In this document: piece by piece, positions 1 through 64,000 of the stretch | Numbering within the stretch: position 1 is the first letter of the stretch | Layout of the letters: each line of letters begins with the position of its first letter | Notes under the pieces: model-generated | Database searches by the model: none | What the model saw: only the letters and a program-made list of their open reading frames with translations | What the model was told of the DNA's origin: nothing | Source: Roseibium sp. TrichSKD4 | GTDB lineage: Bacteria; Pseudomonadota; Alphaproteobacteria; Rhizobiales; Stappiaceae | Assembly: GCF_000148725.1 (NCBI RefSeq) | Contig: NZ_GL476319.1 | Span: 124,311-188,310 of the forward strand | Direction of reading: 5' to 3' | Length of the DNA stretch: 64,000 nt | Program-made: the position numbers and the translations under genes

Positions 1-38
1 CTCGTTCCCAAACAGGAACAGACACCCAGGAGGATTGA

Positions 39-1022
39 ATGAAAATTGCTTCCATGACGAGCGCAGCTGTTGCTCTTGCAATGTCCGCAACTGTCGCCAT
101 TGCTGAAGACCGCACCGGTTGGCCTGAGAGCTTCACCGTTGGCACAGCGTCTCAAGGCGGCACTTACTTCGCTTACGGCTCTGGCTGGGCAAACCTTGTT
201 GCTGAAGAACTCGGCTTGTCCGGCGGTGGCGAAGTTACTGGCGGCCCAATGCAGAACATGGCTCTTGTTCACACTGGCGATGCCCAATTCGGCATGACCA
301 CAATGGGCCCGGCAGCTGAGTCCATTGCAGGCACCAACCCGATTGCACCGGGTCTGCAAATGACCAACGCCTGTGCCATGTTCCCGATGTACCAGACACC
401 GTTCTCCATCACGGCACTGTCTTCTTCCGGCATCACATCCATTGCTGATATTCCGGAAGGCGCAAAGATCGGCTTCGGTCCTGCTGGTTCCACATCTGAC
501 ACCTACTTCCCGCGCATGATGGAAGGGCTCGGTGTGAACTTTGAACGCCGCAACGGCGGCTGGTCCGACCTTGGTGGTCAGCTGCAGGACGGCCTTCTGG
601 ATGTGATCGCGTTCGCAGCAGGCGTTCCGGTCCCAGCTGTGAGCCAGCTCGAAGTTCAGACAGACATCAACATCATCGAGTTCACCGAAGAAGAGCGCGC
701 GAAAATTCTGGAAGCCTTCCCGGTTTCCGAGTTTGAAATCGCAGACAGTACTTACTCCACCTTGAAGGCCCCGGCTCGCTCCGTGTCCATGTGGAACTTC
801 GCTGTTGCCAATTGCGACCTGCCTGCATCCTTCGTGAAGGCTGCTGTCAACGTTGTCATGTCCGACAATGATCGCATGGTGAACATCCACAAGGCTGCTC
901 GCTCCACTTTGCCTGAGAACTGGACCAAGAACACTGTTCTCAAATGGCATCCGGGTGCTGCTGAGTGGTTCAAGGAAAATGCTGGCGCGGATATCCCGGC
1001 TGACATGATCCACGGCAACTAA
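39..1022 (+). CDS. TRAP transporter solute-binding protein, TAXI family
   Basis: Periplasmic binding protein of a TAXI-type TRAP transporter; it would capture a small organic acid or amino acid and deliver it to the fused permease encoded next. The 327-residue length and the motif GTASQGGTYFAYG after the leader are typical of TAXI proteins. A signal peptide covers about residues 1-22, with a likely cut after AIA. The start is supported by AGGAGG seven bases before ATG. The permease follows after 100 bp that hold a strong hairpin, as expected when the binding protein is made in excess. The ligand cannot be predicted from the sequence. Confidence 0.93.
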   Translation: MKIASMTSAAVALAMSATVAIAEDRTGWPESFTVGTASQGGTYFAYGSGWANLVAEELGLSGGGEVTGGPMQNMALVHTGDAQFGMTTMGPAAESIAGTNPIAPGLQMTNACAMFPMYQTPFSITALSSSGITSIADIPEGAKIGFGPAGSTSDTYFPRMMEGLGVNFERRNGGWSDLGGQLQDGLLDVIAFAAGVPVPAVSQLEVQTDINIIEFTEEERAKILEAFPVSEFEIADSTYSTLKAPARSVSMWNFAVANCDLPASFVKAAVNVVMSDNDRMVNIHKAARSTLPENWTKNTVLKWHPGAAEWFKENAGADIPADMIHGN

Positions 1023-1049
1023 GCCAACCTCAATTTCTTCAACAAAAGG

Positions 1050-1070
1050 CGCCGCGCACCTCGCGCGGCG
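1050..1070 (+). terminator. Intercistronic hairpin between TAXI binding protein and permease
   Basis: Perfect 8-bp G/C stem (1050-1057 with 1063-1070) with a 5-base loop, followed by TTTCTC. It lies between two genes of one transporter, so it more likely acts as an attenuator or 3' stabiliser of the binding-protein message than as a full operon terminator. Confidence 0.7.
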
Positions 1071-1122
1071 TTTCTCTAAGAACCATAAAAATCGCGGTAT
1101 CAAAACCGAACTGCGGGGAAAC

Positions 1123-3363
1123 ATGAACGAGAAGACAATCAAGGCGGAAGACGACGATCATCTGATTGCCCATGACGTCGATGAAGAGCCGGTCGAGATT
1201 AACAGGCGATTGTTTGAGGGGCGCGACCTCTTGATCATCACCACCTTTGCAGCGCTTTATGCTGCGTTTCACATGGCTGCGCTCAACGGACTGTCCATTT
1301 CCGAATGGACCGGCATCACCATTCCGCTGCTGCCGACGTTCCCGATGGAAACATGGAACTTCCGTATTGTTCACATCGCAGGCGCGCTCGCGCTCGGTTT
1401 CCTTCTGTTCGCCGGTCGACTGGACTTCCCCGATGAAGGCAAGGAAACCAAGGCATTGGGCTACATCGCCTATGCCCTTATGGTACCCGCCCTCTTTTCC
1501 GTTGGCATGGCCTTCTCGTTCGCAGCTGAAATCAGCAGCGGAAAAATGTGGAACGGCATTGATGAGACCATCAAGTTCAACGAGACTTATCTCTTTGGCC
1601 TGCCACTGATTATCGCCACTTTTGGCGCAATTGCCCTGTCCTGGTTCCACAAACGGGTTCGCTCCGGTTTTGCTGCACCTGATGTTGTGCTGGCCGTGTG
1701 CGGTGTAGCCGTCGCAACGTACTTGATCACGATCTACGGCACACTGATGCGCAACTCCACGGGCACACCGTTTGCACCGATTGGCATTTCCATTGCGGCG
1801 GTTGCCGGAACCGCCTTGATCATGGAATTGACCCGCCGGGTTGCAGGTATGGCGCTAGTTGTTATTGCGGGCGTTTTTCTGGTCTATGTCTTCATCGGTG
1901 ACAAACTGCCGGGCTTCCTGAATTCACCTGCGATCACATGGCAGCGCTTCTTCAGCCAGGTCTATACCGATGCAGGCATCCTTGGCCCGACGACAGCTGT
2001 CTCTTCCACCTACATCATCCTATTCATCATCTTTGCCGCCTTCCTGCAGGCCTCAAAAGTGGGCGATTACTTCGTCAACTTTGCATTCGCTGCAGCAGGG
2101 CGTGCCCGTGGTGGCCCTGCAAAGGTTGCGATCTTTGCATCCGGTCTGATGGGCATGATCAACGGCACTTCTGCCGGTAACGTGGTGTCGACCGGCTCCC
2201 TCACCATCCCACTTATGAAGAAGGTCGGTTACCACCGTAAAACGGCGGGTGCTGTTGAAGCAGCAGCGTCAACTGGGGGTCAAATCATGCCGCCGATCAT
2301 GGGCGCTGGTGCGTTCATCATGGCTGAAATCACCGGCATTCCATACACCGACATCACGATTGCCGCCGTTATTCCTGCGGTTCTCTATTTTGTCTCCGTG
2401 TACTTCATGGTGGATTTCGAGGCAGCAAAACTCGGCATGCGCGGCATGCGGTCTGACGAACTTCCGAAGCTCAAGCAAATGCTGCGTCAGGTCTACCTGT
2501 TCGTGCCCATCCTGACCCTGATCTATGCGCTGTTTATGGGCTACTCGGTGATCCGGGCCGGAGCACTGGCAACGATTGCAGCAGCTGTTGTGTCGTGGTT
2601 GACGCCTTATCGCATGGGACCGAGGTCCATCTTCAAGGCGTTTGAGATTGCCGGTACCATGTCTGTTCAGATCATCGTGGTCTGTGCCTGCGCGGGTATC
2701 ATTGTTGGGGTTATCTCCTTGACAGGTGTTGGGGCGCGCTTCTCGACGCTTCTGCTGAACCTTGCTGAATCCAGCCAGTTGCTGGCGCTCTTCTTCGCAA
2801 TGTGTATTTCCATCCTTCTGGGGATGGGGATGCCGACAACGGCTGCTTATGCCGTTGCTGCGTCTGTGGTCGCGCCGGGTCTTGTTCAACTGGGCATTCC
2901 ACTTCTGACAGCACATTTCTTCGTGTTCTATTTTGCGGTTCTCTCGGCAATTACCCCGCCCGTTGCTCTGGCGAGTTACGCTGCTGCAGGCATCTCGGGA
3001 GCAAACCCGATGGAGACGTCGGTCACGTCGTTCAAGATCGGGATTGCCGCCTTCATCGTGCCGTTCATGTTCTTCTACAATTCGGCATTGTTGATGGATG
3101 GTACCATTCTGGAGATCCTCAGAGCGGGTGCTACGGCTGTTGTCGGGGTCTTCCTGTTGTCCTCAGCGGTTCAAGGTTGGTTCCTCGGCGGTGTCGCTGC
3201 TTGGTTCCTGCGGTTGGGACTACTTGTCGCTGCGATCTTCTTGATCGAAGGCGGGCTTGTGTCCGACCTGATTGGAGCAGGCATCACCGCTGCGGTCTTC
3301 GCCGTTCAACGGATTTTCCATCCGAAACCGAATGCGAGCATTCCGGTTCGTGGCGCCGATTAA
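1123..3363 (+). CDS. TRAP transporter fused permease (4TM/12TM)
   Basis: Inner-membrane permease of the TAXI-TRAP system; it uses an ion gradient to import the ligand held by the upstream binding protein. It is 746 residues, the usual size for DctQ-DctM fusions. The N-terminal quarter has the small-subunit-like helices after a charged cytoplasmic start. The rest is the large subunit, with the family motif GMGMPTTAAYA in the second half. The start has GGGG four bases upstream. A strong terminator follows the stop codon, which closes a two-gene operon. Confidence 0.93.
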   Translation: MNEKTIKAEDDDHLIAHDVDEEPVEINRRLFEGRDLLIITTFAALYAAFHMAALNGLSISEWTGITIPLLPTFPMETWNFRIVHIAGALALGFLLFAGRLDFPDEGKETKALGYIAYALMVPALFSVGMAFSFAAEISSGKMWNGIDETIKFNETYLFGLPLIIATFGAIALSWFHKRVRSGFAAPDVVLAVCGVAVATYLITIYGTLMRNSTGTPFAPIGISIAAVAGTALIMELTRRVAGMALVVIAGVFLVYVFIGDKLPGFLNSPAITWQRFFSQVYTDAGILGPTTAVSSTYIILFIIFAAFLQASKVGDYFVNFAFAAAGRARGGPAKVAIFASGLMGMINGTSAGNVVSTGSLTIPLMKKVGYHRKTAGAVEAAASTGGQIMPPIMGAGAFIMAEITGIPYTDITIAAVIPAVLYFVSVYFMVDFEAAKLGMRGMRSDELPKLKQMLRQVYLFVPILTLIYALFMGYSVIRAGALATIAAAVVSWLTPYRMGPRSIFKAFEIAGTMSVQIIVVCACAGIIVGVISLTGVGARFSTLLLNLAESSQLLALFFAMCISILLGMGMPTTAAYAVAASVVAPGLVQLGIPLLTAHFFVFYFAVLSAITPPVALASYAAAGISGANPMETSVTSFKIGIAAFIVPFMFFYNSALLMDGTILEILRAGATAVVGVFLLSSAVQGWFLGGVAAWFLRLGLLVAAIFLIEGGLVSDLIGAGITAAVFAVQRIFHPKPNASIPVRGAD

Positions 3364-3386
3364 GACATACAAAAATCACAAACAAT

Positions 3387-3420
3387 GAAACAGGCGGGAC
3401 CACCAAATCCCGCCTGTTTC
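3387..3420 (+). terminator. Rho-independent terminator after TAXI-TRAP operon
   Basis: A 13-bp perfect stem (3387-3399 with 3408-3420) with an 8-base loop, running into a T-rich tail to 3423. It starts 24 bp after the permease stop. The convergent mutarotase gene ends at 3441, so the hairpin may serve both strands. Confidence 0.85.
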
Positions 3421-3440
3421 TTTATGAGCAGAAAGCTATC

Positions 3441-3884
3441 TTAAAACACAACACCCTTGCGCAGGATGAAACAGCCAAAAGGCCTGTCTTCTGTTGTTTG
3501 AACAACAGCAAATGCCTTCCGGGCATGGCTGTAAAAGGATTGCCGCTCGATGCTTTTCAGCTCACCACCTTCCGGAAGTCTTGGTCGGAGCACATCCCAA
3601 ACATCCATATGCACCTCAGCAATCTCTTTTGGCGCACCGTCAATTTCCATCCGCAAGGCCGCATAGTCCGTGAACCCGTCAAGCGGCATTAACGCGCTGA
3701 TGATGTCGGCCGCTTCAGGTGCATTCAGACCGGGCAGATCAATCACAGACGTTTCGCAACATGTTCGCGCCGTGTTGACAGACGGATAATTGCGATCTGC
3801 CAATACAAGCTCATCTCCGTGCCCCATCCGCGCAAGGCAATAGAGCAAATCCGCTGTCATGCGCGGATCAATTCCGGTTAACAT
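3441..3884 (-). CDS. RbsD/FucU family sugar mutarotase
   Basis: Predicted cytoplasmic mutarotase that interconverts anomers of a sugar such as fucose or ribose. The protein of 147 residues starts MLTGIDPRMT and carries the family signature RMGHGDELVLADRNYP, which includes the conserved histidine. The ATG at 3884 is chosen over an upstream in-frame ATG because GGAGGG sits just before it. The gene stands alone: the neighbours are a TRAP transporter and an alpha/beta hydrolase, so the sugar is not revealed by context. Family assignment is firm; fucose versus ribose specificity is not. Confidence 0.85.
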   Translation of the reverse strand: MLTGIDPRMTADLLYCLARMGHGDELVLADRNYPSVNTARTCCETSVIDLPGLNAPEAADIISALMPLDGFTDYAALRMEIDGAPKEIAEVHMDVWDVLRPRLPEGGELKSIERQSFYSHARKAFAVVQTTEDRPFGCFILRKGVVF

Positions 3885-3992
3885 GAAACCCTCCCCCTCC
3901 TCTTTGCAGGCATTAGAGCACACAGATGCTCTGGAGCCGATAGGACGTCGCTCACCTTTCGCCTTGATGGCTCTGCCCTGGCGTATCGGGGT

Positions 3993-5678
3993 CTACTCAG
4001 CCGTATTGGAGCAACCGCCTTGCACGCCATTGTCGCAATGAGCCTTCAGCCGCGCCGTATCGTCGGCGCTCCAGTCTTCCGGCGCCGTGGTTTCAACCCA
4101 GGGCGCGATATAGTCTTGAGCATAATAAGCGTGACCATGTCCGGGCGGAGAGCCGAAGGCTAACGCCATATCCAGAAGCAACTGGAAATGGGTCACAATA
4201 GGTATGAAAACGAAATGCTCCGACATGTCCTCGGCTGGTGGATCCAGCATCCACGGAGGTGCGCGCCAAATTGAAGCCGGATCATAGAAAACAATCGGAT
4301 CACTGGAATACTGCAAGAAAACGATCCGAATATCCCCCCAAGGTGCCCCTTCTGACGCATCAGCAACGTGGGATGCATAGCGCACCAACGACCCGTCTCC
4401 GATTGTCGGCAAAACCCAAGGGCTTCCCGGCTCACGTCTATTTTGAACATAGTTCCAAAGCGTTGACGGGAACGGAGGGCCTGCCCAGAACGCGCCATCA
4501 ATTGGGTCATCCAACAAACGGAACAGGTTTGTGGCATACATGGAAGACCATGCTCCAAGGCTGAGGCCATGCACATAAAGCTTTGGCCTTTGTTCCTTTG
4601 GCAAGGTTCTCCAGCGGGCATAAACCACATCCTGCAAAGCTGTTGCCTGCTCCAGTCCGGACTGCGTTTCCAAGAGCAATGCCAAGGGCGACTGCAGATA
4701 CGAATATTGCACCGAAACCGTCGCGATGTCGCCATTGTGCATGTATTCAACCGGATCATGAGACCCGGGGTCCATCCAGCCTGTACCAGTCGGGCTGACA
4801 ATGATCAGCACCTTCCGGTCAAATGCCCCCAGCCGTTTAAGTTCAGCAAGGGCCAGCTCTGCCCGTTCCTTGGGTGTTTCAGCATTCGCACGGCCAACGT
4901 AGACCCGGATCGGATCGAGAGCGGGTTTGCCCGTGTAGCTGGTAATCGCCTCGGCATCCGGCCCGGACAAAATGAAATCCCGTCCCGGTTTCCCTATGCC
5001 GCCCCAGTTAACGAGGGACTTTGAGCTGCCGGTCATACGCGCATTTGTTGGAGCCGGCGGCGCTTTGTCAAACAGCGCTTGTGCGGCTTCATAACTTTGA
5101 TCGAGAGCAACAACAGTCCGGTCAAAAACTTCATCGCGGGTTACAACAAACAGGATAAGACCCACAGCTATGAGACCCAGCACGTTGGCTCGGCGCGGAG
5201 GCATGACCTTGTAGAACCAGGCCCGAACAAACCGGAAAAACGAGGCGACTGACCGCCCGGCCGCATAGGCAATCAGGAACGTCAGGGACGAAACGGCAAC
5301 AATCCAGGCAAGGTGAAGCGCATTGGATGGCTCCATGCCCATCTTCAGCCGTAGTTCATTTTGCCAGTTCAAACTTGAGCCCAACACAACGAGGAAAAGC
5401 ACTAACACACTGGCGGACGCCGCCCAAGTGACCCATCGCATCGCTCGTTTGGGAAGTTCCGGCATCTGGGCCGCGCGCCAAAGCAAAAGCAGACTCTGCG
5501 CCAACAAGTAACCAATGGCTGTGAGTAATCCGCCAAGCACTCCCTGCTCTGTTGGGCCTCGAGGGATGAGAGACGGGGTCAGGGATGCTGCAAAGAACAC
5601 CAGGCCAAGAAGGAGAAACAGAATTGAAAAATCGCCAAACAGCCGGTGGAGGATTTTTCGAAATGTCAGACCAGCCAT
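3993..5678 (-). CDS. Membrane-anchored alpha/beta hydrolase (Abhydrolase_9-like)
   Basis: Integral membrane protein with an alpha/beta-hydrolase domain of the type annotated as alpha/beta-hydrolase catalytic and N-terminal domains (Abhydrolase_9). Four or five hydrophobic segments fill the first ~185 residues. The rest is the soluble hydrolase part, with the nucleophile motif HGLSLGAWS (Ser near residue 373). The substrate of this family is unknown. The start is uncertain: an in-frame GTG lies 10 codons upstream (5708), but ATG at 5678 has a weak TGAG site. It is transcribed away from the second hydrolase at 5919 across a ~240-bp promoter region. Confidence 0.85.
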   Translation of the reverse strand: MAGLTFRKILHRLFGDFSILFLLLGLVFFAASLTPSLIPRGPTEQGVLGGLLTAIGYLLAQSLLLLWRAAQMPELPKRAMRWVTWAASASVLVLFLVVLGSSLNWQNELRLKMGMEPSNALHLAWIVAVSSLTFLIAYAAGRSVASFFRFVRAWFYKVMPPRRANVLGLIAVGLILFVVTRDEVFDRTVVALDQSYEAAQALFDKAPPAPTNARMTGSSKSLVNWGGIGKPGRDFILSGPDAEAITSYTGKPALDPIRVYVGRANAETPKERAELALAELKRLGAFDRKVLIIVSPTGTGWMDPGSHDPVEYMHNGDIATVSVQYSYLQSPLALLLETQSGLEQATALQDVVYARWRTLPKEQRPKLYVHGLSLGAWSSMYATNLFRLLDDPIDGAFWAGPPFPSTLWNYVQNRREPGSPWVLPTIGDGSLVRYASHVADASEGAPWGDIRIVFLQYSSDPIVFYDPASIWRAPPWMLDPPAEDMSEHFVFIPIVTHFQLLLDMALAFGSPPGHGHAYYAQDYIAPWVETTAPEDWSADDTARLKAHCDNGVQGGCSNTAE

Positions 5679-5918
5679 ATTACTCAAATGCCTCAGGATA
5701 GAGATCACAGAACTTGGGAGAGCCGAAACAGCCCATCAGAAATATCAACGCTCAAGCGCCCCTTTTAAACACAATCACAACCATCAGGCGCAACCTCAAG
5801 ACCTAAACAGCCTTCCTCGACTTGTCGATATGTTGCTGCTTTGATTACTAAGTCTTGGCATACCAACGTCAAATCGCTCTACTCGATTTCCTGCACTTGT
5901 CTATAAAGAAAGTTCCTT

Positions 5919-6965
5919 ATGCGTTTTCACTCCTGCCGATCATTGTTTCTCGGACTTGTTTTTCTCTCTCCTTGTCTTCTCACAAGTCATGACGCTGCCG
6001 CGGACCAAACCGAGGCGGCAACGCCGAAGGTTCAGAAAACCCCATTTGTGACGTCAAGAAACCGCAACGACACCAATACCCCGGCCAAAGCGTTTGGTGA
6101 TGAACGCAGCACGCTCAAAGCAGGGATTTACAGTGTTGTAGAACGAGATCTCAGTGTCCTGAATAGCCTCACCGAGGAGGCACCCGCCTATATCAAAGAA
6201 GAGCTGCTAAAGGTTCAGGAGGTTCAAGACCGGAAGGTCTCGGACCTTTTGGATCTCTATGCGAGACAAGCTGCAGATGGCTCAGCGACCCTTTATGTCC
6301 ACGGCTATAACATCAGTTTTGAAAAAGGCTGCCGACGCGCCGCGATGCTTCGCGAAAACGCTGGGCTTACCGAGAATTATCTCTGGTTTAGCTGGCCTTC
6401 CGATGGCGTTGTGACCAATTACACCCGCGATGAAGCAGACCTTTATTGGAGTGTTCCGGATCTCGCCGACGTAATCGCCGACCTTGAGAGACGGCTCGGC
6501 GGAGACAACACCAATCTCGTTGCGCATAGTCTTGGCGCGCGCGGGCTGGTGCTTGCGCTTTACGAGATGGCGTTCCGAAAGCCAGACGCTCGCTTTGCGA
6601 ATGTTGTGCTGCTTGCTCCTGATATGGATTTCGGCCTTTTCCAGCGCATCTTGCCACGCATCCGCCCGTTGACAGACCGGCTGACCATTTATGTCACGTC
6701 CGGCGACATTCCCCTCGCCCTCTCCGCCCAACTCCACGGTTATCCGCGACTTGGTCAGGCGGGCAATGATGTTGCCAGTCTTTCAGGCGTCGAAGTGATA
6801 GACCTGAGCGACCTGCCGGATGATAGCCCAACGGGACACCTTTATCACATTCACAGCCGGGTAGTTGGAGCCGACCTAGATGCGCTCTTAAACCGAGGTA
6901 AAGCAGCGCAAGAGCGGAAAGGCCTTTCACAAGTTGGCGAAAACAGCTGGCTCCTGAAACAATAG
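5919..6965 (+). CDS. Secreted alpha/beta hydrolase, DUF900-like
   Basis: Probable periplasmic serine hydrolase of the DUF900 group. The first ~29 residues form a signal peptide ending near HDAAAD. The core has LYVHGYN, the segment YLWFSWPSDG and the nucleophile elbow VAHSLGARG with Ser204. An acidic residue in LLAPDMDF and a histidine in HLYHIHS are plausible triad members. At 348 residues it is normal in length. The substrate is unknown. It is monocistronic and diverges from the membrane hydrolase; a paralogous role is possible but not shown. Confidence 0.85.
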   Translation: MRFHSCRSLFLGLVFLSPCLLTSHDAAADQTEAATPKVQKTPFVTSRNRNDTNTPAKAFGDERSTLKAGIYSVVERDLSVLNSLTEEAPAYIKEELLKVQEVQDRKVSDLLDLYARQAADGSATLYVHGYNISFEKGCRRAAMLRENAGLTENYLWFSWPSDGVVTNYTRDEADLYWSVPDLADVIADLERRLGGDNTNLVAHSLGARGLVLALYEMAFRKPDARFANVVLLAPDMDFGLFQRILPRIRPLTDRLTIYVTSGDIPLALSAQLHGYPRLGQAGNDVASLSGVEVIDLSDLPDDSPTGHLYHIHSRVVGADLDALLNRGKAAQERKGLSQVGENSWLLKQ

Positions 6966-6986
6966 CAGGAGTACAAGAACAAATCC

Positions 6987-7017
6987 GGCCTGCCGGTGTT
7001 TCATGAACCAACAGGCC
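6987..7017. terminator. Weak hairpin between convergent genes
   Basis: Inverted repeat GGCCTG (6987-6992) with CAGGCC (7012-7017) around a partly self-complementary 19-base loop. It lies between the convergent hydrolase and rhodanese genes. There is no clear T-tract, so this is only a possible terminator. Confidence 0.3.
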
Positions 7018-7056
7018 GCCTATTTGAATGAGTGGCGTTTGCCTTTTTAAGCCGTT

Positions 7057-7647
7057 TTATTTGCCCGGGGCGACCGTCAGGCCGAGCATGTGCAAGTTCT
7101 GCATGCCGCCGCGATAATAGTAGATGTTTTCAGCCGGAAATCCGGCCTTGATCATCCGCCGCGCGGCGGTCGGCGACTGGCCACACCAAGGGCCATTGCA
7201 GAACAAAACGACCTTTGGCATTTCCCCTTCACAGATCCAGCCGTCGAAATCGACCTCACAGCCAAATTCACCCAATCGGTCTGCCGCTTCATTATACGGA
7301 ACAGAGATAGCACCTGGAATGGTGCCTTCTTCAAACTGCGGACGAATACGCCCATCAACTAGCAATGCATCACCCGTGCGCAGAAACTCCAGAACTTCCA
7401 ACTCGCCAATGGTTGTGACACCGGGGGCCGGCGTCATCGGCTGGATACAAAAGTTTGGGCACTCTCGAGAGGTTTTGACCCACGGCTCGCCAAGGCGCGC
7501 CTCCGGGTCCTGATTGCGTTTGATCTCAACGCCCCCCTCCGCCGTTTCCACCGTCACGCTCATGATGTCTTTGGTGATTCCCACCTTATCTGCCAAAGCT
7601 GGTGTCGCAACCACAGCCAGCGCCAACCCCAGGACCATTCCCCGCAT
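7057..7647 (-). CDS. Periplasmic rhodanese-like protein
   Basis: Single-domain rhodanese with a signal peptide (residues 1-19, cut after ALA). The C-terminal half has a rhodanese core with LLVDGR, GTIPGAISVPY and the active-site loop around CNGPWC (Cys150, Cys155). A second pair, ECPNFC (Cys63, Cys67), precedes the domain. Rhodanese domains transfer sulfur or bind thiols or oxyanions; four paired cysteines in the periplasm suggest a redox or sulfur-handling role. The start has GGAGG nine bases upstream. It resembles the secreted rhodaneses found near quinoproteins, but the XoxF cluster here is 40 kb away. Confidence 0.85.
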   Translation of the reverse strand: MRGMVLGLALAVVATPALADKVGITKDIMSVTVETAEGGVEIKRNQDPEARLGEPWVKTSRECPNFCIQPMTPAPGVTTIGELEVLEFLRTGDALLVDGRIRPQFEEGTIPGAISVPYNEAADRLGEFGCEVDFDGWICEGEMPKVVLFCNGPWCGQSPTAARRMIKAGFPAENIYYYRGGMQNLHMLGLTVAPGK

Positions 7648-7729
7648 GCAAGCTTCCTCCGAACTCGTTTAACGTGCTGAAAGAGTATTGGTATCGTTGC
7701 GGCATGTCGAGTGAAGCCTTGGATTTACG

Positions 7730-10700
7730 TCACATCAAACTCAACACTGGCCGGTGCCTTGGTGTTTCTCCAAGAAACGCGGAGAATGGAAATAAATCTT
7801 CTAAAATCGGCACGCCGGCAAGCAGGTTAAATAGGGGAAGAAATCCAAGATGTTGATCAGCTAGCGATAAACCAAGAACCCGACGGGAAGTGACTTCAAG
7901 ACCCAGACTGTCGCCTTTTTGCCCATGCAGAAACAGAATGCCTTGTTTCCCAACTTGGATTTGTCCAAAAGGCAGATGGAGCAATGTAGTCCCTTTGGTC
8001 TCACCGAGACACTCCTCGAAAACAAAAAGCGGCTGCCGTTGCGGCGACCAAACATACTCTGTGAGGCGCTCAACCCCATCATTGTCCTGTTGCCGGATAT
8101 GCTCCAACAACCCTTCGAATGAATAGGAACAGGTTGTCTGGACCGGCAATTTCCGCGATCGGGTATTTTGAAAAAAACCGGTAACTTCCGGGATCAATCT
8201 CTGGGATACCAGCTCTTTGCCAAGTCCCCACTGAAACTCCAACCAAAAAACAGCCTCTCCATTCAACCTGACGGTTTGTGCTTTTGGGAGATTTTGTGCT
8301 CCCATTTCCGCGCAGATTTCGAGTGTTGATCCACCACAGTGGAGTTCAAAAGTTTCTGCATGACGCTGGCAGTCCAGTTGACGGTCACCTAAAGAAACAG
8401 AAAAACCTGTCGTATTACCTGCAATTCGTAATTCGTCGACCAGATGCTCACCGATCCACTCGATGTGTCGATCAACGATTTTGAACGTACCATATCCGGA
8501 CTTGTCTCTGACCGTGGCTGAATTTCCGGTCCACGTTGCTTCAAACTGCGCAGCACCCTCAGAGACCAGGCGCAGCAGCTTTCCATTTGCATCACGTTCA
8601 ATACAAATTTGTTGGCCCAAGTGATCTTCAATACGGAGTTCGTTATCGCGCTCTTCGAATTGAGCCAGAACCTTGTCGTCCAGACGAACTTCACTATCGG
8701 AGAGACACCAGCGACCACTTGCATGTTCAACTTGGCAGCCGCCATTTTCAAGTACAAGCCGTCGGGCCATTTTATCGTCTGAATAGGAAGTCTGCTCTAA
8801 GGGCAGTCTTCCATGAAAACTTCGCTCCAATGCAATTTGGCCATCACGTTGCCCTCGCGCTACAGCGCTGCATAAACTGCGGTTAAATCGCAACTCCGCC
8901 TCGCAGTCATCACGTGCTGGATTGGCATTCCATGGCCAAACACGAAGGTAACCTCCCCAATCCGCGTCACTCACTTGCATATGAGAGAGCCCGGAGACGT
9001 CCACCATGCTGTCTGAGACCACGGCGATCTCCGCGCCCTTATTGTTCTCCAGCGATGAGAGAACACCATTAGAGAGAAACCGGAGCCTGATGTCCTGGTC
9101 CGTATCGGCAATCAAGCGACCCAGTTTGTCTCGCCCATTCAGGTCATCCAAAAACGGCCCATCAACACAGCTCTCCGGAATGAAAGGCCGCTCAAGAGGA
9201 AAATGGCGAAAGGTTCCCCGGAAACAATTCTGCGGATTAAACTCTGCAATGCAGCTTCCGAATAGAGCGGAATGCGTTAGGTTGCTAATCGCCCGATAGA
9301 CATCGGTAGGCACACCTAATGCGACTGAGGGTGTGCTTCCGATCAAATTCGCCGGAATCTGTGCGGATTCCGCAGGAGTTTGAAGAAGAGCGTGTGCCCA
9401 GTTCAGAGTTTCGGGAATTTCAGCTGCGTCTGAGATAGCCCCGCCAATCCAGTGCGGATGCTGGCCCGCTGGCCGTTCCAGATAGAACCTTAGAGCTTCC
9501 AGTAAGTGTTCAGCACCGGTGGCAGATTGGGTTGCTGTTTGCGCAACGTCCCAACTCGTCGGGTTCCACGTCACGTTTGCCGGATTTAACTCCTCTTTTG
9601 TTCCTTCGGGTGTTTCAACAGAGGTGAGTTGGCCGTTTTCAGAATAGTGCAGCTGCCAGTCGAGCCCGAGACATTCAAACCTTGTCAGACTTCCATCTTC
9701 TGAAAACGAAAACTCCAATAGCGGTGTGATTCCACCAGTCACACTTGATAGCTGTCCCCACGCCTCGTCATAGGTGTATTGAACCAAGTTGAGTTGCCGG
9801 ACCTCAAAGGGTTCGGCTTCTTCGGTTTCAGAAGGTCCAGATGATACCGCATTGCCCAGACAAGCCAGCGTTACGCGGCCAAGGTCATCGCGGTCCAGAT
9901 GAACACGCGTCTTGTCGGCAAACTCGAAAGCCTTAACTGCACGCGCTTTGACATCCAGCTCAAAAGATGTGATGACCTCTCCTCCCCGGCGAATGATGGT
10001 CATATCCTCTTTTGGATAGGCACAATCCAACGCCATCATACCGTGGGTGAAACGGCGAGCGAGCAAGCGCCTTTTCGCGTCAAAACGAAATGCTTCGCAG
10101 GCTTCATTTGGCCTGACGCGGTGCGTTAACAGCCCGTTTTCGTCATAAACGTACGCCCATTCGCCTGACAAACCCCCGAACGAATAGATGAGCTGGCCCT
10201 TTTCATTATAGCCATAGGATGCCAGTTCCGTTTCTTCGCCGGTTTGGGGGTCTGGTCCCAAGATGCGATCGAAGTTGATGTCCTCACATTCTACCTTCAA
10301 GGAGACGCCGTCAGATCTCAGAACCTTCTTCAAGTCGCCATAAGCGGAGCGCTTGAACCGAACTTCATCCCCGGCCCGATTATAGATCCGCCGCAGATAA
10401 AGACGTTTCCCGTCATGAAGCCCAAACTCGTAAAAGAAGCCACCCGGCACCTGAAATGTTGGCCTATCGTTCAAAAACTCCAATTTCCAGTCGATGACAA
10501 CGGGATGACTGGATTGCCCTCCTGACCACGGCGTTTCGAACGCAGCTATTTCCCCAGTCGGCAGATGCAGGTGCATGTGCTCCAGTTTTGGGAGGACGAA
10601 TATGTTCCAATTGTCGACCCAACCAGAACCAATTTGGCCGCTGAACAGCGGTTGGGATTGCCAAGTCGACAGAAGCGTTAGAGGGATTGGCCCGGGAATG

Positions 10701-10819
10701 GTGAAATCACGGCGAGCGAGGCGAACTTCACCTGTTACCGGATCAAAAATATTATCGATCAGCAACATTTGCGACGGCCGCGTCCCGCGGTAGTCATATA
10801 GGCGGTAAAGGTCGTCCAA
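7730..10819 (-). CDS. YD/Rhs-repeat-like protein without recognisable C-terminal toxin
   Basis: A 1029-residue protein that opens like Rhs/YD-repeat proteins: GTRPSQMLLIDNIFDPVTGEV, a beta-rich segment typical of DUF6531, then tyrosine-rich repeats such as YNEKGQLIYSFGG and YVYDENGLLTHRV. Rhs proteins form a beta-cocoon that holds a C-terminal toxin delivered by T6SS. Here the usual self-cleavage core (DPxGL type) is not seen, and the protein ends soon after a hydrophobic stretch, so no toxin domain can be named. It starts 6 bp after a SUKH immunity gene in the VgrG-led island. It may be a structural remnant, a carrier or a divergent effector. Confidence 0.7.
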   Translation of the reverse strand: MDDLYRLYDYRGTRPSQMLLIDNIFDPVTGEVRLARRDFTIPGPIPLTLLSTWQSQPLFSGQIGSGWVDNWNIFVLPKLEHMHLHLPTGEIAAFETPWSGGQSSHPVVIDWKLEFLNDRPTFQVPGGFFYEFGLHDGKRLYLRRIYNRAGDEVRFKRSAYGDLKKVLRSDGVSLKVECEDINFDRILGPDPQTGEETELASYGYNEKGQLIYSFGGLSGEWAYVYDENGLLTHRVRPNEACEAFRFDAKRRLLARRFTHGMMALDCAYPKEDMTIIRRGGEVITSFELDVKARAVKAFEFADKTRVHLDRDDLGRVTLACLGNAVSSGPSETEEAEPFEVRQLNLVQYTYDEAWGQLSSVTGGITPLLEFSFSEDGSLTRFECLGLDWQLHYSENGQLTSVETPEGTKEELNPANVTWNPTSWDVAQTATQSATGAEHLLEALRFYLERPAGQHPHWIGGAISDAAEIPETLNWAHALLQTPAESAQIPANLIGSTPSVALGVPTDVYRAISNLTHSALFGSCIAEFNPQNCFRGTFRHFPLERPFIPESCVDGPFLDDLNGRDKLGRLIADTDQDIRLRFLSNGVLSSLENNKGAEIAVVSDSMVDVSGLSHMQVSDADWGGYLRVWPWNANPARDDCEAELRFNRSLCSAVARGQRDGQIALERSFHGRLPLEQTSYSDDKMARRLVLENGGCQVEHASGRWCLSDSEVRLDDKVLAQFEERDNELRIEDHLGQQICIERDANGKLLRLVSEGAAQFEATWTGNSATVRDKSGYGTFKIVDRHIEWIGEHLVDELRIAGNTTGFSVSLGDRQLDCQRHAETFELHCGGSTLEICAEMGAQNLPKAQTVRLNGEAVFWLEFQWGLGKELVSQRLIPEVTGFFQNTRSRKLPVQTTCSYSFEGLLEHIRQQDNDGVERLTEYVWSPQRQPLFVFEECLGETKGTTLLHLPFGQIQVGKQGILFLHGQKGDSLGLEVTSRRVLGLSLADQHLGFLPLFNLLAGVPILEDLFPFSAFLGETPRHRPVLSLM

Positions 10820-10824
10820 TTCGA

Positions 10825-11292
10825 TTATTCCTGCCAGGCAAACAGACGCGAATAGAAGTGTTCTAGATCCTTGCCGAGGTAATTGAGGTTCTCGTAGCTC
10901 GGCCCCTCTCCACTTTCCCTCTCATGGTCCCAAAAGAAAATGGCACCTTCATCCTTTCCGGACGCGCTGATGAGGATCAGGTTTCCAAATGGATCATGGG
11001 CGAAAGGGATCATGTGCGGCAGGATGCGCCCGCCTCGATGATACATGTCGAAATATTCAAAGAAATTAGAGTGTTCCGCATCCGCATCAAATGTCAGGAA
11101 CCAGTCAATCAGAGAATCTGAATAAGGGCCGTCATAGTCGAGAAATGTAAAACACTCCGGGACAGGCCGTCCGCCATTCTTTTTGGCTAACTGGTTCTTG
11201 AGGGCTCGCGGAACCGGCATCCCCAAAAACGCATCCACCTGAACCAATTCCTCGGCAGTTAGTCCCGGATCAGCCTGAACGATCTTAATCAT
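10825..11292 (-). CDS. SUKH (SMI1/KNR4) family immunity protein, copy 4
   Basis: Predicted cytoplasmic immunity protein for the WHH nuclease just upstream. The 155-residue product has the SUKH pattern LKNQLAKKNGGRPVPECF near the N-terminus and the mid-domain signature MIPFAHDPFGNLILIS followed by IFFWDHE. The ATG at 11292 lies inside the end of the WHH gene (8-bp overlap), so toxin and immunity translation are coupled. An in-frame start further upstream is less likely because it would lie deep inside the toxin gene. Family and role by position are well supported; direct toxin binding is inferred. Confidence 0.85.
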   Translation of the reverse strand: MIKIVQADPGLTAEELVQVDAFLGMPVPRALKNQLAKKNGGRPVPECFTFLDYDGPYSDSLIDWFLTFDADAEHSNFFEYFDMYHRGGRILPHMIPFAHDPFGNLILISASGKDEGAIFFWDHERESGEGPSYENLNYLGKDLEHFYSRLFAWQE

Positions 11293-11497
11293 TTTCGATC
11301 TGCCCTCGGATGACCGTGACGCCGCCGGAATGTGGAAAGGCGTTGTGCACACCAGTTTCCACCAGCTGCAAGGTGCCCGGATTGGCTCCATCATGGTGCC
11401 AGGTATAGCCCCGAGGGGTGCGTTGGTTTCCGGTTTGGCGCACCGCCTGATAACAATCGCGGATGCGGCTCGGTTTTGTGTCTTTGGTTACGGTCAT
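11285..11497 (-). CDS. Small WHH-type HNH/endonuclease VII nuclease toxin
   Basis: A 70-residue protein that is almost only a WHH nuclease domain: GYTWHHDGANPGTLQLVE, then His51 and PHSGG (His56). The family is an HNH/endonuclease VII-fold DNase used as a toxin tip in polymorphic toxins. It begins 4 bp after the PAAR protein stop codon (TGA then ATTATG) in another frame, and overlaps the SUKH gene downstream. So PAAR, toxin and immunity form a coupled trio. A longer reading from 11533 overlaps the PAAR gene and is less likely. Delivery by the PAAR/VgrG spike as a separate chain is inference. Confidence 0.75.
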   Translation of the reverse strand: MTVTKDTKPSRIRDCYQAVRQTGNQRTPRGYTWHHDGANPGTLQLVETGVHNAFPHSGGVTVIRGQIEND

Positions 11498-11501
11498 AAT
11501 C

Positions 11502-12368
11502 TCACAGAGTGGTTCCGGCAGCATGGGCGGCAAGATTTGGCACCTTGTCGGTCGCCATTGCCGTTAAGGTCGATTTCAGCGCTTCAGGCTGACCGGATGC
11601 CATGGCATGAACAGCATTGGCAAGGCTGTTTCCCGGCGGGTTAGGCAACACGGCCGTCAACGGGTTTCCCATGGAGGTCAAAGACTTGGAGGCCCGTCCC
11701 AATTGGGCTGACATATGTCCGCCGACATCGTTGGCAATCCCGTTCAATTTTCCCTTGAGGGCGGAAACGAGATTGTCTGATGTCAGCCCGTCTTTAACAG
11801 CGGACAAAGCAGCACCCGGCAGTGCTGCCCCAACGCTGGGCGGGACCAGACTTGCGACATGTTGGGACAGAGCATTTTGAATGCCGTTTTCAAGCAAGGA
11901 GTTCATTGTCTGCGAGACGAAATTCTCGAGACTGTCCAAGCCTCCTGCCAAGGCATTTCGGTAGGACAATAGCTCGGCGGCAGCCGGATCCGCCAATTTG
12001 CTCAATCCGGGATCAAGGAGCGGCGTAGATGAATCTTTTGCACCCTTCATGCAGCTCTTGAAGGGACCACCCATGCCAACGTCGCCAATAAGCGTGTCGC
12101 CTGATCCGGTAGAAACCGACCCGCCACACCCAATGGCATCCCCAACCCGTCCTGCCTTCTTGTTATTGATAAAAACAGTTGCTGACCCAGCCGAAAGAGA
12201 CCGGGGATGAGGCGGACAGTTCGGGCATCCGTGCGGAACAAAAGCGTCACCCAAACGAACAGCCGGTCGGCCGTTGATAAACGTGTCGGATGAGCCGGCG
12301 ATGGCGGGCGTTGGCGGAAAACACCCATGCCCGGCCCCAATATCCCCCAATCTCGCAGCTTTTGGCAT
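11502..12368 (-). CDS. PAAR domain T6SS spike-tip protein
   Basis: PAAR protein expected to cap the VgrG spike and carry effector cargo. Residues 1-95 have PAAR features: MPKAARLGDIGAGHGCFPP, repeated NGRPAVRLGD and NNKKAGRVGD segments and paired Cys/His. The next ~190 residues are alanine-rich and helical with no known domain. At 288 residues it ends without a toxin; the WHH nuclease is encoded separately right after it. ATG at 12368 has GGGGG five bases upstream and is preferred over GTG at 12383. Confidence 0.88.
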   Translation of the reverse strand: MPKAARLGDIGAGHGCFPPTPAIAGSSDTFINGRPAVRLGDAFVPHGCPNCPPHPRSLSAGSATVFINNKKAGRVGDAIGCGGSVSTGSGDTLIGDVGMGGPFKSCMKGAKDSSTPLLDPGLSKLADPAAAELLSYRNALAGGLDSLENFVSQTMNSLLENGIQNALSQHVASLVPPSVGAALPGAALSAVKDGLTSDNLVSALKGKLNGIANDVGGHMSAQLGRASKSLTSMGNPLTAVLPNPPGNSLANAVHAMASGQPEALKSTLTAMATDKVPNLAAHAAGTTL

Positions 12369-12449
12369 TAAAGCCCCCGTCACATCGCAGTTATTGGTTC
12401 GAACTTGCTGTAATGCTTCATCAAACGCCGCCCATTCCAGTTCCAGATA

Positions 12450-12977
12450 TTAGCCGTTGAGCGGACCGTAATCTTCTTCCCATTCCTCAAGCTCTTGCGG
12501 ATCGGAATACAGGCTATCGATGAATTCATCGAAGGACCGTGCGAGGTGATAAACACCCTTCACGTTCGGAATTTCCGTCTCCCTTCCATCAAGGATCAAT
12601 CGCGCACTGTCCATTGCCACAACCGATCCATAAAGCGGCCCCTCCAAGATCAAACCGTATTGAAGGTGGCCGCCGTAAGCTTCTGCAAACAAAAGGATGT
12701 TATCACTGATCATGCCGTTGGCACGGAAGGTTCTGGTTGCTCCCGCGACAGACTCTGGATCGTCCTCATCAGAAACGGTTAAAAACTCTTCGACCCGTAG
12801 ATCATTCACTGTGCCCGATTTTACAGTGTTTGGCTGAAGTTTCCGTCCAGTACCGTATTCCCTTAAATAACCAACGTATTCATCCGGAATTGTTCCACCC
12901 ACCAACTTGCCAATTCTCTGAAATGTAGCTTCACAAAAATCGTCTCTACGAGGTTTGCCGTACCTGATCAGCTGCAT
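12450..12977 (-). CDS. SUKH (SMI1/KNR4) family protein, copy 3
   Basis: A 175-residue SUKH-fold protein: IPDEYVGYLREYGTGRKLQPN near the N-terminus, and an acidic C-terminus with SLYSDPQELEEWEEDYG. Such proteins neutralise nuclease toxins by direct binding. No dedicated toxin gene sits next to it, so it may be an orphan immunity gene kept against related toxins from competitors. It lies between the amber-broken SUKH copy and the PAAR gene, all in one direction. AAAGAA just before ATG is a weak ribosome site. Confidence 0.78.
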   Translation of the reverse strand: MQLIRYGKPRRDDFCEATFQRIGKLVGGTIPDEYVGYLREYGTGRKLQPNTVKSGTVNDLRVEEFLTVSDEDDPESVAGATRTFRANGMISDNILLFAEAYGGHLQYGLILEGPLYGSVVAMDSARLILDGRETEIPNVKGVYHLARSFDEFIDSLYSDPQELEEWEEDYGPLNG

Positions 12978-13003
12978 TTCTTTGTCACTCTATCCCAACA
13001 GGT

Positions 13004-13465
13004 CTATTGACTATCCAGAAAGGCCTTAAAACTAGCATTCACAAGAAACGGGTTTTCGCCGTCCTGCTGCTCGTCCGTCGCTACAAAGTCCTGTGGTCTA
13101 TCGTGAATACGGAAATAAGTTTTGTCCTTATTTATTTCTTGGCAACCTATAAGTAACTGATCACCAAATCCATTTTCTGCGATTGGCAAGTAGTACTTTG
13201 CATTATTTTCTGCGTTCTAGCGCGTGTTTGAAACCCTGATCCAGATGTTTAAATACTCATCGCGTATCTGTTTTTGCGACATAAAGTCTGTAACACTATG
13301 CGCCTCTCCATTTGGGCCTCGGAAACCTTCTGGTTCGAATATTTGACCACCGTTATTTTGTTCCAAATACTCAAGGAACTCATTTCCTAAAACCAACCCA
13401 TACTCAGCAGCCAACTCCGCTACGAGACGTTCGTTAGCCAGTGGGTCTCTAAAATCCCATTGCAT
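13004..13465 (-). pseudogene. SUKH (SMI1/KNR4) family gene, copy 2, interrupted by an in-frame TAG
   Basis: Both halves read in the same frame and rebuild one 153-codon SUKH protein. The first 82 residues include FLEYLEQNNGGQIFEPEGF; after TAG at 13219-13217 the frame continues NAENNAKYYLPIAENGFGDQ, the classic mid-domain SUKH signature, and ends in FKAFLDSQ. Only this one stop breaks it, so the gene is either a very recent pseudogene, a sequencing error, or read through at low level. It sits between SUKH copies 1 and 3, in AT-rich DNA unlike the vgrG side. Confidence 0.8.
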
Positions 13466-13601
13466 GCCATTGACACAGCGTTAAATTGAGCGGTATTCGA
13501 ACGCCTAAATATCACTTATGCCCTCCCCAGACCACTAAATTCAGTTACTGATTAATAAATGCCAAATAACACCAAACACGCCCCATATCTCCCCTAATAC
13601 A

Positions 13602-14096
13602 TTAGTAAATGGGGTATTCATCTACTAAGCCACCCCAGTATTTGGAAAAGGAATTTGCCATTAAAACCATCTTTTCCTTGAAATCCTCCACATTTTCTAT
13701 TTCCTGTTCAACAAAGTAATAGAGGGCCCCGCTAGATATTTCCAAAATAATAAGCGCGTGCTCATGTGCACGACCAATGCACAAGTAACCATTAGGTAAG
13801 TGGAACTGACCGCGCATTTCTTCCGTATTATTTAAAACGTTCCAACCCATAAACCGACCTGTATATTTGTCATCTGTCAGATCCGCTTCTGTATTCGATA
13901 TATGGTAAAGCATCATCACCGGCCAAGACGCCTCATTCACCTCATCCTCAAAACCGGCATCTAAGGGAAATGACGCTCCATTATAGGTTGCTAAAAAATC
14001 AACGTAGTCGGCAGGCAGTTCCGCTCCGATCTTTTGTTGAAACTCTTCTATTTTTGAAGCAGATGCTTCTTTAGACCACCTTTTGATCGACACCAT
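13602..14096 (-). CDS. SUKH (SMI1/KNR4) family immunity protein, copy 1
   Basis: Predicted immunity protein for the HNH-like nuclease whose stop codon lies 2 bp upstream. The 164-residue product has the SUKH N-terminal pattern LPADYVDFLATYNGASFPL and a C-terminal tract GYLCIGRAHEHALIILEISSG. GGGAGAG inside the end of the toxin gene serves as ribosome site. Toxin-immunity pairing is inferred from adjacency. The gene is visibly more AT-rich than vgrG and its chaperone, which fits acquisition as a cassette. Confidence 0.83.
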   Translation of the reverse strand: MVSIKRWSKEASASKIEEFQQKIGAELPADYVDFLATYNGASFPLDAGFEDEVNEASWPVMMLYHISNTEADLTDDKYTGRFMGWNVLNNTEEMRGQFHLPNGYLCIGRAHEHALIILEISSGALYYFVEQEIENVEDFKEKMVLMANSFSKYWGGLVDEYPIY

Positions 14097-14098
14097 TA

Positions 14099-14821
14099 TT
14101 ACTCTCCCAATTGGGCAGCTTTATTGTTTGCAAACTCCCCATGGTGCTTGAATAAACTATGCACACTCGCATCAACTGCAATCATACTTTTCCCACCAGC
14201 GTGATGCCAGTGCCACTCATCTCCGTCCAAACTCTCACCTAGAGCCTTGTTTGCTTTTCTTTTGTCCATTTGCCTGGCTCGGTCCTGTGCCGCTTTCAAT
14301 TGATCAGGGTCGTCAAGGTCATATTGGCGGTATTTGTAGCTACCATCTTTTTTCAGGTCTTTTGGGTTAAGCTCTGTCAGTTCTATTTGGACCTTATCTG
14401 ATCCTGGATAAATGACATTCTCGACCGGCGCACCGCCGTTGCTTTCGTTCCGTACGTTATGGAAATCTGGGTTCCCTTTCTTGTCGTACGGCACGCTGTA
14501 TACGTCACCGCTTTCATGACGCATATGGACCTTGTAACCGTCGCCGAGCTTCTCTACTTTTACGAAATTTGGGTTATCGGGAGTCGGTGTACCTTTGGGT
14601 CTGACATCTTCCCACTCCTTGTTCGATAACGGCTTAGGCTCACCTTTGGGATAAGGATTCCCCTTCTTCCCGGTCGTTACATCTTCCTTCAACGGGGCTT
14701 TTTTGCCGTTGTTGAAGTGGGTGATTTTTCCGGCGCCGACTTCCTTGAATTCCTTGCCACCTTTCTTGATGGCGTCGAAGGCTCCTGCATTGCCGGTGAT
14801 CTGTTTTGGAACGCGCGCCAC
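14099..14821 (-). CDS. HNH-like nuclease toxin encoded apart from its T6SS carrier
   Basis: A 240-residue basic protein with a C-terminal nuclease-like motif: WHWHHAGGKSMIAVDASVHSLFKHH (about residues 203-227 contain six His), as in HNH/endonuclease VII-fold toxin domains. The N-terminal part is lysine- and glycine-rich with no clear domain. It starts with GTG that shares one base with the carrier's stop (TAGTG), so it depends on translational coupling. In most homologous systems such a domain is the C-terminus of one long effector. A true two-chain effector is inferred; a recent split by mutation is the alternative. Confidence 0.75.
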   Translation of the reverse strand: MARVPKQITGNAGAFDAIKKGGKEFKEVGAGKITHFNNGKKAPLKEDVTTGKKGNPYPKGEPKPLSNKEWEDVRPKGTPTPDNPNFVKVEKLGDGYKVHMRHESGDVYSVPYDKKGNPDFHNVRNESNGGAPVENVIYPGSDKVQIELTELNPKDLKKDGSYKYRQYDLDDPDQLKAAQDRARQMDKRKANKALGESLDGDEWHWHHAGGKSMIAVDASVHSLFKHHGEFANNKAAQLGE

Positions 14822-16170
14822 TATTGTGCTCCCTGCATGGCCGTGGCACCCGTTGCAACACCTCCGGCGACGGTTCCTCGCTGGGCAGCTTCTGTCGCAA
14901 CGCGGCTAAAGATCTCGGCGGCCTTGTCGCTGAGTTCCTTTGCGGCCTCCTTGGAGATCAATACACCTGCAATGTATTTGATGATGCGTTTGACGAACTC
15001 TTGAATGACTTCATCAAGGTAGCGCAACATCTCCGTCACTTTTCCAATGGCCATGCCGGCCAGTTCTATTATTCGGTTGAGCGCATCCGTTGCCGCCGCA
15101 ACTTTACTCTCCCAGTAGAACACGACCCAAGAGTCTCGCAAGTCTGCGACCTTCTTTGTTGCCTGCTCTGTAAACTCGGCGAGGAACCGACGAAGGTGAC
15201 CAATTGTTTGCTGAATGATGTTGCTAAAGGCAGCAGCCTGATCTTGCAGCCATTTCACAGCATTCCCTTTGTGGAAATACCGGATGATTTCCAGCACCTG
15301 ATTGATCATTTCGGGCGCTGCTATCTTTTTGAACGCCGTTAGGAAATCCGATGCCTTTGCCATGTAGGGCAGCGCTTTTTTCAAGATGATCTTGAAGAAG
15401 CCTTTGAGGATCGATCCAAGGGTCGGGATCAGCCCGATTGCGGTTATGGCAAGTGTGAGCCATAGGACCCAACCCTCCCGTTCGCGTCGTTCGCGATCAC
15501 ACAGCTTGACGACAACAGCGACGATGTCCCGCAAATCGGCAATTTGGTCGATCACCGGAATGGCTGAGATCGCGGCATCACAAATGATCTGTCCAACTGT
15601 CGGGTTGTCGTTCCACTCCCCTTTGATCGTGCCCCAAATCCAGCTGAAAATGCCTTCATCGTCAGCATCTAAGCGTTTCAGCTCATCTTGCGAGCGCTGT
15701 CGCGCATCCTCTGCCGCTTCGAGGCGGGCTTGCTCCTCTGGTGTCAAATCTGTCCAAAAGTCATACCAGGCAGGTTTCAGCTCATCGATAACCTGATCTG
15801 CCTGATCATTGATTGCCCGGTTTCGGGCAATATCCTGGTTCTTGCGATAATCTGGGTTTGCGCGCTGCTGGTTTTCCGGCGTGTACTCGAGAGCATCCTC
15901 CCCCACAAGCGCGAGGGCTTGTTGCTGCGGAATGCCGTTGATGACCACCAGCCCATTGTCACCAACTGTTCCGTTGGTTTCAGCGCCTCCTTCCATGATG
16001 ACGTGAAACGGGCATCCCGGAGAGGGAAAGAAGTCGTCATAAGTGACGAAAAGAACCATCGAATTAGGGCAATTCGGACACATGATATCGGGATGAATCT
16101 TGATGTCCGAGAAGTTCAAATCCGCGATATCGATGCTATCCGGGTCCGTCTGAACCTGCAGATCGCTCAT
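14821..16170 (-). CDS. T6SS effector carrier protein with pre-toxin region
   Basis: A 449-residue protein expected to be the delivery part of the VgrG-linked effector. The N-terminus has a short cysteine cluster (CPNC at 31-34, Cys53) around FVTYDDFFPSPGCPFHVI. Residues ~190-265 read as a pre-toxin segment, with CDAAISAIPVIDQIADLRDI followed by one or two hydrophobic helices. The remainder is long amphipathic helix ending in a Gly/Ala linker. No catalytic domain is visible; the nuclease follows as a separate gene. The start overlaps the DUF4123 gene by 4 bp and has GGGAGG upstream. Delivery role is inferred from position. Confidence 0.7.
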   Translation of the reverse strand: MSDLQVQTDPDSIDIADLNFSDIKIHPDIMCPNCPNSMVLFVTYDDFFPSPGCPFHVIMEGGAETNGTVGDNGLVVINGIPQQQALALVGEDALEYTPENQQRANPDYRKNQDIARNRAINDQADQVIDELKPAWYDFWTDLTPEEQARLEAAEDARQRSQDELKRLDADDEGIFSWIWGTIKGEWNDNPTVGQIICDAAISAIPVIDQIADLRDIVAVVVKLCDRERREREGWVLWLTLAITAIGLIPTLGSILKGFFKIILKKALPYMAKASDFLTAFKKIAAPEMINQVLEIIRYFHKGNAVKWLQDQAAAFSNIIQQTIGHLRRFLAEFTEQATKKVADLRDSWVVFYWESKVAAATDALNRIIELAGMAIGKVTEMLRYLDEVIQEFVKRIIKYIAGVLISKEAAKELSDKAAEIFSRVATEAAQRGTVAGGVATGATAMQGAQ

Positions 16171-17105
16171 TGGACACCTCCCGGTTGGAGGCGGGCAGCA
16201 TCAAGCTCTCTTGCGGCTGCCACGAGCCGATCTATTTTAGGCTCTCCCGCAACATAGTCCGGACCTGACAAAATCGCAGAGGCATCAGGAATGGCCCCGT
16301 TTGCCTCAAACCCGTGACCAAAAGCGGTGGCAAGGATCAGGAACTTTGCAACATCCACTTCCATGTCGAAGCCAAGTTTATTGGCCTTTCTTTCGTTCAC
16401 CTGAATGAACTGCAGTGCTTCATCACGGGTCGCTTGCGCCATTTTCGATGGGTACATTTCGCTGAGGAACTTCAAGAACCTCAGGTGTCGCACTTCGTGA
16501 AACCGATCGAGCAATCGATCCAGCTGGGCCTTTGACAATGTCACCGGTGTTGTCGGCGTGTTTTGAAACCCGTCAGCAGGCGACGGCAACTCGAGTGTTT
16601 GCCATGTCTCGCGTTCTTCATCCGGCGTCAGATGGATTGCGCAGGCGGGACCGGTTAGCGCAGCGCCAAACCCGTTCGGTAGAGATAGAATTGTCTTGAT
16701 CAAGCTGGGATCATAAAATCGGAATAAAACCGTATCTGGCCCCTTGGGCGGATAAACGTAGAGCCAGCTGCGCCAGTGTTTCAGCCAGTTTTCTAGGGGA
16801 ACAGGCTGGGCTGTTTCCAAGATGAAGCCCCATTTTGGGTCTTCATCAGCAACGGACGTCACCGTTTCAAGTATCTCATCGTCAAGCAAGACCAGATGCG
16901 GTGCCTCGGTGTTGTAATAATCTCCCGCCAAGTCCTCATAAAGACAGCCCGCCCGTTCTTTCCACTCACCGCACCACCCCGGAACATCCTTGTTGCCACA
17001 CGCATCCAGAAGCGCGACCAAGGTCCCAGCACCACACCTTTCCTTAAGTGCGGCCCAATCAACCTCACCTTCTTGAACCTGATATGGTGGGGCGAGTGCG
17101 TGCAT
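16167..17105 (-). CDS. DUF4123 domain T6SS effector chaperone
   Basis: DUF4123 proteins (Tap/Tec type) load a particular effector onto its VgrG. This one is 312 residues, with the domain in the first ~160: LVALLDACGN, a tryptophan-rich centre LKHWRSWLYVYPPKG, and LFRFYDPSLI. Its start shares one base with the vgrG stop (TGATG), and its end overlaps the carrier gene by 4 bp, which fixes both VgrG and cargo as partners. A C-terminal extension of about 130 residues, which may contact the cargo, follows the domain. Confidence 0.85.
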   Translation of the reverse strand: MHALAPPYQVQEGEVDWAALKERCGAGTLVALLDACGNKDVPGWCGEWKERAGCLYEDLAGDYYNTEAPHLVLLDDEILETVTSVADEDPKWGFILETAQPVPLENWLKHWRSWLYVYPPKGPDTVLFRFYDPSLIKTILSLPNGFGAALTGPACAIHLTPDEERETWQTLELPSPADGFQNTPTTPVTLSKAQLDRLLDRFHEVRHLRFLKFLSEMYPSKMAQATRDEALQFIQVNERKANKLGFDMEVDVAKFLILATAFGHGFEANGAIPDASAILSGPDYVAGEPKIDRLVAAARELDAARLQPGGVQ

Positions 17106-19189
17106 CAGCTATACCCACGATCTGTCGCCGGATCGGCTTCTTGCGGCTCTGATGGTTCTTGTGGAGGCACAGGCATGGCATCGGACGCCGTTCCCGGAGA
17201 GCCACCCTGATTGATTTTCACCTGCTTGCCGACAACAGTGACGCCACCCGCATCAATTTTCACAAACCCACCCGGCCCTTTAATAGTCAGGTCCTCGGTT
17301 CCCTCCAGCACAATGGTTGGTGCCTTTAGGGTGGTTTTGCCAAGCACGCTTGTCGTTGAAGCCCCTTCAACCTTTAGAGTGTCTGTTCCCTTTACTATGG
17401 TGGACCGGTTCGCGCGGAAACTGCGCACAAACGCGCCCATCACTGTCAGATTCAAGGTGCCGTAGATCTTCTGGAAGAGCGTTCCCCCAAAGATCCAATG
17501 TGTATCTTTGCTAATCTGTCGATACTCGTTATCGACAACCCTTTGGTGGTTTTGATGTCCGACAATTAAATGCCGGTTATGGGAGGTGATGCGGTGTTCG
17601 TCGTGGCGAACATGATCGCGGCGGTCATGTTCTACGATGTGATCCTCATCCATCTGCGCATGGAGGTAGAGTTGCTCCCGCCCGCTTTCATCCTCAAACC
17701 GCAGCTCATTGGAACCACCGCCCTTATGCGTGTCTGACTTGATGGCCATGACGGTTTTCAAACTCGGCAGTTTGTATGGCGGCATGTTTTGGGCGTGGTA
17801 GGTGCGGCCTGTGATGATGGGTTGGTCGGGATCGCCTTCCAGAAAATCCACGATGACCTCCTGCCCGATGCGCGGGATGGAGATGTGGCCCCATTTGGGG
17901 CCTGCCCAGTTGGAGGCAACGCGGATCCAGCAGGAGGACTTGTCGTTCTTCTCTCCATGCCGGTCCCAGGGGAACCACACTTTCACCCGGCCATATTCAT
18001 CGCAATAAATCTCTTCACCGTCCGGACCCGTCACATGGGCGATCTGCGGGCCGTCCACCAGTGGCTTGGCCGGGCGGCTGGGACGATAGGGAAGCCGGGC
18101 TGGCATGGCCGTGAAGGAGGCTGAATAGGTCGCCGGTCCCCCGCCTGCTTCCTCGCCAAGCGCTTGCGGCTGGCTGCCATGGTGCGAGACGGTCAGCAGA
18201 TGCCACGCCGTGTTGCAGGCGTCATTGGGGTGGTCTGTGAGCGCCATCTTGAAGCCCGGAGACAGGTGAATGGCATTGGTGCGCCCCTGCCCCGTTGTGG
18301 CATCCACACGCACGGCTTCCTGACGGTATTTGGTGAGGGGTTTTCCTGCGGCATCCTGCTTGTAACGGCCCGGATAGTCGTAAAGCGCGTAATCCTTGGC
18401 AGAGCCGTTGTCTTCCTGCCGGTCCACCTTGTGCTGCTGACTGTAGGGCGGGTTCTTGAAAGTGTAGTCGCGCTGGGTGTAGCTGGTGGAGCGCAATTGC
18501 TCCTTCAGCGAAAACCGATTGCAAAAGACGCCCTTCACTGCCCCGCTGGGCATGGCGTTGTATTCAAGGCTGGACTGGCCTTCCAGTTCTGCCACAATCT
18601 CCGGATTGTCGATGAAGTGCAGCGTGTGCTGGCCGTTCTCGCCATAGGTGAAGTAATACCAGATGCCTTCCTCGGCCGCGCAGCGATCAATGAAGTCCAG
18701 ATGGCTTTCCCGGTATTGCACGCAATATTCGCGCGCTTCGTGGCTGCCGGTCAGCGACCACTTCACATCCTCAATGCCATGCTCCTTCAACAGCTCCTTG
18801 ATGATGTCGGGCACGGACTTTTGCTGGAAGATGCGACAGTCCGAACCATGGGCCAGACGATGCAGCATGGGCAGCAAGGTGATGGAGTAAAGCGTGCGGT
18901 GGAAACCTTCTTCCCCGCGCGAAATCTGGGCAATCACACCGGCATAGTGGCGAAGGCCGAGATATTTGTGGTGAATGGTAAGCGTTGCCGGTGTGTCCAG
19001 CAGCGCATGAAGGTCCACATTTGGATCATCTGAGGCCAGCTGCACGTCAACTTCGGTGAGGCCAAACAGGGCCTCGGACACCGTGAAGTCATAAACGAGC
19101 AGTGCCGTGTCACCAGCGGCAGGCACGGTGAAGGAAAAGGCAATATCCTGATCCTGAAACAAGGCCGGTATCCGCGCCAGGACGTTCAT
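17105..19189 (-). CDS. vgrG: Type VI secretion spike protein VgrG
   Basis: VgrG (TssI) trimer forms the puncturing spike of T6SS. The 694 residues are normal for VgrG without a toxin extension. The gp27-like start is followed by HGSDCRIFQQKSVPDIIKELL, then the gp5 OB domain with DEYGRVKVWFPWDRHG and SCWIRVASNWAGPKWG. A histidine-rich stretch RRDHVRHDEHRITSHNRH precedes the beta-helix needle. The last ~30 residues are Pro/Glu-rich and may bind the adaptor. It leads the coupled chaperone-carrier-nuclease operon. AAAGGTG is the ribosome site. Confidence 0.95.
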   Translation of the reverse strand: MNVLARIPALFQDQDIAFSFTVPAAGDTALLVYDFTVSEALFGLTEVDVQLASDDPNVDLHALLDTPATLTIHHKYLGLRHYAGVIAQISRGEEGFHRTLYSITLLPMLHRLAHGSDCRIFQQKSVPDIIKELLKEHGIEDVKWSLTGSHEAREYCVQYRESHLDFIDRCAAEEGIWYYFTYGENGQHTLHFIDNPEIVAELEGQSSLEYNAMPSGAVKGVFCNRFSLKEQLRSTSYTQRDYTFKNPPYSQQHKVDRQEDNGSAKDYALYDYPGRYKQDAAGKPLTKYRQEAVRVDATTGQGRTNAIHLSPGFKMALTDHPNDACNTAWHLLTVSHHGSQPQALGEEAGGGPATYSASFTAMPARLPYRPSRPAKPLVDGPQIAHVTGPDGEEIYCDEYGRVKVWFPWDRHGEKNDKSSCWIRVASNWAGPKWGHISIPRIGQEVIVDFLEGDPDQPIITGRTYHAQNMPPYKLPSLKTVMAIKSDTHKGGGSNELRFEDESGREQLYLHAQMDEDHIVEHDRRDHVRHDEHRITSHNRHLIVGHQNHQRVVDNEYRQISKDTHWIFGGTLFQKIYGTLNLTVMGAFVRSFRANRSTIVKGTDTLKVEGASTTSVLGKTTLKAPTIVLEGTEDLTIKGPGGFVKIDAGGVTVVGKQVKINQGGSPGTASDAMPVPPQEPSEPQEADPATDRGYS

Positions 19190-19250
19190 GACATCACCTT
19201 TCCAAAGTTAAACGCCTCATGAGGCCATTGAGACACCGGGCTTAAAAGGC

Positions 19251-19574
19251 TCATGATTTGCCTCCCGTCTTCTTCCGGCACTCTTCAGCTAAAAGCGGGT
19301 GGTCGGGCAGCTGATCCAAAAAGCCGGTCACTTCCAGCTCGTCCCGATGGTCCTGCCACGTGAGGGCTTCAGACGTGCGAACCGGCACATCGCGCCCGCA
19401 AAGAACCACCTTTTGAAGACCGCGCTCGGGCAGCTCACCAGAGGCATCCGACTTAGCCTCGCAAGCACCTTCGCTTGAACCGGCAGCAGAGCCAGACCGC
19501 TGGACCGCATGCTGCCACAAGCCAAGGAGGCGATCCTTCACCGCTCTCACCTTGCTTGCGACATATCCGGCCAT
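19251..19574 (-). CDS. Small hypothetical protein between hcp and vgrG
   Basis: A 107-residue protein I do not recognise. It starts MAGYVASKVRAVKDRLLGLW, possibly one amphipathic helix, and has a charged C-terminus. Cysteines occur at CEAK, VLCGRD and EECRK. Support for a real gene: GGAG eight bases before ATG, the same direction as vgrG, and a 61-bp gap to it. It lies after the hcp terminator, so it should have its own promoter or rely on readthrough. It could be an accessory T6SS protein. A second overlapping frame (19453-19731) is the less likely choice. Confidence 0.5.
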   Translation of the reverse strand: MAGYVASKVRAVKDRLLGLWQHAVQRSGSAAGSSEGACEAKSDASGELPERGLQKVVLCGRDVPVRTSEALTWQDHRDELEVTGFLDQLPDHPLLAEECRKKTGGKS

Positions 19575-19693
19575 CGGTCAGTCTCCAGACAAAATCTCTA
19601 AACGCCGCCAACCAGAACCAGGCCACGGCGGCAAATGCCCTATCCGGATGCCACGCAAAAACGCAGCACCCGAACAGGCTTGAAGAAAAAGAC

Positions 19694-19729
19694 GGCTCCA
19701 GGTAGCGGGGGTAGAGTGCACCTGGAGCC
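19694..19729 (-). terminator. Rho-independent terminator after hcp
   Basis: Read on the minus strand, a perfect 10-bp stem (GGCTCCAGGT/ACCTGGAGCC; 19720-19729 with 19694-19703), a 16-base loop, and then GTCTTTTTCTTC. It lies ~90 bp after the hcp stop and separates highly expressed hcp from the downstream genes. Confidence 0.8.
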
Positions 19730-19817
19730 ACAAGGGAGGGATTAAAACAGAACCGGCAAGAGAGGCGCTCCGTTCAAAGTCCCTCGAACTGCAAAGGCTT
19801 AAAGCTCCACGGCCTAA

Positions 19818-20333
19818 TCAGACAGCTGGGGCGCGCCAGTCGTCAGAACCGGACGTACCTGCAACTGTGTGTTCCCACATGATCTTGCGGTAGGACAGCT
19901 CAACAAGAACCAGCTGGGTGTAGTCGGCATTGTCCGGGTTCTGGCAATGCGGCAAGTTACAATCGATGTCTGTCACCAAGGCGTCTTCAAGCGTCGTGGT
20001 GAAGAAATGCTCCTGCTTGCCTGCAGAGTTGGTGCGGAACCACTTCACTTCACACTTGGTCAGCATCTCGCCGGTGCACAGCGCGTTGTAAAGTAGCGGC
20101 ACGGCCTTGTTCAGGCTGCAGGTAAACTTGAACGGCGTGTGGACGCGCTGACCAGCTGGCTGGCCGGATTGCGGATCGCGCGGGATGACAACCTTGTGGT
20201 CAACCGCCTGCACCATGATCTCGTCTTCATGGCCTTCTTGCCACACATTGCCGACGGAATCTTCGGTAAATGCACCTTGGGTGATCGGGCCCTGGGTTGC
20301 CCCTTCAATCGTAATATAAGCGGGAGTTGGCAT
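19818..20333 (-). CDS. hcp: Type VI secretion tube protein Hcp
   Basis: Hcp (TssD) hexamers form the inner T6SS tube and also act as secretion chaperones. The 171-residue product begins PAYITIEGATQGPITQGAF and has the family's conserved block VDHKVVIPRDPQSGQPAGQR. Length is normal and no effector is fused. AGGAG lies six bases before ATG. The gene has its own terminator and a ~400-bp AT-rich upstream region, so it is likely expressed independently of vgrG. No sheath, baseplate or membrane-complex genes occur in the window, so this is an auxiliary cluster. Confidence 0.95.
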   Translation of the reverse strand: MPTPAYITIEGATQGPITQGAFTEDSVGNVWQEGHEDEIMVQAVDHKVVIPRDPQSGQPAGQRVHTPFKFTCSLNKAVPLLYNALCTGEMLTKCEVKWFRTNSAGKQEHFFTTTLEDALVTDIDCNLPHCQNPDNADYTQLVLVELSYRKIMWEHTVAGTSGSDDWRAPAV

Positions 20334-20731
20334 GACTGCTCCTATATTAAAAACTTCTGCGGCCCTCGCTGCACAGCCCCGTGCCCGAACACCTTTCTCA
20401 AATCATCAGCCCGCATCCGCCGGACCGTGCCAATACAAATACAAACAACGTGCCAATTGCGAAAAAAACAAAAACCCTATCCTTAACTGTATGTATTTAT
20501 TGAATAATTTTTCAAAAGACCTAAAAATATCAGGTCGTTACGCTCTTTAGGAAAACGGGCGAATTCCGGCCAAAGAAGGCCCAAAGCCGCCTATGCAACG
20601 CCCTTACCCCTCACAAACCATTGTAATAAATGCGATATTTTTAATGGCCAAAAATGACCAAAGCTGGCCAAATTTGGCCAGCTTTGATTGTCTGCTTTCC
20701 TGCTTGTCAGCCGTTTACTGAAAACGGTCTG
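20334..20731. other. Intergenic region upstream of hcp and downstream of TRAP dctM
   Basis: About 400 bp with no convincing gene. The part next to hcp (about 20440-20560) is AT-rich and should contain the hcp promoter, though no clear -35/-10 pair can be assigned. Farther on are several TGGCC/GGCCA-type short repeats (about 20565-20685) and a perfect 26-bp palindrome that probably terminates the TRAP operon. Confidence 0.5.
20660..20685 (-). terminator. Perfect 26-bp palindrome, probable TRAP operon terminator
   Basis: The sequence at 20660-20685 equals its own reverse complement (half-site AAAGCTGGCCAAA). As RNA on the minus strand it would form a stem with a small loop and be followed by TTTGGTCATTTTT. 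It lies about 50 bp after the dctM stop. Confidence 0.6.
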
Positions 20732-22015
20732 TTATTGCAGGGCTGAAGGCAAGAAGAGTGCTATTTGAGGGAATGCGATCAGAGCGGCGACCATAATCAG
20801 CATGGCGAAGACATATGGAATCACGCCCAACATGACCTCCGTCAGCTTGCCATCTTTACGGGCACCTTGAACCACATAAAGGTTCAGTCCTACCGGCGGC
20901 GAGATAAGAGCCATTTCGATCAACACGATCATCAAAATGCCGAACCAGATCACGTCATAGCCTTGTGCGAGGATCAAAGGCACGATGATCGGGATAGTCA
21001 CCACCATGAGGGACAAGGTTTCGATGAAAAAGCCCAACACGATGTAGATGCACACAACAACCAGAATGGTCATCAAAGGTGAGAGTCCCAACCCATCCAG
21101 CAAGGCCTTAAGCTCTGCGCCAAGTCCAGCTGATGCAAGGGTGAAATTGAGAAACGAGGCTCCGATGACAATCAACATGATCATCGACGTGATCTTGATC
21201 GTGCCAACCACGCTTTCGCTGATCATCTTGAGCGACACACCGCCGAAAAAAGCAGCGATCACAAGCGCACCCGCCACACCAACAGCGGCGGCTTCTGTCG
21301 GTGTGGCCCAACCGCGGTAGATGGTTCCGATGATGGCACCAAAGAGCAGAATGATCGGCACCAGCTGGATCAGGGCGCGCAGCATTTCGTTCAATGTGAA
21401 AACCCGTCTGACACCGCCAAGTTCAGGTCTGACAGCGCAAATCAAGGCAGTCACGGCCATGAACCCGACTGCCAAAAGCAGTCCCGGTATGAGACCAGCC
21501 AAAAAGAGCTGCGGGATAGAAGACTGGGTCAAAAAACCATAGACGATCAGATTGATCGACGGCGGGATCATGATGCCAAGTGTGCCGCCAGCCGCAATGG
21601 CGCCGGAAAAGAGTTTGGGGTCGTAGCCAAGCTTTTCCGCCTGAGGCATGGCCACGGTCGCGACCGTTGCAGCTGTTGCCACAGACGAGCCGGAAATTGC
21701 GGAGAACATGGTGGACGTGGCGACATTGGCATGGACCAAGCCACCCGGCATCCACGACACCCAGCGATCAAGGGCGGCATAGGTTCGTGTTGCCACGCCG
21801 CTGCGCACAAGAATTTCACCCAACAGCACAAAGAACGGGATCGCAATAAGTGTAGCGTTGTTGGACGTCGACCAGACCAGATTGCCCAACCCTTTGGTCA
21901 ACGGAAACGGACTGAAGAAGAAATCAATCCCGAAGCCCAACAAGAAAAGAACAATGCCGACTGGTATGGAAAGGGTCAAAAGGGCCAGAAGGCCAACGGA
22001 GATGGCACCGATCAT
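20732..22015 (-). CDS. TRAP transporter large permease (DctM family)
   Basis: Twelve-helix subunit that carries out sodium-coupled import in a DctPQM transporter. The 427 residues are typical. Family motifs are visible: GVATRTYAALDRWVSWMPGG near residue 75, SGSSVATAATVATVAMP, AAGGTLGIMIPPSINLIVYG and ISPPVGLNLYVVQG near the C-terminus. It overlaps the small-permease gene by 4 bp and ends the operon. Substrate is unknown; the operon neighbour is a DUF1445 hydro-lyase. Confidence 0.94.
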   Translation of the reverse strand: MIGAISVGLLALLTLSIPVGIVLFLLGFGIDFFFSPFPLTKGLGNLVWSTSNNATLIAIPFFVLLGEILVRSGVATRTYAALDRWVSWMPGGLVHANVATSTMFSAISGSSVATAATVATVAMPQAEKLGYDPKLFSGAIAAGGTLGIMIPPSINLIVYGFLTQSSIPQLFLAGLIPGLLLAVGFMAVTALICAVRPELGGVRRVFTLNEMLRALIQLVPIILLFGAIIGTIYRGWATPTEAAAVGVAGALVIAAFFGGVSLKMISESVVGTIKITSMIMLIVIGASFLNFTLASAGLGAELKALLDGLGLSPLMTILVVVCIYIVLGFFIETLSLMVVTIPIIVPLILAQGYDVIWFGILMIVLIEMALISPPVGLNLYVVQGARKDGKLTEVMLGVIPYVFAMLIMVAALIAFPQIALFLPSALQ

Positions 22016-22560
22016 TGTGAAGCCTCCCCTTCGGCAAGTGTTCCTATGGCCGCTTCCGATCCGGCATAGTCACCGCGCAGCACCATCACCAGTGCGGCCC
22101 ATAATGTCACAAGAGAAACGATTGCAAACCAAGCCCAACCAGCGAACCACGGCAGCTGAACAAGAGCCAAGGGCGTTTCCAGCGGTGTGTTGGCCCGTGA
22201 TCCGTTCATCAAGGATCGCTCTAGAACAGGCCAGCAGCGATAGGCGACAACGGTGACCGTGGTTGCCATGACCGCCATCGCCATCAAGTCAAACAGGCAC
22301 CGCCCCAAGGCCTTTGCCTGCAGGCGCAGTATATCAATGCGGACATGCGACAATTCCAGCAGCGCAAATCCCATCCCCCAGGATGTTGCAATGGCCATCA
22401 CGTAGCCACTGATTTCATCCGTTCCGCCGAGAGAAGACCCCAATTGGCGCACAATGATTTCTGTAAGGATGAAACAGACACAAGCGAGCAGCAAAACGCC
22501 AATCACCATGGCGACCCATCGATTGAGCCGTTTCATCAAGTCCAAAACACGGTGTGCCAT
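22012..22560 (-). CDS. TRAP transporter small permease (DctQ family)
   Basis: Four-helix membrane subunit that pairs with DctM. The product is about 182 residues with hydrophobic segments at VAMVIGVLLLACVCFILTEI, near GYVMAIATSWGMGFALLEL, LMAMAVMATTVTVVAY and WFAIVSLVTLWAALVMVL. ATG at 22560 is preferred to TTG at 22575 because GGGGAAGG is five bases upstream. It lies 24 bp after the binding-protein gene and overlaps dctM by 4 bp, so the three are co-translated. Confidence 0.9.
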   Translation of the reverse strand: MAHRVLDLMKRLNRWVAMVIGVLLLACVCFILTEIIVRQLGSSLGGTDEISGYVMAIATSWGMGFALLELSHVRIDILRLQAKALGRCLFDLMAMAVMATTVTVVAYRCWPVLERSLMNGSRANTPLETPLALVQLPWFAGWAWFAIVSLVTLWAALVMVLRGDYAGSEAAIGTLAEGEASQ

Positions 22561-22584
22561 CAGGGCCTTCCCCAAGTCTTCTTG

Positions 22585-23622
22585 TTATTCTGCAGAGACG
22601 TTAACGCCGACAACTTCGCCGACAGATGCATTCCAACGCTTTGCCCAGTCGGCCCCGGTCCGCTCAGCCCATGCTGGCAAGACTTCGCTTTCAAGGATCA
22701 TCCGAGCATTATTGAAGTCAGCCTGTGACACTTCAACCAGTGTCATGGAGCGGCTGTCGCCAGATGTGCATTCCCCTTGGCCCGTGAGGCAGGAAATGTT
22801 ATTGGCCAGCGCACCTTGAGCCACGTCCCATGCCGGGCCTTCAAACTTCGCACTAACCTGTTCCTGGATCAACGCTTGAGTATCAGCGTCAAGGCTGTTC
22901 CACTTGTCCAAGTTGATGGCAGTAACCACCGGGTCCCAACCACCGAGCGGGATTGGCAGAAGGTGCGTTGAAACTTCCCACCAGCCAGCGCTGTAACCAG
23001 AACCTGCCCCGGTAACAGCACAATCAACAACACCCTTTTGGAGCGCGCCGGGTACTTCAGAAAAGTTGACATTCACCCCCTCTGCCCCAAGCGCTTCGAG
23101 GAATTTTGCTGTCATCCGGCCCGAGGCCCGCACCTTCAGGCCCTTCAGGCCATCTAGGTTGCTGACTTCCTTGTTGCAGAACACGACCTGTGGTGGATAT
23201 GGCGCAATGGCGAGCACGTGGCTGTTGAAACGAGTCTTGTAGATGTCGGCGACCATCGGGCGCGCCGCATCGACCATCTTGCGTGCGTCATCTGCCGTCA
23301 GCGCCAAAAGCGGCACATCAAGGCCCTCCAGTTCTGGTGCATCGGCGACTGCATAATCTGCAACGGTCATACCGACATCAAAAACACCGTCGCCCAGAAG
23401 GCGAAACACATCGGCAACGCCAAGATTCATCTGATTGTGCGTTGTCAGCGCGACATTCAATGTGCCGCCTGAGGCTTCAGGTAGAGTTTCTGACCAAAAT
23501 GGTGCTTCAAACTGCTTGTGCAGTGGCAGGCTGGACCAGCTCCCGACAACCGACAGGTCTTCTGCGGCGGCTGGCATCATCATCAGAGCGGACCCTGCAA
23601 GGGCGGTCAAAGTGCGTTTCAT
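22585..23622 (-). CDS. TRAP transporter periplasmic binding protein (DctP family)
   Basis: Extracytoplasmic ligand receptor for the adjoining DctQM. It is 345 residues with a short signal peptide cut near AAAEDLS. The DctP arginine region is visible in KVRASGRMTAKFLEALGAE, which usually contacts the ligand carboxylate. Two cysteines in SCLTGQGECTSG near the C-terminus could form a disulfide. ATG at 23622 has GGAG seven bases before it; a longer frame reaches 23751 but lies inside the preceding gene. The gene follows the hydro-lyase by 2 bp. Confidence 0.92.
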   Translation of the reverse strand: MKRTLTALAGSALMMMPAAAEDLSVVGSWSSLPLHKQFEAPFWSETLPEASGGTLNVALTTHNQMNLGVADVFRLLGDGVFDVGMTVADYAVADAPELEGLDVPLLALTADDARKMVDAARPMVADIYKTRFNSHVLAIAPYPPQVVFCNKEVSNLDGLKGLKVRASGRMTAKFLEALGAEGVNVNFSEVPGALQKGVVDCAVTGAGSGYSAGWWEVSTHLLPIPLGGWDPVVTAINLDKWNSLDADTQALIQEQVSAKFEGPAWDVAQGALANNISCLTGQGECTSGDSRSMTLVEVSQADFNNARMILESEVLPAWAERTGADWAKRWNASVGEVVGVNVSAE

Positions 23623-23624
23623 GA

Positions 23625-24473
23625 TCATTCTCCGTTTTGATTGACGTTGTGTTTGCTTTGCCAGAATGGGGAAATGGATTGATCGACCTTTGGCGGTATG
23701 TCCGAGGCAACGTCTGTTACCAACATGCACCCAGGGGCATGGGTAATGCAAAAATCAGGTTTCGCGCGGCTGATGGCAGCCTGAGGAGTGACACCACAAG
23801 CCCAAAAGACAGGGGTCTCACCTTCGGGCACTTGGATAGGATCTCCATATTCCGGTGCGCTCAGGTCCTTGATGCCGATTGCCTCCGGCGCTCCCCAATA
23901 AACCGGGGTGCCATGGGCGTGCGGATAGTTTGCCGAAAGACCATAGATTGCCGGTATCTGCTCGCTTGGGTAGGAGCGCATGGTCACGACCAACGGCCCC
24001 TGAAAAATGCCCCCTGGCATGGTTTCAAGGGATGTGCGGAACATCGGGACGTTCTGCTCTGCCTCAATATGGCGAACCGGATAGCCGTTGGAAATCAGTG
24101 CCTCTTCAAACGTGAAGGAGCAACCCAACACAAATGTAACGAGATCGGAGCGCCAAAGCGCGCTGATATCAGCGACCTCTGTTTCCAGTTCCCCATCCTT
24201 GAACACCCGGTAGCTTGGAACATCAGAGCGGATATCAATGGAACCAAGATCGGGAAGCCTAGGGTCTCCGGGCTTTGAGATTCCAATCACCGGACAAGGT
24301 TTCGGATTGTTTGCGCAATAGAGCAGAAAGTCTTGAGCGTATCTCTTGGGCAGGATGACAATGTTGCCCTGAAGATGGTTAGGCGCTTGCCCAGCTGTTT
24401 GCCCACGAAACGCGCCCGTGCGGACGCCTGCTCGCAGATCCAGACCCGTTTTGTACTTTTTGACGTGAGACAC
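23625..24473 (-). CDS. DUF1445 putative hydro-lyase / D-glutamate cyclase family
   Basis: Member of the DUF1445 family annotated as putative hydro-lyase, which includes mitochondrial D-glutamate cyclase. Typical segments: GQAPNHLQGNIVILPKRYA, CANNPKPCPVIG, LGCSFTFEEALISNG, FQGPLVVTMRSYP and a C-terminal WACGVTPQAAISRAKPDFCITH. Length (~282 residues) fits. GTG at 24473 with GGAGG upstream is taken as start. It is the first gene of the TRAP operon, so the imported compound is probably an acidic amino or hydroxy acid; that step is inference. Confidence 0.88.
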   Translation of the reverse strand: MSHVKKYKTGLDLRAGVRTGAFRGQTAGQAPNHLQGNIVILPKRYAQDFLLYCANNPKPCPVIGISKPGDPRLPDLGSIDIRSDVPSYRVFKDGELETEVADISALWRSDLVTFVLGCSFTFEEALISNGYPVRHIEAEQNVPMFRTSLETMPGGIFQGPLVVTMRSYPSEQIPAIYGLSANYPHAHGTPVYWGAPEAIGIKDLSAPEYGDPIQVPEGETPVFWACGVTPQAAISRAKPDFCITHAPGCMLVTDVASDIPPKVDQSISPFWQSKHNVNQNGE

Positions 24474-24561
24474 TCCAGTTCCTCCCTCCACAAAGGAAGG
24501 GGAAAAGCAAACTTAAATCAAATCGAATATTTTTTCCAAACTGTATAAATTATTTTTATAA
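24474..24561 (-). promoter_or_regulatory. Candidate promoter/operator of the hydro-lyase-TRAP operon
   Basis: An 88-bp AT-rich gap between the LysR gene and the hydro-lyase. It contains the inverted repeat ATTAT-N4-ATAAT (24549-24562) and long A/T tracts. The position and composition suit a LysR-regulated promoter, but the LysR gene points in the same direction and no perfect T-N11-A site was found. Confidence 0.3.
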
Positions 24562-25440
24562 TCACGCCAGATATGCCAATGCGGCGGCTGATATATCCTC
24601 CGCTAAACTGCTGGTCACGGCACCAGACACATAACTTGCAGTGAAGGCGATCGGAGAAATCTCCAGGTCTGTTTTCAACTCAACGAGCGCACCAGTCGCA
24701 ATCTCCCGCCGGATGATGGACCGGGGAAGCGCACACAAGCCGTAGCCTGCACACCCCAAGCGCACGACAGCGCCCAAGGAGGCGGACCCGGTGATTTTGG
24801 GTTGGCCATGGGTCAACGGAGCAAGCGCTTCGCGAATTTGGTTATGCGGACGCGTGTTTGCAGAAAAGGTCACGATTGTTTCAGCCGCAATGGCTGCGGA
24901 GGACCAAAAGTCAAGCCTTTCCGCCAGACTTGGCGCTGCAGCGAGAACCATTTCATATTCGCACAGATCCAGGTTGGTGATGCTGGCTTCGGCGATTGGC
25001 CCCATGAGGAACGCCAAATCGATCTCCCGGGACACCAGCGCATTTCTGAGGTGATTGCTGGAATCAACAGTCAGATCGAAGGTCAATCTTGGCCTTGTTT
25101 TGGAATAGTCGGTGAGAAAATCCGGCAACCAACTGCTGACAATTGTCTCCGAAGCGCCCAACCGGACTGACTGTTCAACGGTTGCTGTGTCTGAAAACGC
25201 GGTGACAATCGCGCTATCAAGCTCCAGCGCTTTTTCCGCATAGGGCAGCAGTTTTCGGCCTGCCGGTGTCAACTCGGCGCTGCGCGTGTCCCGAACAAAC
25301 ACCTCGGCCCCAACATCCTGCTCCAGAACCTGTATTCGAGCAGTCACCGCGGGTTGTGTCAGGTTCAACTTTTGAGCTGCTGCCCGAAAGCTTCCAAGAT
25401 TTGCAATCCAGTAGAATGTATCGAGGTTTCGGATTTTCAT
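24562..25440 (-). CDS. LysR family transcriptional regulator
   Basis: LysR-type regulator of 292 residues. The N-terminal winged helix-turn-helix is clear: LDTFYWIANLGSFRAAAQKLNLTQPAVTARIQVLE, followed by FVRDTRSAELTPAGRKLLPYAE. Residues ~90-292 form the inducer-binding domain. It is directly upstream of the hydro-lyase/TRAP genes and in the same direction, so it is likely their activator and may be partly co-transcribed. The inducer is not known. Confidence 0.92.
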   Translation of the reverse strand: MKIRNLDTFYWIANLGSFRAAAQKLNLTQPAVTARIQVLEQDVGAEVFVRDTRSAELTPAGRKLLPYAEKALELDSAIVTAFSDTATVEQSVRLGASETIVSSWLPDFLTDYSKTRPRLTFDLTVDSSNHLRNALVSREIDLAFLMGPIAEASITNLDLCEYEMVLAAAPSLAERLDFWSSAAIAAETIVTFSANTRPHNQIREALAPLTHGQPKITGSASLGAVVRLGCAGYGLCALPRSIIRREIATGALVELKTDLEISPIAFTASYVSGAVTSSLAEDISAAALAYLA

Positions 25441-25568
25441 GCGCTTCGGGCCGTACGGCGTAATCCTTTCGCCTGCCTGCTGCTTTCAGGTGACAGGACA
25501 CCATTCTCCTATATCAAAGTACCCCTTGCGGCAATCACCGATGCAGTAAAGGTTGAAACGCATGCGTC

Positions 25569-26312
25569 TTAACTGTCAACTCCAGTGATCATCGAGACAA
25601 TTTCGTTTTTGTCGGTTTCGCTTGTCTTTCTCACGCCGATCTGTTGTCCACGACGGAGAACGCAGATGCGGTCGGACAAGCGGAACACCTGATCCAGACT
25701 GTCGCTGATAATCAGGATCGCGAGGTTCTTTTTCTTCAGCGATGCGACAAGCTCTTCCACCTTCGCCGTTTCGGCAACCCCAAGCGCGGCTGTCGGCTCG
25801 TCCAGCAAGATCAATTTGCTCGCCCAATGGGCGGAACGGGCAATGGCAATGCCCTGTCGTTGACCACCACTGAGATCTCGAATGGTCGAGGATGCAGAGG
25901 GAATGCGAACATCCAGCTCGTCCACCAACTCCTGACACTCCTTGCGCATGCTGACCTTGTCCAGAAGTCCGAACGGCTTCTTGGTCAGCTCTCGGCCAAG
26001 AAACATGTTCATGTAGACCGGCTGTTCAACCGCAAGAGCAAGGTCCTGATAAACCACCTCAATTCCTCGTTCGCGGGCGCTACTCGCATCGGAGAAGGCG
26101 GTTTCTTCGCCATCCAGTCGAATTTCGCCAGAAGTGGGTTTATGAACGCCGGAGATGATCTTGATCAGCGTTGACTTTCCGGCCCCATTGTCCCCGACCA
26201 GCGCGACGATTTCACCCGCCTTCAAATCCAGCGAAAAGTCCTGAATGGCGACCACGCCGCCAAACGCCTTGTGAATGTTCTTCAGGGATAGAACTGGTGT
26301 TGTACCGTTCAT
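25569..26312 (-). CDS. Sugar-type ABC transporter ATP-binding protein
   Basis: Single-domain ATPase of the ribose/xylose/fructose (CUT2-like) importer group. Walker A is GDNGAGKST (about residue 38), the signature is LSGGQRQGIAIARSA, and Walker B is LILLDEPTAALG. At 247 residues it has one nucleotide-binding domain, unlike the double-domain RbsA. It overlaps the YhfX-like gene by 4 bp and ends the six-gene operon led by a ROK repressor. The ligand may not be a sugar, given the enzymes in the operon. Confidence 0.92.
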   Translation of the reverse strand: MNGTTPVLSLKNIHKAFGGVVAIQDFSLDLKAGEIVALVGDNGAGKSTLIKIISGVHKPTSGEIRLDGEETAFSDASSARERGIEVVYQDLALAVEQPVYMNMFLGRELTKKPFGLLDKVSMRKECQELVDELDVRIPSASSTIRDLSGGQRQGIAIARSAHWASKLILLDEPTAALGVAETAKVEELVASLKKKNLAILIISDSLDQVFRLSDRICVLRRGQQIGVRKTSETDKNEIVSMITGVDS

Positions 26313-27520
26313 GCTGCAGCACTCCCCGGCCAGTCAACCTTGTCGCCAAAGCCGTTTTCAATTGTGGTCACGTGGGGGTTGCCGGTTGAAACACCGCGAA
26401 CACCTGCGATCAGGGCACGCGTGACGAACGCCTGCCCACGGAAGCCGAAGACCACCGTATCACCGGGTGCCGGTGCTGCTGGGCCGTCTGCATCAATCAT
26501 CGCGTAATAGTCGATTGCTGAATAATCCGGAACCTCAACATTCCGAAGAGCGCTGGCCTGTGCTGTTGGGGAAGAAGAGACCAGTGCCTTCACCTGATAT
26601 TTTGGGAAGACCGGATCGATATAAAGCCCTCCACCAAAACAATACGCCTTGCCGCCATGATGGTGGGACACTTCGGAGAGATAGAGAACCGCAGGTTCCT
26701 CCGGGAGGTCTTCAACTGCATGCAGCGGCGTTGTTCCGTGCAGCGCATTGCCCGGTTCGCATTGTGTCGCCCCTGCATCAGCGAGCACCTTCAGCATAAC
26801 AGCAGAGTTTGTACCCGGCGCGTTGACTTCAACGTCGTTCCATCCCGCCTTTGCCAAGGCTTCGGCAGACTTGTTCAATGTGGCAAGGTTTGGGGTCGGG
26901 ACCACCTTTCGCTGCTCCTGATCAAACAGCAGCGCCGGAAATGTTGTGATACCTGCAAACTGTCCGCCGTCCAGTGCATTCAACTGGTCCGCAACAGCGC
27001 AAATCTCGCTTGCATCGAAGCCGCCTTCGTGCCCCCGATAAAAGGTATCGCCTTCAGTTTGGATGCGCGCCAGCAGGCGCTGGACCCGACCTGCAGCTTT
27101 TGAGGCGCTGGCGGCTTCCGCAGCTTTTGTCTCTGAAAACACTGTCCAATAGTCAGGTTTCAGCGTTTCAGCTGCAAACCGCGCTTCTCCACGCGGGATT
27201 TGTACCAGATGACCTAGATGCCCTGTCTTCAGGCCGGCTCTGTCACAGGCAATCGCGCAGGCCATGTCCACGGCAACCGAGCGATCAATACCGCCTTTCA
27301 TGATGGCTTCGCAGAAGCTGGAATGGCGACCAACCTGCTTGGTCATGGCAAACACCTTGAGGCCATGGCGATCGGCTTCGGCGCGAAGGCGTTTCGCGTT
27401 GGACTCATTTGCATCAAGGTCCAGCACATAGGCATTCGCAGGGATAGCGCCGCTTTGATGCAAAGCCATTGCGGCTTCAACAAAAGCCGGGTTCCGGCGC
27501 ATAAGAAGATCAAGGAACAT
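26309..27520 (-). CDS. YhfX-like PLP enzyme of the alanine racemase fold
   Basis: Closely resembles E. coli YhfX in organisation: MFLDLLMRRNPAFVEAAMAL at the start, a PLP-lysine region VFAMTKQVGRH (Lys61), GHLVQIPRG, TPNLATLNKSAEALAKAGW, EPGNALHGTTP and YLSEVSHHHGGKAYCFGGG. The fold III PLP family includes amino-acid racemases and D-amino acid aldolases or dehydratases; YhfX's reaction is not established. Start has GGAGGG. It lies between ABC permease and ATPase genes, so it probably acts on the imported compound. A D-amino-acid-like substrate is inference. Confidence 0.82.
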   Translation of the reverse strand: MFLDLLMRRNPAFVEAAMALHQSGAIPANAYVLDLDANESNAKRLRAEADRHGLKVFAMTKQVGRHSSFCEAIMKGGIDRSVAVDMACAIACDRAGLKTGHLGHLVQIPRGEARFAAETLKPDYWTVFSETKAAEAASASKAAGRVQRLLARIQTEGDTFYRGHEGGFDASEICAVADQLNALDGGQFAGITTFPALLFDQEQRKVVPTPNLATLNKSAEALAKAGWNDVEVNAPGTNSAVMLKVLADAGATQCEPGNALHGTTPLHAVEDLPEEPAVLYLSEVSHHHGGKAYCFGGGLYIDPVFPKYQVKALVSSSPTAQASALRNVEVPDYSAIDYYAMIDADGPAAPAPGDTVVFGFRGQAFVTRALIAGVRGVSTGNPHVTTIENGFGDKVDWPGSAAA

Positions 27521-27537
27521 GACTGCCCTCCAAAAAG

Positions 27538-28491
27538 TTATCTGCTGGTGTCGCGGAGCGAGACGGCAACGGCGATGAGGATGATCAAACCGCGCACGAT
27601 CATCTGATCGGACACATCAAGGCCCATAAGGATCAGCCCGTTGTTGAGCATCCCCATCAACAGAGAGCCGAGCAGCGCACCGATTATCGACCCCTTCCCG
27701 CCTTTGAGCGCGGTTCCGCCGACGATGACCGCAGCGATCACAGTCATGAGATCGGTTTCGCCGAGCGTATATTTCGCAGCTTGAAGACGCCCTGCATAAA
27801 GAAGGCCCGCCAGCCCGGCGGTCGCCCCGCAAAGTGTCATGACCATCAGCCGCACGCGCGGCGCCTTGATGCCAGACACCTGCGCGGCACGCGGATTATC
27901 ACCAACGGCGAGCACATGCGCTCCGAATTTTGTGTTCCTGTAAAGGACGTGGCCAATAATGACGGCCCCAAGTGTCCAGAACACCAGAGATGGCACGCCT
28001 AACAGGCTGCCAGAACCAAAGATGCCAGTGAAACTGTCATTGATCACGGGAATGGATCTAAGGTCTGTCATCGACCGAGCGATCCCCGCAAATAGGCCCA
28101 TTGTGGCAAGCGTTACGAGAAAGGACGGCAGCCGCAAATAGGCAACCAGAAATCCGTTGAACGCTCCGATGGCAACACCGGCCCCAAGGCCTGCCAGAAC
28201 TCCGAGAAACATCGGCCCGGTTTGCATGGCAACAGCAGCAGCAAGCGCCGATACGGCGACAACTGACCCAAAACTGAGGTCGATCTCGCCTGCGGACAGA
28301 GCAAACACCAAACCAACGGCCATGATGGTCGCCGGAGCTGTCTGCAGAACAATGTTGGTCAGATTGCGGGACGTCAGAAAACCATCGTCGTGAAGTGTCA
28401 ACGCAAAGAACAGGAAGATCCCGAGAAAACCCACATAGATGATGCTTTGCTGCAGATCGATTGTTTTGATTTTTTGCAAGGCCGCTTGCAT
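27538..28491 (-). CDS. Sugar-type ABC transporter permease (RbsC-like)
   Basis: Membrane subunit of a CUT2-like importer, 317 residues with about eight to ten helices. Typical motifs: LQTAPATIMAVGLVFALSAGEIDLSFGSV near residue 50, VIVGGTALKGGKGSIIGALLG and NNGLILMGLDVSDQMIVRGL near the C-terminus. GGTGGACC precedes ATG. The gene lies 93 bp after the binding-protein gene, with a hairpin between them, and 17 bp before the YhfX-like gene. Confidence 0.92.
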   Translation of the reverse strand: MQAALQKIKTIDLQQSIIYVGFLGIFLFFALTLHDDGFLTSRNLTNIVLQTAPATIMAVGLVFALSAGEIDLSFGSVVAVSALAAAVAMQTGPMFLGVLAGLGAGVAIGAFNGFLVAYLRLPSFLVTLATMGLFAGIARSMTDLRSIPVINDSFTGIFGSGSLLGVPSLVFWTLGAVIIGHVLYRNTKFGAHVLAVGDNPRAAQVSGIKAPRVRLMVMTLCGATAGLAGLLYAGRLQAAKYTLGETDLMTVIAAVIVGGTALKGGKGSIIGALLGSLLMGMLNNGLILMGLDVSDQMIVRGLIILIAVAVSLRDTSR

Positions 28492-28544
28492 GGTCCACCT
28501 TCAAGAACTGGAGACTAGGGCCGAATTGGGAAAGCCGGGAATGC

Positions 28545-28575
28545 GCTGACGGGCCGAACCTGAAGGCCCGCCAGC
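28545..28575 (-). terminator. Intercistronic hairpin between ABC binding protein and permease
   Basis: An 11-bp stem with one mismatch (GCTGACGGGCC at 28545-28555 against GGCCCGCCAGC at 28565-28575) and a 9-base loop. There is no U-tract in the direction of transcription, so it more likely protects the binding-protein message than ends transcription. Confidence 0.55.
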
Positions 28576-28584
28576 TTTTTCACC

Positions 28585-29642
28585 TTATTTGGAAGCGTTC
28601 AGCACACTTGCCGGTGCGTCAATGCGCAGCGAGCGTTGCCACCCTTCTGCAACATTGTCTGCTGTGACCGTGACAGCCGGAGCCACGATGAACGGCGGCA
28701 CGTCTTCGCCCAACAGATCAAGTACAGCGCTGGCAGCCATTGCGCGGCCCAGCTCATAGGCCTCATCCGCAACAATTGCCGCGACATTGCCGCCTCGGAC
28801 CATATCGAGCGCGACAGGCTCTGACAGATCAAGTGTGACGACCTTTGTGGTGGAGTTCCCGTTCGCGCGGAGCGCTGCCAGAACGCCCTCTGCCGGTCCG
28901 GCCCAAGTGACGTAAAATCCGCCAATATCCGGGTTATTCAGAAGCATTGCATTTGCAACATCTTCAGCGCGGGCCGGATCGCTGATGCCCTGTTCAGCGA
29001 CGATCTCAATATTCGGATAATCGTTTTCAATGGTTGTCTTGAACGCATTATCACGCTGGTTTGTGACGTAGTAAGTCGCATCGTGGTAGATCCAGCCTAC
29101 AGTGCCCTTGCCACCCATAGACGCGGCTAATGCATCAGCTGCCTGTTTGCCCATCTGAAACAGGTCATTAGTTACAATCGCTGCATAATCATTCGGGTAT
29201 TCATAGCCGGATGGAAGGTTGGACAGAAACGTCAGCGCAACGCCGGCTTCCTTGGCTTCCTGAAAGGCTGCAGCTGATGTGACAGGGTCAAGCGGCAGGG
29301 ACAAGATGATGTTTGGAGATTTGGCCATCGCTGTTTCAATGTCGCTGCGCTGCTTGGCAGCATCAAAGCCCGCACTTGTCTGGGCAACAACCTCGATCCC
29401 CATACGGGAGAATTCATCTGTTGCGCCAGCGGTGACCGCATTCACGAAATCGGATTGATCATGCCACAGAAGAGCTGCGGTGTAGCCTTGACCCGCACTG
29501 CATCCAGCTGCTCGTCATTGACCATAACAGCTGATGTCGGCGTTGCCTTTTCGCCGCCCGGACCGACAGTTTCTGCAGAACCGGCAGTGGTGCTGAGGCT
29601 CAGGAAGACAGAGGCAAGAAGCCCCTTGGTGATGCTGTTCAT
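28585..29642 (-). pseudogene. ABC transporter periplasmic binding protein, split by a -1 frameshift
   Basis: Ribose-binding-like receptor of the CUT2-type importer. The 5' part encodes a signal peptide (SVFLSLSTTAGSA) and runs to QLDAVR; the frame then shifts and continues GQGYTAALLWHDQSDFVNAV and on to a full C-terminus. Adding one G to the GGG run (complement of 29492-29494) restores a single protein of about 352 residues. ATG at 29642 has GGAGG. Either the sequence lacks one base or the receptor is newly inactivated, which would disable the transporter. Function by family is clear; ligand unknown. Confidence 0.82.
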
Positions 29643-29666
29643 AGTTTCCTCCACTGTTGAAATTTT

Positions 29667-30926
29667 TCAGGTCCGTTGCCGCACGCCGCAATAGGTGGCG
29701 ATGAACAAGGCAAAGACACGGATGGCGTCGAGGTATTCTTCGACCTCGATACGTTCTTCGAATGTGTGAGCAACGGAGATGTCTCCGGGCGCGCAGTAGA
29801 CTGTCGGGCAATCCAGCGCATTGACCAAAAACGGCATTTCCGACCAATACGGGGCACCGCCGATCTGCCCACCCCCAGCTCGGATAGACCGAACGCAGTC
29901 TTGAAGCATCAATGCAGGCTCCGCGTCCGTCGGAATTTCGACAGGCGAACCGCCCTTCGGGTGATCCCGGCCTGCTGGATAGTTGACTGAAACTGAAATC
30001 CCCTCTGGAAGGTCTGCCTTGGTGACCGCTTTTTCAAAAGCCGACACCGCATCATCCAGCTGCTCACCGGGCAACAGTTTTCGGATCAATGAAAGTTTGG
30101 CCTCGCCAGGAACGGAGATAAAACCACCACTCTCACAGCTGGTGACCAAGATAGAAGACGAGCCCAAAAGCTCATGGCGCGCGCATTTGGAAAGCTCCTC
30201 CTCATGGGCCCAGATTTCAGACAGAACCTTGTGGCTGGCCTTCAGCGCATCGACGCCAAGCTCAGGCGTACCAAAATAGGCGGACTTTCCGGTGATAACG
30301 ATATCGGCAATAAAGAAGCCGATTTGGGCGGTGTAGACATCGAGGCTGGTGGGTTCGACGTAAACCGCGAAGTCCGGCTTTGGTATGCTGCCTGCCTTGA
30401 CCCGTTCTACAAGGTCTTTTGCCCCGGCGCTCACGCCCGAGCCGGGCTCGCCACTTTCCTCGTCCCCGATAAAGGCAAAACTCAACCGGCTTTCAAGTTC
30501 ATATCCGGCAGCCTGCAGCAGCCGATATCCGGCAATAGCTGCGCAAATACCGCCTTTCAGATCGCACGCGCCACGTCCCCACAATTTCCCGTCGACAATC
30601 GCGCCGCCGTATGGGTTGGCTCTTGAATCCTCTTTCCAATACTCACGCCAGCCGCGTGTATGGACTGTGTCGGTGTGCCCGAGGATCATCAGATCCCGGC
30701 CGCCCTTTACGCCCGTTGTCACGCCCCAGACATTTTCACGAGCACCGTCAAATGCACCCCGGTTTGTGTTCATGCCCAGCGCATTAAGCTGCTCAGACAA
30801 AAACGCTGCAAAACGTGTCTCGTTTCCGGTAACGCTTTCGATCCCGATTGCCCGCTGAAGCAGATCAATATCAGCCTTTTTGTCCTGTGCCGCCTCAAGT
30901 GCAGCCTTCAGCTCTGACCTGCTCAT
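29667..30926 (-). CDS. M20 family ArgE/DapE-like deacylase
   Basis: Zinc-dependent amidohydrolase of the M20 family, 419 residues. Metal-binding segments are visible: MILGHTDTVHTRG, GRGACDLKGGICA and FIGDEESGEPGSG; a dimerisation domain lies in the middle. Such enzymes remove N-acyl groups from amino acids or cleave dipeptides. It overlaps the ROK gene by 4 bp and precedes the binding protein by 24 bp. With the ABC importer and YhfX-like enzyme it suggests uptake and deacylation of an N-acylated amino acid; this is inference. Confidence 0.88.
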   Translation of the reverse strand: MSRSELKAALEAAQDKKADIDLLQRAIGIESVTGNETRFAAFLSEQLNALGMNTNRGAFDGARENVWGVTTGVKGGRDLMILGHTDTVHTRGWREYWKEDSRANPYGGAIVDGKLWGRGACDLKGGICAAIAGYRLLQAAGYELESRLSFAFIGDEESGEPGSGVSAGAKDLVERVKAGSIPKPDFAVYVEPTSLDVYTAQIGFFIADIVITGKSAYFGTPELGVDALKASHKVLSEIWAHEEELSKCARHELLGSSSILVTSCESGGFISVPGEAKLSLIRKLLPGEQLDDAVSAFEKAVTKADLPEGISVSVNYPAGRDHPKGGSPVEIPTDAEPALMLQDCVRSIRAGGGQIGGAPYWSEMPFLVNALDCPTVYCAPGDISVAHTFEERIEVEEYLDAIRVFALFIATYCGVRQRT

Positions 30927-32162
30927 GAGTTCACCGCCTTGAAATTTTCAATAGCCGGCGGTGGCACCTTTATTTCCGCGCCTCTCTGCCCCTCGGCAAA
31001 AAGGGATATATGCAACCGAGACAGAGCAACGGACGCACCGCCTGCCAGCGCTGCATGATCTCCAAGTCGAGATTTGGTGATCTCCAAAGGACGCGAGCAA
31101 CAAAGCGGCACGAAGTGCCTGATCCGATCCAGCAACTCTGGACGTGCCCCGATCGAGCCACCGATGACAATCTCTGACGGGTCAATCAGCATTGCTATGG
31201 AAACAATCGCCCGAGCGATTTGTTTGGCCGTTCATCCAGCGTTTCTATGGCCGCGAGGTCTTCTGCCGCCGCTGCATCAAATATTTCTGGCACTTGCAGG
31301 TCTTGCCTGTCAAAGACTTATACATGCCAATGATGGCGCTCGTCGCTGCCACACGCTCCAAGGCGCCCGTTGAAAGGCTATCCGGTTCAAACGGGTCAGC
31401 CCCGAAGGGCAAGAAACCGACCTCTCCGGCCGCCCCGGTTTTGCCGCGCAACAACTCACCGCCAACAACAATTCCAGCGCCAATACCGGTTCCCACAGAT
31501 ACAAAAACCAGATCACCCTTCTCGCCCTGGTTTCCTAGCCAGTTTTCGCCAAGGGCTGCGAGGTTCACATCGTTTTCGACAAACACTTCAACACCGAGCC
31601 GTTCGGTCAATGAAGCTGGCAGGTTGATTTGATCAATTCCGCGAATGTTCGGAGCCATCAGAACCGCACCCGTCGCAGGGTCCGGCACGCCCGGCACCCC
31701 GACAACAGCAACCCGCATGTTTTTTGCATCGCTTTCCGCGTCTTTTGCGGTCTGTCCAACTAGACGGGCAATCTGGTCGACAACACCGATCCCGCCCAGC
31801 GGGTCGGTCGGCTCTGTTCGCTCAGCAAGCACTTTCCCGGTCAGATCGCACAATGCCACTCGGACTTTCGTTCCGCCCAAATCGATGCTCGCGACCGTGG
31901 CTCCTGATGGCGAGATTTCATAGACAACCGCACGGCGGCCAATATGCCCTTCTGTCTGACCGACGGTACGAACCCAGCCGTCGTCTTTCAGGTTTCCGAC
32001 AATCTCCGAGACCGTTTGCTTGGAAAGGCCCGTCATCTTGGCAACGCTGGCCCGCGAAATCGGGCCATAGTTGGCAATTGCCTGAATAACAGCGCTTTGT
32101 GACAAACGTCTCGATATCTTTGACTGGTCGGCCATTCCTGCACCCGATTTAATTCGTTCCAT
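30923..32162 (-). pseudogene. ROK family repressor, split by two -1 frameshifts
   Basis: NagC/XylR-type regulator. An N-terminal winged helix (GPISRASVAKMTGLSKQTVSEIV) is followed by a ROK domain with SIDLGGTKVRVALCD, ENDVNLAALGE and VSVGTGIGAGI. After SLTGKT the frame shifts to LQVPEIFDAAAAEDLAAIETLDER, then shifts again to KQIARAIVSIAMLIDPSEIVIGGS and finishes normally. One extra C near 31299-31300 and one extra G or C near 31228-31229 repair it. The intact 4-bp overlap with the M20 gene argues that the full protein was recently functional. It probably represses the ABC operon. The start is uncertain (32162 or 32135). Confidence 0.82.
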
Positions 32163-32676
32163 TACCGAACTAACTACGAATTGACATTACTGGTAAGTCT
32201 AATTTTTGAGTTTCTTGGTTTCACTACCCCAAACAATCCACACTGAAACTGCGCGCAAGACTGATACCAACCTTCAAAGATAAGCGCCCATCTGACCGTG
32301 TTTGGGAACTGTTCGGCAAGGAGCAGGTCGCAGGGCGGTATGGTTTATCGTACAAAACCTGCAACGCAGCAGGGCTGTAGCCAAACGCGGCCTTCGGTGG
32401 CTCGCTCTGGCTCGTAGGCCAGCGTTCCACTGCTTGAACGGCCAGACAGGCGGTCCAGTGCAACGCGCCTTGCCGAACAAACCGGGCCCTAGCCATCAAA
32501 TGGGGTCTTATCTTTGAAGGTTGGCATATGATCAACGCCCCCTACCGCGTCGCATTTGCTGCACCCTTGTCGTTTCTCGGGCATGAAGCGTTTCACCGTC
32601 CTCCTATCCTCGAAGTGTTCGCAAGGCTGCTCTATCGGCCCTGTGTCCTTTCTCTCGCATTCAGGATGATGGTCCC
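32163..32676. other. Divergent intergenic region carrying a MITE-like element
   Basis: A 514-bp region between the ROK repressor and the M24 gene with no convincing gene. The repressor side (32163-32220) is AT-rich and holds two similar stretches, CATTACCGAACTAAC (32157-32171) and CATTACTGGTAAGTC (32185-32199, + strand), which might be operators. A 258-bp inverted-repeat element fills the centre. Short open frames inside it look non-coding. Confidence 0.5.
32267..32524. mobile_element. MITE-like element with terminal inverted repeats
   Basis: An 18-bp perfect terminal inverted repeat, CCAACCTTCAAAGATAAG at 32267-32284 and its complement at 32507-32524. The similarity continues inward with a few mismatches, and a second matched 12-bp block (TGTTCGGCAAGG at 32310-32321, complement at 32468-32479) lies at nearly the same distance from each end. 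Total length is 258 bp and no intact transposase is present. No convincing target duplication is visible. It may be a MITE or a deletion remnant of an insertion sequence. Confidence 0.6.
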
Positions 32677-33828
32677 GTGTCAAACACTCCGCCTTTTCCA
32701 GCAGACGAACTTGCTTCCCGTGTCGCCTGGGCCAACCAGGCGCTCGCCGATGCCAACCTTGATGGCATTCTGATTTCCGTGCCGGAGAGCATTTACTGGC
32801 TCACAGGGTTGGATCACTGGGGATTTTTTGCGGCGCATGTTCTGGTCTTGAACCGAAATGGCGAGATGGCGCTTGTCTGTCGGGCAATGGAACGCATCAC
32901 CGTCGAAAATCAGGTCAGCAACGCTCAATTCTATGGCCATAAAGATCACGAAGAACTTTCGGACTATGTCCTTAAGGCCGCCTCTGATCTTGGCTTGAAG
33001 GGGGCACGATTAGGGATTGAAAAGCACAGTCTATTCCTCACGCCACGCCATGCCGAACTCATACAAGCGGGAGATGCCGCTTGGGTTGATGCCTCTGGGC
33101 TGATCGATGACCTTCGGCAGGTCAAGTCCGCGCTGGAGATGGATTACACTCGCAAGGCTGCAACAGCTGCGAATCTTGGCACTCTGGCAGCCATTGAAGC
33201 CGTCAAAGATGGCGCCAGCGATTATGAAATCGCCGCTGCCTATCATCAGAAGATGATCCTTGCGGGCAGTGAGTACCCTGGGTTCGGGCCATTTATTCGT
33301 CCGACCACGCGTCTTGGCGAGGAACACACGACTTGGCGCGGCGAGACATTTCGAAATGGCGACGCAGTTTTTCTGGAAACATGCGCTGCCTATCGCAAAT
33401 ACCAAGCGCCTATGGGACGGCTGGTTTATGTTGACGGGGCTCCGAATGGGGCTGAGAAATCTGCTGAGCTTGCCATTAAAGGTATGCAAGCCATCTGTTC
33501 AGCCTTGAAGCCTGGCGGGAAAGCCGGGGATGCCTATGCAGCATGGGGCGACGTTGCAGCCTCTGCCGGTCTCCACGATTACCAGCGCCACCACTGCGGT
33601 TACATGGTCGGAATTGGCTTTCCACCAAGCTGGACGGGCGGCTCCATGGTTACATCCCTGTTTCCCGGCTCAGACCGCACACTGGAAGTTGGAATGGTCT
33701 TCCATGCGCACAGCTGGTTCACCAACACCGATGTGGTCGACTACTTCATCTCCAACACCGTGCTTTTGACTGAAAACGGGGCTGAAGTGCTGATAAACCA
33801 GACACCGGAAACTCTGATCATTCGCTGA
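32677..33828 (+). CDS. M24 family creatinase / ectoine hydrolase (DoeA)-like protein
   Basis: Pita-bread fold hydrolase of 383 residues. Residues 1-130 form the creatinase N-domain and the rest is the catalytic domain. The usual M24 metal ligands (two Asp, His, two Glu) are not in place: the strand where DxGA is expected reads GDAVFLETCAAYRKYQAP. Such metal-free members include creatinase and DoeA. The block HHCGYMVGIGFPPSW fits DoeA-like enzymes. It heads genes for an amidase and sarcosine oxidase, so a substrate that releases an N-methyl amino acid is possible. GTG start with AGGA ten bases upstream. Confidence 0.78.
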   Translation: MSNTPPFPADELASRVAWANQALADANLDGILISVPESIYWLTGLDHWGFFAAHVLVLNRNGEMALVCRAMERITVENQVSNAQFYGHKDHEELSDYVLKAASDLGLKGARLGIEKHSLFLTPRHAELIQAGDAAWVDASGLIDDLRQVKSALEMDYTRKAATAANLGTLAAIEAVKDGASDYEIAAAYHQKMILAGSEYPGFGPFIRPTTRLGEEHTTWRGETFRNGDAVFLETCAAYRKYQAPMGRLVYVDGAPNGAEKSAELAIKGMQAICSALKPGGKAGDAYAAWGDVAASAGLHDYQRHHCGYMVGIGFPPSWTGGSMVTSLFPGSDRTLEVGMVFHAHSWFTNTDVVDYFISNTVLLTENGAEVLINQTPETLIIR

Positions 33829-33865
33829 GACAAGCCAACGTCACACCAAACCAGTGGTTCTTGCC

Positions 33866-34078
33866 ATGCGCCCATTGAAAAAGCCAACTTTGACCGGGAT
33901 CTGCGACCAGATGGCGAGCCATGACTGGAGTGATGCGGAACTGGAGGAATTGGTGAAACCGCAGTTTGGCATCATCACGGAATTTCAGGACCTACTGTTG
34001 GAACTTGAAGAGCTGCGCAAAGTTGACCTGGGTGAGACCCCGCCCGCACTTTCCGTGCAAAGGCGATTGTTGCCATGA
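33866..34078 (+). CDS. GatC/AtzG-like small amidase partner
   Basis: A 70-residue acidic helical protein (DWSDAELEELVKPQFGIITEFQDLLLELEELRKV) that overlaps the following amidase by 4 bp (ATGA). Its size, position and helical make-up match the GatC/AtzG type of small subunit that clasps an amidase. No ribosome site is obvious; GTG at 33854 is an alternative start. The partner role is inferred from location and pattern, not from strong sequence identity. Confidence 0.62.
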   Translation: MRPLKKPTLTGICDQMASHDWSDAELEELVKPQFGIITEFQDLLLELEELRKVDLGETPPALSVQRRLLP

Positions 34079-35444
34079 CGGTTTCCTATGCCTTCAAAGA
34101 CGTCAGAACTCTCAAGTCTGACCTTTCGGGTGGGGCTATTACTCCGGGCGAGCTTGTTTCATACTTCGCAAGTCGAATTCAAAAACTGAATGACCTTTCG
34201 CGGGCTTTTATCACCATTACGGCCGATGCGGCAGCCGATGAAGCAAACCGCCTCTCCCCCGAAGATCTAACTGCTTCTCCCTTTTCAGGCATTCCATATG
34301 CCTGCAAAGATCTGTTTGATGTCGAAGGTGTTCCAACGACTGCGGGTTCAAAGGTGTTCCACGACAGGATTGGTGACCGTGATGCCTTTGCAATCGCTCA
34401 ATTGCGGGCTGCCGGTGCGGTGTGTCTGGGCAAGACAAACCTTCACGAGTTTGCCTATGGCGCAACCGGTGAGAACGAGGTCTATGGCACCTGTGTCAAC
34501 GCCTATGACACCACACGTCTGGCGGGAGGGTCTTCCAGTGGCTCAGCAGCAGCGGTTGCCTTTGGCCTTGCCCCTGCAGCGCTCAGAACAGATACCGGTG
34601 GTTCAGTACGTGCGCCAGCAGTGCTGAACGTTTTGGTTGGCTTGAAGCCCACACTTGATCTTGTCTCGACACGTGGTGTGGTGCCGTATTGCTGGACGCT
34701 TGATCACGTTGGACTGATCACCCGAACGATCGCAGATTGCGCCGATTTTCTTGATGTACTCACCACCACTCGCTCACATGCTGAAGCACTCAATCAACCA
34801 ATAAAGGGACTGCGGATCGGTATTCCGACCCACTTTTTCCAAGAACGTACGGACCGGAGATTTTGGCCGCATTGGAAACGGTCAAAGAACACCTCTCAGC
34901 ACAAGGGGCCGTTCTGGTGCCGGTAAGCTTTCCGGACATGGAACACTCGCGAACTGTCTCTTTGACAGTGCAATTACCGGAAGCCTTGAGCGCCCATTCG
35001 CCTTATCTTGAAGAACGTGGAGAGCTTTATAGCAAGGACTTTCGGGCCGGATTGGCCTTGGGCCAGTGTCTATTGGCCGAGCACTATGTGAAAGCTAAAC
35101 GCTTCATTGAAACCTATCGCACACAAACCACTGCACTGTTTGAAGACGTGGATGTCATTCTGACGCCCGCCACTCCCGAGATCGCTCAGAAGCTTGGTAA
35201 CGTCAAGACCAAGCGAGACGGGGTGGAGGAAGCCATAGGCAACGCCATCACGCGCTTTACCACCTTCTTCAACATGACAGGCCATCCGGCTCTGACCATG
35301 CCCTGTGCCATGCACAGTAAGGGATTACCGATTGGCATACAGTTTGTTGCTGCTCACTTTGATGAGACTACGCTGTTTCATGTCGCGCATGCCGTTGAAC
35401 GCGCGGGCAAATTCGCCATCCCTTTGCCAAAGGTCTGTGTCTGA
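34075..35444 (+). pseudogene. Amidase signature enzyme, split by a -1 frameshift
   Basis: GatA/AtzE-like amidase. The first part has IPYACKDLFDVEGVPTTAGS (catalytic Lys) and GGSSSGSAAAVAFGL with TDTGGSVRAPA (catalytic Ser pair). The frame breaks after FFQERTD: the real continuation is PEILAALETVKEHLSAQGA, restored by one extra C in the CC at 34854-34855. The rest ends FNMTGHPALTMPCA and IGIQFVAAHFDE as in intact amidases. About 456 residues in all. It is coupled to the GatC-like gene and followed by soxB. Either a sequence error or recent loss. Confidence 0.83.
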
Positions 35445-35489
35445 CATGTGCTTGTTCAACCACTTTCCACTCCCAAACGAGACACGCTG

Positions 35490-36761
35490 ATGACCCGTTT
35501 TTCTGCATGGACCGTGTTTTGGAATGGCCTCACCGGCCAAAAGGGTTGGGGCCGCCAGTGGCGGGACCCTGAGCCCAAATCACATTATGACGTCGTGATT
35601 GTTGGAGGTGGGCTGCATGGACTGGCCACCGCCTACTACCTTGCCAAGAACCATGGCGTGACGAATATCGCGGTATTGGAAAAGGGGTGGCTTGGCGGAG
35701 GCAATGCAGGTCGGAATACAACAATTGTCCGCTCTAACTATGGACGCCCCGGCAACCGAGAATTCTATGAAGAATCCTTACGCCTTTGGGAAAACCTGAG
35801 CCATGACCTGAACTACAACGTCATGTTCAGTCAGCGCTCCCATATTGCCTTACTGCACAGTCCTGGCGCGATAGATGCTGCTGCGCGCAACTACAATACG
35901 ATGCGACTGACAGGCACGCCCGATGCAGAAATCTGGGATTTGCCAACCCTCAAGAGGGAAGTTCCGCATTTGAACTACAGCGCCACGGCCCGTTTCCCAA
36001 TTATGGGTGCGGCCGTTCAAAAACGCGCTGGAACGGCCCGCCATGACGCGGTTGCGTGGGGATATGCGCGTGGAGCTGACCAACTGGGTGTCGACATTCT
36101 GCAGCAATGTGAAGTAACTGGCGTAAAGCGGACTGAGGACACGGTCACTGAACTGGAAACCAGCCGCGGTCCCATCACCGCTGGCAAGGTCGCTTTTGCA
36201 GTCGCCGGAAACACCTCACGGCTCTGGACGATGGCCGGATTGGGGCGGTTGCCAATTGAGTCCCACAAGCTGCAAGCCTTTGTCTCTGAACCCTTGAAAC
36301 CGCTTCTGGATCAGGTCGTTGTCTTCGGCGTCGGTGGGGCCCATTTCTACATCTCGCAATCGGACAAAGGTGGAATGGTCTTTGGCGGCGATCTGGACTG
36401 GTACAAGTCCTACGCCCAGCGCGGAAACCTGCCGATGGTGCAAGATGGGTGTGAGGCCGCCATGTCGATCTTGCCGTGCCTTGGGCGGGTCAAACTGTTG
36501 CGCCACTGGTCTGGTGTTGTCGACATGTCCATGGATGGAACGCATTTCATCTGCAAGACGCCACTCAGCAATCTCTATCTAAACGCGGGTTGGAATTATG
36601 GGGGCTTCAAGGCCAGTCCGGCATCTGGTTGGTATTTTGCCGACCTGATTGCCAATGACAGGCCGCATGAGCGTATTCAGTCTTTCGATCTCAAGCGGTT
36701 CGAGCGCGGTATTCAAATCGATGAACGAGGCGCGGGCCCGGACCCGAAGCTGCACGGATAA
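35490..36761 (+). CDS. soxB: Sarcosine oxidase subunit beta
   Basis: FAD/FMN-binding subunit of heterotetrameric sarcosine oxidase, which oxidatively demethylates sarcosine to glycine, methylene-tetrahydrofolate or formaldehyde, and hydrogen peroxide. The FAD fingerprint VVIVGGGLHGLATAYYLA is followed by AGRNTTIVRSNYG. The segment RAGTARHDAVAWGYARGA carries the histidine that normally binds FMN covalently. ATG at 35490 gives the usual N-terminus and a 423-residue protein; a longer frame begins at 35448. First of four overlapping sox genes. Confidence 0.95.
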   Translation: MTRFSAWTVFWNGLTGQKGWGRQWRDPEPKSHYDVVIVGGGLHGLATAYYLAKNHGVTNIAVLEKGWLGGGNAGRNTTIVRSNYGRPGNREFYEESLRLWENLSHDLNYNVMFSQRSHIALLHSPGAIDAAARNYNTMRLTGTPDAEIWDLPTLKREVPHLNYSATARFPIMGAAVQKRAGTARHDAVAWGYARGADQLGVDILQQCEVTGVKRTEDTVTELETSRGPITAGKVAFAVAGNTSRLWTMAGLGRLPIESHKLQAFVSEPLKPLLDQVVVFGVGGAHFYISQSDKGGMVFGGDLDWYKSYAQRGNLPMVQDGCEAAMSILPCLGRVKLLRHWSGVVDMSMDGTHFICKTPLSNLYLNAGWNYGGFKASPASGWYFADLIANDRPHERIQSFDLKRFERGIQIDERGAGPDPKLHG

Positions 36762-36771
36762 GGAGGCATCC

Positions 36772-37068
36772 ATGATCAGAATCCCCTGCCCCTTCTGCGG
36801 CACAAGAGACCACAGCGAATTCACATACGGCGGTGACGCCAGCATCACCTACCCGGCTTTAGATGCGCCGAAGGAGGAGTGGCATGATGCTGTTTTCCTG
36901 CGCGACAACATCTGCGGACCACAGTTGGAAACCTGGCACCATGTCCACGGATGCAGAATGTGGCTGGTTATTGAGCGCGATACCATGACCCACGAAATTA
37001 TGAGTGTCCGCCCCGCAAACCCCAAACTTTCTGCCCTATTTGAAGACAACAGCGAGGCAGACCAATGA
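36772..37068 (+). CDS. soxD: Sarcosine oxidase subunit delta
   Basis: Small zinc-binding subunit of tetrameric sarcosine oxidase. The 98-residue protein has CPFCG (Cys6, Cys9) and WHHVHGC (His59, Cys61 region), the expected zinc ligands. ATG at 36772 with AGGAGG seven bases upstream is clear. It follows soxB by 10 bp and overlaps soxA by 4 bp. Confidence 0.94.
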   Translation: MIRIPCPFCGTRDHSEFTYGGDASITYPALDAPKEEWHDAVFLRDNICGPQLETWHHVHGCRMWLVIERDTMTHEIMSVRPANPKLSALFEDNSEADQ

Positions 37069-40016
37069 CGGCACGCAGGCTGGACCATGGTGGGCGGATA
37101 AATCGCGCGCACCCCCTCTCCTTCACCTTCGATGGCAACACATTTCGAGGTTACAAAGGCGACACGCTCGCTTCTGCGCTGATGGCCAATAACGAAACGG
37201 TGCTGGGGCGGAGCTTCAAATATCACCGGCCGCGTGGGATCATGTCTGCAGGCGTTGAGGAATCCGGTGCAATCGTCACCGTTGGCCGAGATGCAAGCCG
37301 GGAACCCAATGTGAAGGCACCCATGCAGGAGCTGTATGAGGGTCTGAGCGCGGAAGGGCAAAACGCCTGGCCAAATGTGCGTTTTGACCTTGGCGCGATC
37401 AACGGTCTCTTCAGCCGCTTCTTTGCCGCCGGGTTTTACTACAAGACCTTTATGGGGCTGCCGCCTTTTGAGTGGGGCCATGGTACTCGGCTCTGGATGC
37501 TCTACGAAAAGCTCATCCGGAAAGCCGCCGGGATGGGATCAGCCTCACGCGAACCTGACCCAGATTGTTATGATCATGTCCACGCTTTTTGCGACGTACT
37601 GGTCGTTGGCTCTGGCCCGGCAGGTTTAACGGCGGCGCTAACCGCTGCAGAAGCAGGTCGCGATGTTATTCTGGTCGAACAGGACTTTGAGCTTGGCGGC
37701 GATACCCTAAGCGACCCATCCCGTGAGATTGAGCGCGCCCAGCTCGTCGACGCCCTTGCAAAGGCGGGCGTGCGGATCATGCCCCGCACTACGGCTTTTG
37801 GTCTCTATGACCATGGCACAGCTGGCCTGTTGGAACGCGTAACGGATCACGTGGCCGATCCGGCGGACCAACTGCCCCGTCAACGGTTTTGGACGGTCCG
37901 GAGCGACGCAACCATATTGGCAACAGGCGCGCTGGAACGCTCTATCGCCTTTGACAACAATGACCGTCCCGGTGTCATGACCGCAGCCGCTGCCCGCAGC
38001 TATCTTAACCGGTTTGGCGTTTTGCCGGGGCAGAAGATCGTTATTGCCACCAACAACGACAGCGTCCATCACACAGCGGTTGCCCTTGCGAGCGCAGGGG
38101 CAGACGTGACCCTTGCAGATATTCGAAAGCATGGGGCGTCTGACCTTCCGGCTGATATCGAGCTTCGCGAGGGCGTTGCGCCGCTAAAGGTGCATGGCAG
38201 GTCAGGTGTTGAGGCCGTGGCATTTGCAAGTGCATCCGGCAACAACTGGTCGGCTGCAGGACAAACTGATTGCGATCTTCTGCTGGTGTCCGGCGGCTGG
38301 TCGCCGGTGGTCAACCTGTCCTCACATCGTGGAGCCAAGCCGGCCTGGAATGCGGAGCTTGCCTGTTTTCTGCCCGGCTTAACCAATGAACCGATCTACC
38401 ACGCTGGGTCAGCAGCCGGAATTTGGGAGTATGAAGCCTGCAAGGCGTCTGGAGAATGGGCAGCAACGGCCGCGCTTGGCGAGGCGACTGCGCCCCCGCA
38501 GCCGGGTGGCTGGTCGACACCAATCAAACCGCTATACGAAGTGCGCTTACCTGAAGCCAAAACAAAGGCTTTTGTGGACTTTCAGCATGATGTGACCGGA
38601 GACGATGTCCGCCTTGCTCAGCAGGAAGGTTTTGTGTCAGTCGAACACTTAAAGCGCTACACCACCCTTGGCATGGCAACTGATCAGGGCAAGATGGGCA
38701 ATGTCATCGGCCTTGCCCTCATGGCGGATGCACTTGGCAAGGATATTCCAGACGCTGGAACCACCCGGTTCCGCCCTCCTTACACACCGGTTTCGATTGG
38801 TGCTTTGGCAGGCCGGAATGTTGGCCATCACTTCAAGCCCTTGCGACGCACGCCCCTCCACGACTGGAACCTCAAGCATGGTGCAACCATGACCGAGGCA
38901 GGCCCCTGGCATCGACCCTGGTATTTCGCCAAGACTGGCGAAGTCATTGATGAAGCCTATGTTCGCGAAGCTTCAACAGTGCGCAAAACTGTTGGCATTT
39001 GCGATGTCAGTTCACTTGGCAAAATCGCTGTTCAGGGACCGGATGCAGCAGAATTTCTCAACCGGGTCTATTCCAACGGTTTTGCGAAACTCCCCATCGG
39101 CAAGGCGCGGTACGGCATCATGTTGCGCGACGATGGCTTTGTCATGGATGACGGAACAACCTGGCGCCTGGGTGAAACCGAATTTTTGATGACCACAACC
39201 ACGACCAATGCCGGCAAGGTGATGGTTTTTATGGAGGAACTGCTGCAAACCCGGTGGCCGGATCTGAAAGTCCATGTCAGCTCGGTTTCGGATGAATGGG
39301 CTGCCGTATCTGTCGCAGGACCCAAGGCCCGGGCCACAATTGCCGCGTGTCTGGCTGAAGGCGAGTATATCTCCAATGAAGCACTGCCCTTTATGGGCGT
39401 ACGGAAAATCACTTTAGCCAACGGCATACCGGGGCTGATTGCGCGGATCAGCTTCTCCGGCGAGCTTGCCTATGAGCTTTATGTGCCTGCCGGGCATGGC
39501 GCAGCCATGATGGACCTTTTGTGGCCGGAAGCTGAAAGGCAAGGCGGATGCCTTTATGGACTGGAGGCGCTGGGCACGCTCCGGATTGAAAAAGGCCACG
39601 TCACGGGCGCTGAACTGGATGGGCGCGTGACAATTGATGATGCGGGCCTCGGCAAAATGGCATCAACCAAAAAACCGTTCATCGGCAGCGCCTTGCGGCA
39701 ACGCCCCGACCTATTGCGGCATGACAGGCCTCAGCTCGTCGGCATCTTCCCCAAGAACCCTGGGCAAACGTTCAAGGGCGGCGCCATATTGTGTGCAGAT
39801 GGAGAAGTGAGTGGATTTGGCGAGGGATGGATTACCGGCGTCACCCACTCCCCTATGTTCGGCCACTGGATCGGCATTGGCTTCATATCCGGCGGGCATA
39901 CCGCCTGGGCCGGCAAGACCGTGATTGCCAGCGACCTGACGCGTTCAGAAGACGTGGAAGTCGAGATCGTTTCACCTCATATGTATGACCCCGAGGGAGT
40001 GAAAATGCATGGTTGA
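37065..40016 (+). CDS. soxA: Sarcosine oxidase subunit alpha
   Basis: Large subunit (983 residues) that binds NAD and tetrahydrofolate. In order: a ferredoxin-like N-domain (FRGYKGDTLASALMANNETV, ~residues 20-110), the dinucleotide fold VLVVGSGPAGLTAALTAAEAG (~175), a central FAD-type domain, and a C-terminal aminomethyltransferase (GcvT) domain from ~610, with GLEALGTLRIEKGHVTGAEL. The folate domain lets the released methyl group leave as 5,10-methylene-tetrahydrofolate; without folate it leaves as formaldehyde. Overlaps soxD and soxG. Confidence 0.95.
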   Translation: MTARRLDHGGRINRAHPLSFTFDGNTFRGYKGDTLASALMANNETVLGRSFKYHRPRGIMSAGVEESGAIVTVGRDASREPNVKAPMQELYEGLSAEGQNAWPNVRFDLGAINGLFSRFFAAGFYYKTFMGLPPFEWGHGTRLWMLYEKLIRKAAGMGSASREPDPDCYDHVHAFCDVLVVGSGPAGLTAALTAAEAGRDVILVEQDFELGGDTLSDPSREIERAQLVDALAKAGVRIMPRTTAFGLYDHGTAGLLERVTDHVADPADQLPRQRFWTVRSDATILATGALERSIAFDNNDRPGVMTAAAARSYLNRFGVLPGQKIVIATNNDSVHHTAVALASAGADVTLADIRKHGASDLPADIELREGVAPLKVHGRSGVEAVAFASASGNNWSAAGQTDCDLLLVSGGWSPVVNLSSHRGAKPAWNAELACFLPGLTNEPIYHAGSAAGIWEYEACKASGEWAATAALGEATAPPQPGGWSTPIKPLYEVRLPEAKTKAFVDFQHDVTGDDVRLAQQEGFVSVEHLKRYTTLGMATDQGKMGNVIGLALMADALGKDIPDAGTTRFRPPYTPVSIGALAGRNVGHHFKPLRRTPLHDWNLKHGATMTEAGPWHRPWYFAKTGEVIDEAYVREASTVRKTVGICDVSSLGKIAVQGPDAAEFLNRVYSNGFAKLPIGKARYGIMLRDDGFVMDDGTTWRLGETEFLMTTTTTNAGKVMVFMEELLQTRWPDLKVHVSSVSDEWAAVSVAGPKARATIAACLAEGEYISNEALPFMGVRKITLANGIPGLIARISFSGELAYELYVPAGHGAAMMDLLWPEAERQGGCLYGLEALGTLRIEKGHVTGAELDGRVTIDDAGLGKMASTKKPFIGSALRQRPDLLRHDRPQLVGIFPKNPGQTFKGGAILCADGEVSGFGEGWITGVTHSPMFGHWIGIGFISGGHTAWAGKTVIASDLTRSEDVEVEIVSPHMYDPEGVKMHG

Positions 40017-40587
40017 TCGACAGTCCGCTTTGGCTGCGCACCGAAGACCCCAACAGACCTCCTTTGACGGTGCGACGGGAGTGTCCTTTTCCGAGGTTTG
40101 GGCGTTTTCGCTGGTTCAAATCGCAGCATGGCCAGAGACCTTGCATTCTGTGGGCGTTACAGCCACCAAACTGGCTGGGTGTGATGCTGCTCCAGCTCCC
40201 GGACGTGCTGTGTTTGAGGGCACCAGAACATTGATGCGGGTAGAACCTTTGAAGTGGTGGGTTCTAAGCGAAGCACCTCAGGATGCTTCCTCCCTTCCAG
40301 CTTCGGAAGCATCTCAAGGCGCTGTTCTGGATCTATCTCATTCACGGACGTGGCTTCGCGTTAGCGGAGACAAGGCTGCCCCGCTCCTCAACCATTATCT
40401 GCCGATCAACCTGTCCGACAGAGCTTTTCCAGTTGGGTCTGTTGCAACAACAGCCATGCATCATATTGGTGTGACGTTGTGGCGGGACGAAGACGCCTTT
40501 AATATCCTTCTGCCCCGCAGTTTGGCGAGCTCTTTGTTCGAGCTCTTCACCGAAAGCTCCAGCCAGTATGGTTATAAATTCACCTGA
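40009..40587 (+). CDS. soxG: Sarcosine oxidase subunit gamma
   Basis: Smallest structural partner of soxA, related to the C-terminal GcvT fold. The 192-residue protein has the family pattern LDLSHSRTWLRVSGDKAAPLLNHYLPINL and a closing block HIGVTLWRDEDAFNILLPRSLASSLFELF. The start overlaps the soxA end by 8 bp, with GGGAG upstream. It ends the amidase-sox operon and converges with the beta-propeller gene 28 bp away. Confidence 0.9.
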   Translation: MVDRQSALAAHRRPQQTSFDGATGVSFSEVWAFSLVQIAAWPETLHSVGVTATKLAGCDAAPAPGRAVFEGTRTLMRVEPLKWWVLSEAPQDASSLPASEASQGAVLDLSHSRTWLRVSGDKAAPLLNHYLPINLSDRAFPVGSVATTAMHHIGVTLWRDEDAFNILLPRSLASSLFELFTESSSQYGYKFT

Positions 40588-40615
40588 TGCTTAAGTGGCT
40601 TAGGGTCAGGATCCA

Positions 40616-41620
40616 TTAATTTGGAGCGACAACCACGCCCCAAGGCAATTGCCCCACCTGAATGGACTTGATCGCTTCTTGCTCGGCTACATCAATGACC
40701 GTGATGTCATTTGAGTTGCCGTTGGTTGAGAGCAGGTATTTTTCATCCGGTGTGAAATCCAGCTGCCAGACGCGCTGGCCGACAAGGATATACTTCTCCA
40801 CTTCCCGCTTCGGGATATTGATGACAGCAACCCGGTTCGCGGGCCCAAGCGCTACAAACAGCCATTCATTGTCAGACGTAATCCGCATTCCGACCGGCTG
40901 AAGCCATTCGTTTTGGACACCTGAGACTTCGAAACCGATTTTTGTCTCCAGTTCCGGCCCGGTTTCGCCATTCATGTTGATCACGGAGACCGTACCCCCG
41001 ATTTCGGAGCTGACGAAGAGAAGTGCGCCATCATTGGTGAAGTGGGCATAGCGTGGGCGTTGGTCCACCAGAATATTGTGTTTGATCTGATAGTCTTCGG
41101 TGCTGATGAAATGCGCCATGTTGGTGGTTTCAGATGTATTTATGACCCAGCGGACATCAGGACTTACGGCCATTCCTTCGGGCTCCACACCAACAGGAAC
41201 CTCGGCAACCACCGTCTTTTTGACTGTATCGACGACCGTGACGAGATTATCGTCCTCATTCGAAATGTAGAGCCGGGTGCCATCGGGGTTGATGACAAAA
41301 AGCTCCGGATCGGGCCCTGACGGCAGCGACCACAAGAACTCGTAGGTTTCGGCGTCAAACACCTTGATCGTGTCATCATCAGACGCGCACACATAAAGAT
41401 GCTTGCCATCCGGGCTGATGCCAATGCCACGCGGGCGATTCCCGGCAGGAAACTCCGCAATTGCCTCCCAAGTGTCGCTGTCAATCACGGTGACGGTATT
41501 GCCGCGTTCGTTACTGACATAGACCTTGTTGGCCTGCGCGTCGGACACGTAGCCGGACGCAACTGCAAGACTTGCTGCGAACACACCTCCAAGAAGCGTT
41601 GTTTTGATTTGTTCGATCAT
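40616..41620 (-). CDS. YVTN beta-propeller protein, PQQ-dependent catabolism-associated
   Basis: Periplasmic seven-bladed propeller. After a signal peptide (cut near DAQANKV) come repeats such as VYVSNERGNTVTVIDSDTWE, LYVCASDDDTIKVFDAETYE and LYISNEDDNLVTVVDTVKK. This is the pattern of the PQQ-associated beta-propeller family found next to quinoprotein alcohol dehydrogenases. Function is not established; a scaffold or electron-transfer partner role is proposed by context. ATG at 41620 is chosen. It follows the quinoprotein-associated binding protein, whose end lies 15 bp inside the longer reading frame. Confidence 0.85.
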   Translation of the reverse strand: MIEQIKTTLLGGVFAASLAVASGYVSDAQANKVYVSNERGNTVTVIDSDTWEAIAEFPAGNRPRGIGISPDGKHLYVCASDDDTIKVFDAETYEFLWSLPSGPDPELFVINPDGTRLYISNEDDNLVTVVDTVKKTVVAEVPVGVEPEGMAVSPDVRWVINTSETTNMAHFISTEDYQIKHNILVDQRPRYAHFTNDGALLFVSSEIGGTVSVINMNGETGPELETKIGFEVSGVQNEWLQPVGMRITSDNEWLFVALGPANRVAVINIPKREVEKYILVGQRVWQLDFTPDEKYLLSTNGNSNDITVIDVAEQEAIKSIQVGQLPWGVVVAPN

Positions 41621-41634
41621 CTGGCGAGAACCTC

Positions 41635-42855
41635 TTACTTGAATGCGTCGCAATCACTCTCCGGCTCATCAAGACCGAGCGAATCCAGTGGCGATCTGTG
41701 GTGCAAAAACCCTTCTTGAGGGGAAACTCCGACCGTTATCTTGCTGTCGGTCAAAAGGACCGGTTGCCGCATTTGGCCATTCCAGTTTCGGAAAGTTACC
41801 TTCTGGCCCTTGAAAGCTGCCAATTCAAAATCATCACCCAGCATGTAGTCCTTCAGAACTTGCGGATCGTCGCTGTTTGTCCGGGTGACAGCTTCCCCAA
41901 TGACCCGAAGCGCCAACCAGGCGTTATAATCCGCTGGTTGGAGGAAGCGACCTGACAGTTTTTCAAACCGGCGCTGAAACTGGGTAGCTCCCCACGCCTC
42001 ATGGCTTCCATGAAAGCTGACGGGCCGCAAGCCGCCAGAGCCGGCAACCGGCCGCGGTGTCCAGGCATGAAACGGGAGATACAGCGCAAAGACGTCACTT
42101 TCATCCGCTGCGATCAGCACGTCATGGTCCGTAGCATCTTGTGTAAAGACCGGCATCTGGCGCTGCACCAGCACATGCCCGCTGTCGGAACGACGAGACC
42201 CGCCGGTATCTTCATAAGTGCGTTGTTCAACAATCCGCGCCCCAAACTTCGTTGCGGCGCGCCGATAGGCATTACCTAGCTTGCGGTCATCTGGGTTGGA
42301 ACCCTCAATCAAAAGCCAACGGTTCCAGCGCTTCCAAACAAGAAACTGAGCGAGAGCGTCAGCCAGCATGGCGCGGCTAGGTGCGACGTGGAACAGATTG
42401 GTCCGGCATTTGGACTGCCGCAATGCGTTGTCTGGAGCCAAGGCATTGAAGGCCAGTACTTCTGGCCCAACAGCATCGGTTATCCGAACGGTGTCCTCTG
42501 CATTTGCCAATATGACCAGAAAACGAACACCCTCCGACACCAGTTTTTGTGCTGCTTCGACAGCCTGCTCCGGTGGAGTGGCGATCGTCGCCATCTCAAA
42601 TTTATGACCTAGAAATGAGCCTGTTGTGAGATTGTCCTCATTGCCAAGCTGAGCTCCGGAGAAGCCGAGATCGTCTGGTTTTCGATCAAAGCGCGAAACA
42701 GGTGCGAGAACCGGGTAGTCCACGCGCAAGATGCCGGTTTTGACTTCAACCGCTGCAGACGGGTTCGCCCATAAACACAACACAGCAAGCGTTATCACCC
42801 AGACACTCAACCAATGGCGTGGATGACACCAACACCTCATTCTTGAACCGGTCAT
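41635..42855 (-). CDS. PQQ-dependent alcohol dehydrogenase-associated ABC-type binding protein
   Basis: Periplasmic-binding-fold protein of the branched-chain amino acid receptor type, in the subgroup linked to quinoprotein dehydrogenases. After the leader (LAVLCLWANPSAAVEV) it shows ILRVDYPVLAPVSRFDRKPDDLGFSGAQL and RTNLFHVAPSRAMLADALAQFLVWKRW. The usual partner permease and ATPase genes are missing here, so it may have a non-transport role such as ligand sensing or dehydrogenase support. ATG at 42855 has GGGAGGGG upstream. Divergent from the DUF3280 gene. Confidence 0.82.
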   Translation of the reverse strand: MTGSRMRCWCHPRHWLSVWVITLAVLCLWANPSAAVEVKTGILRVDYPVLAPVSRFDRKPDDLGFSGAQLGNEDNLTTGSFLGHKFEMATIATPPEQAVEAAQKLVSEGVRFLVILANAEDTVRITDAVGPEVLAFNALAPDNALRQSKCRTNLFHVAPSRAMLADALAQFLVWKRWNRWLLIEGSNPDDRKLGNAYRRAATKFGARIVEQRTYEDTGGSRRSDSGHVLVQRQMPVFTQDATDHDVLIAADESDVFALYLPFHAWTPRPVAGSGGLRPVSFHGSHEAWGATQFQRRFEKLSGRFLQPADYNAWLALRVIGEAVTRTNSDDPQVLKDYMLGDDFELAAFKGQKVTFRNWNGQMRQPVLLTDSKITVGVSPQEGFLHHRSPLDSLGLDEPESDCDAFK

Positions 42856-42969
42856 GTCTCCGGCCCCTCCCGTTATTTCTCCCAAGGGCAGAATGACAGA
42901 AACGACCTGCAGCAAAACCGATACTTTCGGATCCATTGCGGCTGATAAGTGGCCGAATAGGATGGAGAA

Positions 42970-43476
42970 ATGAGATTTTTGCTGACCCTCATGCTGTTCC
43001 TGTATTCGGGAGTTGCAAATGCTGAAAACGCATTCGCGCCCGGAGCCAAGATCGCCTTCTTGGGGCTAACCTTTTTGGACACATCAACCGAGGGCGCTTA
43101 CTTCGGTGCGCGCGATGATGAAGCACAGCGCCTTAGTCTTCTGGAAGAGCTGATATCAGACCGTTTTGGCTCAGAAGGCATGGTCCTTCTGGACCTTGCT
43201 CCCATCGCGGGAAAACTGGAAAACACCACCAATCCGGCGAACTGCTATGGCTGCGATGTGCGTATGGCCAAAGAGCTGGATGCAGACTTTGTGGTGGTTG
43301 GCGTGGTCCAGAAAGTCTCTAATTTAATCATCTCCATGAACCTTGTGATGCGCGATGTAGAAACCGGCAAAGCCGTACGCGGTCGGTCAGTCGATGTGCG
43401 CTCCAATACAGACCAGTCATGGACACGCGGCATGAAATACATTCTCAAAACCACCTTCTTCAAGGAGCAACGCTGA
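42970..43476 (+). CDS. DUF3280-type secreted protein of the XoxF cluster
   Basis: A 168-residue exported protein (leader cut near VANAENA). It has IAFLGLTFLDTSTEG, a CYGCDVRMAKELDADFVVVGVVQKVSNLI block and a C-terminus with SWTRGMKYILK, as in DUF3280/DUF2380 proteins often found beside quinoprotein dehydrogenases. The CxxC pair suggests redox chemistry or metal binding. Function unknown. It starts a four-gene operon (with SRPBCC, propeller and SoxYZ-like genes). Confidence 0.75.
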   Translation: MRFLLTLMLFLYSGVANAENAFAPGAKIAFLGLTFLDTSTEGAYFGARDDEAQRLSLLEELISDRFGSEGMVLLDLAPIAGKLENTTNPANCYGCDVRMAKELDADFVVVGVVQKVSNLIISMNLVMRDVETGKAVRGRSVDVRSNTDQSWTRGMKYILKTTFFKEQR

Positions 43477-43477
43477 C

Positions 43478-44023
43478 ATGATGTTCAGAATATTTGCAAT
43501 GTTTGCCCTCCTGTTGGCACCTGCGATCACCACTTTGGATGCGCAGGCGCATGGGCCAACGCGCCAGAAGGTCACCGTCACCAAAGAGATTGCCGCCCCT
43601 CCCGCCGAGGTTTGGGCAAGGGTTGGAAACTTTCAGGACATGAGCTGGCATCCAGCCGTTCATTCCTCAACCGGCGAAGGCGACAATGCCATTGATGCCA
43701 CACGGGTGCTCACACTCGGGGAAGCCGGCGGCCCCACCATCTCGGAAATTCTCTACAAGTTCAGTGATGCGAAGATGAGCTACTCCTACCGGATCACTGA
43801 CGTGAACGTCGAAGTGCTTCCGGTCACCAATTACTCTTCCCATCTGACGGTCAAACCCGGTGCGGACGGTGGATCGCTTGTCGAATGGCGTGGCGCTTTT
43901 TATCGCGGCTATCCAAACAATGACCCGCCGGAGCATTTAAATGATGAAGCAGCCATCAAAGCTGTAACCGGCGTTTACGAGGCTGGACTGAATGCGCTTC
44001 AAGCCAGTTTTGCAGGCAACTGA
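43478..44023 (+). CDS. SRPBCC family protein, MxaD-like
   Basis: Exported SRPBCC (START-like) protein of 181 residues; signal peptide ends near DAQAHGP. Helix-grip features: VTVTKEIAAPPAEVWARVGNFQDMSWHPAVHSS and a C-terminal long helix. MxaD, a protein needed for efficient electron transfer from methanol dehydrogenase in methylotrophs, is of this type, so a related role with XoxF is plausible. It starts 1 bp after the DUF3280 stop and overlaps the propeller gene by 32 bp. Confidence 0.8.
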   Translation: MMFRIFAMFALLLAPAITTLDAQAHGPTRQKVTVTKEIAAPPAEVWARVGNFQDMSWHPAVHSSTGEGDNAIDATRVLTLGEAGGPTISEILYKFSDAKMSYSYRITDVNVEVLPVTNYSSHLTVKPGADGGSLVEWRGAFYRGYPNNDPPEHLNDEAAIKAVTGVYEAGLNALQASFAGN

Positions 44024-44990
44024 TCTTCTCGTTGCCGCACTGTACGTATGTTTCCCTGCAAGTTCGGTCGCGCTTGCAGGGACTTATGCTTTTGTGACCA
44101 ATCAAAACAGCTCTGACGTCAGCGTTCTCGATCTTGAGTCTCAAACCGAAATTCGACGGATACCCGTGCCGGGAAAACCCGCAGGTGTTGCCGTAAGTCC
44201 GGTCCATGGCTCCTTCTACACAGTCAGTCCAGACAGCAAGACGGTGCACCGGTTTTCGCTAAAGACCTGCGAAGAAATCGCCCACGCGCTTTTGCCCGGA
44301 GGCCCGACAGGCATTGCCGTCGCACATGGTCTTGGCAAAGTCTTTGTTGCTGACTGGTATAATGCGCGCGTCTTCGTGCTGGATGCCACCACACTATCCC
44401 ATGTCGCAGACCTTGCCACGGGCAGCGCTCCAGCCGGTGTTGTCGTTGCTCCAAAGGAGGACTGGCTTGCGTCAGCTGCCCGGGATGCCGATCAGGTTTC
44501 CATATTCGATCTACCCTCGATGAACCTTCGTCATCGGGTAACTGTCGGCACGCGTCCCTTCGGGATCGCAATTGGGCCCGATGAGCGCCTGCACGTTGCC
44601 AATGTCGGCACACATGACATTTCCGTTGTTGATCCGGATACCGGGGCTGTTGTGGCAACCGTTCCGGTTGGCAAGCGCCCCTATGGCGTGGGCTTTGCCC
44701 AGGGGTTGGCGTTCAGCACAGATCAATATGCCGACACCATCACCGTCTACTCGCTGGAGACTTTGTCTCAGCTCACCAAGATCGACGTTGGCGAGTACCC
44801 GGAAGGTATCGAGGCTACGCGAGATGGCAGCCTTGTGGTCTCCACCAACTGGTTTTCAAACACGGTCTCATTGATCGATCCGGCGACACAAACTGTTGTT
44901 GGTGAGATTGAGACTGGAGATGGGCCGCGTGCATTTGGCCGATTTTTATATTCAGCTCCTGAAGGACTTGAACCATGCCGGGACAGATAA
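43992..44990 (+). CDS. YVTN beta-propeller protein, second copy
   Basis: Exported 332-residue propeller. After a leader ending near SVALAG come repeats YAFVTNQNSSDVSVLDLES, VFVADWYNARVFVLDATT and LHVANVGTHDISVVDPDTG. It overlaps the genes on both sides (32 bp upstream, 16 bp with the SoxYZ-like gene), which shows tight operon packing. Only distantly similar to the propeller at 40616-41620, so the two are likely not redundant. Function unknown within the quinoprotein system. Confidence 0.82.
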   Translation: MRFKPVLQATDLLVAALYVCFPASSVALAGTYAFVTNQNSSDVSVLDLESQTEIRRIPVPGKPAGVAVSPVHGSFYTVSPDSKTVHRFSLKTCEEIAHALLPGGPTGIAVAHGLGKVFVADWYNARVFVLDATTLSHVADLATGSAPAGVVVAPKEDWLASAARDADQVSIFDLPSMNLRHRVTVGTRPFGIAIGPDERLHVANVGTHDISVVDPDTGAVVATVPVGKRPYGVGFAQGLAFSTDQYADTITVYSLETLSQLTKIDVGEYPEGIEATRDGSLVVSTNWFSNTVSLIDPATQTVVGEIETGDGPRAFGRFLYSAPEGLEPCRDR

Positions 44991-45820
44991 CCCCTTCCCT
45001 CTCTGCAATGACTGCAGCCTTAGTTTTTGCCGGTTTCCTCTCTCAGGTGGACCCAGCGCAGGCGTTGGAACCTAGCTGGCCTGACCTGAAAGCCTCCCTT
45101 TATGACAATCGCTTCGTTGCCTTGTCCGACGACGTGGTGAAGCTGGAATTTCCCTATCGTTCCAGCAACGATGCGCGTACGGACATCAATGTGCGGCTGG
45201 ATGCACCCGACAGCAGTCTTATTTCGAGGTTCTCGCTTATTCTTGACGAGAACCCGATGCCGGTTTCTGCTGTGATTGATTTCGCCGAACCGATCGATCA
45301 GTTCAATTTTACCGCCACCATGCGTATCAACGGACAAACGCCGATACACGCGGTTGCCGAATTGGACAACGGCCAGCTATTCATGGCCGAGGGATACATC
45401 AAGACCTCAGGTCTGGGCGCTTGTTCCGCCCCGCCGGGCACTGATCCGGTGGAAGCTTTAAAAACTCTTGGCCAAATGGCGCTGCATATTGGTCGGGTCA
45501 AAGACAGTTCCTCACTGATGAGCACAGCACGCGGGGAGACGCAATCTGATCTGGAACTAGATGTCGATATCAAACATCCCAGCCATTCCGGCATGCAAAT
45601 GGACCAAATCAGCCTGCTTTACATTCCGGCCCGCTACGTGGAGACACTGGAGATCAACTTGAATGGCGCGCCGTTTGCGACGATGACAGGCAGTATTTCG
45701 TTGAGCGAAAACCCGTCTGTTTCGATGTCTGTCCCCAGTTCAACCCGCCGCATTAAGGCAAGGCTGACCGATACGGATGGTACGGTGACAGAAGCAGAGC
45801 AAAGTCTGGCGGACTATTAA
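44975..45820 (+). CDS. Quinoprotein dehydrogenase-associated SoxYZ-like carrier, copy 1
   Basis: Exported fusion of SoxY-like and SoxZ-like domains (281 residues; leader cut near AQALEP). In Sox sulfur oxidation, SoxYZ carries intermediates on a cysteine. Here one cysteine lies in LGACSAPPG (Cys150) at the junction of the two domains. The C-terminal half has DIKHPSHSGMQMDQIS and ISLSENPSVSM, typical of SoxZ. It could bind an oxidation product of XoxF; that is inference. Start has GAAGGA. It ends only 3 bp from a convergent rhodanese gene. Confidence 0.86.
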   Translation: MPGQITPSLSAMTAALVFAGFLSQVDPAQALEPSWPDLKASLYDNRFVALSDDVVKLEFPYRSSNDARTDINVRLDAPDSSLISRFSLILDENPMPVSAVIDFAEPIDQFNFTATMRINGQTPIHAVAELDNGQLFMAEGYIKTSGLGACSAPPGTDPVEALKTLGQMALHIGRVKDSSSLMSTARGETQSDLELDVDIKHPSHSGMQMDQISLLYIPARYVETLEINLNGAPFATMTGSISLSENPSVSMSVPSSTRRIKARLTDTDGTVTEAEQSLADY

Positions 45821-45823
45821 AGG

Positions 45824-46420
45824 CTACTTTTCCCTGTCCTGCTCGAACGGTTCGCCTTTTATTTCTTCGAGCGGATGGTCTTCAAAACCCCACCCGTCTG
45901 TGCCCTCAGGATACCATGCGACGTCTGAGTAGCCGTATTCCAGCGCCCGTTTGGCGGCATTCCACGACATCCAGCATTCGTCCAGACAATAGAAAACAAC
46001 CGGATGGGACATGTCTCCCCCGGTTGCCTTTTCCAGCCCGGCTTTGAAATATGCTGCAGTCGCGTCGTCAAGTTTTTCGTATCCAACATTCGGCAACCAA
46101 ATGCTGCCGGGAATGGCGTAACGTGGCTTTTCGCGCCAGATTGTACCTTCGGGCAGGTTTTTAGGCTTTGGTGCGCGGGGAAGGACATCAACAAAGGCAA
46201 CCTGATTGGTCTGCCAAAGTTCAAAAGTCTGGTCCGTTGAAAGAACTTTGCCACCTTTCAGCGTTTTGGGAACCGGGCCGCGATACGGATCGCCGCGATA
46301 CCCTTCGGGTTCCTGCACATCTTGCGCCTGCACACTCACCAATAAAGGAGCGCTTGCGAACAAGGCGAGGACCAACATTGCTAGAACGTTTGATGCCGCG
46401 ATGCCCTCTCTCCCAAACAT
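45824..46420 (-). CDS. PQQ-dependent catabolism-associated rhodanese-like protein (CXXCW type)
   Basis: Exported rhodanese relative of 198 residues, leader cut near SVQAQDV. The active-site loop reads FYCLDECWMSWNAAKRALE, the hallmark cysteine pair followed by Trp of this quinoprotein-associated family. Other features: AFVDVLPRAPKPKNLPEG and IPGSIWLPNVG. A thiol transfer or redox role with the SoxYZ-like carriers is plausible. It begins 3 bp after xoxJ and ends the xoxFGJ operon. Confidence 0.87.
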   Translation of the reverse strand: MFGREGIAASNVLAMLVLALFASAPLLVSVQAQDVQEPEGYRGDPYRGPVPKTLKGGKVLSTDQTFELWQTNQVAFVDVLPRAPKPKNLPEGTIWREKPRYAIPGSIWLPNVGYEKLDDATAAYFKAGLEKATGGDMSHPVVFYCLDECWMSWNAAKRALEYGYSDVAWYPEGTDGWGFEDHPLEEIKGEPFEQDREK

Positions 46421-46423
46421 GGT

Positions 46424-47311
46424 CTATGACCTGGGTTCGTAGAGCGCATTGCCCTGATCGTTCAACAACGGCACGCCAGCATCGATCAAAAGTGCATCAA
46501 TCTCGTCACGGTTGCGGCGGATCAGAGAGTTGAGCTTTCTTTTCCAGACAGCATTTCCCTGACGCACACCCATTGTGATGCGGAAAAACAGCCGAGGTGG
46601 CAGTGTTTCATTGATCAAGGGAATGACGGTCAAATTGGGATGATCCTGTTTGACCAAAGGCCCGGCAATCGGCCCCCACAAGATGGCTGCATCAATATCA
46701 CCGGCCTCGAGATCCGACAGCATGTCGACAGCCGGGGATTCATGACGACGGTCCACCATCAGGTTATAGGGTTTGGCCGCGCCAATAAGTCCATTGCGCG
46801 CCATATGGGTTGAAGGCGGTGATCCGGCGACAATACCAATGCGCTTATCTTTCAACCGATCATCAGAAAGCACGTCCACTGAAGCAAGTTCCCCCTCTTT
46901 GGGGACAATCAGCGTGTAGACAGATGTCATGTAGTGGTTGGTGTTCAGCACCAATTCGTGCCCTTGGGCATAGCCCATCACCACGTCGCACTTGTTGGCT
47001 CTCAATGTGTTGCGAATAAACCCGGTTGCCATTGGAAACCAGGTGTATTGAACCGGCAGTTCCAGCTTGCTGGCAATCAGGTCAGCCAGCTTGTTTTCGA
47101 AGCCGTTTTCATCCTTATCCGACATTGGAGCATTTGCAGGATCGGCGCAGACCCTGAACGCGTTTTGCGATACCAAGTCGGACGTTTGAGACACAGCTGG
47201 ACTTCCTCCTGCCCCAAATGACAAGAGGAAGCCTGCAGCCATGCCGAAACACAGCCTGCGAATGCGTGCTGTTTTCCGCCCGCAACCGCCTGCCTTAACC
47301 GAGGCAGGCAT
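46424..47311 (-). CDS. xoxJ: XoxJ-like quinoprotein dehydrogenase-associated periplasmic binding protein
   Basis: Periplasmic solute-binding fold of ~295 residues. XoxJ/MxaJ proteins are thought to help mature or activate methanol dehydrogenase rather than transport a solute. After the leader come AFRVCADPANAPMSDKDENGFENKLADLIA, WFPMATGFIRNTLRANKCDVVMGY and GIVAGSPPSTHMARNGL. ATG at 47311 has GAAGAAGAA just before it and overlaps the cytochrome gene by 17 bp. It lies between xoxG and the rhodanese gene. Confidence 0.88.
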   Translation of the reverse strand: MPASVKAGGCGRKTARIRRLCFGMAAGFLLSFGAGGSPAVSQTSDLVSQNAFRVCADPANAPMSDKDENGFENKLADLIASKLELPVQYTWFPMATGFIRNTLRANKCDVVMGYAQGHELVLNTNHYMTSVYTLIVPKEGELASVDVLSDDRLKDKRIGIVAGSPPSTHMARNGLIGAAKPYNLMVDRRHESPAVDMLSDLEAGDIDAAILWGPIAGPLVKQDHPNLTVIPLINETLPPRLFFRITMGVRQGNAVWKRKLNSLIRRNRDEIDALLIDAGVPLLNDQGNALYEPRS

Positions 47312-47822
47312 TTTCTTCTTCGCGGATCGCATCAGTCTTCGGTTCCTTCTTGCGCGGACGACCGCGTGCAACTGCGTCTGTCCCCCGAGCCTTCAGGTAA
47401 ACATAGATATCGTTTAGATAGCACATGACATTCGGGTTATCGCCAAAGGCCGGCATCACTGATTGTTCCGATGCGTTGACCCGTTCACGGCCATTCACCA
47501 CGACATCATAAAAATCGTAGTAGTCCATCTCCAGCGCGGACTTCTTCAAGGCTGGAGCATAGGTCGACCCCTCGCCTTCCGGGCCATGGCAGACGTGGCA
47601 TTCCGAATGGTATCGGCGGAAACCCGAATAGGTGGGCCAGTCCACGGTGCCATCTTCCTGCACCTTGTAGGTTGGAAGGTCGTCTTCGGTGAAATACTTG
47701 CCATCTTCGGAATAGGCCGCTTCCACCAAAGCGGGGTCTACTTCAGATTCGGCCCATGCAGCGCCTGTAAAGGCTACGCTTGCAATCAGGCTCGCAGCGC
47801 AAAGTATCTTGAGGTCTTGCAT
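47295..47822 (-). CDS. xoxG: c-type cytochrome XoxG, methanol metabolism-related
   Basis: Periplasmic monohaem cytochrome that accepts electrons from XoxF. The 175-residue precursor has a leader (cut near AWAESE), one haem site CHVCH (Cys75, Cys78, His79) and a likely axial Met in SVMPAFG. Two extra cysteines (VMCYLND and NACLG) match the four-cysteine methanol-related subfamily. GGGAG precedes ATG at 47822. It follows xoxF by 145 bp with a strong hairpin between them. Confidence 0.92.
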   Translation of the reverse strand: MQDLKILCAASLIASVAFTGAAWAESEVDPALVEAAYSEDGKYFTEDDLPTYKVQEDGTVDWPTYSGFRRYHSECHVCHGPEGEGSTYAPALKKSALEMDYYDFYDVVVNGRERVNASEQSVMPAFGDNPNVMCYLNDIYVYLKARGTDAVARGRPRKKEPKTDAIREEENACLG

Positions 47823-47921
47823 TTTGTCTCCCTTGGATACCGGTCCCGCTACTTCATTCAACGCCATTGCTGTTCAGGCCGTTTGCGGGAGGCATGCGGA
47901 TGTTGGTCATCCGTTCGATGA

Positions 47922-47950
47922 AACCGGCGCACGACCAAAGTGCGCCGGTT
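47922..47950 (-). terminator. Hairpin between xoxF and xoxG
   Basis: Perfect 11-bp stem (AACCGGCGCAC at 47922-47932 with its complement at 47940-47950) and a 7-base loop. On the minus strand it is followed by TTCATC, a poor U-tract. It lies ~20 bp after the xoxF stop, so it likely stabilises xoxF mRNA and partly terminates before xoxG. Confidence 0.75.
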
Positions 47951-47967
47951 CTTTTCAAGGTTAGCCC

Positions 47968-49767
47968 TTAGTTCGGCAGACTGAAGACTGTCAGCTGACC
48001 ACCCAGAGCGGTGTAGTCGCTAAGCGCTGCATAGCCGCCCACAGCACCCAGACCATCATTCGGGTTGGTCAAACCAGCTGCCAGACCGATACCGGCCCAA
48101 CCGCCAACACCTGACAGAACAGCAACATATTGCTTGCCACCGTGGGTGTAGGTCATGACGTTACCGATGATGCCGGATGGGGTCTTGAACTTGTAAAGCT
48201 CTTCACCCGTCGTGGAATCCACAGCCTTCAGGTAGCCTTCAAGTGTGCCGTAGAAGACAATATCGCCGGCAGTTGCCAAGGCACCAGACCAGACAGAGAA
48301 CTGCTCTGGCAGAGACCAGACGATTTCACCCTTGATGTTGTCCCAGGCAATGAAGTTACCCATGCCGCCATGGCTATCCGGTGCCGGATACATGGACAGG
48401 GTCGCTCCAACATAAGGTTGACCAGCTGTGTAGCTCACGCGGAACGGCTCGTAGTCCATGCACACGTGGTTGGTCGGGACATAGAACAGGCCGGACTTCG
48501 GAGAGAATGAAGCTGGCTGCTGGTCCTTGGAACCAAGAGCCGCCGGGCAGATGCCGGTGGAGTTCACGTCTTCGCCGTTTTGCTCAGTAGAGTACTGTGC
48601 AACGACCTGAGGACGGCCATATTGATCGGAGTTCTTGTCCATTTCAACATGGGTGGCCCAGTTCACAACCGGGTCGAACTTCTCGGCCACCAACAGCTCG
48701 CCTGAAACGCGGTCGAGAGTGTAGCCAAAGCCGTTCCGATCAAAGTGGGTCAGAAGCTTGCGGGTTTCGCCGTTCACTTCCTGCTCGGTGAGGATCATCT
48801 CGTTGATCCCGTCGAAGTCCCACTCATCATGCGGTGTCATCTGGTAGAACCACTTCGCCATGCCTGTGTCGGCATCACGGGCCATGATGGTCATGGACCA
48901 ACGGTTGTCGCCAGGGCGCTGAGCCGGGTTCCAGGTCGACGGGTTACCGGTTCCGTAATAGATGAGGTTTTCTTCCGCATCGTAGGAATACCAGCCCCAT
49001 GTGGTGCCGCCACCGATCTTCCACTGATCACCTTCCCAGGTGTTCAGACCGGAATCGACGCCAACCGGCTTGCCCAGATGGGTGGTCTTTTCCGGATCAA
49101 CAAGAATATCGCTGTCAGGCCCCATGGAATAAGCACGCCAAGCCTGAGAACCGTCTGCGAGATTGTAGGCAGTGACAGAACCGCGGACACCGAATTCACC
49201 ACCAGAGATACCGACAATCACCTTGTCGCCAACTGGCATCACGGTTGCTGTGTTGGTTTCACCGATAGACGGATCACCGTTTACGACGCTCCAGACCTCT
49301 GCTCCGGTTTTCGCATCCAATGCGACGACCTTAGTGTCGGCTTGGTGCAAAAGGATCTTGCCATCGGCATAGGCCACACCACGGTTGACCGTGTCACAGC
49401 ACATCACCGGAATGACATTTGTGTCCTGCTTAGGCTCGTATTTCCAGATGATCTTGCCTTCATTTGCCAGATCAAGAGCGTAGACAGTGTTCGGGAACGG
49501 CGTATGGACATACATCACATCGCCGATGACCAACGGAGAGCCTTCGTGACCGCGAAGAACACCCGTCGAGAAAGTCCATGCGACTTGCATGTCTCCGACA
49601 TTGTCCTTGTTGATCTGCTCAAGTTTGGAATAGCGCTGGTTCTTGTAGTCACCAGTCTGAATCACCCATTGGTTCGGGTCATCCATCATTTTCTGCAGGT
49701 TGGCATCTGCCTGCGCAAGACCTGCGCTAAAGCAGATCGCTGTTGCAGCAAGAAGTATTCGTTTCAT
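47968..49767 (-). CDS. xoxF: Lanthanide-dependent methanol dehydrogenase XoxF
   Basis: Periplasmic PQQ quinoprotein that oxidises methanol (and often other short alcohols or formaldehyde). The 599-residue precursor has a leader cut near AQADAN, the adjacent cysteines VMCCDTV (Cys123-124), a ligand Glu in SGGEFG, Asn in GTGNPS, and [12 protein letters not shown] with catalytic Asp317 and the extra Asp319 that marks lanthanide enzymes; calcium MxaF has Ala there. No mxaF/mxaI genes are present. GGGAGG is the ribosome site. Followed by xoxG and xoxJ, preceded by the formaldehyde genes. Confidence 0.96.
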
Positions 49768-49936
49768 ACTTTCCTCCCAATAATTCACGGTACAAACGCG
49801 TCTCAAGGCCAGGAAGCGGCCCGGAAACAAAACTGTTTGACTTCATTCCCCCCAAGTTCTGATCGTTCTCCTTTGTGTCGGCAGTGCCGAGTTCATTCAG
49901 CAGCAGGCTCCTCCCCCGCCGCCGAAGCTCCAATGC

Positions 49937-50791
49937 TCAGCCCCCCAGGCCGAGATGATCGAGTTCGTAAAGCCGCTCTGCGTGCCATGCGACGTGGTCG
50001 CGGGCGAAGGTGGCGACGAAGTAGTAGGAATGGTCGTAGCCTTCCTGCATGCGCATGACCGACGGCGTGCGGGTCTCTGCCAGGGCTGCGGAGAAGGCCT
50101 CCGGCTTTAGAAGATCCAGGAACTGGTCGCTCGCCCCCTGATCAATCAGGATATCGCTGTGCCAGCCCTTTTCCTTCAAGAGAAACGTGGCGTCATGCCC
50201 TGCCCAGGCAGCTTCATCAGAGCCGAGATAAGCGCCCAGTTGCTTGCGCCCCCAGTCGCTAGCTGCCGGATTGACAATAGGCGCAAAGGCCGACACCGAC
50301 TGATATCGATCCGGATTGGAAAGCGCGATGGTCAAGGCCCCGTGACCGCCCATGGAATGGCCGGTGATGCCGTGCTGGCCAGACAGCGGCAGCTTTTCAA
50401 CCAGAAGACCCCGCAACTCCGTGACAATGTAGTCATACATCTTAAAGTGCCTGGCCCACGGCTCCTTCGTGGCGTTGACATAAAAGCCCGCGCCCTGTCC
50501 CAGATCATAGGCCTCGTCATCGGCAACACCCTCGCCCCGCGGGCTGGTGTCGGGGAACACAACAGCCAGACCGAACTCCGCTGCATGCGCCTGAAGCCCC
50601 GCCTTGGTCATGGCGTTCTCGTGGGTGCAGGTCAGGCCGGACAGATACCAAAGGCAGGGAACCGGACCGTCCTTGGCCTGCGGCGGCAGATAGACCGCAA
50701 AGGTCATGTCACAAGCGCAGGCCTCCGAGGTGTGCCGGTAGACCGACTGAACACCTTCAAAGCAGCGGTTTTCGGACAGAAGCTCCATCAC
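49937..50791 (-). CDS. fghA: S-formylglutathione hydrolase
   Basis: Esterase-D type hydrolase that splits S-formylglutathione into formate and glutathione, the last step of the glutathione-dependent formaldehyde route. The 284-residue protein has LWYLSGLTCTHENAMTKAG, the nucleophile ITGHSMGGHGAL (Ser146), an Asp in DILIDQGASDQFL and His in EGYDHSYYF. It follows the dehydrogenase gene by 9 bp and precedes xoxF by about 170 bp. No formate dehydrogenase is present in the window. Confidence 0.95.
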   Translation of the reverse strand: MMELLSENRCFEGVQSVYRHTSEACACDMTFAVYLPPQAKDGPVPCLWYLSGLTCTHENAMTKAGLQAHAAEFGLAVVFPDTSPRGEGVADDEAYDLGQGAGFYVNATKEPWARHFKMYDYIVTELRGLLVEKLPLSGQHGITGHSMGGHGALTIALSNPDRYQSVSAFAPIVNPAASDWGRKQLGAYLGSDEAAWAGHDATFLLKEKGWHSDILIDQGASDQFLDLLKPEAFSAALAETRTPSVMRMQEGYDHSYYFVATFARDHVAWHAERLYELDHLGLGG

Positions 50792-50800
50792 ATCCCGTCC

Positions 50801-51913
<1,113 letters not shown>

Positions 51914-52081
51914 GAAAAAACTGCTCCAAAACTCACATATTTGCGCCAAGGTGACGCAGTGTTCCTTTGTACAGTTGACTATAAATTCGGACCCAATCTG
52001 AACAATTAAGACCTTAGTGTGTGTTTTTTAACATGGACAAAAACGCTGTTTTATTTACGCTTTCTGGCGGAGGAACAGTGC

Positions 52082-52708
52082 ATGGCAAATCACGTCAATA
52101 AATACCGTTTTGCTGCGGCTTTGGGTCTTGGTCTGTTGGTCGGATCATCACTGGGAACACAAGCTGCAACATTCAATGATCCGACATGGCCCTGTATTCA
52201 GCGCAAGGTGGAAAGCCTGTCGCTCGGCTTGATGTGGCCCGTTCCTCTTTCTGAAGAAACACCGGTGCTTTCAGGTGATGCCCGTTCGCTGGCCGAACAA
52301 CTGGCGTTGCGGAAGATTTCGCTTGAAGATGCAGAAAGGTTGATCGCACAGTTCGCCTCTTCTCACCCCGACACACCTGCAGACGTCTACGGCCACATCT
52401 TCAAAATTGCCTTTGACAAACTCAACCTGCACCGCAGCCGAATAATCTCGGGAATTGGACGCTATTCGCTGAAACAGATTGCTCTGGCGGACAAGATTGA
52501 TGCCGCACGGTTGAAGATGGACGCTGTCATGGCAAAATCCGAGCCGGACTATGATGCCGTGGACAAGCTTGAAGAAACGCTCGATTGGGACGAACGAATT
52601 TACCGGGATCGGTCCAAATCGCTGACCTATGTGTGTGAGACACCGGTGCTCATTGAACAGCGCCTTTATGCGATTGGGCGAATGTTGCACAAACAGATAA
52701 AGGAATAG
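52082..52708 (+). CDS. Exported helical protein of unknown function in the XoxF region
   Basis: A 208-residue protein I cannot assign. A signal peptide (LGLGLLVGSSLGTQAATF) is followed by a mostly helical body with ALRKISLEDAERLIAQFASSHPDTPADVYG and a charged segment. Two cysteines (WPCIQRK and YVCETP) could form one disulfide. GGAGG lies before ATG at 52082; a longer frame from 52019 is less likely. It diverges from adhC and converges with the metallohydrolase gene 9 bp away. Its location suggests a periplasmic accessory role. Confidence 0.68.
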   Translation: MANHVNKYRFAAALGLGLLVGSSLGTQAATFNDPTWPCIQRKVESLSLGLMWPVPLSEETPVLSGDARSLAEQLALRKISLEDAERLIAQFASSHPDTPADVYGHIFKIAFDKLNLHRSRIISGIGRYSLKQIALADKIDAARLKMDAVMAKSEPDYDAVDKLEETLDWDERIYRDRSKSLTYVCETPVLIEQRLYAIGRMLHKQIKE

Positions 52709-52717
52709 AAGTGCTGT

Positions 52718-53761
52718 CTATTCCCACTCCAGCTCCGTGTAAGACACCGTTGCGTTTCGGGTATTGAAAAGCTCAAACAGTTCCCAGTTCTCAGCTTCGC
52801 TTTTCCCGATCTCTTCGACAGCCTCTCCGATCCGCAAACCCCGCTCAAGAGCGGACCGCGTATCTGCCTCTAGCACGCCGAGGTATTGTTTCAAGGGAGC
52901 AACACCTGCAACCGGTTCGAGCACTGGGCCGCCATGTCCGGGTACAATGTACGTTGCGCGTTTCTCCGCCATCATATCCAGCGCCGTGCGCCACCCCCTC
53001 AATGAGCCGTCGAGCGCCGGAGCATACTCGTGAAACACCAGATCACCCGTAAACAGAATACCACTGGTCCTATCAAAGACAGTTAGATCAGTGGGTGAAT
53101 GGGCGGTCGGCCACACATCAAGGTCCAATACTCGCTCGCCAAGGTCCAAGGTGCTTGGCGCTGGCTCTGGCATCGCCAACGCCGTCCCCAGAAATCCAGC
53201 GGGTGTCATCAGATTCGAAAAACCGGCGTGGTATGCCTCTCCCCGGTCCTGCAGGGCGCGTTTCAAATCCGGATGTCCGACAATCTTTGCACCGACGTCT
53301 GCAAACACGGATGCGCCATAAACGTGGTCCGGGTGCATGTGAGTGAGGATTACAGTCGAGATGTGCAAATCACTGATTGTCCGGATTGCGCGATAAAGGT
53401 CCTCACCAACTTTTCTGGAACCGCCTGTATCGATGACGGCAATTTCACTTTCACCGATTACGACGCCAATATTAGATACATCACCGAGGTTGGATGGGTT
53501 TGGCTCATCTATTGCACCCAAATGCACAAAAACACCCGGCTCGACTTCGATAAGCGACAGCCCATCCGGCATTTCGCGGCAGGCCGCTCTGCCAACCGAA
53601 ATCTCGGCTTCATTGATGGTCAAAGAACGGGAGTTGATGTCCGTCAACTTGCTCTCGCACTGGTCCAGACGATGAGTCTCATGCCCTGGAATCAACTGGC
53701 TGCGGCAGATGTCAGGATCTCCGACTAGGCAGATTGTGACTATGATTTCAAACATGTACAC
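52718..53761 (-). CDS. Quinoprotein relay system zinc metallohydrolase (SoxH-like, type 2)
   Basis: Exported metallo-beta-lactamase-fold hydrolase, 347 residues. The zinc motif is VILTHMHPDHVYGASVF (HxHxDH); further ligands lie in WPTAHSPTDLTVF, FTGDLVFHEY and YIVPGHGGPV. A cysteine-containing N-terminal segment (CLVGDPDIC) after a weak leader is characteristic of this quinoprotein-associated family. In context with SoxYZ-like carriers it may release a carrier-bound intermediate, as proposed for SoxH-type enzymes. It diverges from SoxYZ-like copy 2. Confidence 0.88.
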   Translation of the reverse strand: MYMFEIIVTICLVGDPDICRSQLIPGHETHRLDQCESKLTDINSRSLTINEAEISVGRAACREMPDGLSLIEVEPGVFVHLGAIDEPNPSNLGDVSNIGVVIGESEIAVIDTGGSRKVGEDLYRAIRTISDLHISTVILTHMHPDHVYGASVFADVGAKIVGHPDLKRALQDRGEAYHAGFSNLMTPAGFLGTALAMPEPAPSTLDLGERVLDLDVWPTAHSPTDLTVFDRTSGILFTGDLVFHEYAPALDGSLRGWRTALDMMAEKRATYIVPGHGGPVLEPVAGVAPLKQYLGVLEADTRSALERGLRIGEAVEEIGKSEAENWELFELFNTRNATVSYTELEWE

Positions 53762-54043
53762 GCCTCATCGACACCCTCACCCTTAAGGAATAATCAAAGT
53801 AAATCACATGATCATAAAAATACTTTCACTACAAATATCCATGATCAATACATCCAAAAGGCGTAATTACGCGATTTTTGGTAACATGATATTGATTTCA
53901 CAATTCCAGTTACTTTGCGCAGCTTGTTTTGGATCTAACTCAACAAACCTTGCCTTGCGCAAAGCGTAATAGTCCTGCGTTTCTTCGTTTGCTTTGGGCT
54001 GAGCTAAATACGGGCCTGATCCGAAATCCAAGGGGTGGAACCA
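53762..54043. promoter_or_regulatory. Divergent promoter region with a 12-bp palindrome
   Basis: A 282-bp AT-rich region between the metallohydrolase and SoxYZ-like copy 2, transcribed apart. It holds the perfect palindrome GCGTAATTACGC at 53861-53872, near the centre, a plausible site for a dimeric regulator such as the LuxR-type response regulator encoded at 59.5-60.2 kb. A related GCGTAAT lies near 53963. No certain promoter boxes are assigned. Confidence 0.4.
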
Positions 54044-54901
54044 ATGACCACAAGCAGCTCTTTGAGTGCTTTTGCCAAGACGTTTACAAGTGCATTTGCA
54101 ATTCTATCCGTTACTTTGATAGCACTGCCAAACAGTGTGGCCGCATCTGACACGCGCCCCAATCCGTTGAGTTCCGAAGGCAGCTGGTCTGATCTTAAGG
54201 AAGACATACTCGGTGACCTGCAGCCCATATTGTCAGATGGGTCTCTCGATCTGGAAGCACCGTACCGTGCCCACGATGCCGCCACTGTTCCAGTTGTTTT
54301 GAAGCAGTCCAGTCCGCTTGCCCCCATGATCGACAAGGCGCTTTTGATCGTTGATGAAAATCCCGCGCCGGTCGCTGCTGAAATGACGTTTGGTCCGGCC
54401 ATGCACCCGATTAATATGGAGATGCGCATCCGGGTCAATCAGTATTCAAATGTGCGCCTGGTCGCGGAAACCGAAACCGGTCCGGTGATGGCGGGACGTT
54501 TTGTCAAAGCATCCGGGGGATGCTCTGCCCCGGCTACCAAGGACCCGGAAGTTGCTCTTTCAACCATGGGCGAAATTCGTGCGAAATCCTTCGGCCCTCA
54601 GGCAGGCGACAGCAGTCAGCGCCGAGAAGCGCAAATCATGATCCGCCACCCGAATTATTCAGGCCTGCAGCGAGATCAAGTCACGCACTTGTTCATCAAT
54701 GCCCACTTCATCAATCATGTTGAAGTCAAGCAAGGTGATCAGACGCTGTTCACAGTTGAAGGGGGAATTTCCCTCTCTGAAAATCCCGTTTTCCGCTTTG
54801 CCTATACCGATGACGGGTCTAAAGACTTCGTGATTTCAGCCGAAGACACTGAAGGCAACACCTGGCGAAAGGTTATCGCCAAAGATGGTTCGTCCAGCTG
54901 A
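54044..54901 (+). CDS. Quinoprotein dehydrogenase-associated SoxYZ-like carrier, copy 2
   Basis: Second exported SoxY-SoxZ fusion, 285 residues, leader cut near SVAASDT. Its carrier cysteine is in ASGGCSAPATKDP (Cys160), the same setting as in copy 1, and the tail again has MIRHPNYSGLQRDQVTHLF and ISLSENPVFRF. The copies differ in much of their sequence, so they may carry different intermediates or work with different dehydrogenases. ATG at 54044 follows GGGGTGG. It converges with the small cysteine protein gene. Confidence 0.86.
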   Translation: MTTSSSLSAFAKTFTSAFAILSVTLIALPNSVAASDTRPNPLSSEGSWSDLKEDILGDLQPILSDGSLDLEAPYRAHDAATVPVVLKQSSPLAPMIDKALLIVDENPAPVAAEMTFGPAMHPINMEMRIRVNQYSNVRLVAETETGPVMAGRFVKASGGCSAPATKDPEVALSTMGEIRAKSFGPQAGDSSQRREAQIMIRHPNYSGLQRDQVTHLFINAHFINHVEVKQGDQTLFTVEGGISLSENPVFRFAYTDDGSKDFVISAEDTEGNTWRKVIAKDGSSS

Positions 54902-54926
54902 GCGTGCGGGGGATATTGGTCCCCCC

Positions 54927-55313
54927 TTAAAAACACAGAATATCTGCCTCCGCCTGCGCACGGCGTAAGGTCGCAACCAATTCCTTGGCGCTGGCAGCCG
55001 TGCGGAAGAGCGACATGCGTTCTCCGCCCACAAGCTGAAGGGACAAGACCGTTTCAGCTTCCGCGTAGCGTTCATAAGGAAGAATGGAGGCAATTACATC
55101 GATTGAGCAGGCACAGCGGCGCAGCACATCCCGGCTTTGGCCGTTGACGGCCATACAGCCAAAGACATAATCGGCACGCGCTTCCGTTGGATAGTCATTT
55201 GCAATCGTCGCACCACCATCCACAGCGGAGGCGGATAAAGGCAGCGCAGCCAACAAGATAGCCGCCAAGCCTAATACCCATGCCTTGCAGGCGATCTTCA
55301 ATGAGCGCTTCAT
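54927..55313 (-). CDS. Small exported cysteine-containing protein of the quinoprotein region
   Basis: A 128-residue protein with a signal peptide (AAILLAALPLSASAVDG). The mature part has CMAVNGQ, RRCACSIDVIAS and a C-terminal DILCF, giving four cysteines likely in disulfides. Proteins with this layout occur beside quinoprotein and SoxYZ-like genes, but their function is not known. Its start overlaps the end of the upstream gene by 4 bp, so the two are co-translated. Confidence 0.75.
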   Translation of the reverse strand: MKRSLKIACKAWVLGLAAILLAALPLSASAVDGGATIANDYPTEARADYVFGCMAVNGQSRDVLRRCACSIDVIASILPYERYAEAETVLSLQLVGGERMSLFRTAASAKELVATLRRAQAEADILCF

Positions 55314-55975
55314 TCTGTGCCTCCATTCTCAGAAAGCACGATTGAGCTGGTGTAGACGCTGTTTCCGGTATCTGCCTCAAGCGCGTAGTACCAACCGGGA
55401 ACCGCTTCAGACATGGTCACTGTCAGGGCGAGGTCCTCGAACCCCTTCATTCTCTCCCGGTTGGGATCATTCTTGAACGGATAAAGGGTAACTGTTTTAG
55501 CCGGGACCATTTCATTGTCGACCGTAATTTCCGTGTCGTTGATCGGTGTTTTTTCAATCAAGGACGCCTTCACTCGATTTCGGATATAAAATGGGCTTCC
55601 CCCTGCCGTTCCGGCCATATCCCGGATAACGGTTTCAACGAAATACATGATCATCGGATTTCCCACCGTCGCCGGAAATGCCCCGATCTTGCGATACTTT
55701 TCCCCTTGCTCGAAACGCAGATCGGCCATGTCGTCTTCGCCAAAACTCAGACGAACGGTGCCTGTGCTGTGGTCTGCGAGCTCCTGATTGGAGGGAAGCG
55801 CGACCTGCCGGTCATAAGTGAGCTGCTGGCTGCGCGGGAGATTGTCGAGCGTTCCGGTCTTGAACAAAAGGTCATAGGCTTCGGCAGCCCACGAGCTACC
55901 CAACCCAATAGCCATGCCTGCAACAAACGTCGCGAAAAATCGCACACGTTTGGCAATTTTCTGCAACACGATCAT
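55310..55975 (-). CDS. Exported protein of unknown function, quinoprotein region
   Basis: A 221-residue protein with a leader ending near GSSWAAEAY. The mature protein is probably beta-rich: TVRLSFGEDDMADLRFEQGEKYRK, MIMYFVETVIRDMAGTAGGSPFYIRNR and VTLYPFKNDPNRERMKGFEDLALTVTM. The only clue to function is its neighbours. ATG at 55975 has GGGAGG five bases before it; the longer frame to 56035 lacks this. First gene of a two-gene unit with the small cysteine protein. Confidence 0.72.
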   Translation of the reverse strand: MIVLQKIAKRVRFFATFVAGMAIGLGSSWAAEAYDLLFKTGTLDNLPRSQQLTYDRQVALPSNQELADHSTGTVRLSFGEDDMADLRFEQGEKYRKIGAFPATVGNPMIMYFVETVIRDMAGTAGGSPFYIRNRVKASLIEKTPINDTEITVDNEMVPAKTVTLYPFKNDPNRERMKGFEDLALTVTMSEAVPGWYYALEADTGNSVYTSSIVLSENGGTE

Positions 55976-56052
55976 ATGAACCTCCCAATCCACCCAGTGC
56001 CCTGAGGAAACACTGCTATTTCCAGTTTCGGACACTCACAAGAAGCGGTCAC

Positions 56053-56070
56053 TGCAGACTTTTGTCTGCA
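56053..56070 (-). terminator. Small hairpin after the histidine kinase gene
   Basis: Perfect 7-bp stem TGCAGAC/GTCTGCA with a 4-base loop (56053-56059 with 56064-56070), immediately after the kinase stop at 56072. No U-tract follows on the minus strand, so termination would be weak. Confidence 0.35.
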
Positions 56071-56071
56071 T

Positions 56072-58324
56072 TCAGGTACCGAAACAGACAATTTTAGGCT
56101 GGTGGGTTTTCCAATCCATCAGTGAGCGCAAACTGGACAGTTTCACTGGCTTGCTGAGGACCGTGAAAGCCTGCTTGCGGCTGGCTTCTTCCAGCTCTCC
56201 CGGCGGGCTGGCCGTGATTATAATCGCCGGAACCCGGCTGCTGGTTTGCCGCCGGATTGCCTTTATCGCCTCAACCCCGTTGTCCGACCCAGTCAGCTGG
56301 TAATCCGCCAAAATGATGTCGGGCGCCATACCAATTTCGCGAACCTGCTCCACGGCTTGCGCAGTTGATGAAGCTGTCAGTACGCTGCCTCCCCAACTCT
56401 CGACCTTTTGGGCTGTGGCGAAAAGCACATCTTCGTTGTCTTCGATAATCAGGACAATCAAGTCCATCGCTTCGGCGTGCGTATCTTGCTCTTCGGCCAG
56501 ACCAACGGGAAGCTCATCAGGAACTTGACCAAATGGAAGCGTAATGGAGAAGCGAGACCCCTTGCCAACGGTTGAAGAGACCGACAGAGGATGACCGAGC
56601 CGCCTGCATGCGCGCTCGACAATCGACAGCCCCAACCCCATACCGTAGTCAGAACTTTTCTCGGATACTCTTGTAAACTCGGAGAAAATCCGGGTTTGGT
56701 CTTCCGGCGAGATCCCGATACCAGTGTCGATGACCTCCAGCACCAATAGGCCGTGCTTGCGTCGGCAACCCGCCAATATCCTCCCGGTTTCAGTATATTG
56801 AATGGCATTCACCACGAGATTTTGAAGCGATCTGAGCAGATAACGCCGGTCACTTTGGACCCACTGGCGACATGGCACGATGCTCAGGTCTATTCCCTTT
56901 TCACGAGCCAGACGCGCATAGTCATCGCGGACAGAGGACAGCAAGTCCCCGATGCAAAATGAACTGATGGAGAGTTCTGAGCCGACAGAATCCAGTCGAG
57001 AAATATCCAAAAGGGCGTGCAACAAAGACTCAATGGAGTCGAATGACCGACCGAGACGGGACACAGTGTCTTCAAAAGGGGTGTCTTGTGTCCCCTCCCC
57101 AAGCGTGGAAATCAGCAGCTTTGCGGCATTGATTGGCTGAAGCAGATCATGACTGGCTGCTGCAAAAAACTTGGTCTTGGACGAAACCGCTTCTTCCGCT
57201 TCTGCTTTGGCTTGGCGCAGTTGCTCATCGATGATGGCCTGCTCCTCGTTTTGCCTGCGCAGACGCTCATTTACCGCAGTCAGTTCACGCGTGCGCTCTT
57301 GTACCATCTGCTCAAGGGTTTCCTTGGAGTGCGTTTCTGCCGTGATATCAAGCACATTCATGATGTAGCCCTTATCGGGCAATCCATGAACGCGAATGTT
57401 CAGAATGTTGCCGTTCACATGGCGCACCATGGTGTCGATCGACCCACGCGATCTCAATTCGTGCAGAATTTCGTCGAAATCATCCCCTGTTTCCAGTCCA
57501 ACCAACAGCCGCTGTTTGCGTGCAAATTCGAGGATCTGACGAATAGCGGTTCCCTTTTGGACCAAAAACAGCGGCAGGTTTAGAAGCTCCCGAAACCGCT
57601 CATTGGTAATGAGCAGTGTGCCCTCTTCGGAGAATGTGCAAACGCCTTGGGTCATGTGATCAAAGGCGGCTTGCAGAAAGAAGCTCTGCTCGTCAATCAG
57701 GCGGTTCTTTTCCAGCCGGTTTTGTCGAACGATCCGCGTGATTTCCGTAGACAATAGAACAGTTCGATTGGCGGAGGCGCTCTTGCGGGTGATCTGGAAC
57801 CAACGGTCACCGCGCAGTTCGAGCACAGATGGTCTATCCAGTGAAAACGATCTGTTGTCGCCAGTTGTGTCCGTTTTGCGACCAGTTTTTGCGACCGACA
57901 CAACGGAAGCGCTGGACTGCAACAGTTCAAAGTAGGTGTCCAGCTCCAGACCGTTGGTGATTTCCTCCTCTAAATCAGGCACTAGCGTCTTGAACTGATC
58001 ATTAAAAACTTCGAGCTCACTCTCTGAAAACAAAGCGAAACCACCCTCCATTGCTTCAAGAGCTTCGGCAAGGTTTTGCTCGGTTTGCTGCCAGGCGTAT
58101 TCTGCGATCTTGAGCTTGTTGCTCGCCCGCCCCAAAGTATCGAGCGCTTGTTCCAGATCGCGGGTTTTCTCCCAAACCTCGCCCTGCAGCGCAATGGCTG
58201 ACTGGAAGAGAGAATAGACCGATCCACCAACCCCATGTTCGCGATTGGCACGGCGGATCAGGGCGTCAATAATTTTCGATTGGCGCGCAACCTGCTGCTC
58301 AAGTGTTTCCTCAGGGTCGATCAA
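56072..58324 (-). CDS. Hybrid sensor histidine kinase (PAS, HisKA, HATPase, receiver)
   Basis: Soluble hybrid kinase of 750 residues. No transmembrane helices are seen. N-terminal coiled coil (to ~90), PAS-like regions (~90-200 and ~220-330), a coiled linker ERTRELTAVNERLRRQNEEQ, the H-box FFAAASHDLLQPINAAKLL (His392), ATP-binding boxes with DTGIGISPEDQTRIF and GMGLGLSIVERACRRLG, and a C-terminal receiver with ILADYQLTGSDNG. It overlaps the FIST gene by 4 bp. The FIST-kinase-LuxR set beside XoxF recalls FlhSR-type regulation of formaldehyde oxidation; the target is inferred. Confidence 0.92.
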   Translation of the reverse strand: MIDPEETLEQQVARQSKIIDALIRRANREHGVGGSVYSLFQSAIALQGEVWEKTRDLEQALDTLGRASNKLKIAEYAWQQTEQNLAEALEAMEGGFALFSESELEVFNDQFKTLVPDLEEEITNGLELDTYFELLQSSASVVSVAKTGRKTDTTGDNRSFSLDRPSVLELRGDRWFQITRKSASANRTVLLSTEITRIVRQNRLEKNRLIDEQSFFLQAAFDHMTQGVCTFSEEGTLLITNERFRELLNLPLFLVQKGTAIRQILEFARKQRLLVGLETGDDFDEILHELRSRGSIDTMVRHVNGNILNIRVHGLPDKGYIMNVLDITAETHSKETLEQMVQERTRELTAVNERLRRQNEEQAIIDEQLRQAKAEAEEAVSSKTKFFAAASHDLLQPINAAKLLISTLGEGTQDTPFEDTVSRLGRSFDSIESLLHALLDISRLDSVGSELSISSFCIGDLLSSVRDDYARLAREKGIDLSIVPCRQWVQSDRRYLLRSLQNLVVNAIQYTETGRILAGCRRKHGLLVLEVIDTGIGISPEDQTRIFSEFTRVSEKSSDYGMGLGLSIVERACRRLGHPLSVSSTVGKGSRFSITLPFGQVPDELPVGLAEEQDTHAEAMDLIVLIIEDNEDVLFATAQKVESWGGSVLTASSTAQAVEQVREIGMAPDIILADYQLTGSDNGVEAIKAIRRQTSSRVPAIIITASPPGELEEASRKQAFTVLSKPVKLSSLRSLMDWKTHQPKIVCFGT

Positions 58325-59481
58325 AACAACGCTCCCTCCCGAGGCGGGTAGAACGCGACACCGACGAATGTCTGGTTCACATGAACGCCGAGATGTTGCT
58401 CGCCGTAAGTGTTGAAGCCCAGCACCTTGTGCTTCTTCAGGATGTCAGAGACTGCTCCTGTCAGGTTTTTTTGATCAATTTCCAAGCGGCGCAACACACA
58501 ATCGAACCCCAAAATAAAATCAGGAGCAACGCCTTGGTCCTGCACCTCCAGCCCTCTTTCCAGCGTGTTCAGGATCTCGGTTCCCTTGCCCAATGTGAGA
58601 ACCAATCCATCATCAATCGCAGACAGGAAACTGAGGCCGCCCTCCTCCACAACCTGCTGAATGGCACGCACATGCCAGCTCTTGCCGTTTCTCACCAGAA
58701 CCGGATTTTCAGCGAAGACCTCGGGAGAAAGATCTTCAACTTTACATCCCACATACCGTGCATATTCCTGTGCAGCTGGAACACCGTTCAGTTCAAGAAC
58801 AACACGCTCTTCTGGATTGGCGTGGGTCACAACCATATGCTCAGCTGTCGGGAGAAAGTGATCAAACCCGAGGCCATGAAATGTCAGGTCGGTTTCAATC
58901 AACAACAGCAGGGCGGCATCATCATGAGCCTTGCCACCATGCAGAACCAGGGTTTCATCGAACGCCAAACCATGGCCCGCCGATCCGCCAAAAACGGGAA
59001 TATCACCCAAACCTGAGCTGATCGCCGCGACCAGCAGGTCTTCCTTTTTGGACAAGCCGTCAGCGATAACCAGCGCGATGCGCCGCCAATTCGCCGTATG
59101 GGGAAACCGCGCTGCAAGGAGGCGCGTTTCTTCAGACACGCGCTCGATGGAGATCGGTGACAAGGGTTTAAACAATGCCGAGGAACAGCGAAAATGTGCA
59201 CGTGGAAAGGCTATAACGACCAAGGCATCGGTTTCATATCCGCTCAGAGAGATCTGCCCAGCCGTTGAACATCCAAAAAAGCTGCTGTTCGGAGCAGCCG
59301 CCTCCAGCTTTCGGGCAAGCTCGTGCGGGTCCAGCTGATCAGGAACAAATGCTAATGCGAAGCATGTCGTCTCCGCCGTGATTTGCGACATCACATCCTT
59401 GACAGCCTCTTCGACTGTCTTTGCCCGAGACACCGCCACCTGCGTCATTGTTGGCTGATTGTCTGGGCGAACGGCTGTCAT
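58321..59481 (-). CDS. FIST domain sensory protein
   Basis: Cytoplasmic FIST N plus FIST C protein, 386 residues, thought to bind small ligands such as amino acids and pass the signal to a partner kinase. Features: FALAFVPDQLDPHELARKLEAAAPNSSFFGCSTAGQISLSG, then LGDIPVFGGSAGHGL, and a C-domain ending VLGFNTYGEQHLGVHVNQTFVGVAFYPPRE. It overlaps the kinase gene by 4 bp and lies 7 bp after the response regulator gene, so all three work as one unit. Confidence 0.92.
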   Translation of the reverse strand: MTAVRPDNQPTMTQVAVSRAKTVEEAVKDVMSQITAETTCFALAFVPDQLDPHELARKLEAAAPNSSFFGCSTAGQISLSGYETDALVVIAFPRAHFRCSSALFKPLSPISIERVSEETRLLAARFPHTANWRRIALVIADGLSKKEDLLVAAISSGLGDIPVFGGSAGHGLAFDETLVLHGGKAHDDAALLLLIETDLTFHGLGFDHFLPTAEHMVVTHANPEERVVLELNGVPAAQEYARYVGCKVEDLSPEVFAENPVLVRNGKSWHVRAIQQVVEEGGLSFLSAIDDGLVLTLGKGTEILNTLERGLEVQDQGVAPDFILGFDCVLRRLEIDQKNLTGAVSDILKKHKVLGFNTYGEQHLGVHVNQTFVGVAFYPPREGALF

Positions 59482-59488
59482 TTTGTGC

Positions 59489-60211
59489 TCAGCTTAGTAT
59501 CGCGCGGACATCTGTGTCCGTGAGCCCGGCTTCGGTTTCGAAACTCGCGCTTTTTACCAACAGGGCAGCCTGTGTTCGATTGTGAACCCCGAGCCGACGA
59601 AGCAGCGCCGTTATGTGGGCTTTAACAGTGGCTTCAGCAAGCGACAGTTCATAGGCGATCTGCTTGTTTGCCTTTCCGTCGCAGATCAACTTCATGATCC
59701 GACTTTGCTGCGGTGTCAGGTCAGCAATTTTATGCGCCACCTCCTGCGCAGTTATATCCGTTGCTCTTGCGCGCTTGGGAGGCTGATAGCCAGGAGGCAA
59801 AAAACGGCGCCCTTCACTGATATCTATCAGTGCCTGTTCCAAAACCTTATGATTGGCATCCTTCGGCAGAAATCCTGCAGCTCCGGCTGCAGTCAAAGCT
59901 GTTATCGTTTCGTTGGATGATTCAGCGGAAATCACAAGCACCGGCACATCAGGAAGCCGGTTTTTAAACTTGATTAGGCCGCTTAGTCCGGTCACATCCG
60001 GCAGTCTCAAATCAAGAATGACGAGGTCCGGTTCAAACCTGGAGCCTAGATGGCGCATCCCTTCTTTCAGGGTGTTCGCCTTTTTGATTGAACTGGATCG
60101 AAACTGGTTTTCCAGTGTTGCTGCCAAGGCATCGCAATACAAAGGATGATCATCGATCACCAAGACCGAGCGGATCACAACCTTGTCATGCGTATTGCAA
60201 TTTTTGCTCAT
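59489..60211 (-). CDS. LuxR family two-component response regulator
   Basis: Response regulator of 240 residues. Receiver: VLVIDDHPLYCDALA (acidic pair) with phospho-acceptor in LVILDLRLPDVTG (Asp67), VISAES and FLPKDA. C-terminal LuxR helix-turn-helix: LTPQQSRIMKLICDGKANKQIAYELSLAEATVKAHITALLRRLGV. It is the first gene of the regulator-FIST-kinase operon; upstream is a 240-bp very AT-rich region with no clear boxes. Likely control of the XoxF and formaldehyde genes is inference. GGGAGG lies ten bases before ATG. Confidence 0.93.
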   Translation of the reverse strand: MSKNCNTHDKVVIRSVLVIDDHPLYCDALAATLENQFRSSSIKKANTLKEGMRHLGSRFEPDLVILDLRLPDVTGLSGLIKFKNRLPDVPVLVISAESSNETITALTAAGAAGFLPKDANHKVLEQALIDISEGRRFLPPGYQPPKRARATDITAQEVAHKIADLTPQQSRIMKLICDGKANKQIAYELSLAEATVKAHITALLRRLGVHNRTQAALLVKSASFETEAGLTDTDVRAILS

Positions 60212-60451
60212 CCGTGACGTTCCTCCCAAGGGCAAAGTATCGTAAGGGAAGCAACGGCAAGCAAGATAAATATGATTACGATTGGAAAATTAATATATTA
60301 AAGACGTAACTTTCTTACATTTTACTTATCTTTAGTTGCATTTTAAAAATGAAATACAATCAACTTCATATCAATGACAATCCCAGACTGGCGATAGCCT
60401 CTATGAAACATCGTGACAACATGGCAACAACTCGGATGGCCAACACCCTGC

Positions 60452-61759
60452 TTACCAAAGCAGGAACAACGTGATGGACGGGAACGCTGCCAAAAGAATG
60501 ACACGCAAGATGTCGGAGGTAACGAACCACATGACGGCTCTGTAGGTCTGGGTCATCGGTGTTGACCGGTCCATAGCATTGATGATGAAGAGGTTCATGC
60601 CGACCGGCGGCGTAATCAACCCCACCTCCACAACGATCAAGACCAATATTCCAAACCAGATCGCAACATGTTCCGGGCTCATGCCAAAATCGAGCGCGCT
60701 TATAACCGGGAAGAAAATCGGAATGGTCAGCAAGATCATCGAGAGGCTGTCCATCAAACACCCAAATACCAGATAGAATACGAGGATCAACGCCAGAACG
60801 GACCATGGGCTCAACCCAAGATCAATAACCCAACCGGACAGCTCCTGCGGTACCTGTGTCAACGCAAGAAATCCGTTGTAAAATCCAGCTCCCAGCACAA
60901 TGAAGAAGATCATTGCCGTGCTGACTGCGGTTGAGATGATCGCTTCCTTGAACTGGTTCCAATTCAGATTTCCGGACACCAAAGCCACTAAGCCGGTGCT
61001 TGCTGCGCCTACGGCAGCACCCTCAGTTGGTGTAAACCAGCCCAGATAAATTCCGCCAACAACGAGGGCGAATACACCCAGCACAGGCCAAACCTTCAAA
61101 AGCGCCTGCACCCGCTCACTATAAGGCACAGCATCGCGCGTCCCGGCGGCATCCGGGTTGACGCGAACATAAATCGAAATCGTGATAATGTAGCCAATTG
61201 CCGCCAGAATACCGGGAATGAAGGCCGCCAAAAACAGCTTGGCAATGTTCTGTTCGGTCAGGATTGCATAGATCACCAGGATGACCGAGGGCGGGATCAA
61301 GATGCCCAGTGTTCCGCCTGCAGCGAGCGTTGCGGTGGCAAACCCGCCGGAATAGCCATATTGGCGCAGCTCTGGCAGTGCGACGCGGCTCATGGTTGAA
61401 GCGGTTGCCAGAGAAGACCCGCAGATCGCGCCAAACCCGGCACAGGCACCAATGGCAGCCATTGCGACACCACCGCGTTTATGGCCAAGCCAGCTTTCAG
61501 CGGCCTTAAACAGCGCCTTTGACATGCCAGACAAGGTCGCAAACTGACCCATCAGCAGGAACATGGGGATGATGGTCAGCGAATAATTGGAGAAGGTGGA
61601 GTAGGTTTCTGTCTTCAGCTTTGACAAGACAATGTTCGGCCCACCCATGGCAAAATATAGTCCGCCAATGCCACAAATCATCATGGCAAGTCCGATGGGA
61701 GCACGGAAGAAAATCAGAAGAAGCAGGACGGGAAACGACAGGATACCCAGTTCGAGCAT
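60452..61759 (-). CDS. TRAP transporter large permease (DctM family), second DctPQM set
   Basis: Twelve-helix permease of 435 residues from ATG at 61759; a longer frame runs into dctQ. Motifs: GAICGSSLATASTMSRVALPE, AAGGTLGILIPPSVILVIYA, PTEGAAVGA and LITPPVGMNLFIIN. It starts 2 bp after the dctQ stop. Its last codons lie within a short hairpin (60447-60464) that could act in termination. The substrate is unknown; a fumarase-superfamily lyase is encoded upstream, beyond the binding-protein gene. Confidence 0.93.
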   Translation of the reverse strand: MLELGILSFPVLLLLIFFRAPIGLAMMICGIGGLYFAMGGPNIVLSKLKTETYSTFSNYSLTIIPMFLLMGQFATLSGMSKALFKAAESWLGHKRGGVAMAAIGACAGFGAICGSSLATASTMSRVALPELRQYGYSGGFATATLAAGGTLGILIPPSVILVIYAILTEQNIAKLFLAAFIPGILAAIGYIITISIYVRVNPDAAGTRDAVPYSERVQALLKVWPVLGVFALVVGGIYLGWFTPTEGAAVGAASTGLVALVSGNLNWNQFKEAIISTAVSTAMIFFIVLGAGFYNGFLALTQVPQELSGWVIDLGLSPWSVLALILVFYLVFGCLMDSLSMILLTIPIFFPVISALDFGMSPEHVAIWFGILVLIVVEVGLITPPVGMNLFIINAMDRSTPMTQTYRAVMWFVTSDILRVILLAAFPSITLFLLW

Positions 61760-61761
61760 GC

Positions 61762-62346
61762 TCAAGAGGAGGCTCCTTCGCCAGAGATGGACTTTGGGGT
61801 GCCTTTGAACAGATCCATCACCCGCGTAACGGCGCAGTACACGCCAACTAATGAGGCAATGACCGCAGCAACAAAACTGGCAGCATAAGCCCACCAGACC
61901 GGAAACTCGATCAAAAAGGTGGTCTCACCATAGGCCATCTTGCTTTCCATTCCCGCATAGAGCCGCCAAGTGATCAGGATGAGCACAGCCGTTAGCAAGA
62001 CTTCCCAAAAGGCCTCCAGAAAACGGTTGAGCCCTCTTGGAAACATGGATGCGAACACATCCACGGTGGCATGGCCGCGGTTGAGCTGACAGATCGGCAG
62101 AAACGCAAAAATGGAGAAGGCAATCCCGGCCTCTACCAGCTCAAAGTCACCGGTGATCGGCCCGACCCCGGTTGCAATCAATCCATGAGCCAGTGTTTCA
62201 GAAAAGGCCTGAAGGACATCGGAGTGACCCAACGTGTTCAGGCCGCGACCAAGAACACTCACACATGTGAGAATGACCAGTGCCGTCAGAACCAAGCCGC
62301 CGACATAAGCCATCAATCGAGCGCCGCGCTCTACCAAGGTGACCAC
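61762..62346 (-). CDS. TRAP transporter small permease (DctQ family), second set
   Basis: Four-helix membrane subunit of 194 residues with helices at LMAYVGGLVLTALVILTCVSVL, near GIAFSIFAFLPICQL, EAFWEVLLTAVLILITW and WWAYAASFVAAVIASLVGVY. GTG start with GGAG eight bases upstream. It sits 67 bp after the binding-protein gene, beyond a hairpin, and 2 bp before dctM. Confidence 0.9.
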   Translation of the reverse strand: MVTLVERGARLMAYVGGLVLTALVILTCVSVLGRGLNTLGHSDVLQAFSETLAHGLIATGVGPITGDFELVEAGIAFSIFAFLPICQLNRGHATVDVFASMFPRGLNRFLEAFWEVLLTAVLILITWRLYAGMESKMAYGETTFLIEFPVWWAYAASFVAAVIASLVGVYCAVTRVMDLFKGTPKSISGEGASS

Positions 62347-62370
62347 GTTTTCAACTCCAGTGCGATGAAA

Positions 62371-62405
62371 GCCCCCGCACTCAGCTTGCGCAGAAATGCG
62401 GGGGC
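62371..62405 (-). terminator. Intercistronic hairpin between dctP and dctQ
   Basis: Perfect 9-bp stem GCCCCCGCA/TGCGGGGGC (62371-62379 with 62397-62405), 17-base loop. On the minus strand TTTCATC follows. It is placed just after the dctP stop (62414), like the hairpins after the other two binding-protein genes. Confidence 0.6.
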
Positions 62406-62413
62406 GTGCGAGA

Positions 62414-63460
62414 TCAGTTGTCGGTGTTTTCGGCGATCAGTTCAAGAGCCCGCGCGCGCAACCCTGTGCCGTCAAGTCCCTTGCCATCCATCTCGGCAAT
62501 CCAGTTGTCGATGGCTGGCTGTGCAGCAGCCTTCCACTTGGCAACTTCTTCTTCTGACAAGACAATTTCATTGTTGCCGCCATCAAGGGCCACCTGGCGG
62601 GAACCAGCATCATCGGCTTGCATCTGCTTGCCTGCCGAGGCCGAGAATTCAACGCCAGAATTTGCATCAATGACCGCTTTGAGATCATCTGGAAGCGCGT
62701 TGTAGCGGTCCTTGTTCATCGCAAAAATGAAGGCTGTCGTGTAAAGCGCGTCATCACCAAAGCTGGTGTGGTTCTTTACCAGCTCGTTGACTTTCAATGC
62801 CTGTGTGACTTCCCAAGGGATGACCGCTGCATCAATTACGCCTTTGGACAAGGCCTCAGGAACAGCAGGCACCGGCATACCGACCGGTGTAGCACCGAGG
62901 ATCTTGAACATGCCGGTGGTGATCCGCGTTGGCGCACGCAATTTGACGCCGTTCAAATCTTCCAGCTTCTCAACCGGGCTTTTGGAGTGGATCAAACCTG
63001 GTCCGTGAACCCATACACCAAGGATTTTCAGGTCTTTGAAGTCCTGATCCATCATGGTTTCTTCGGCCAGCTGCCAATAGGCCCGCGACACGGCCTCTGC
63101 ATTGGTCATTGTGAACGGCAGCTCAAAGACTTCCGCACGTGGAAAACGGCCAGGCGTATAACCCGCAACGGTCCAGACGATATCAGCTACACCGTCAATC
63201 GCCTGATCGACCAACTCTGGCGGCTTGCCGCCCAACTGCATGGACGGGAACCGCTGGATTTCGATGCGCCCATCGGAATCTTGTTCCACCTTATCGGCCC
63301 ATGGATAGAGAATATTTTTCGGAACGTTTGCCTGCGCTGGCAAGAACTGGTGCATCCGCAGTGTAACCTCTGCGGCATTTGCACTTGCAGCACCCAGCAT
63401 CGCGGTTCCGACAGAAGCGGCCAACAGGCCCTTCAAAAGTGTCCGGCGCAATTTGATCAT
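62414..63460 (-). CDS. TRAP transporter periplasmic binding protein (DctP family), second set
   Basis: Receptor of 348 residues with a twin-basic start MIKLRRTLLKGLLAASVGTA and a leader cut near ANAAEVT. DctP features: LRMHQFLPAQANVPKNILYPWADKVEQDSDGRI, the ligand-arginine block LRAPTRITTGMFKILGATPVGMPV and GVIDAAVIPWEV. GGGAGG before ATG. The fumarase-superfamily lyase gene upstream on the same strand may use the imported compound. Confidence 0.93.
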   Translation of the reverse strand: MIKLRRTLLKGLLAASVGTAMLGAASANAAEVTLRMHQFLPAQANVPKNILYPWADKVEQDSDGRIEIQRFPSMQLGGKPPELVDQAIDGVADIVWTVAGYTPGRFPRAEVFELPFTMTNAEAVSRAYWQLAEETMMDQDFKDLKILGVWVHGPGLIHSKSPVEKLEDLNGVKLRAPTRITTGMFKILGATPVGMPVPAVPEALSKGVIDAAVIPWEVTQALKVNELVKNHTSFGDDALYTTAFIFAMNKDRYNALPDDLKAVIDANSGVEFSASAGKQMQADDAGSRQVALDGGNNEIVLSEEEVAKWKAAAQPAIDNWIAEMDGKGLDGTGLRARALELIAENTDN

Positions 63461-63618
63461 TGTGTCCTCCCTGACAAGCTGTGATCATCGAGACAATTGC
63501 CGATGTGTCTTCCCATAGGCAATTTAGTTACATTAGAAACTTGTTTTGTCCAGAGCCAATCTGCAAACCACTCCAAAAGACCAATTTCAGATTGTATATT
63601 GATTGCGCGCCAACTTAT

Positions 63619-64000
63619 TTAGCCGCAATTCGATTGAGTTCGGGACGCGAAAATCTGTTCGGATACCTCTTTTGCTGGCTCCAGATATCGGTGGAGATCA
63701 AAAAGCCGATCCCGTGTGATTGGGCTTGGAGCGTTTCGAAGCACGGCGTCTACAAACCCTTCATCGGCCCGCAAAGCAGCTTTGACGCGTTCTGCAGCTT
63801 CCTGCCGACTCATATGTTCTGACAAGGCTGCGACGGCTGTCTCCGCCATTGCTTCCGGATTTGACAGAACGCGCTCTTTCATTGCCTGCATATCAGGCCT
63901 GAAGTCAGCCAATAAAACCAGCGCATGGTTGAGAGCAGCAGCGGTTGCCGACAACAACTGGGGCATCAGGTGCCATTCCAGAGGCCAGGCAACGCCGTCC
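63619..64000 (-). CDS. Fumarase/adenylosuccinate-lyase superfamily protein, 3' end only
   Basis: C-terminal ~126 residues of a lyase cut by the window edge; the frame stays open to 64000. The visible start WPLEWHLMPQLLSATAAALNHALVLLADFRPD and the tail with AMAETAVAALSEHMSRQEAAERVKAA match the C-terminal helices of 3-carboxy-muconate cycloisomerase (PcaB)/adenylosuccinate lyase relatives. The signature loop lies outside the window, so the reaction cannot be named. It is 158 bp upstream of a TRAP dctP in the same direction. Confidence 0.78.
   Translation of the reverse strand, partial: DGVAWPLEWHLMPQLLSATAAALNHALVLLADFRPDMQAMKERVLSNPEAMAETAVAALSEHMSRQEAAERVKAALRADEGFVDAVLRNAPSPITRDRLFDLHRYLEPAKEVSEQIFASRTQSNCG

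Follow-up and report, generated by a model that had tools for sequence, protein, structure and literature searches.

A SoxYZ-like carrier, hydrolase and rhodanese module in the XoxF cluster of Roseibium sp. TrichSKD4 and its association with PQQ alcohol dehydrogenases

The analysed window, a 64,000-nucleotide stretch of the Roseibium sp. TrichSKD4 contig NZ_GL476319.1, contains a Roseobacter-type XoxF methanol-oxidation cluster together with the known 'quinoprotein relay' accessory module, as seen when its genes were scanned with NCBIfam and Pfam models at 40.6–60.2 kb (Table 1). The gene set is not new, as NCBIfam already names a 'quinoprotein relay system' and such sets have been discussed in three published papers. 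All three component types of that system, the carrier (TIGR04557), the metallohydrolase (TIGR04558/TIGR04559) and the rhodanese (TIGR03865), exceed their cut-offs here, although the window differs in having two carriers and a CX3CW rhodanese. The gene order resembles that of the Ruegeria and Sagittula clusters and, for one carrier, that of Sinorhizobium.

Table 1. Features of the XoxF cluster and its accessory genes, with positions counted within the window
Feature	Position	Strand	Evidence
SoxYZ-like fusion carrier A	44975..45820	+	TIGR04557 168.7 bits; Pfam SoxY + SoxZ; Cys150 in GACSAP
Exported rhodanese-like protein	45824..46420	-	TIGR03865 229.8 bits; C145-x3-C149-W
XoxJ, periplasmic binding-protein-like	46424..47371	-	TIGR03871 294.5 bits
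XoxG cytochrome c, one CxxCH (CHVCH)	47295..47867	-	TIGR03874 251.1 bits
XoxF lanthanide methanol dehydrogenase	47968..49830	-	TIGR03075 769.6 bits; motifs
S-formylglutathione hydrolase FghA	49937..50791	-	TIGR02821 435.7 bits
S-(hydroxymethyl)glutathione dehydrogenase (glutathione formaldehyde dehydrogenase)	50801..51949	-	TIGR02818 608.6 bits
Protein with signal-like start, no NCBIfam/Pfam match at E<=0.01	52019..52708	+	Likely start ATG 52082
SoxH-like metallohydrolase	52718..53761	-	TIGR04559 355.1 bits
SoxYZ-like fusion carrier B	54035..54901	+	TIGR04557 267.1 bits; Cys163 in GGCSAP
Four-cysteine protein 'Cys4', signal-like start, no named family	54927..55313	-	C53, C67, C69, C127
Conserved protein adjoining Cys4, no NCBIfam/Pfam match at E<=0.01	55310..56035	-	Profile match in 72/80 related loci

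The observed gene set is confirmed. The first-pass annotation had correctly placed two fusions of the SoxYZ-like type, each with a single cysteine, and recognized a SoxH-like zinc hydrolase, and the relay that it read from the family names is NCBIfam's own term for these families. It had also described the set as surrounding XoxF-XoxG-XoxJ, which holds, except that FghA and the glutathione formaldehyde dehydrogenase lie inside as well. The rhodanese that it reported is present (TIGR03865 cut-off, 128 bits), but the motif is C-x3-C-W (CLDECW) rather than the CXXCW that the annotation gave and that the TIGR03865 name contains. A spacing of three was found in all 72 motif-reaching ORFs of the 73 collected, and both cysteines and the tryptophan are invariant among six aligned sequences. 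The XoxF reading frame combines its TIGR03075 match with WDFD at 337, in which the lanthanide-coordinating aspartate lies two residues past the catalytic one, and has a single vicinal CC pair at 144–145.

Both carriers exceed the TIGR04557 cut-off of 140 bits and share the SoxY and SoxZ domains, by sequence, with the carrier of Sox thiosulfate oxidation (SoxYZ, SoxB, SoxXA), and the cysteine of carrier B aligns with the terminal carrier cysteine of SoxY (PDB 2ox5/2oxg). In SoxY, the C-terminal arm is free, whereas the window carriers are single fused chains in which the cysteine is followed by approximately 30 (B) or 43 (A) residues and then by SoxZ. The models for true Sox proteins score below their cut-offs (33.7/48.2 bits against 125 for TIGR04488 and 43.6/56.7 against 76 for TIGR04490), and neither SoxB nor SoxXA was found among the genes scanned. 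The carrier cysteine is not a chance observation, because it is conserved in all 193 ORFs that reach its column, with two further ORFs cut off before it. Carrier A, whose gene overlaps an upstream beta-propeller gene, falls into its own clade together with Roseobacteraceae/Paracoccaceae second copies. Signal peptides were called by a heuristic (K/R before a hydrophobic stretch in the start region) rather than by a dedicated program, and by this measure carrier A, as annotated, has no K/R ahead of its hydrophobic stretch.

The hydrolase belongs to relay metallohydrolase 2 (TIGR04559 cut-off, 280 bits) and not to relay metallohydrolase 1 (TIGR04558; 160.9 bits against a cut-off of 300). Its metal ligands are intact and form a complete dinuclear THxHxDH/H/D/H set (H141, H143, D145, H146, H221, D240 and H276), the glyoxalase-II-like pattern. 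Whereas orthologues with Sec- or Tat-like starts exist, the window hydrolase carries an N-terminal four-cysteine extension (C11, C19, C35 and C61) and no Sec or Tat signal recognizable by the heuristic, as there is no K/R before a hydrophobic stretch; a TGA stop sits two codons upstream of its start. By the same heuristic, K/R is missing from the first 12 residues in 71 of 71 strict-pattern hydrolases. Export of all the parts is therefore not apparent, and an encounter between the hydrolase and an exported carrier is doubtful, which counts against the earlier proposal of a periplasmic relay whose hydrolase releases the carrier load.

Co-occurrence was counted in one draw of 397 genomes, as raw genome counts in which kinship is ignored. 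A TIGR04557 match was present in 68 genomes, 11 of which (G013, G037, G048, G064, G068, G076, G080, G092, G096, G104 and G112) were rejected as fusion-carrier genomes because the over-cut-off match contained in-frame stops or joined pieces and was read as a soxY-stop-soxZ pair, so that 57 genomes with a fusion carrier free of stops remained. Every one of these also has a PQQ alcohol dehydrogenase that exceeds its cut-off; the enzyme occurs without a fusion carrier in 59 of 116 enzyme genomes, and 281 of the 397 genomes have neither. Among typed genomes, the lanthanide type of the enzyme is seen in 52 of the 55 with a carrier versus 24 of the 43 without one (kinship again ignored), and the rhodanese exceeds its cut-off in 46/57 carrier genomes versus 0/59 enzyme genomes without the carrier. 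Gene neighbours were counted by profile search over 60 carrier loci, neighbour clustering via a greedy gene caller having been discarded owing to wrong-strand ORFs, and in 50 of these the hydrolase is found no more than 3 kb from the carrier. Moreover, carrier and hydrolase fall into the same two subtypes, since the split of the carrier tree by hydrolase subtype requires one change, as opposed to at least 11 in 200 shuffles. That carrier, hydrolase and rhodanese constitute one module tied to PQQ dehydrogenases is supported, and the new elements here are the co-occurrence, the lanthanide-type bias and the matched subtypes. The association has exceptions on both sides. Six XoxF genomes (G073, G209, G228, G243, G263 and G332) contain no carrier, so XoxF can do without it; the carrier is also missing from 11 of 32 HDGWD/NDGWD genomes, and one carrier genome (G057) has neither XoxF nor a lanthanide-type enzyme among those fetched.

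The Sox-like carrier relay envisaged by the first-pass annotation agrees with this association and with the alignment of the carrier cysteine to that of SoxY, but its further suggestion, that the cysteine holds formaldehyde, fares poorly. In such a scheme, the carrier thiol and an aldehyde would form a hemithioacetal, the dehydrogenase would convert this to a thioester and the hydrolase would free the acid, so that a protein-bound thiol would take the place of glutathione in the known formaldehyde route. Scheme and route share the logic of a thiol adduct and a hydrolase, although the known route uses free glutathione in the cytoplasm, and both of its genes lie in the window. Elsewhere they are rarely close to the carrier (FghA in 13 of 60 carrier loci and formaldehyde dehydrogenase in three), and XoxF above 44 % identity was not found in 20 of the 57 carrier genomes. 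The invariant cysteine, the complete ligand set of the hydrolase and the bias towards lanthanide-type enzymes, which can also oxidise aldehydes, are all consistent with aldehyde holding. On the other hand, the WD[FY]T-type enzyme makes aldehydes as well, yet the carrier is missing from 17 of the 18 genomes in which it is the only enzyme fetched. The scheme also leaves the rhodanese without a role and is at odds with the missing signal peptide of the hydrolase, and we consider it unlikely.

A maturation role, in which the module would make or repair the vicinal disulfide of lanthanide-type dehydrogenases, or help to load PQQ or the lanthanide, has been proposed in the relevant passages of PMC12997753. 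Co-occurrence with lanthanide-type enzymes is in line with this suggestion, as is the thioredoxin that adjoins the rhodanese in both of the carrier-rhodanese operons tested. However, the CC pair is present in all 182 dehydrogenase ORFs (180 distinct), lanthanide type or not, even though about half of the enzyme genomes lack the carrier; because of this universality the disulfide idea is weakened, and a hydrolase would not be expected in disulfide formation. We consider maturation unlikely. The counts narrow the published suggestions, in that the module is not accounted for by a vicinal disulfide on its own, nor is formaldehyde its common denominator.

A sulfur-oxidation branch, in which the carrier would feed an XoxF-linked thiosulfate/tetrathionate pathway, as proposed for the Advenella thiol dehydrotransferase, has a precedent in a Sox/Xox tetrathionate pathway (reported in a title cited in PMC12542740; the Advenella enzyme is reviewed in PMC9774590). 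It is nevertheless very unlikely, given the lack of Sox enzymes among the genes scanned in the window, the sub-threshold SoxY and SoxZ scores and the finding that SoxB exceeds its cut-off in fewer than half of the carrier genomes (28 of 57). The sections concerned in PMC11582611 and PMC11237559 likewise treat such fusions as alcohol- or carbon-linked and not as part of sulfur oxidation.

The reading that we tentatively favour, at somewhat less than even confidence, is that the module services the lanthanide-PQQ dehydrogenase by thiol-based protection or repair, instead of carrying its product, while Cys4 is separate and goes with XoxF alone. Lanthanide-bound PQQ, being strongly electrophilic, would be open to attack by sulfur nucleophiles, and the thiol-reactive adduct captured by the carrier cysteine would most probably be one of these; the CX3C pair of the rhodanese, with thioredoxin in some genomes, could reset the carrier, and the hydrolase may cleave whatever cannot be reset. 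It is supported by the co-occurrence counts, the invariant carrier cysteine, the proximity of hydrolase and carrier, their matched subtypes and the thioredoxin next to the rhodanese, as well as by published observations. In Hyphomicrobium denitrificans, thiosulfate is described as inhibiting growth on methanol but not on formate, and PQQ-sulfur adducts have been proposed (passages in PMC12997753 and PMC11237559); YeeE-like genes are described close to its SoxYZ fusion and SoxH (PMC11582611, in part). Sulfur import was rejected as a partner of the module, since coordinate comparison in the 57 genomes placed no PF04143 (YeeE) match within 15 kb of the fusion carrier. The family exceeds its cut-off in 47 of them, the nearest copy (G163) lying approximately 18 kb away beside a soxY-stop-soxZ pair and SoxB. 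This distance, the limited occurrence of SoxB, the hydrolase without a recognizable export signal, the carrier-free XoxF and HDGWD/NDGWD genomes and G057 all count against protection, as do the minimal phenotypes given for P. putida RB-TnSeq without rare earths in the corresponding part of PMC12997753.

The ped cluster of Pseudomonas putida, as far as it is described in PMC12997753, places the same trio (PP_2666, PP_2677 and PP_2678) in a PQQ alcohol dehydrogenase cluster and shares NosP- and NahK-like regulators with the window (56072–60235), but has PedH in place of XoxF. Cys4 follows XoxF. It is present in 36 of 36 XoxF-motif genomes, even those without a carrier, and all 42 Cys4 genomes have XoxF, although one genome (G309) contains XoxF-like ORFs without it. 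Among the 25 carrier genomes with a TIGR04558 hydrolase (P. putida not among them), a Cys4 match is absent from 19, and the other six also hold XoxF. Its four cysteines are invariant in all rows that reach them (151, 151, 151 and 146, in order). Pfam and NCBIfam returned only scattered weak matches (best NCBIfam E 0.00058, to a lysyl-tRNA synthetase model), and comparison with solved structures gave nothing useful (E about 0.95). It is conceivable, though somewhat doubtful, that lanthanide alcohol dehydrogenases, unlike the calcium enzymes, need dedicated thiol partners. XoxF and PedH-like types would share the module of carrier, hydrolase and rhodanese, and XoxF only would also depend on the undescribed periplasmic Cys4, which may act in assembly, PQQ/metal loading or electron transfer. 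In that case Cys4 would serve XoxF enzymes in general and would have escaped notice through its small size and its lack of a named family. Cys4 is one candidate factor that can be tested. Lanthanide alcohol dehydrogenases have been described as important in the environment, with their greatest prominence among methylotrophs (PMC6028718, in the portion concerned).

Viral SoxYZ fusions are reported in a part of PMC11237559; two scans, which gave pattern matches only, yielded no viral relatives of the carrier or Cys4 at E<=1e-3, and PADLOC returned no matches for five proteins. The protein encoded between the formaldehyde dehydrogenase and metallohydrolase genes has invariant WPC and CETP cysteines among four aligned sequences, and its profile matches in 76 of 80 related loci.

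Searches of the window against NCBIfam and Pfam recovered a full xoxFGJ cluster together with glutathione-linked formaldehyde genes, all above the curated NCBIfam cut-offs. The two SoxYZ-like fusions (carriers A and B), the SoxH-like metallohydrolase and the rhodanese-like protein of the first-pass annotation likewise each exceed their cut-off, and each carrier does contain a single cysteine (C150 in A, C163 in B). The XoxF has the lanthanide aspartate (WDFD) and one CC pair, and the hydrolase retains H141, H143, D145, H146, H221, D240 and H276. The rhodanese is present as claimed, but not with CXXCW spacing; its motif is C145-x3-C149-W. Both cysteines and the tryptophan are invariant across six aligned proteins. 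Three residues separate the cysteines in 72 of 73 ORFs (68 found via a pattern, four by eye; the 73rd ends before the motif), so that the CXXCW of the family name is wrong by one.

Features of the window, in order of position
Feature	Position	Strand	Description
RHS-repeat protein; VgrG-like spike adjoining DUF4123 protein	7730-19189		as in type VI secretion loci
Creatinase-like M24 peptidase; DAO-family oxidoreductase	32677-40587		upstream of the xox cluster
DUF3280, SRPBCC (assigned by name), YVTN beta-propeller and carrier A genes	42970-45820		head to tail
Carrier A	44975-45820	+	SoxYZ-like fusion, TIGR04557
Rhodanese	45824-46420	-	TIGR03865
Unmatched protein 1	52019-52708		no NCBIfam or Pfam match at E<=0.01
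Hydrolase	52718-53761	-	SoxH-like, TIGR04559
Carrier B	54035-54901	+	SoxYZ-like fusion, TIGR04557
Cys4	54927-55313	-	four-cysteine protein
Unmatched protein 2	55310-56035		no NCBIfam or Pfam match at E<=0.01
NahK-like hybrid kinase, NosP-like NO sensor, ErdR-like response regulator	56072-60235		downstream; scores under curated cut-offs

The families of carrier, hydrolase and rhodanese, hereafter the module, are named 'quinoprotein relay system' in NCBIfam. One paper (PMC12997753) places the same trio in the ped cluster of Pseudomonas putida and calls it conserved among bacteria whose alcohol dehydrogenases depend on Ln and PQQ; in the absence of rare earths, its transposon phenotypes were minimal. 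The paper suggests two roles, the maturation of disulfide or cofactor and the shielding of PQQ from sulfur nucleophiles. Other papers describe SoxYZ fusions, with soxH, adjoining PQQ alcohol dehydrogenase genes or xoxF, and suggest that they guard methanol dehydrogenase against thiosulfate (PMC11237559), or take a Hyphomicrobium cluster of this type, despite YeeE-like genes close by, as serving alcohol catabolism and not sulfur oxidation (PMC11582611). No aldehyde-carrier proposal for such modules was found in the portions of the open-access literature searched.

The distribution of the module was followed in 397 genomes, a single draw from the phylum to which a Roseibium relative belongs, searched twice. 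The PQQ alcohol dehydrogenase family scored above cut-off in 116 genomes and the carrier family in 68, of which 57 hold stop-free fusions; the other 11 were rejected because their matches were read as a soxY and a soxZ gene running together across a stop codon. The TIGR04557 cut-off is passed by matches with in-frame stops (e.g. G013 and G112), apparent soxY-stop-soxZ pairs read through, and six-frame counts of this family therefore require a stop filter. All 57 carrier genomes lie among the 116 enzyme genomes (Fisher p 1.2e-36, uncorrected for relatedness). The rhodanese exceeded its cut-off in 46/57 carrier genomes versus 0/59 enzyme genomes without carrier, and hydrolase 1 (the TIGR04558 subtype) in 25/57 versus 0/59. 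Of the remaining 32, 27 carry a relay-type hydrolase <=3 kb from the carrier; the five without one in that range are G094, G098, G158, G309 and G399. SoxB exceeded its cut-off in 28/57.

Neighbours were counted in 60 carrier loci, which cover 54 of the 57 carrier genomes; the other three contributed no such locus. A hydrolase lies <=3 kb from the carrier in 50 loci and a rhodanese in 23, or in 36 when counted anywhere in the locus; 34 loci include a PQQ dehydrogenase, 13 include FghA and three formaldehyde dehydrogenase. In several genomes, hydrolase, carrier and rhodanese make up a compact operon whose locus lacks a dehydrogenase, and in two loci tested the rhodanese is followed by a thioredoxin.

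Carriers adjoining hydrolase 1 form one clade of 19 (support 100) in a quick-method tree of 82 carriers with SH-aLRT support only, and carrier A falls within a clade of Roseobacteraceae/Paracoccaceae second copies. Hydrolase-subtype labels (19 + 32) change once on this tree, against at least 11 times (mean 15.5) in 200 label shuffles; this count omits 12 carriers without a hydrolase <=3 kb away, one long-branch row and the 18 rows that belong to the window and to L009-L088.

The fetched loci yielded 182 dehydrogenase ORFs of >450 residues (180 distinct), all with vicinal CC, and the CC disulfide alone therefore cannot account for the module. The residue at their lanthanide position is mostly D (145 ORFs), otherwise T (20), S (14), A (two) or G (one). 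In the 98/116 enzyme genomes typed, using fetched enzymes only, a lanthanide (Ln)-type enzyme was present in 52 carrier genomes and absent from three, versus 24 and 19 genomes without carrier (odds ratio 13.7, p 5e-6). Two of the exceptions, G188 and G383, contain XoxF-like pieces outside the fetched set, leaving G057. By motif, the carrier occurs in 32/36 XoxF genomes, in 21/32 with HDGWD/NDGWD enzymes (presumably PedH/ExaA-like; some also with XoxF), in 2/10 with [RW]EGWD, both also with XoxF, and in 1/18 with WD[FY]T only. The module is thus not XoxF-specific, as a direct search found no XoxF above 44% identity in 20/57 carrier genomes; conversely, six genomes have XoxF without carrier, and XoxF can thus occur without the module.

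Cys4 follows XoxF more closely. Six plasmid relatives keep its gene next to carrier B, and it was not found beside the carrier in a PedH-like Ponticoccus cluster; its profile matches 36/57 carrier genomes and 6/59 enzyme genomes without carrier. It occurs in 36/36 XoxF-motif genomes versus 5/62 other typed genomes (p 9e-22). In the direct XoxF search (54 genomes, 39 of them Cys4-negative), these five and G318 also proved to hold XoxF-like genes (G243 70%, G332 61%, G318 63% identity; in pieces, G188 75% and 68%, G383 60%, broken, and G224 64-84%), giving XoxF in 42/42 Cys4 genomes, including the six without carrier, with Cys4 <=20 kb away in 32. Of the Cys4-negative genomes searched, 38/39 reach <=44%, and only G309 exceeds 50% (51% over a long stretch, several ORFs at 52-65% in pieces), which makes it a likely counterexample; 16 more Cys4-negative genomes of the 116 lie outside both typing and search. 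Three cysteines are kept in 151/151 rows and the fourth in all 146 rows reaching it (119 distinct sequences). Pfam and NCBIfam searches assigned Cys4 to no family. PMC10875860 mentions a small hypothetical protein of ~110 residues in Acidobacteria XoxF3 clusters, which might correspond to Cys4.

The plainest reading that accounts for all parts is that the module would protect or repair lanthanide-bound PQQ by thiol chemistry, since rhodanese and thioredoxin suit sulfur handling and the Ln-type bias would suit a more electrophilic PQQ. The earlier proposal, a carrier cysteine holding an aldehyde or its oxidised product until the hydrolase releases it, is a less probable alternative in the general form of an aldehyde-thioester relay; in its favour, the hydrolase keeps a glyoxalase-II-like ligand set and Ln enzymes are also capable of oxidising aldehydes. 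The version with formaldehyde as cargo is disfavoured. The putative adduct-bearing cysteine aligns on the SoxY terminal cysteine (PDB 2ox5, 2oxg). Unlike in SoxY, the chain continues past it for about 30 residues in B, or 43 in A, before the SoxZ domain starts, so the carrier arm would be a tethered loop and not a free end.

Release by the hydrolase of what an exported carrier holds is also questioned by a heuristic compartment analysis. The window hydrolase has a four-cysteine N-terminal extension, no recognisable signal peptide and a stop codon two codons upstream of its GTG start. Among 123 distinct hydrolases with the TH.HPDH pattern and >=100 residues ahead of it, 71 match the strict extension pattern; four cysteines lie within the first 75 residues in 70 of them and three in the remaining one, and K and R are absent from the first 12 residues throughout. 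A further 45, from the 52 that do not match, were viewed by eye: at least 13 have the extension with a different start residue, and the majority of the others begin in Sec- or Tat-like fashion. In the window hydrolase's clade the extension replaces the Sec/Tat-like starts of orthologues, which, judged from the N-terminus and upstream stop, speaks against an encounter of the hydrolase with the exported carrier along the usual route.

Both unmatched proteins are kept in Rhodobacterales/Rhizobiaceae xox clusters, with profile matches in 76/80 (protein 1) and 72/80 loci (protein 2), and protein 1 has two invariant cysteines among four aligned. The SRPBCC and YVTN genes overlap, as do YVTN and carrier A, in the manner of a coupled operon. 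Translations of ORFs in the region of the M24 peptidase and DAO-family oxidoreductase look like sarcosine oxidase subunits, and this region is a possible further formaldehyde source. The NahK-, NosP- and ErdR-like genes have counterparts in the Pseudomonas ped cluster.
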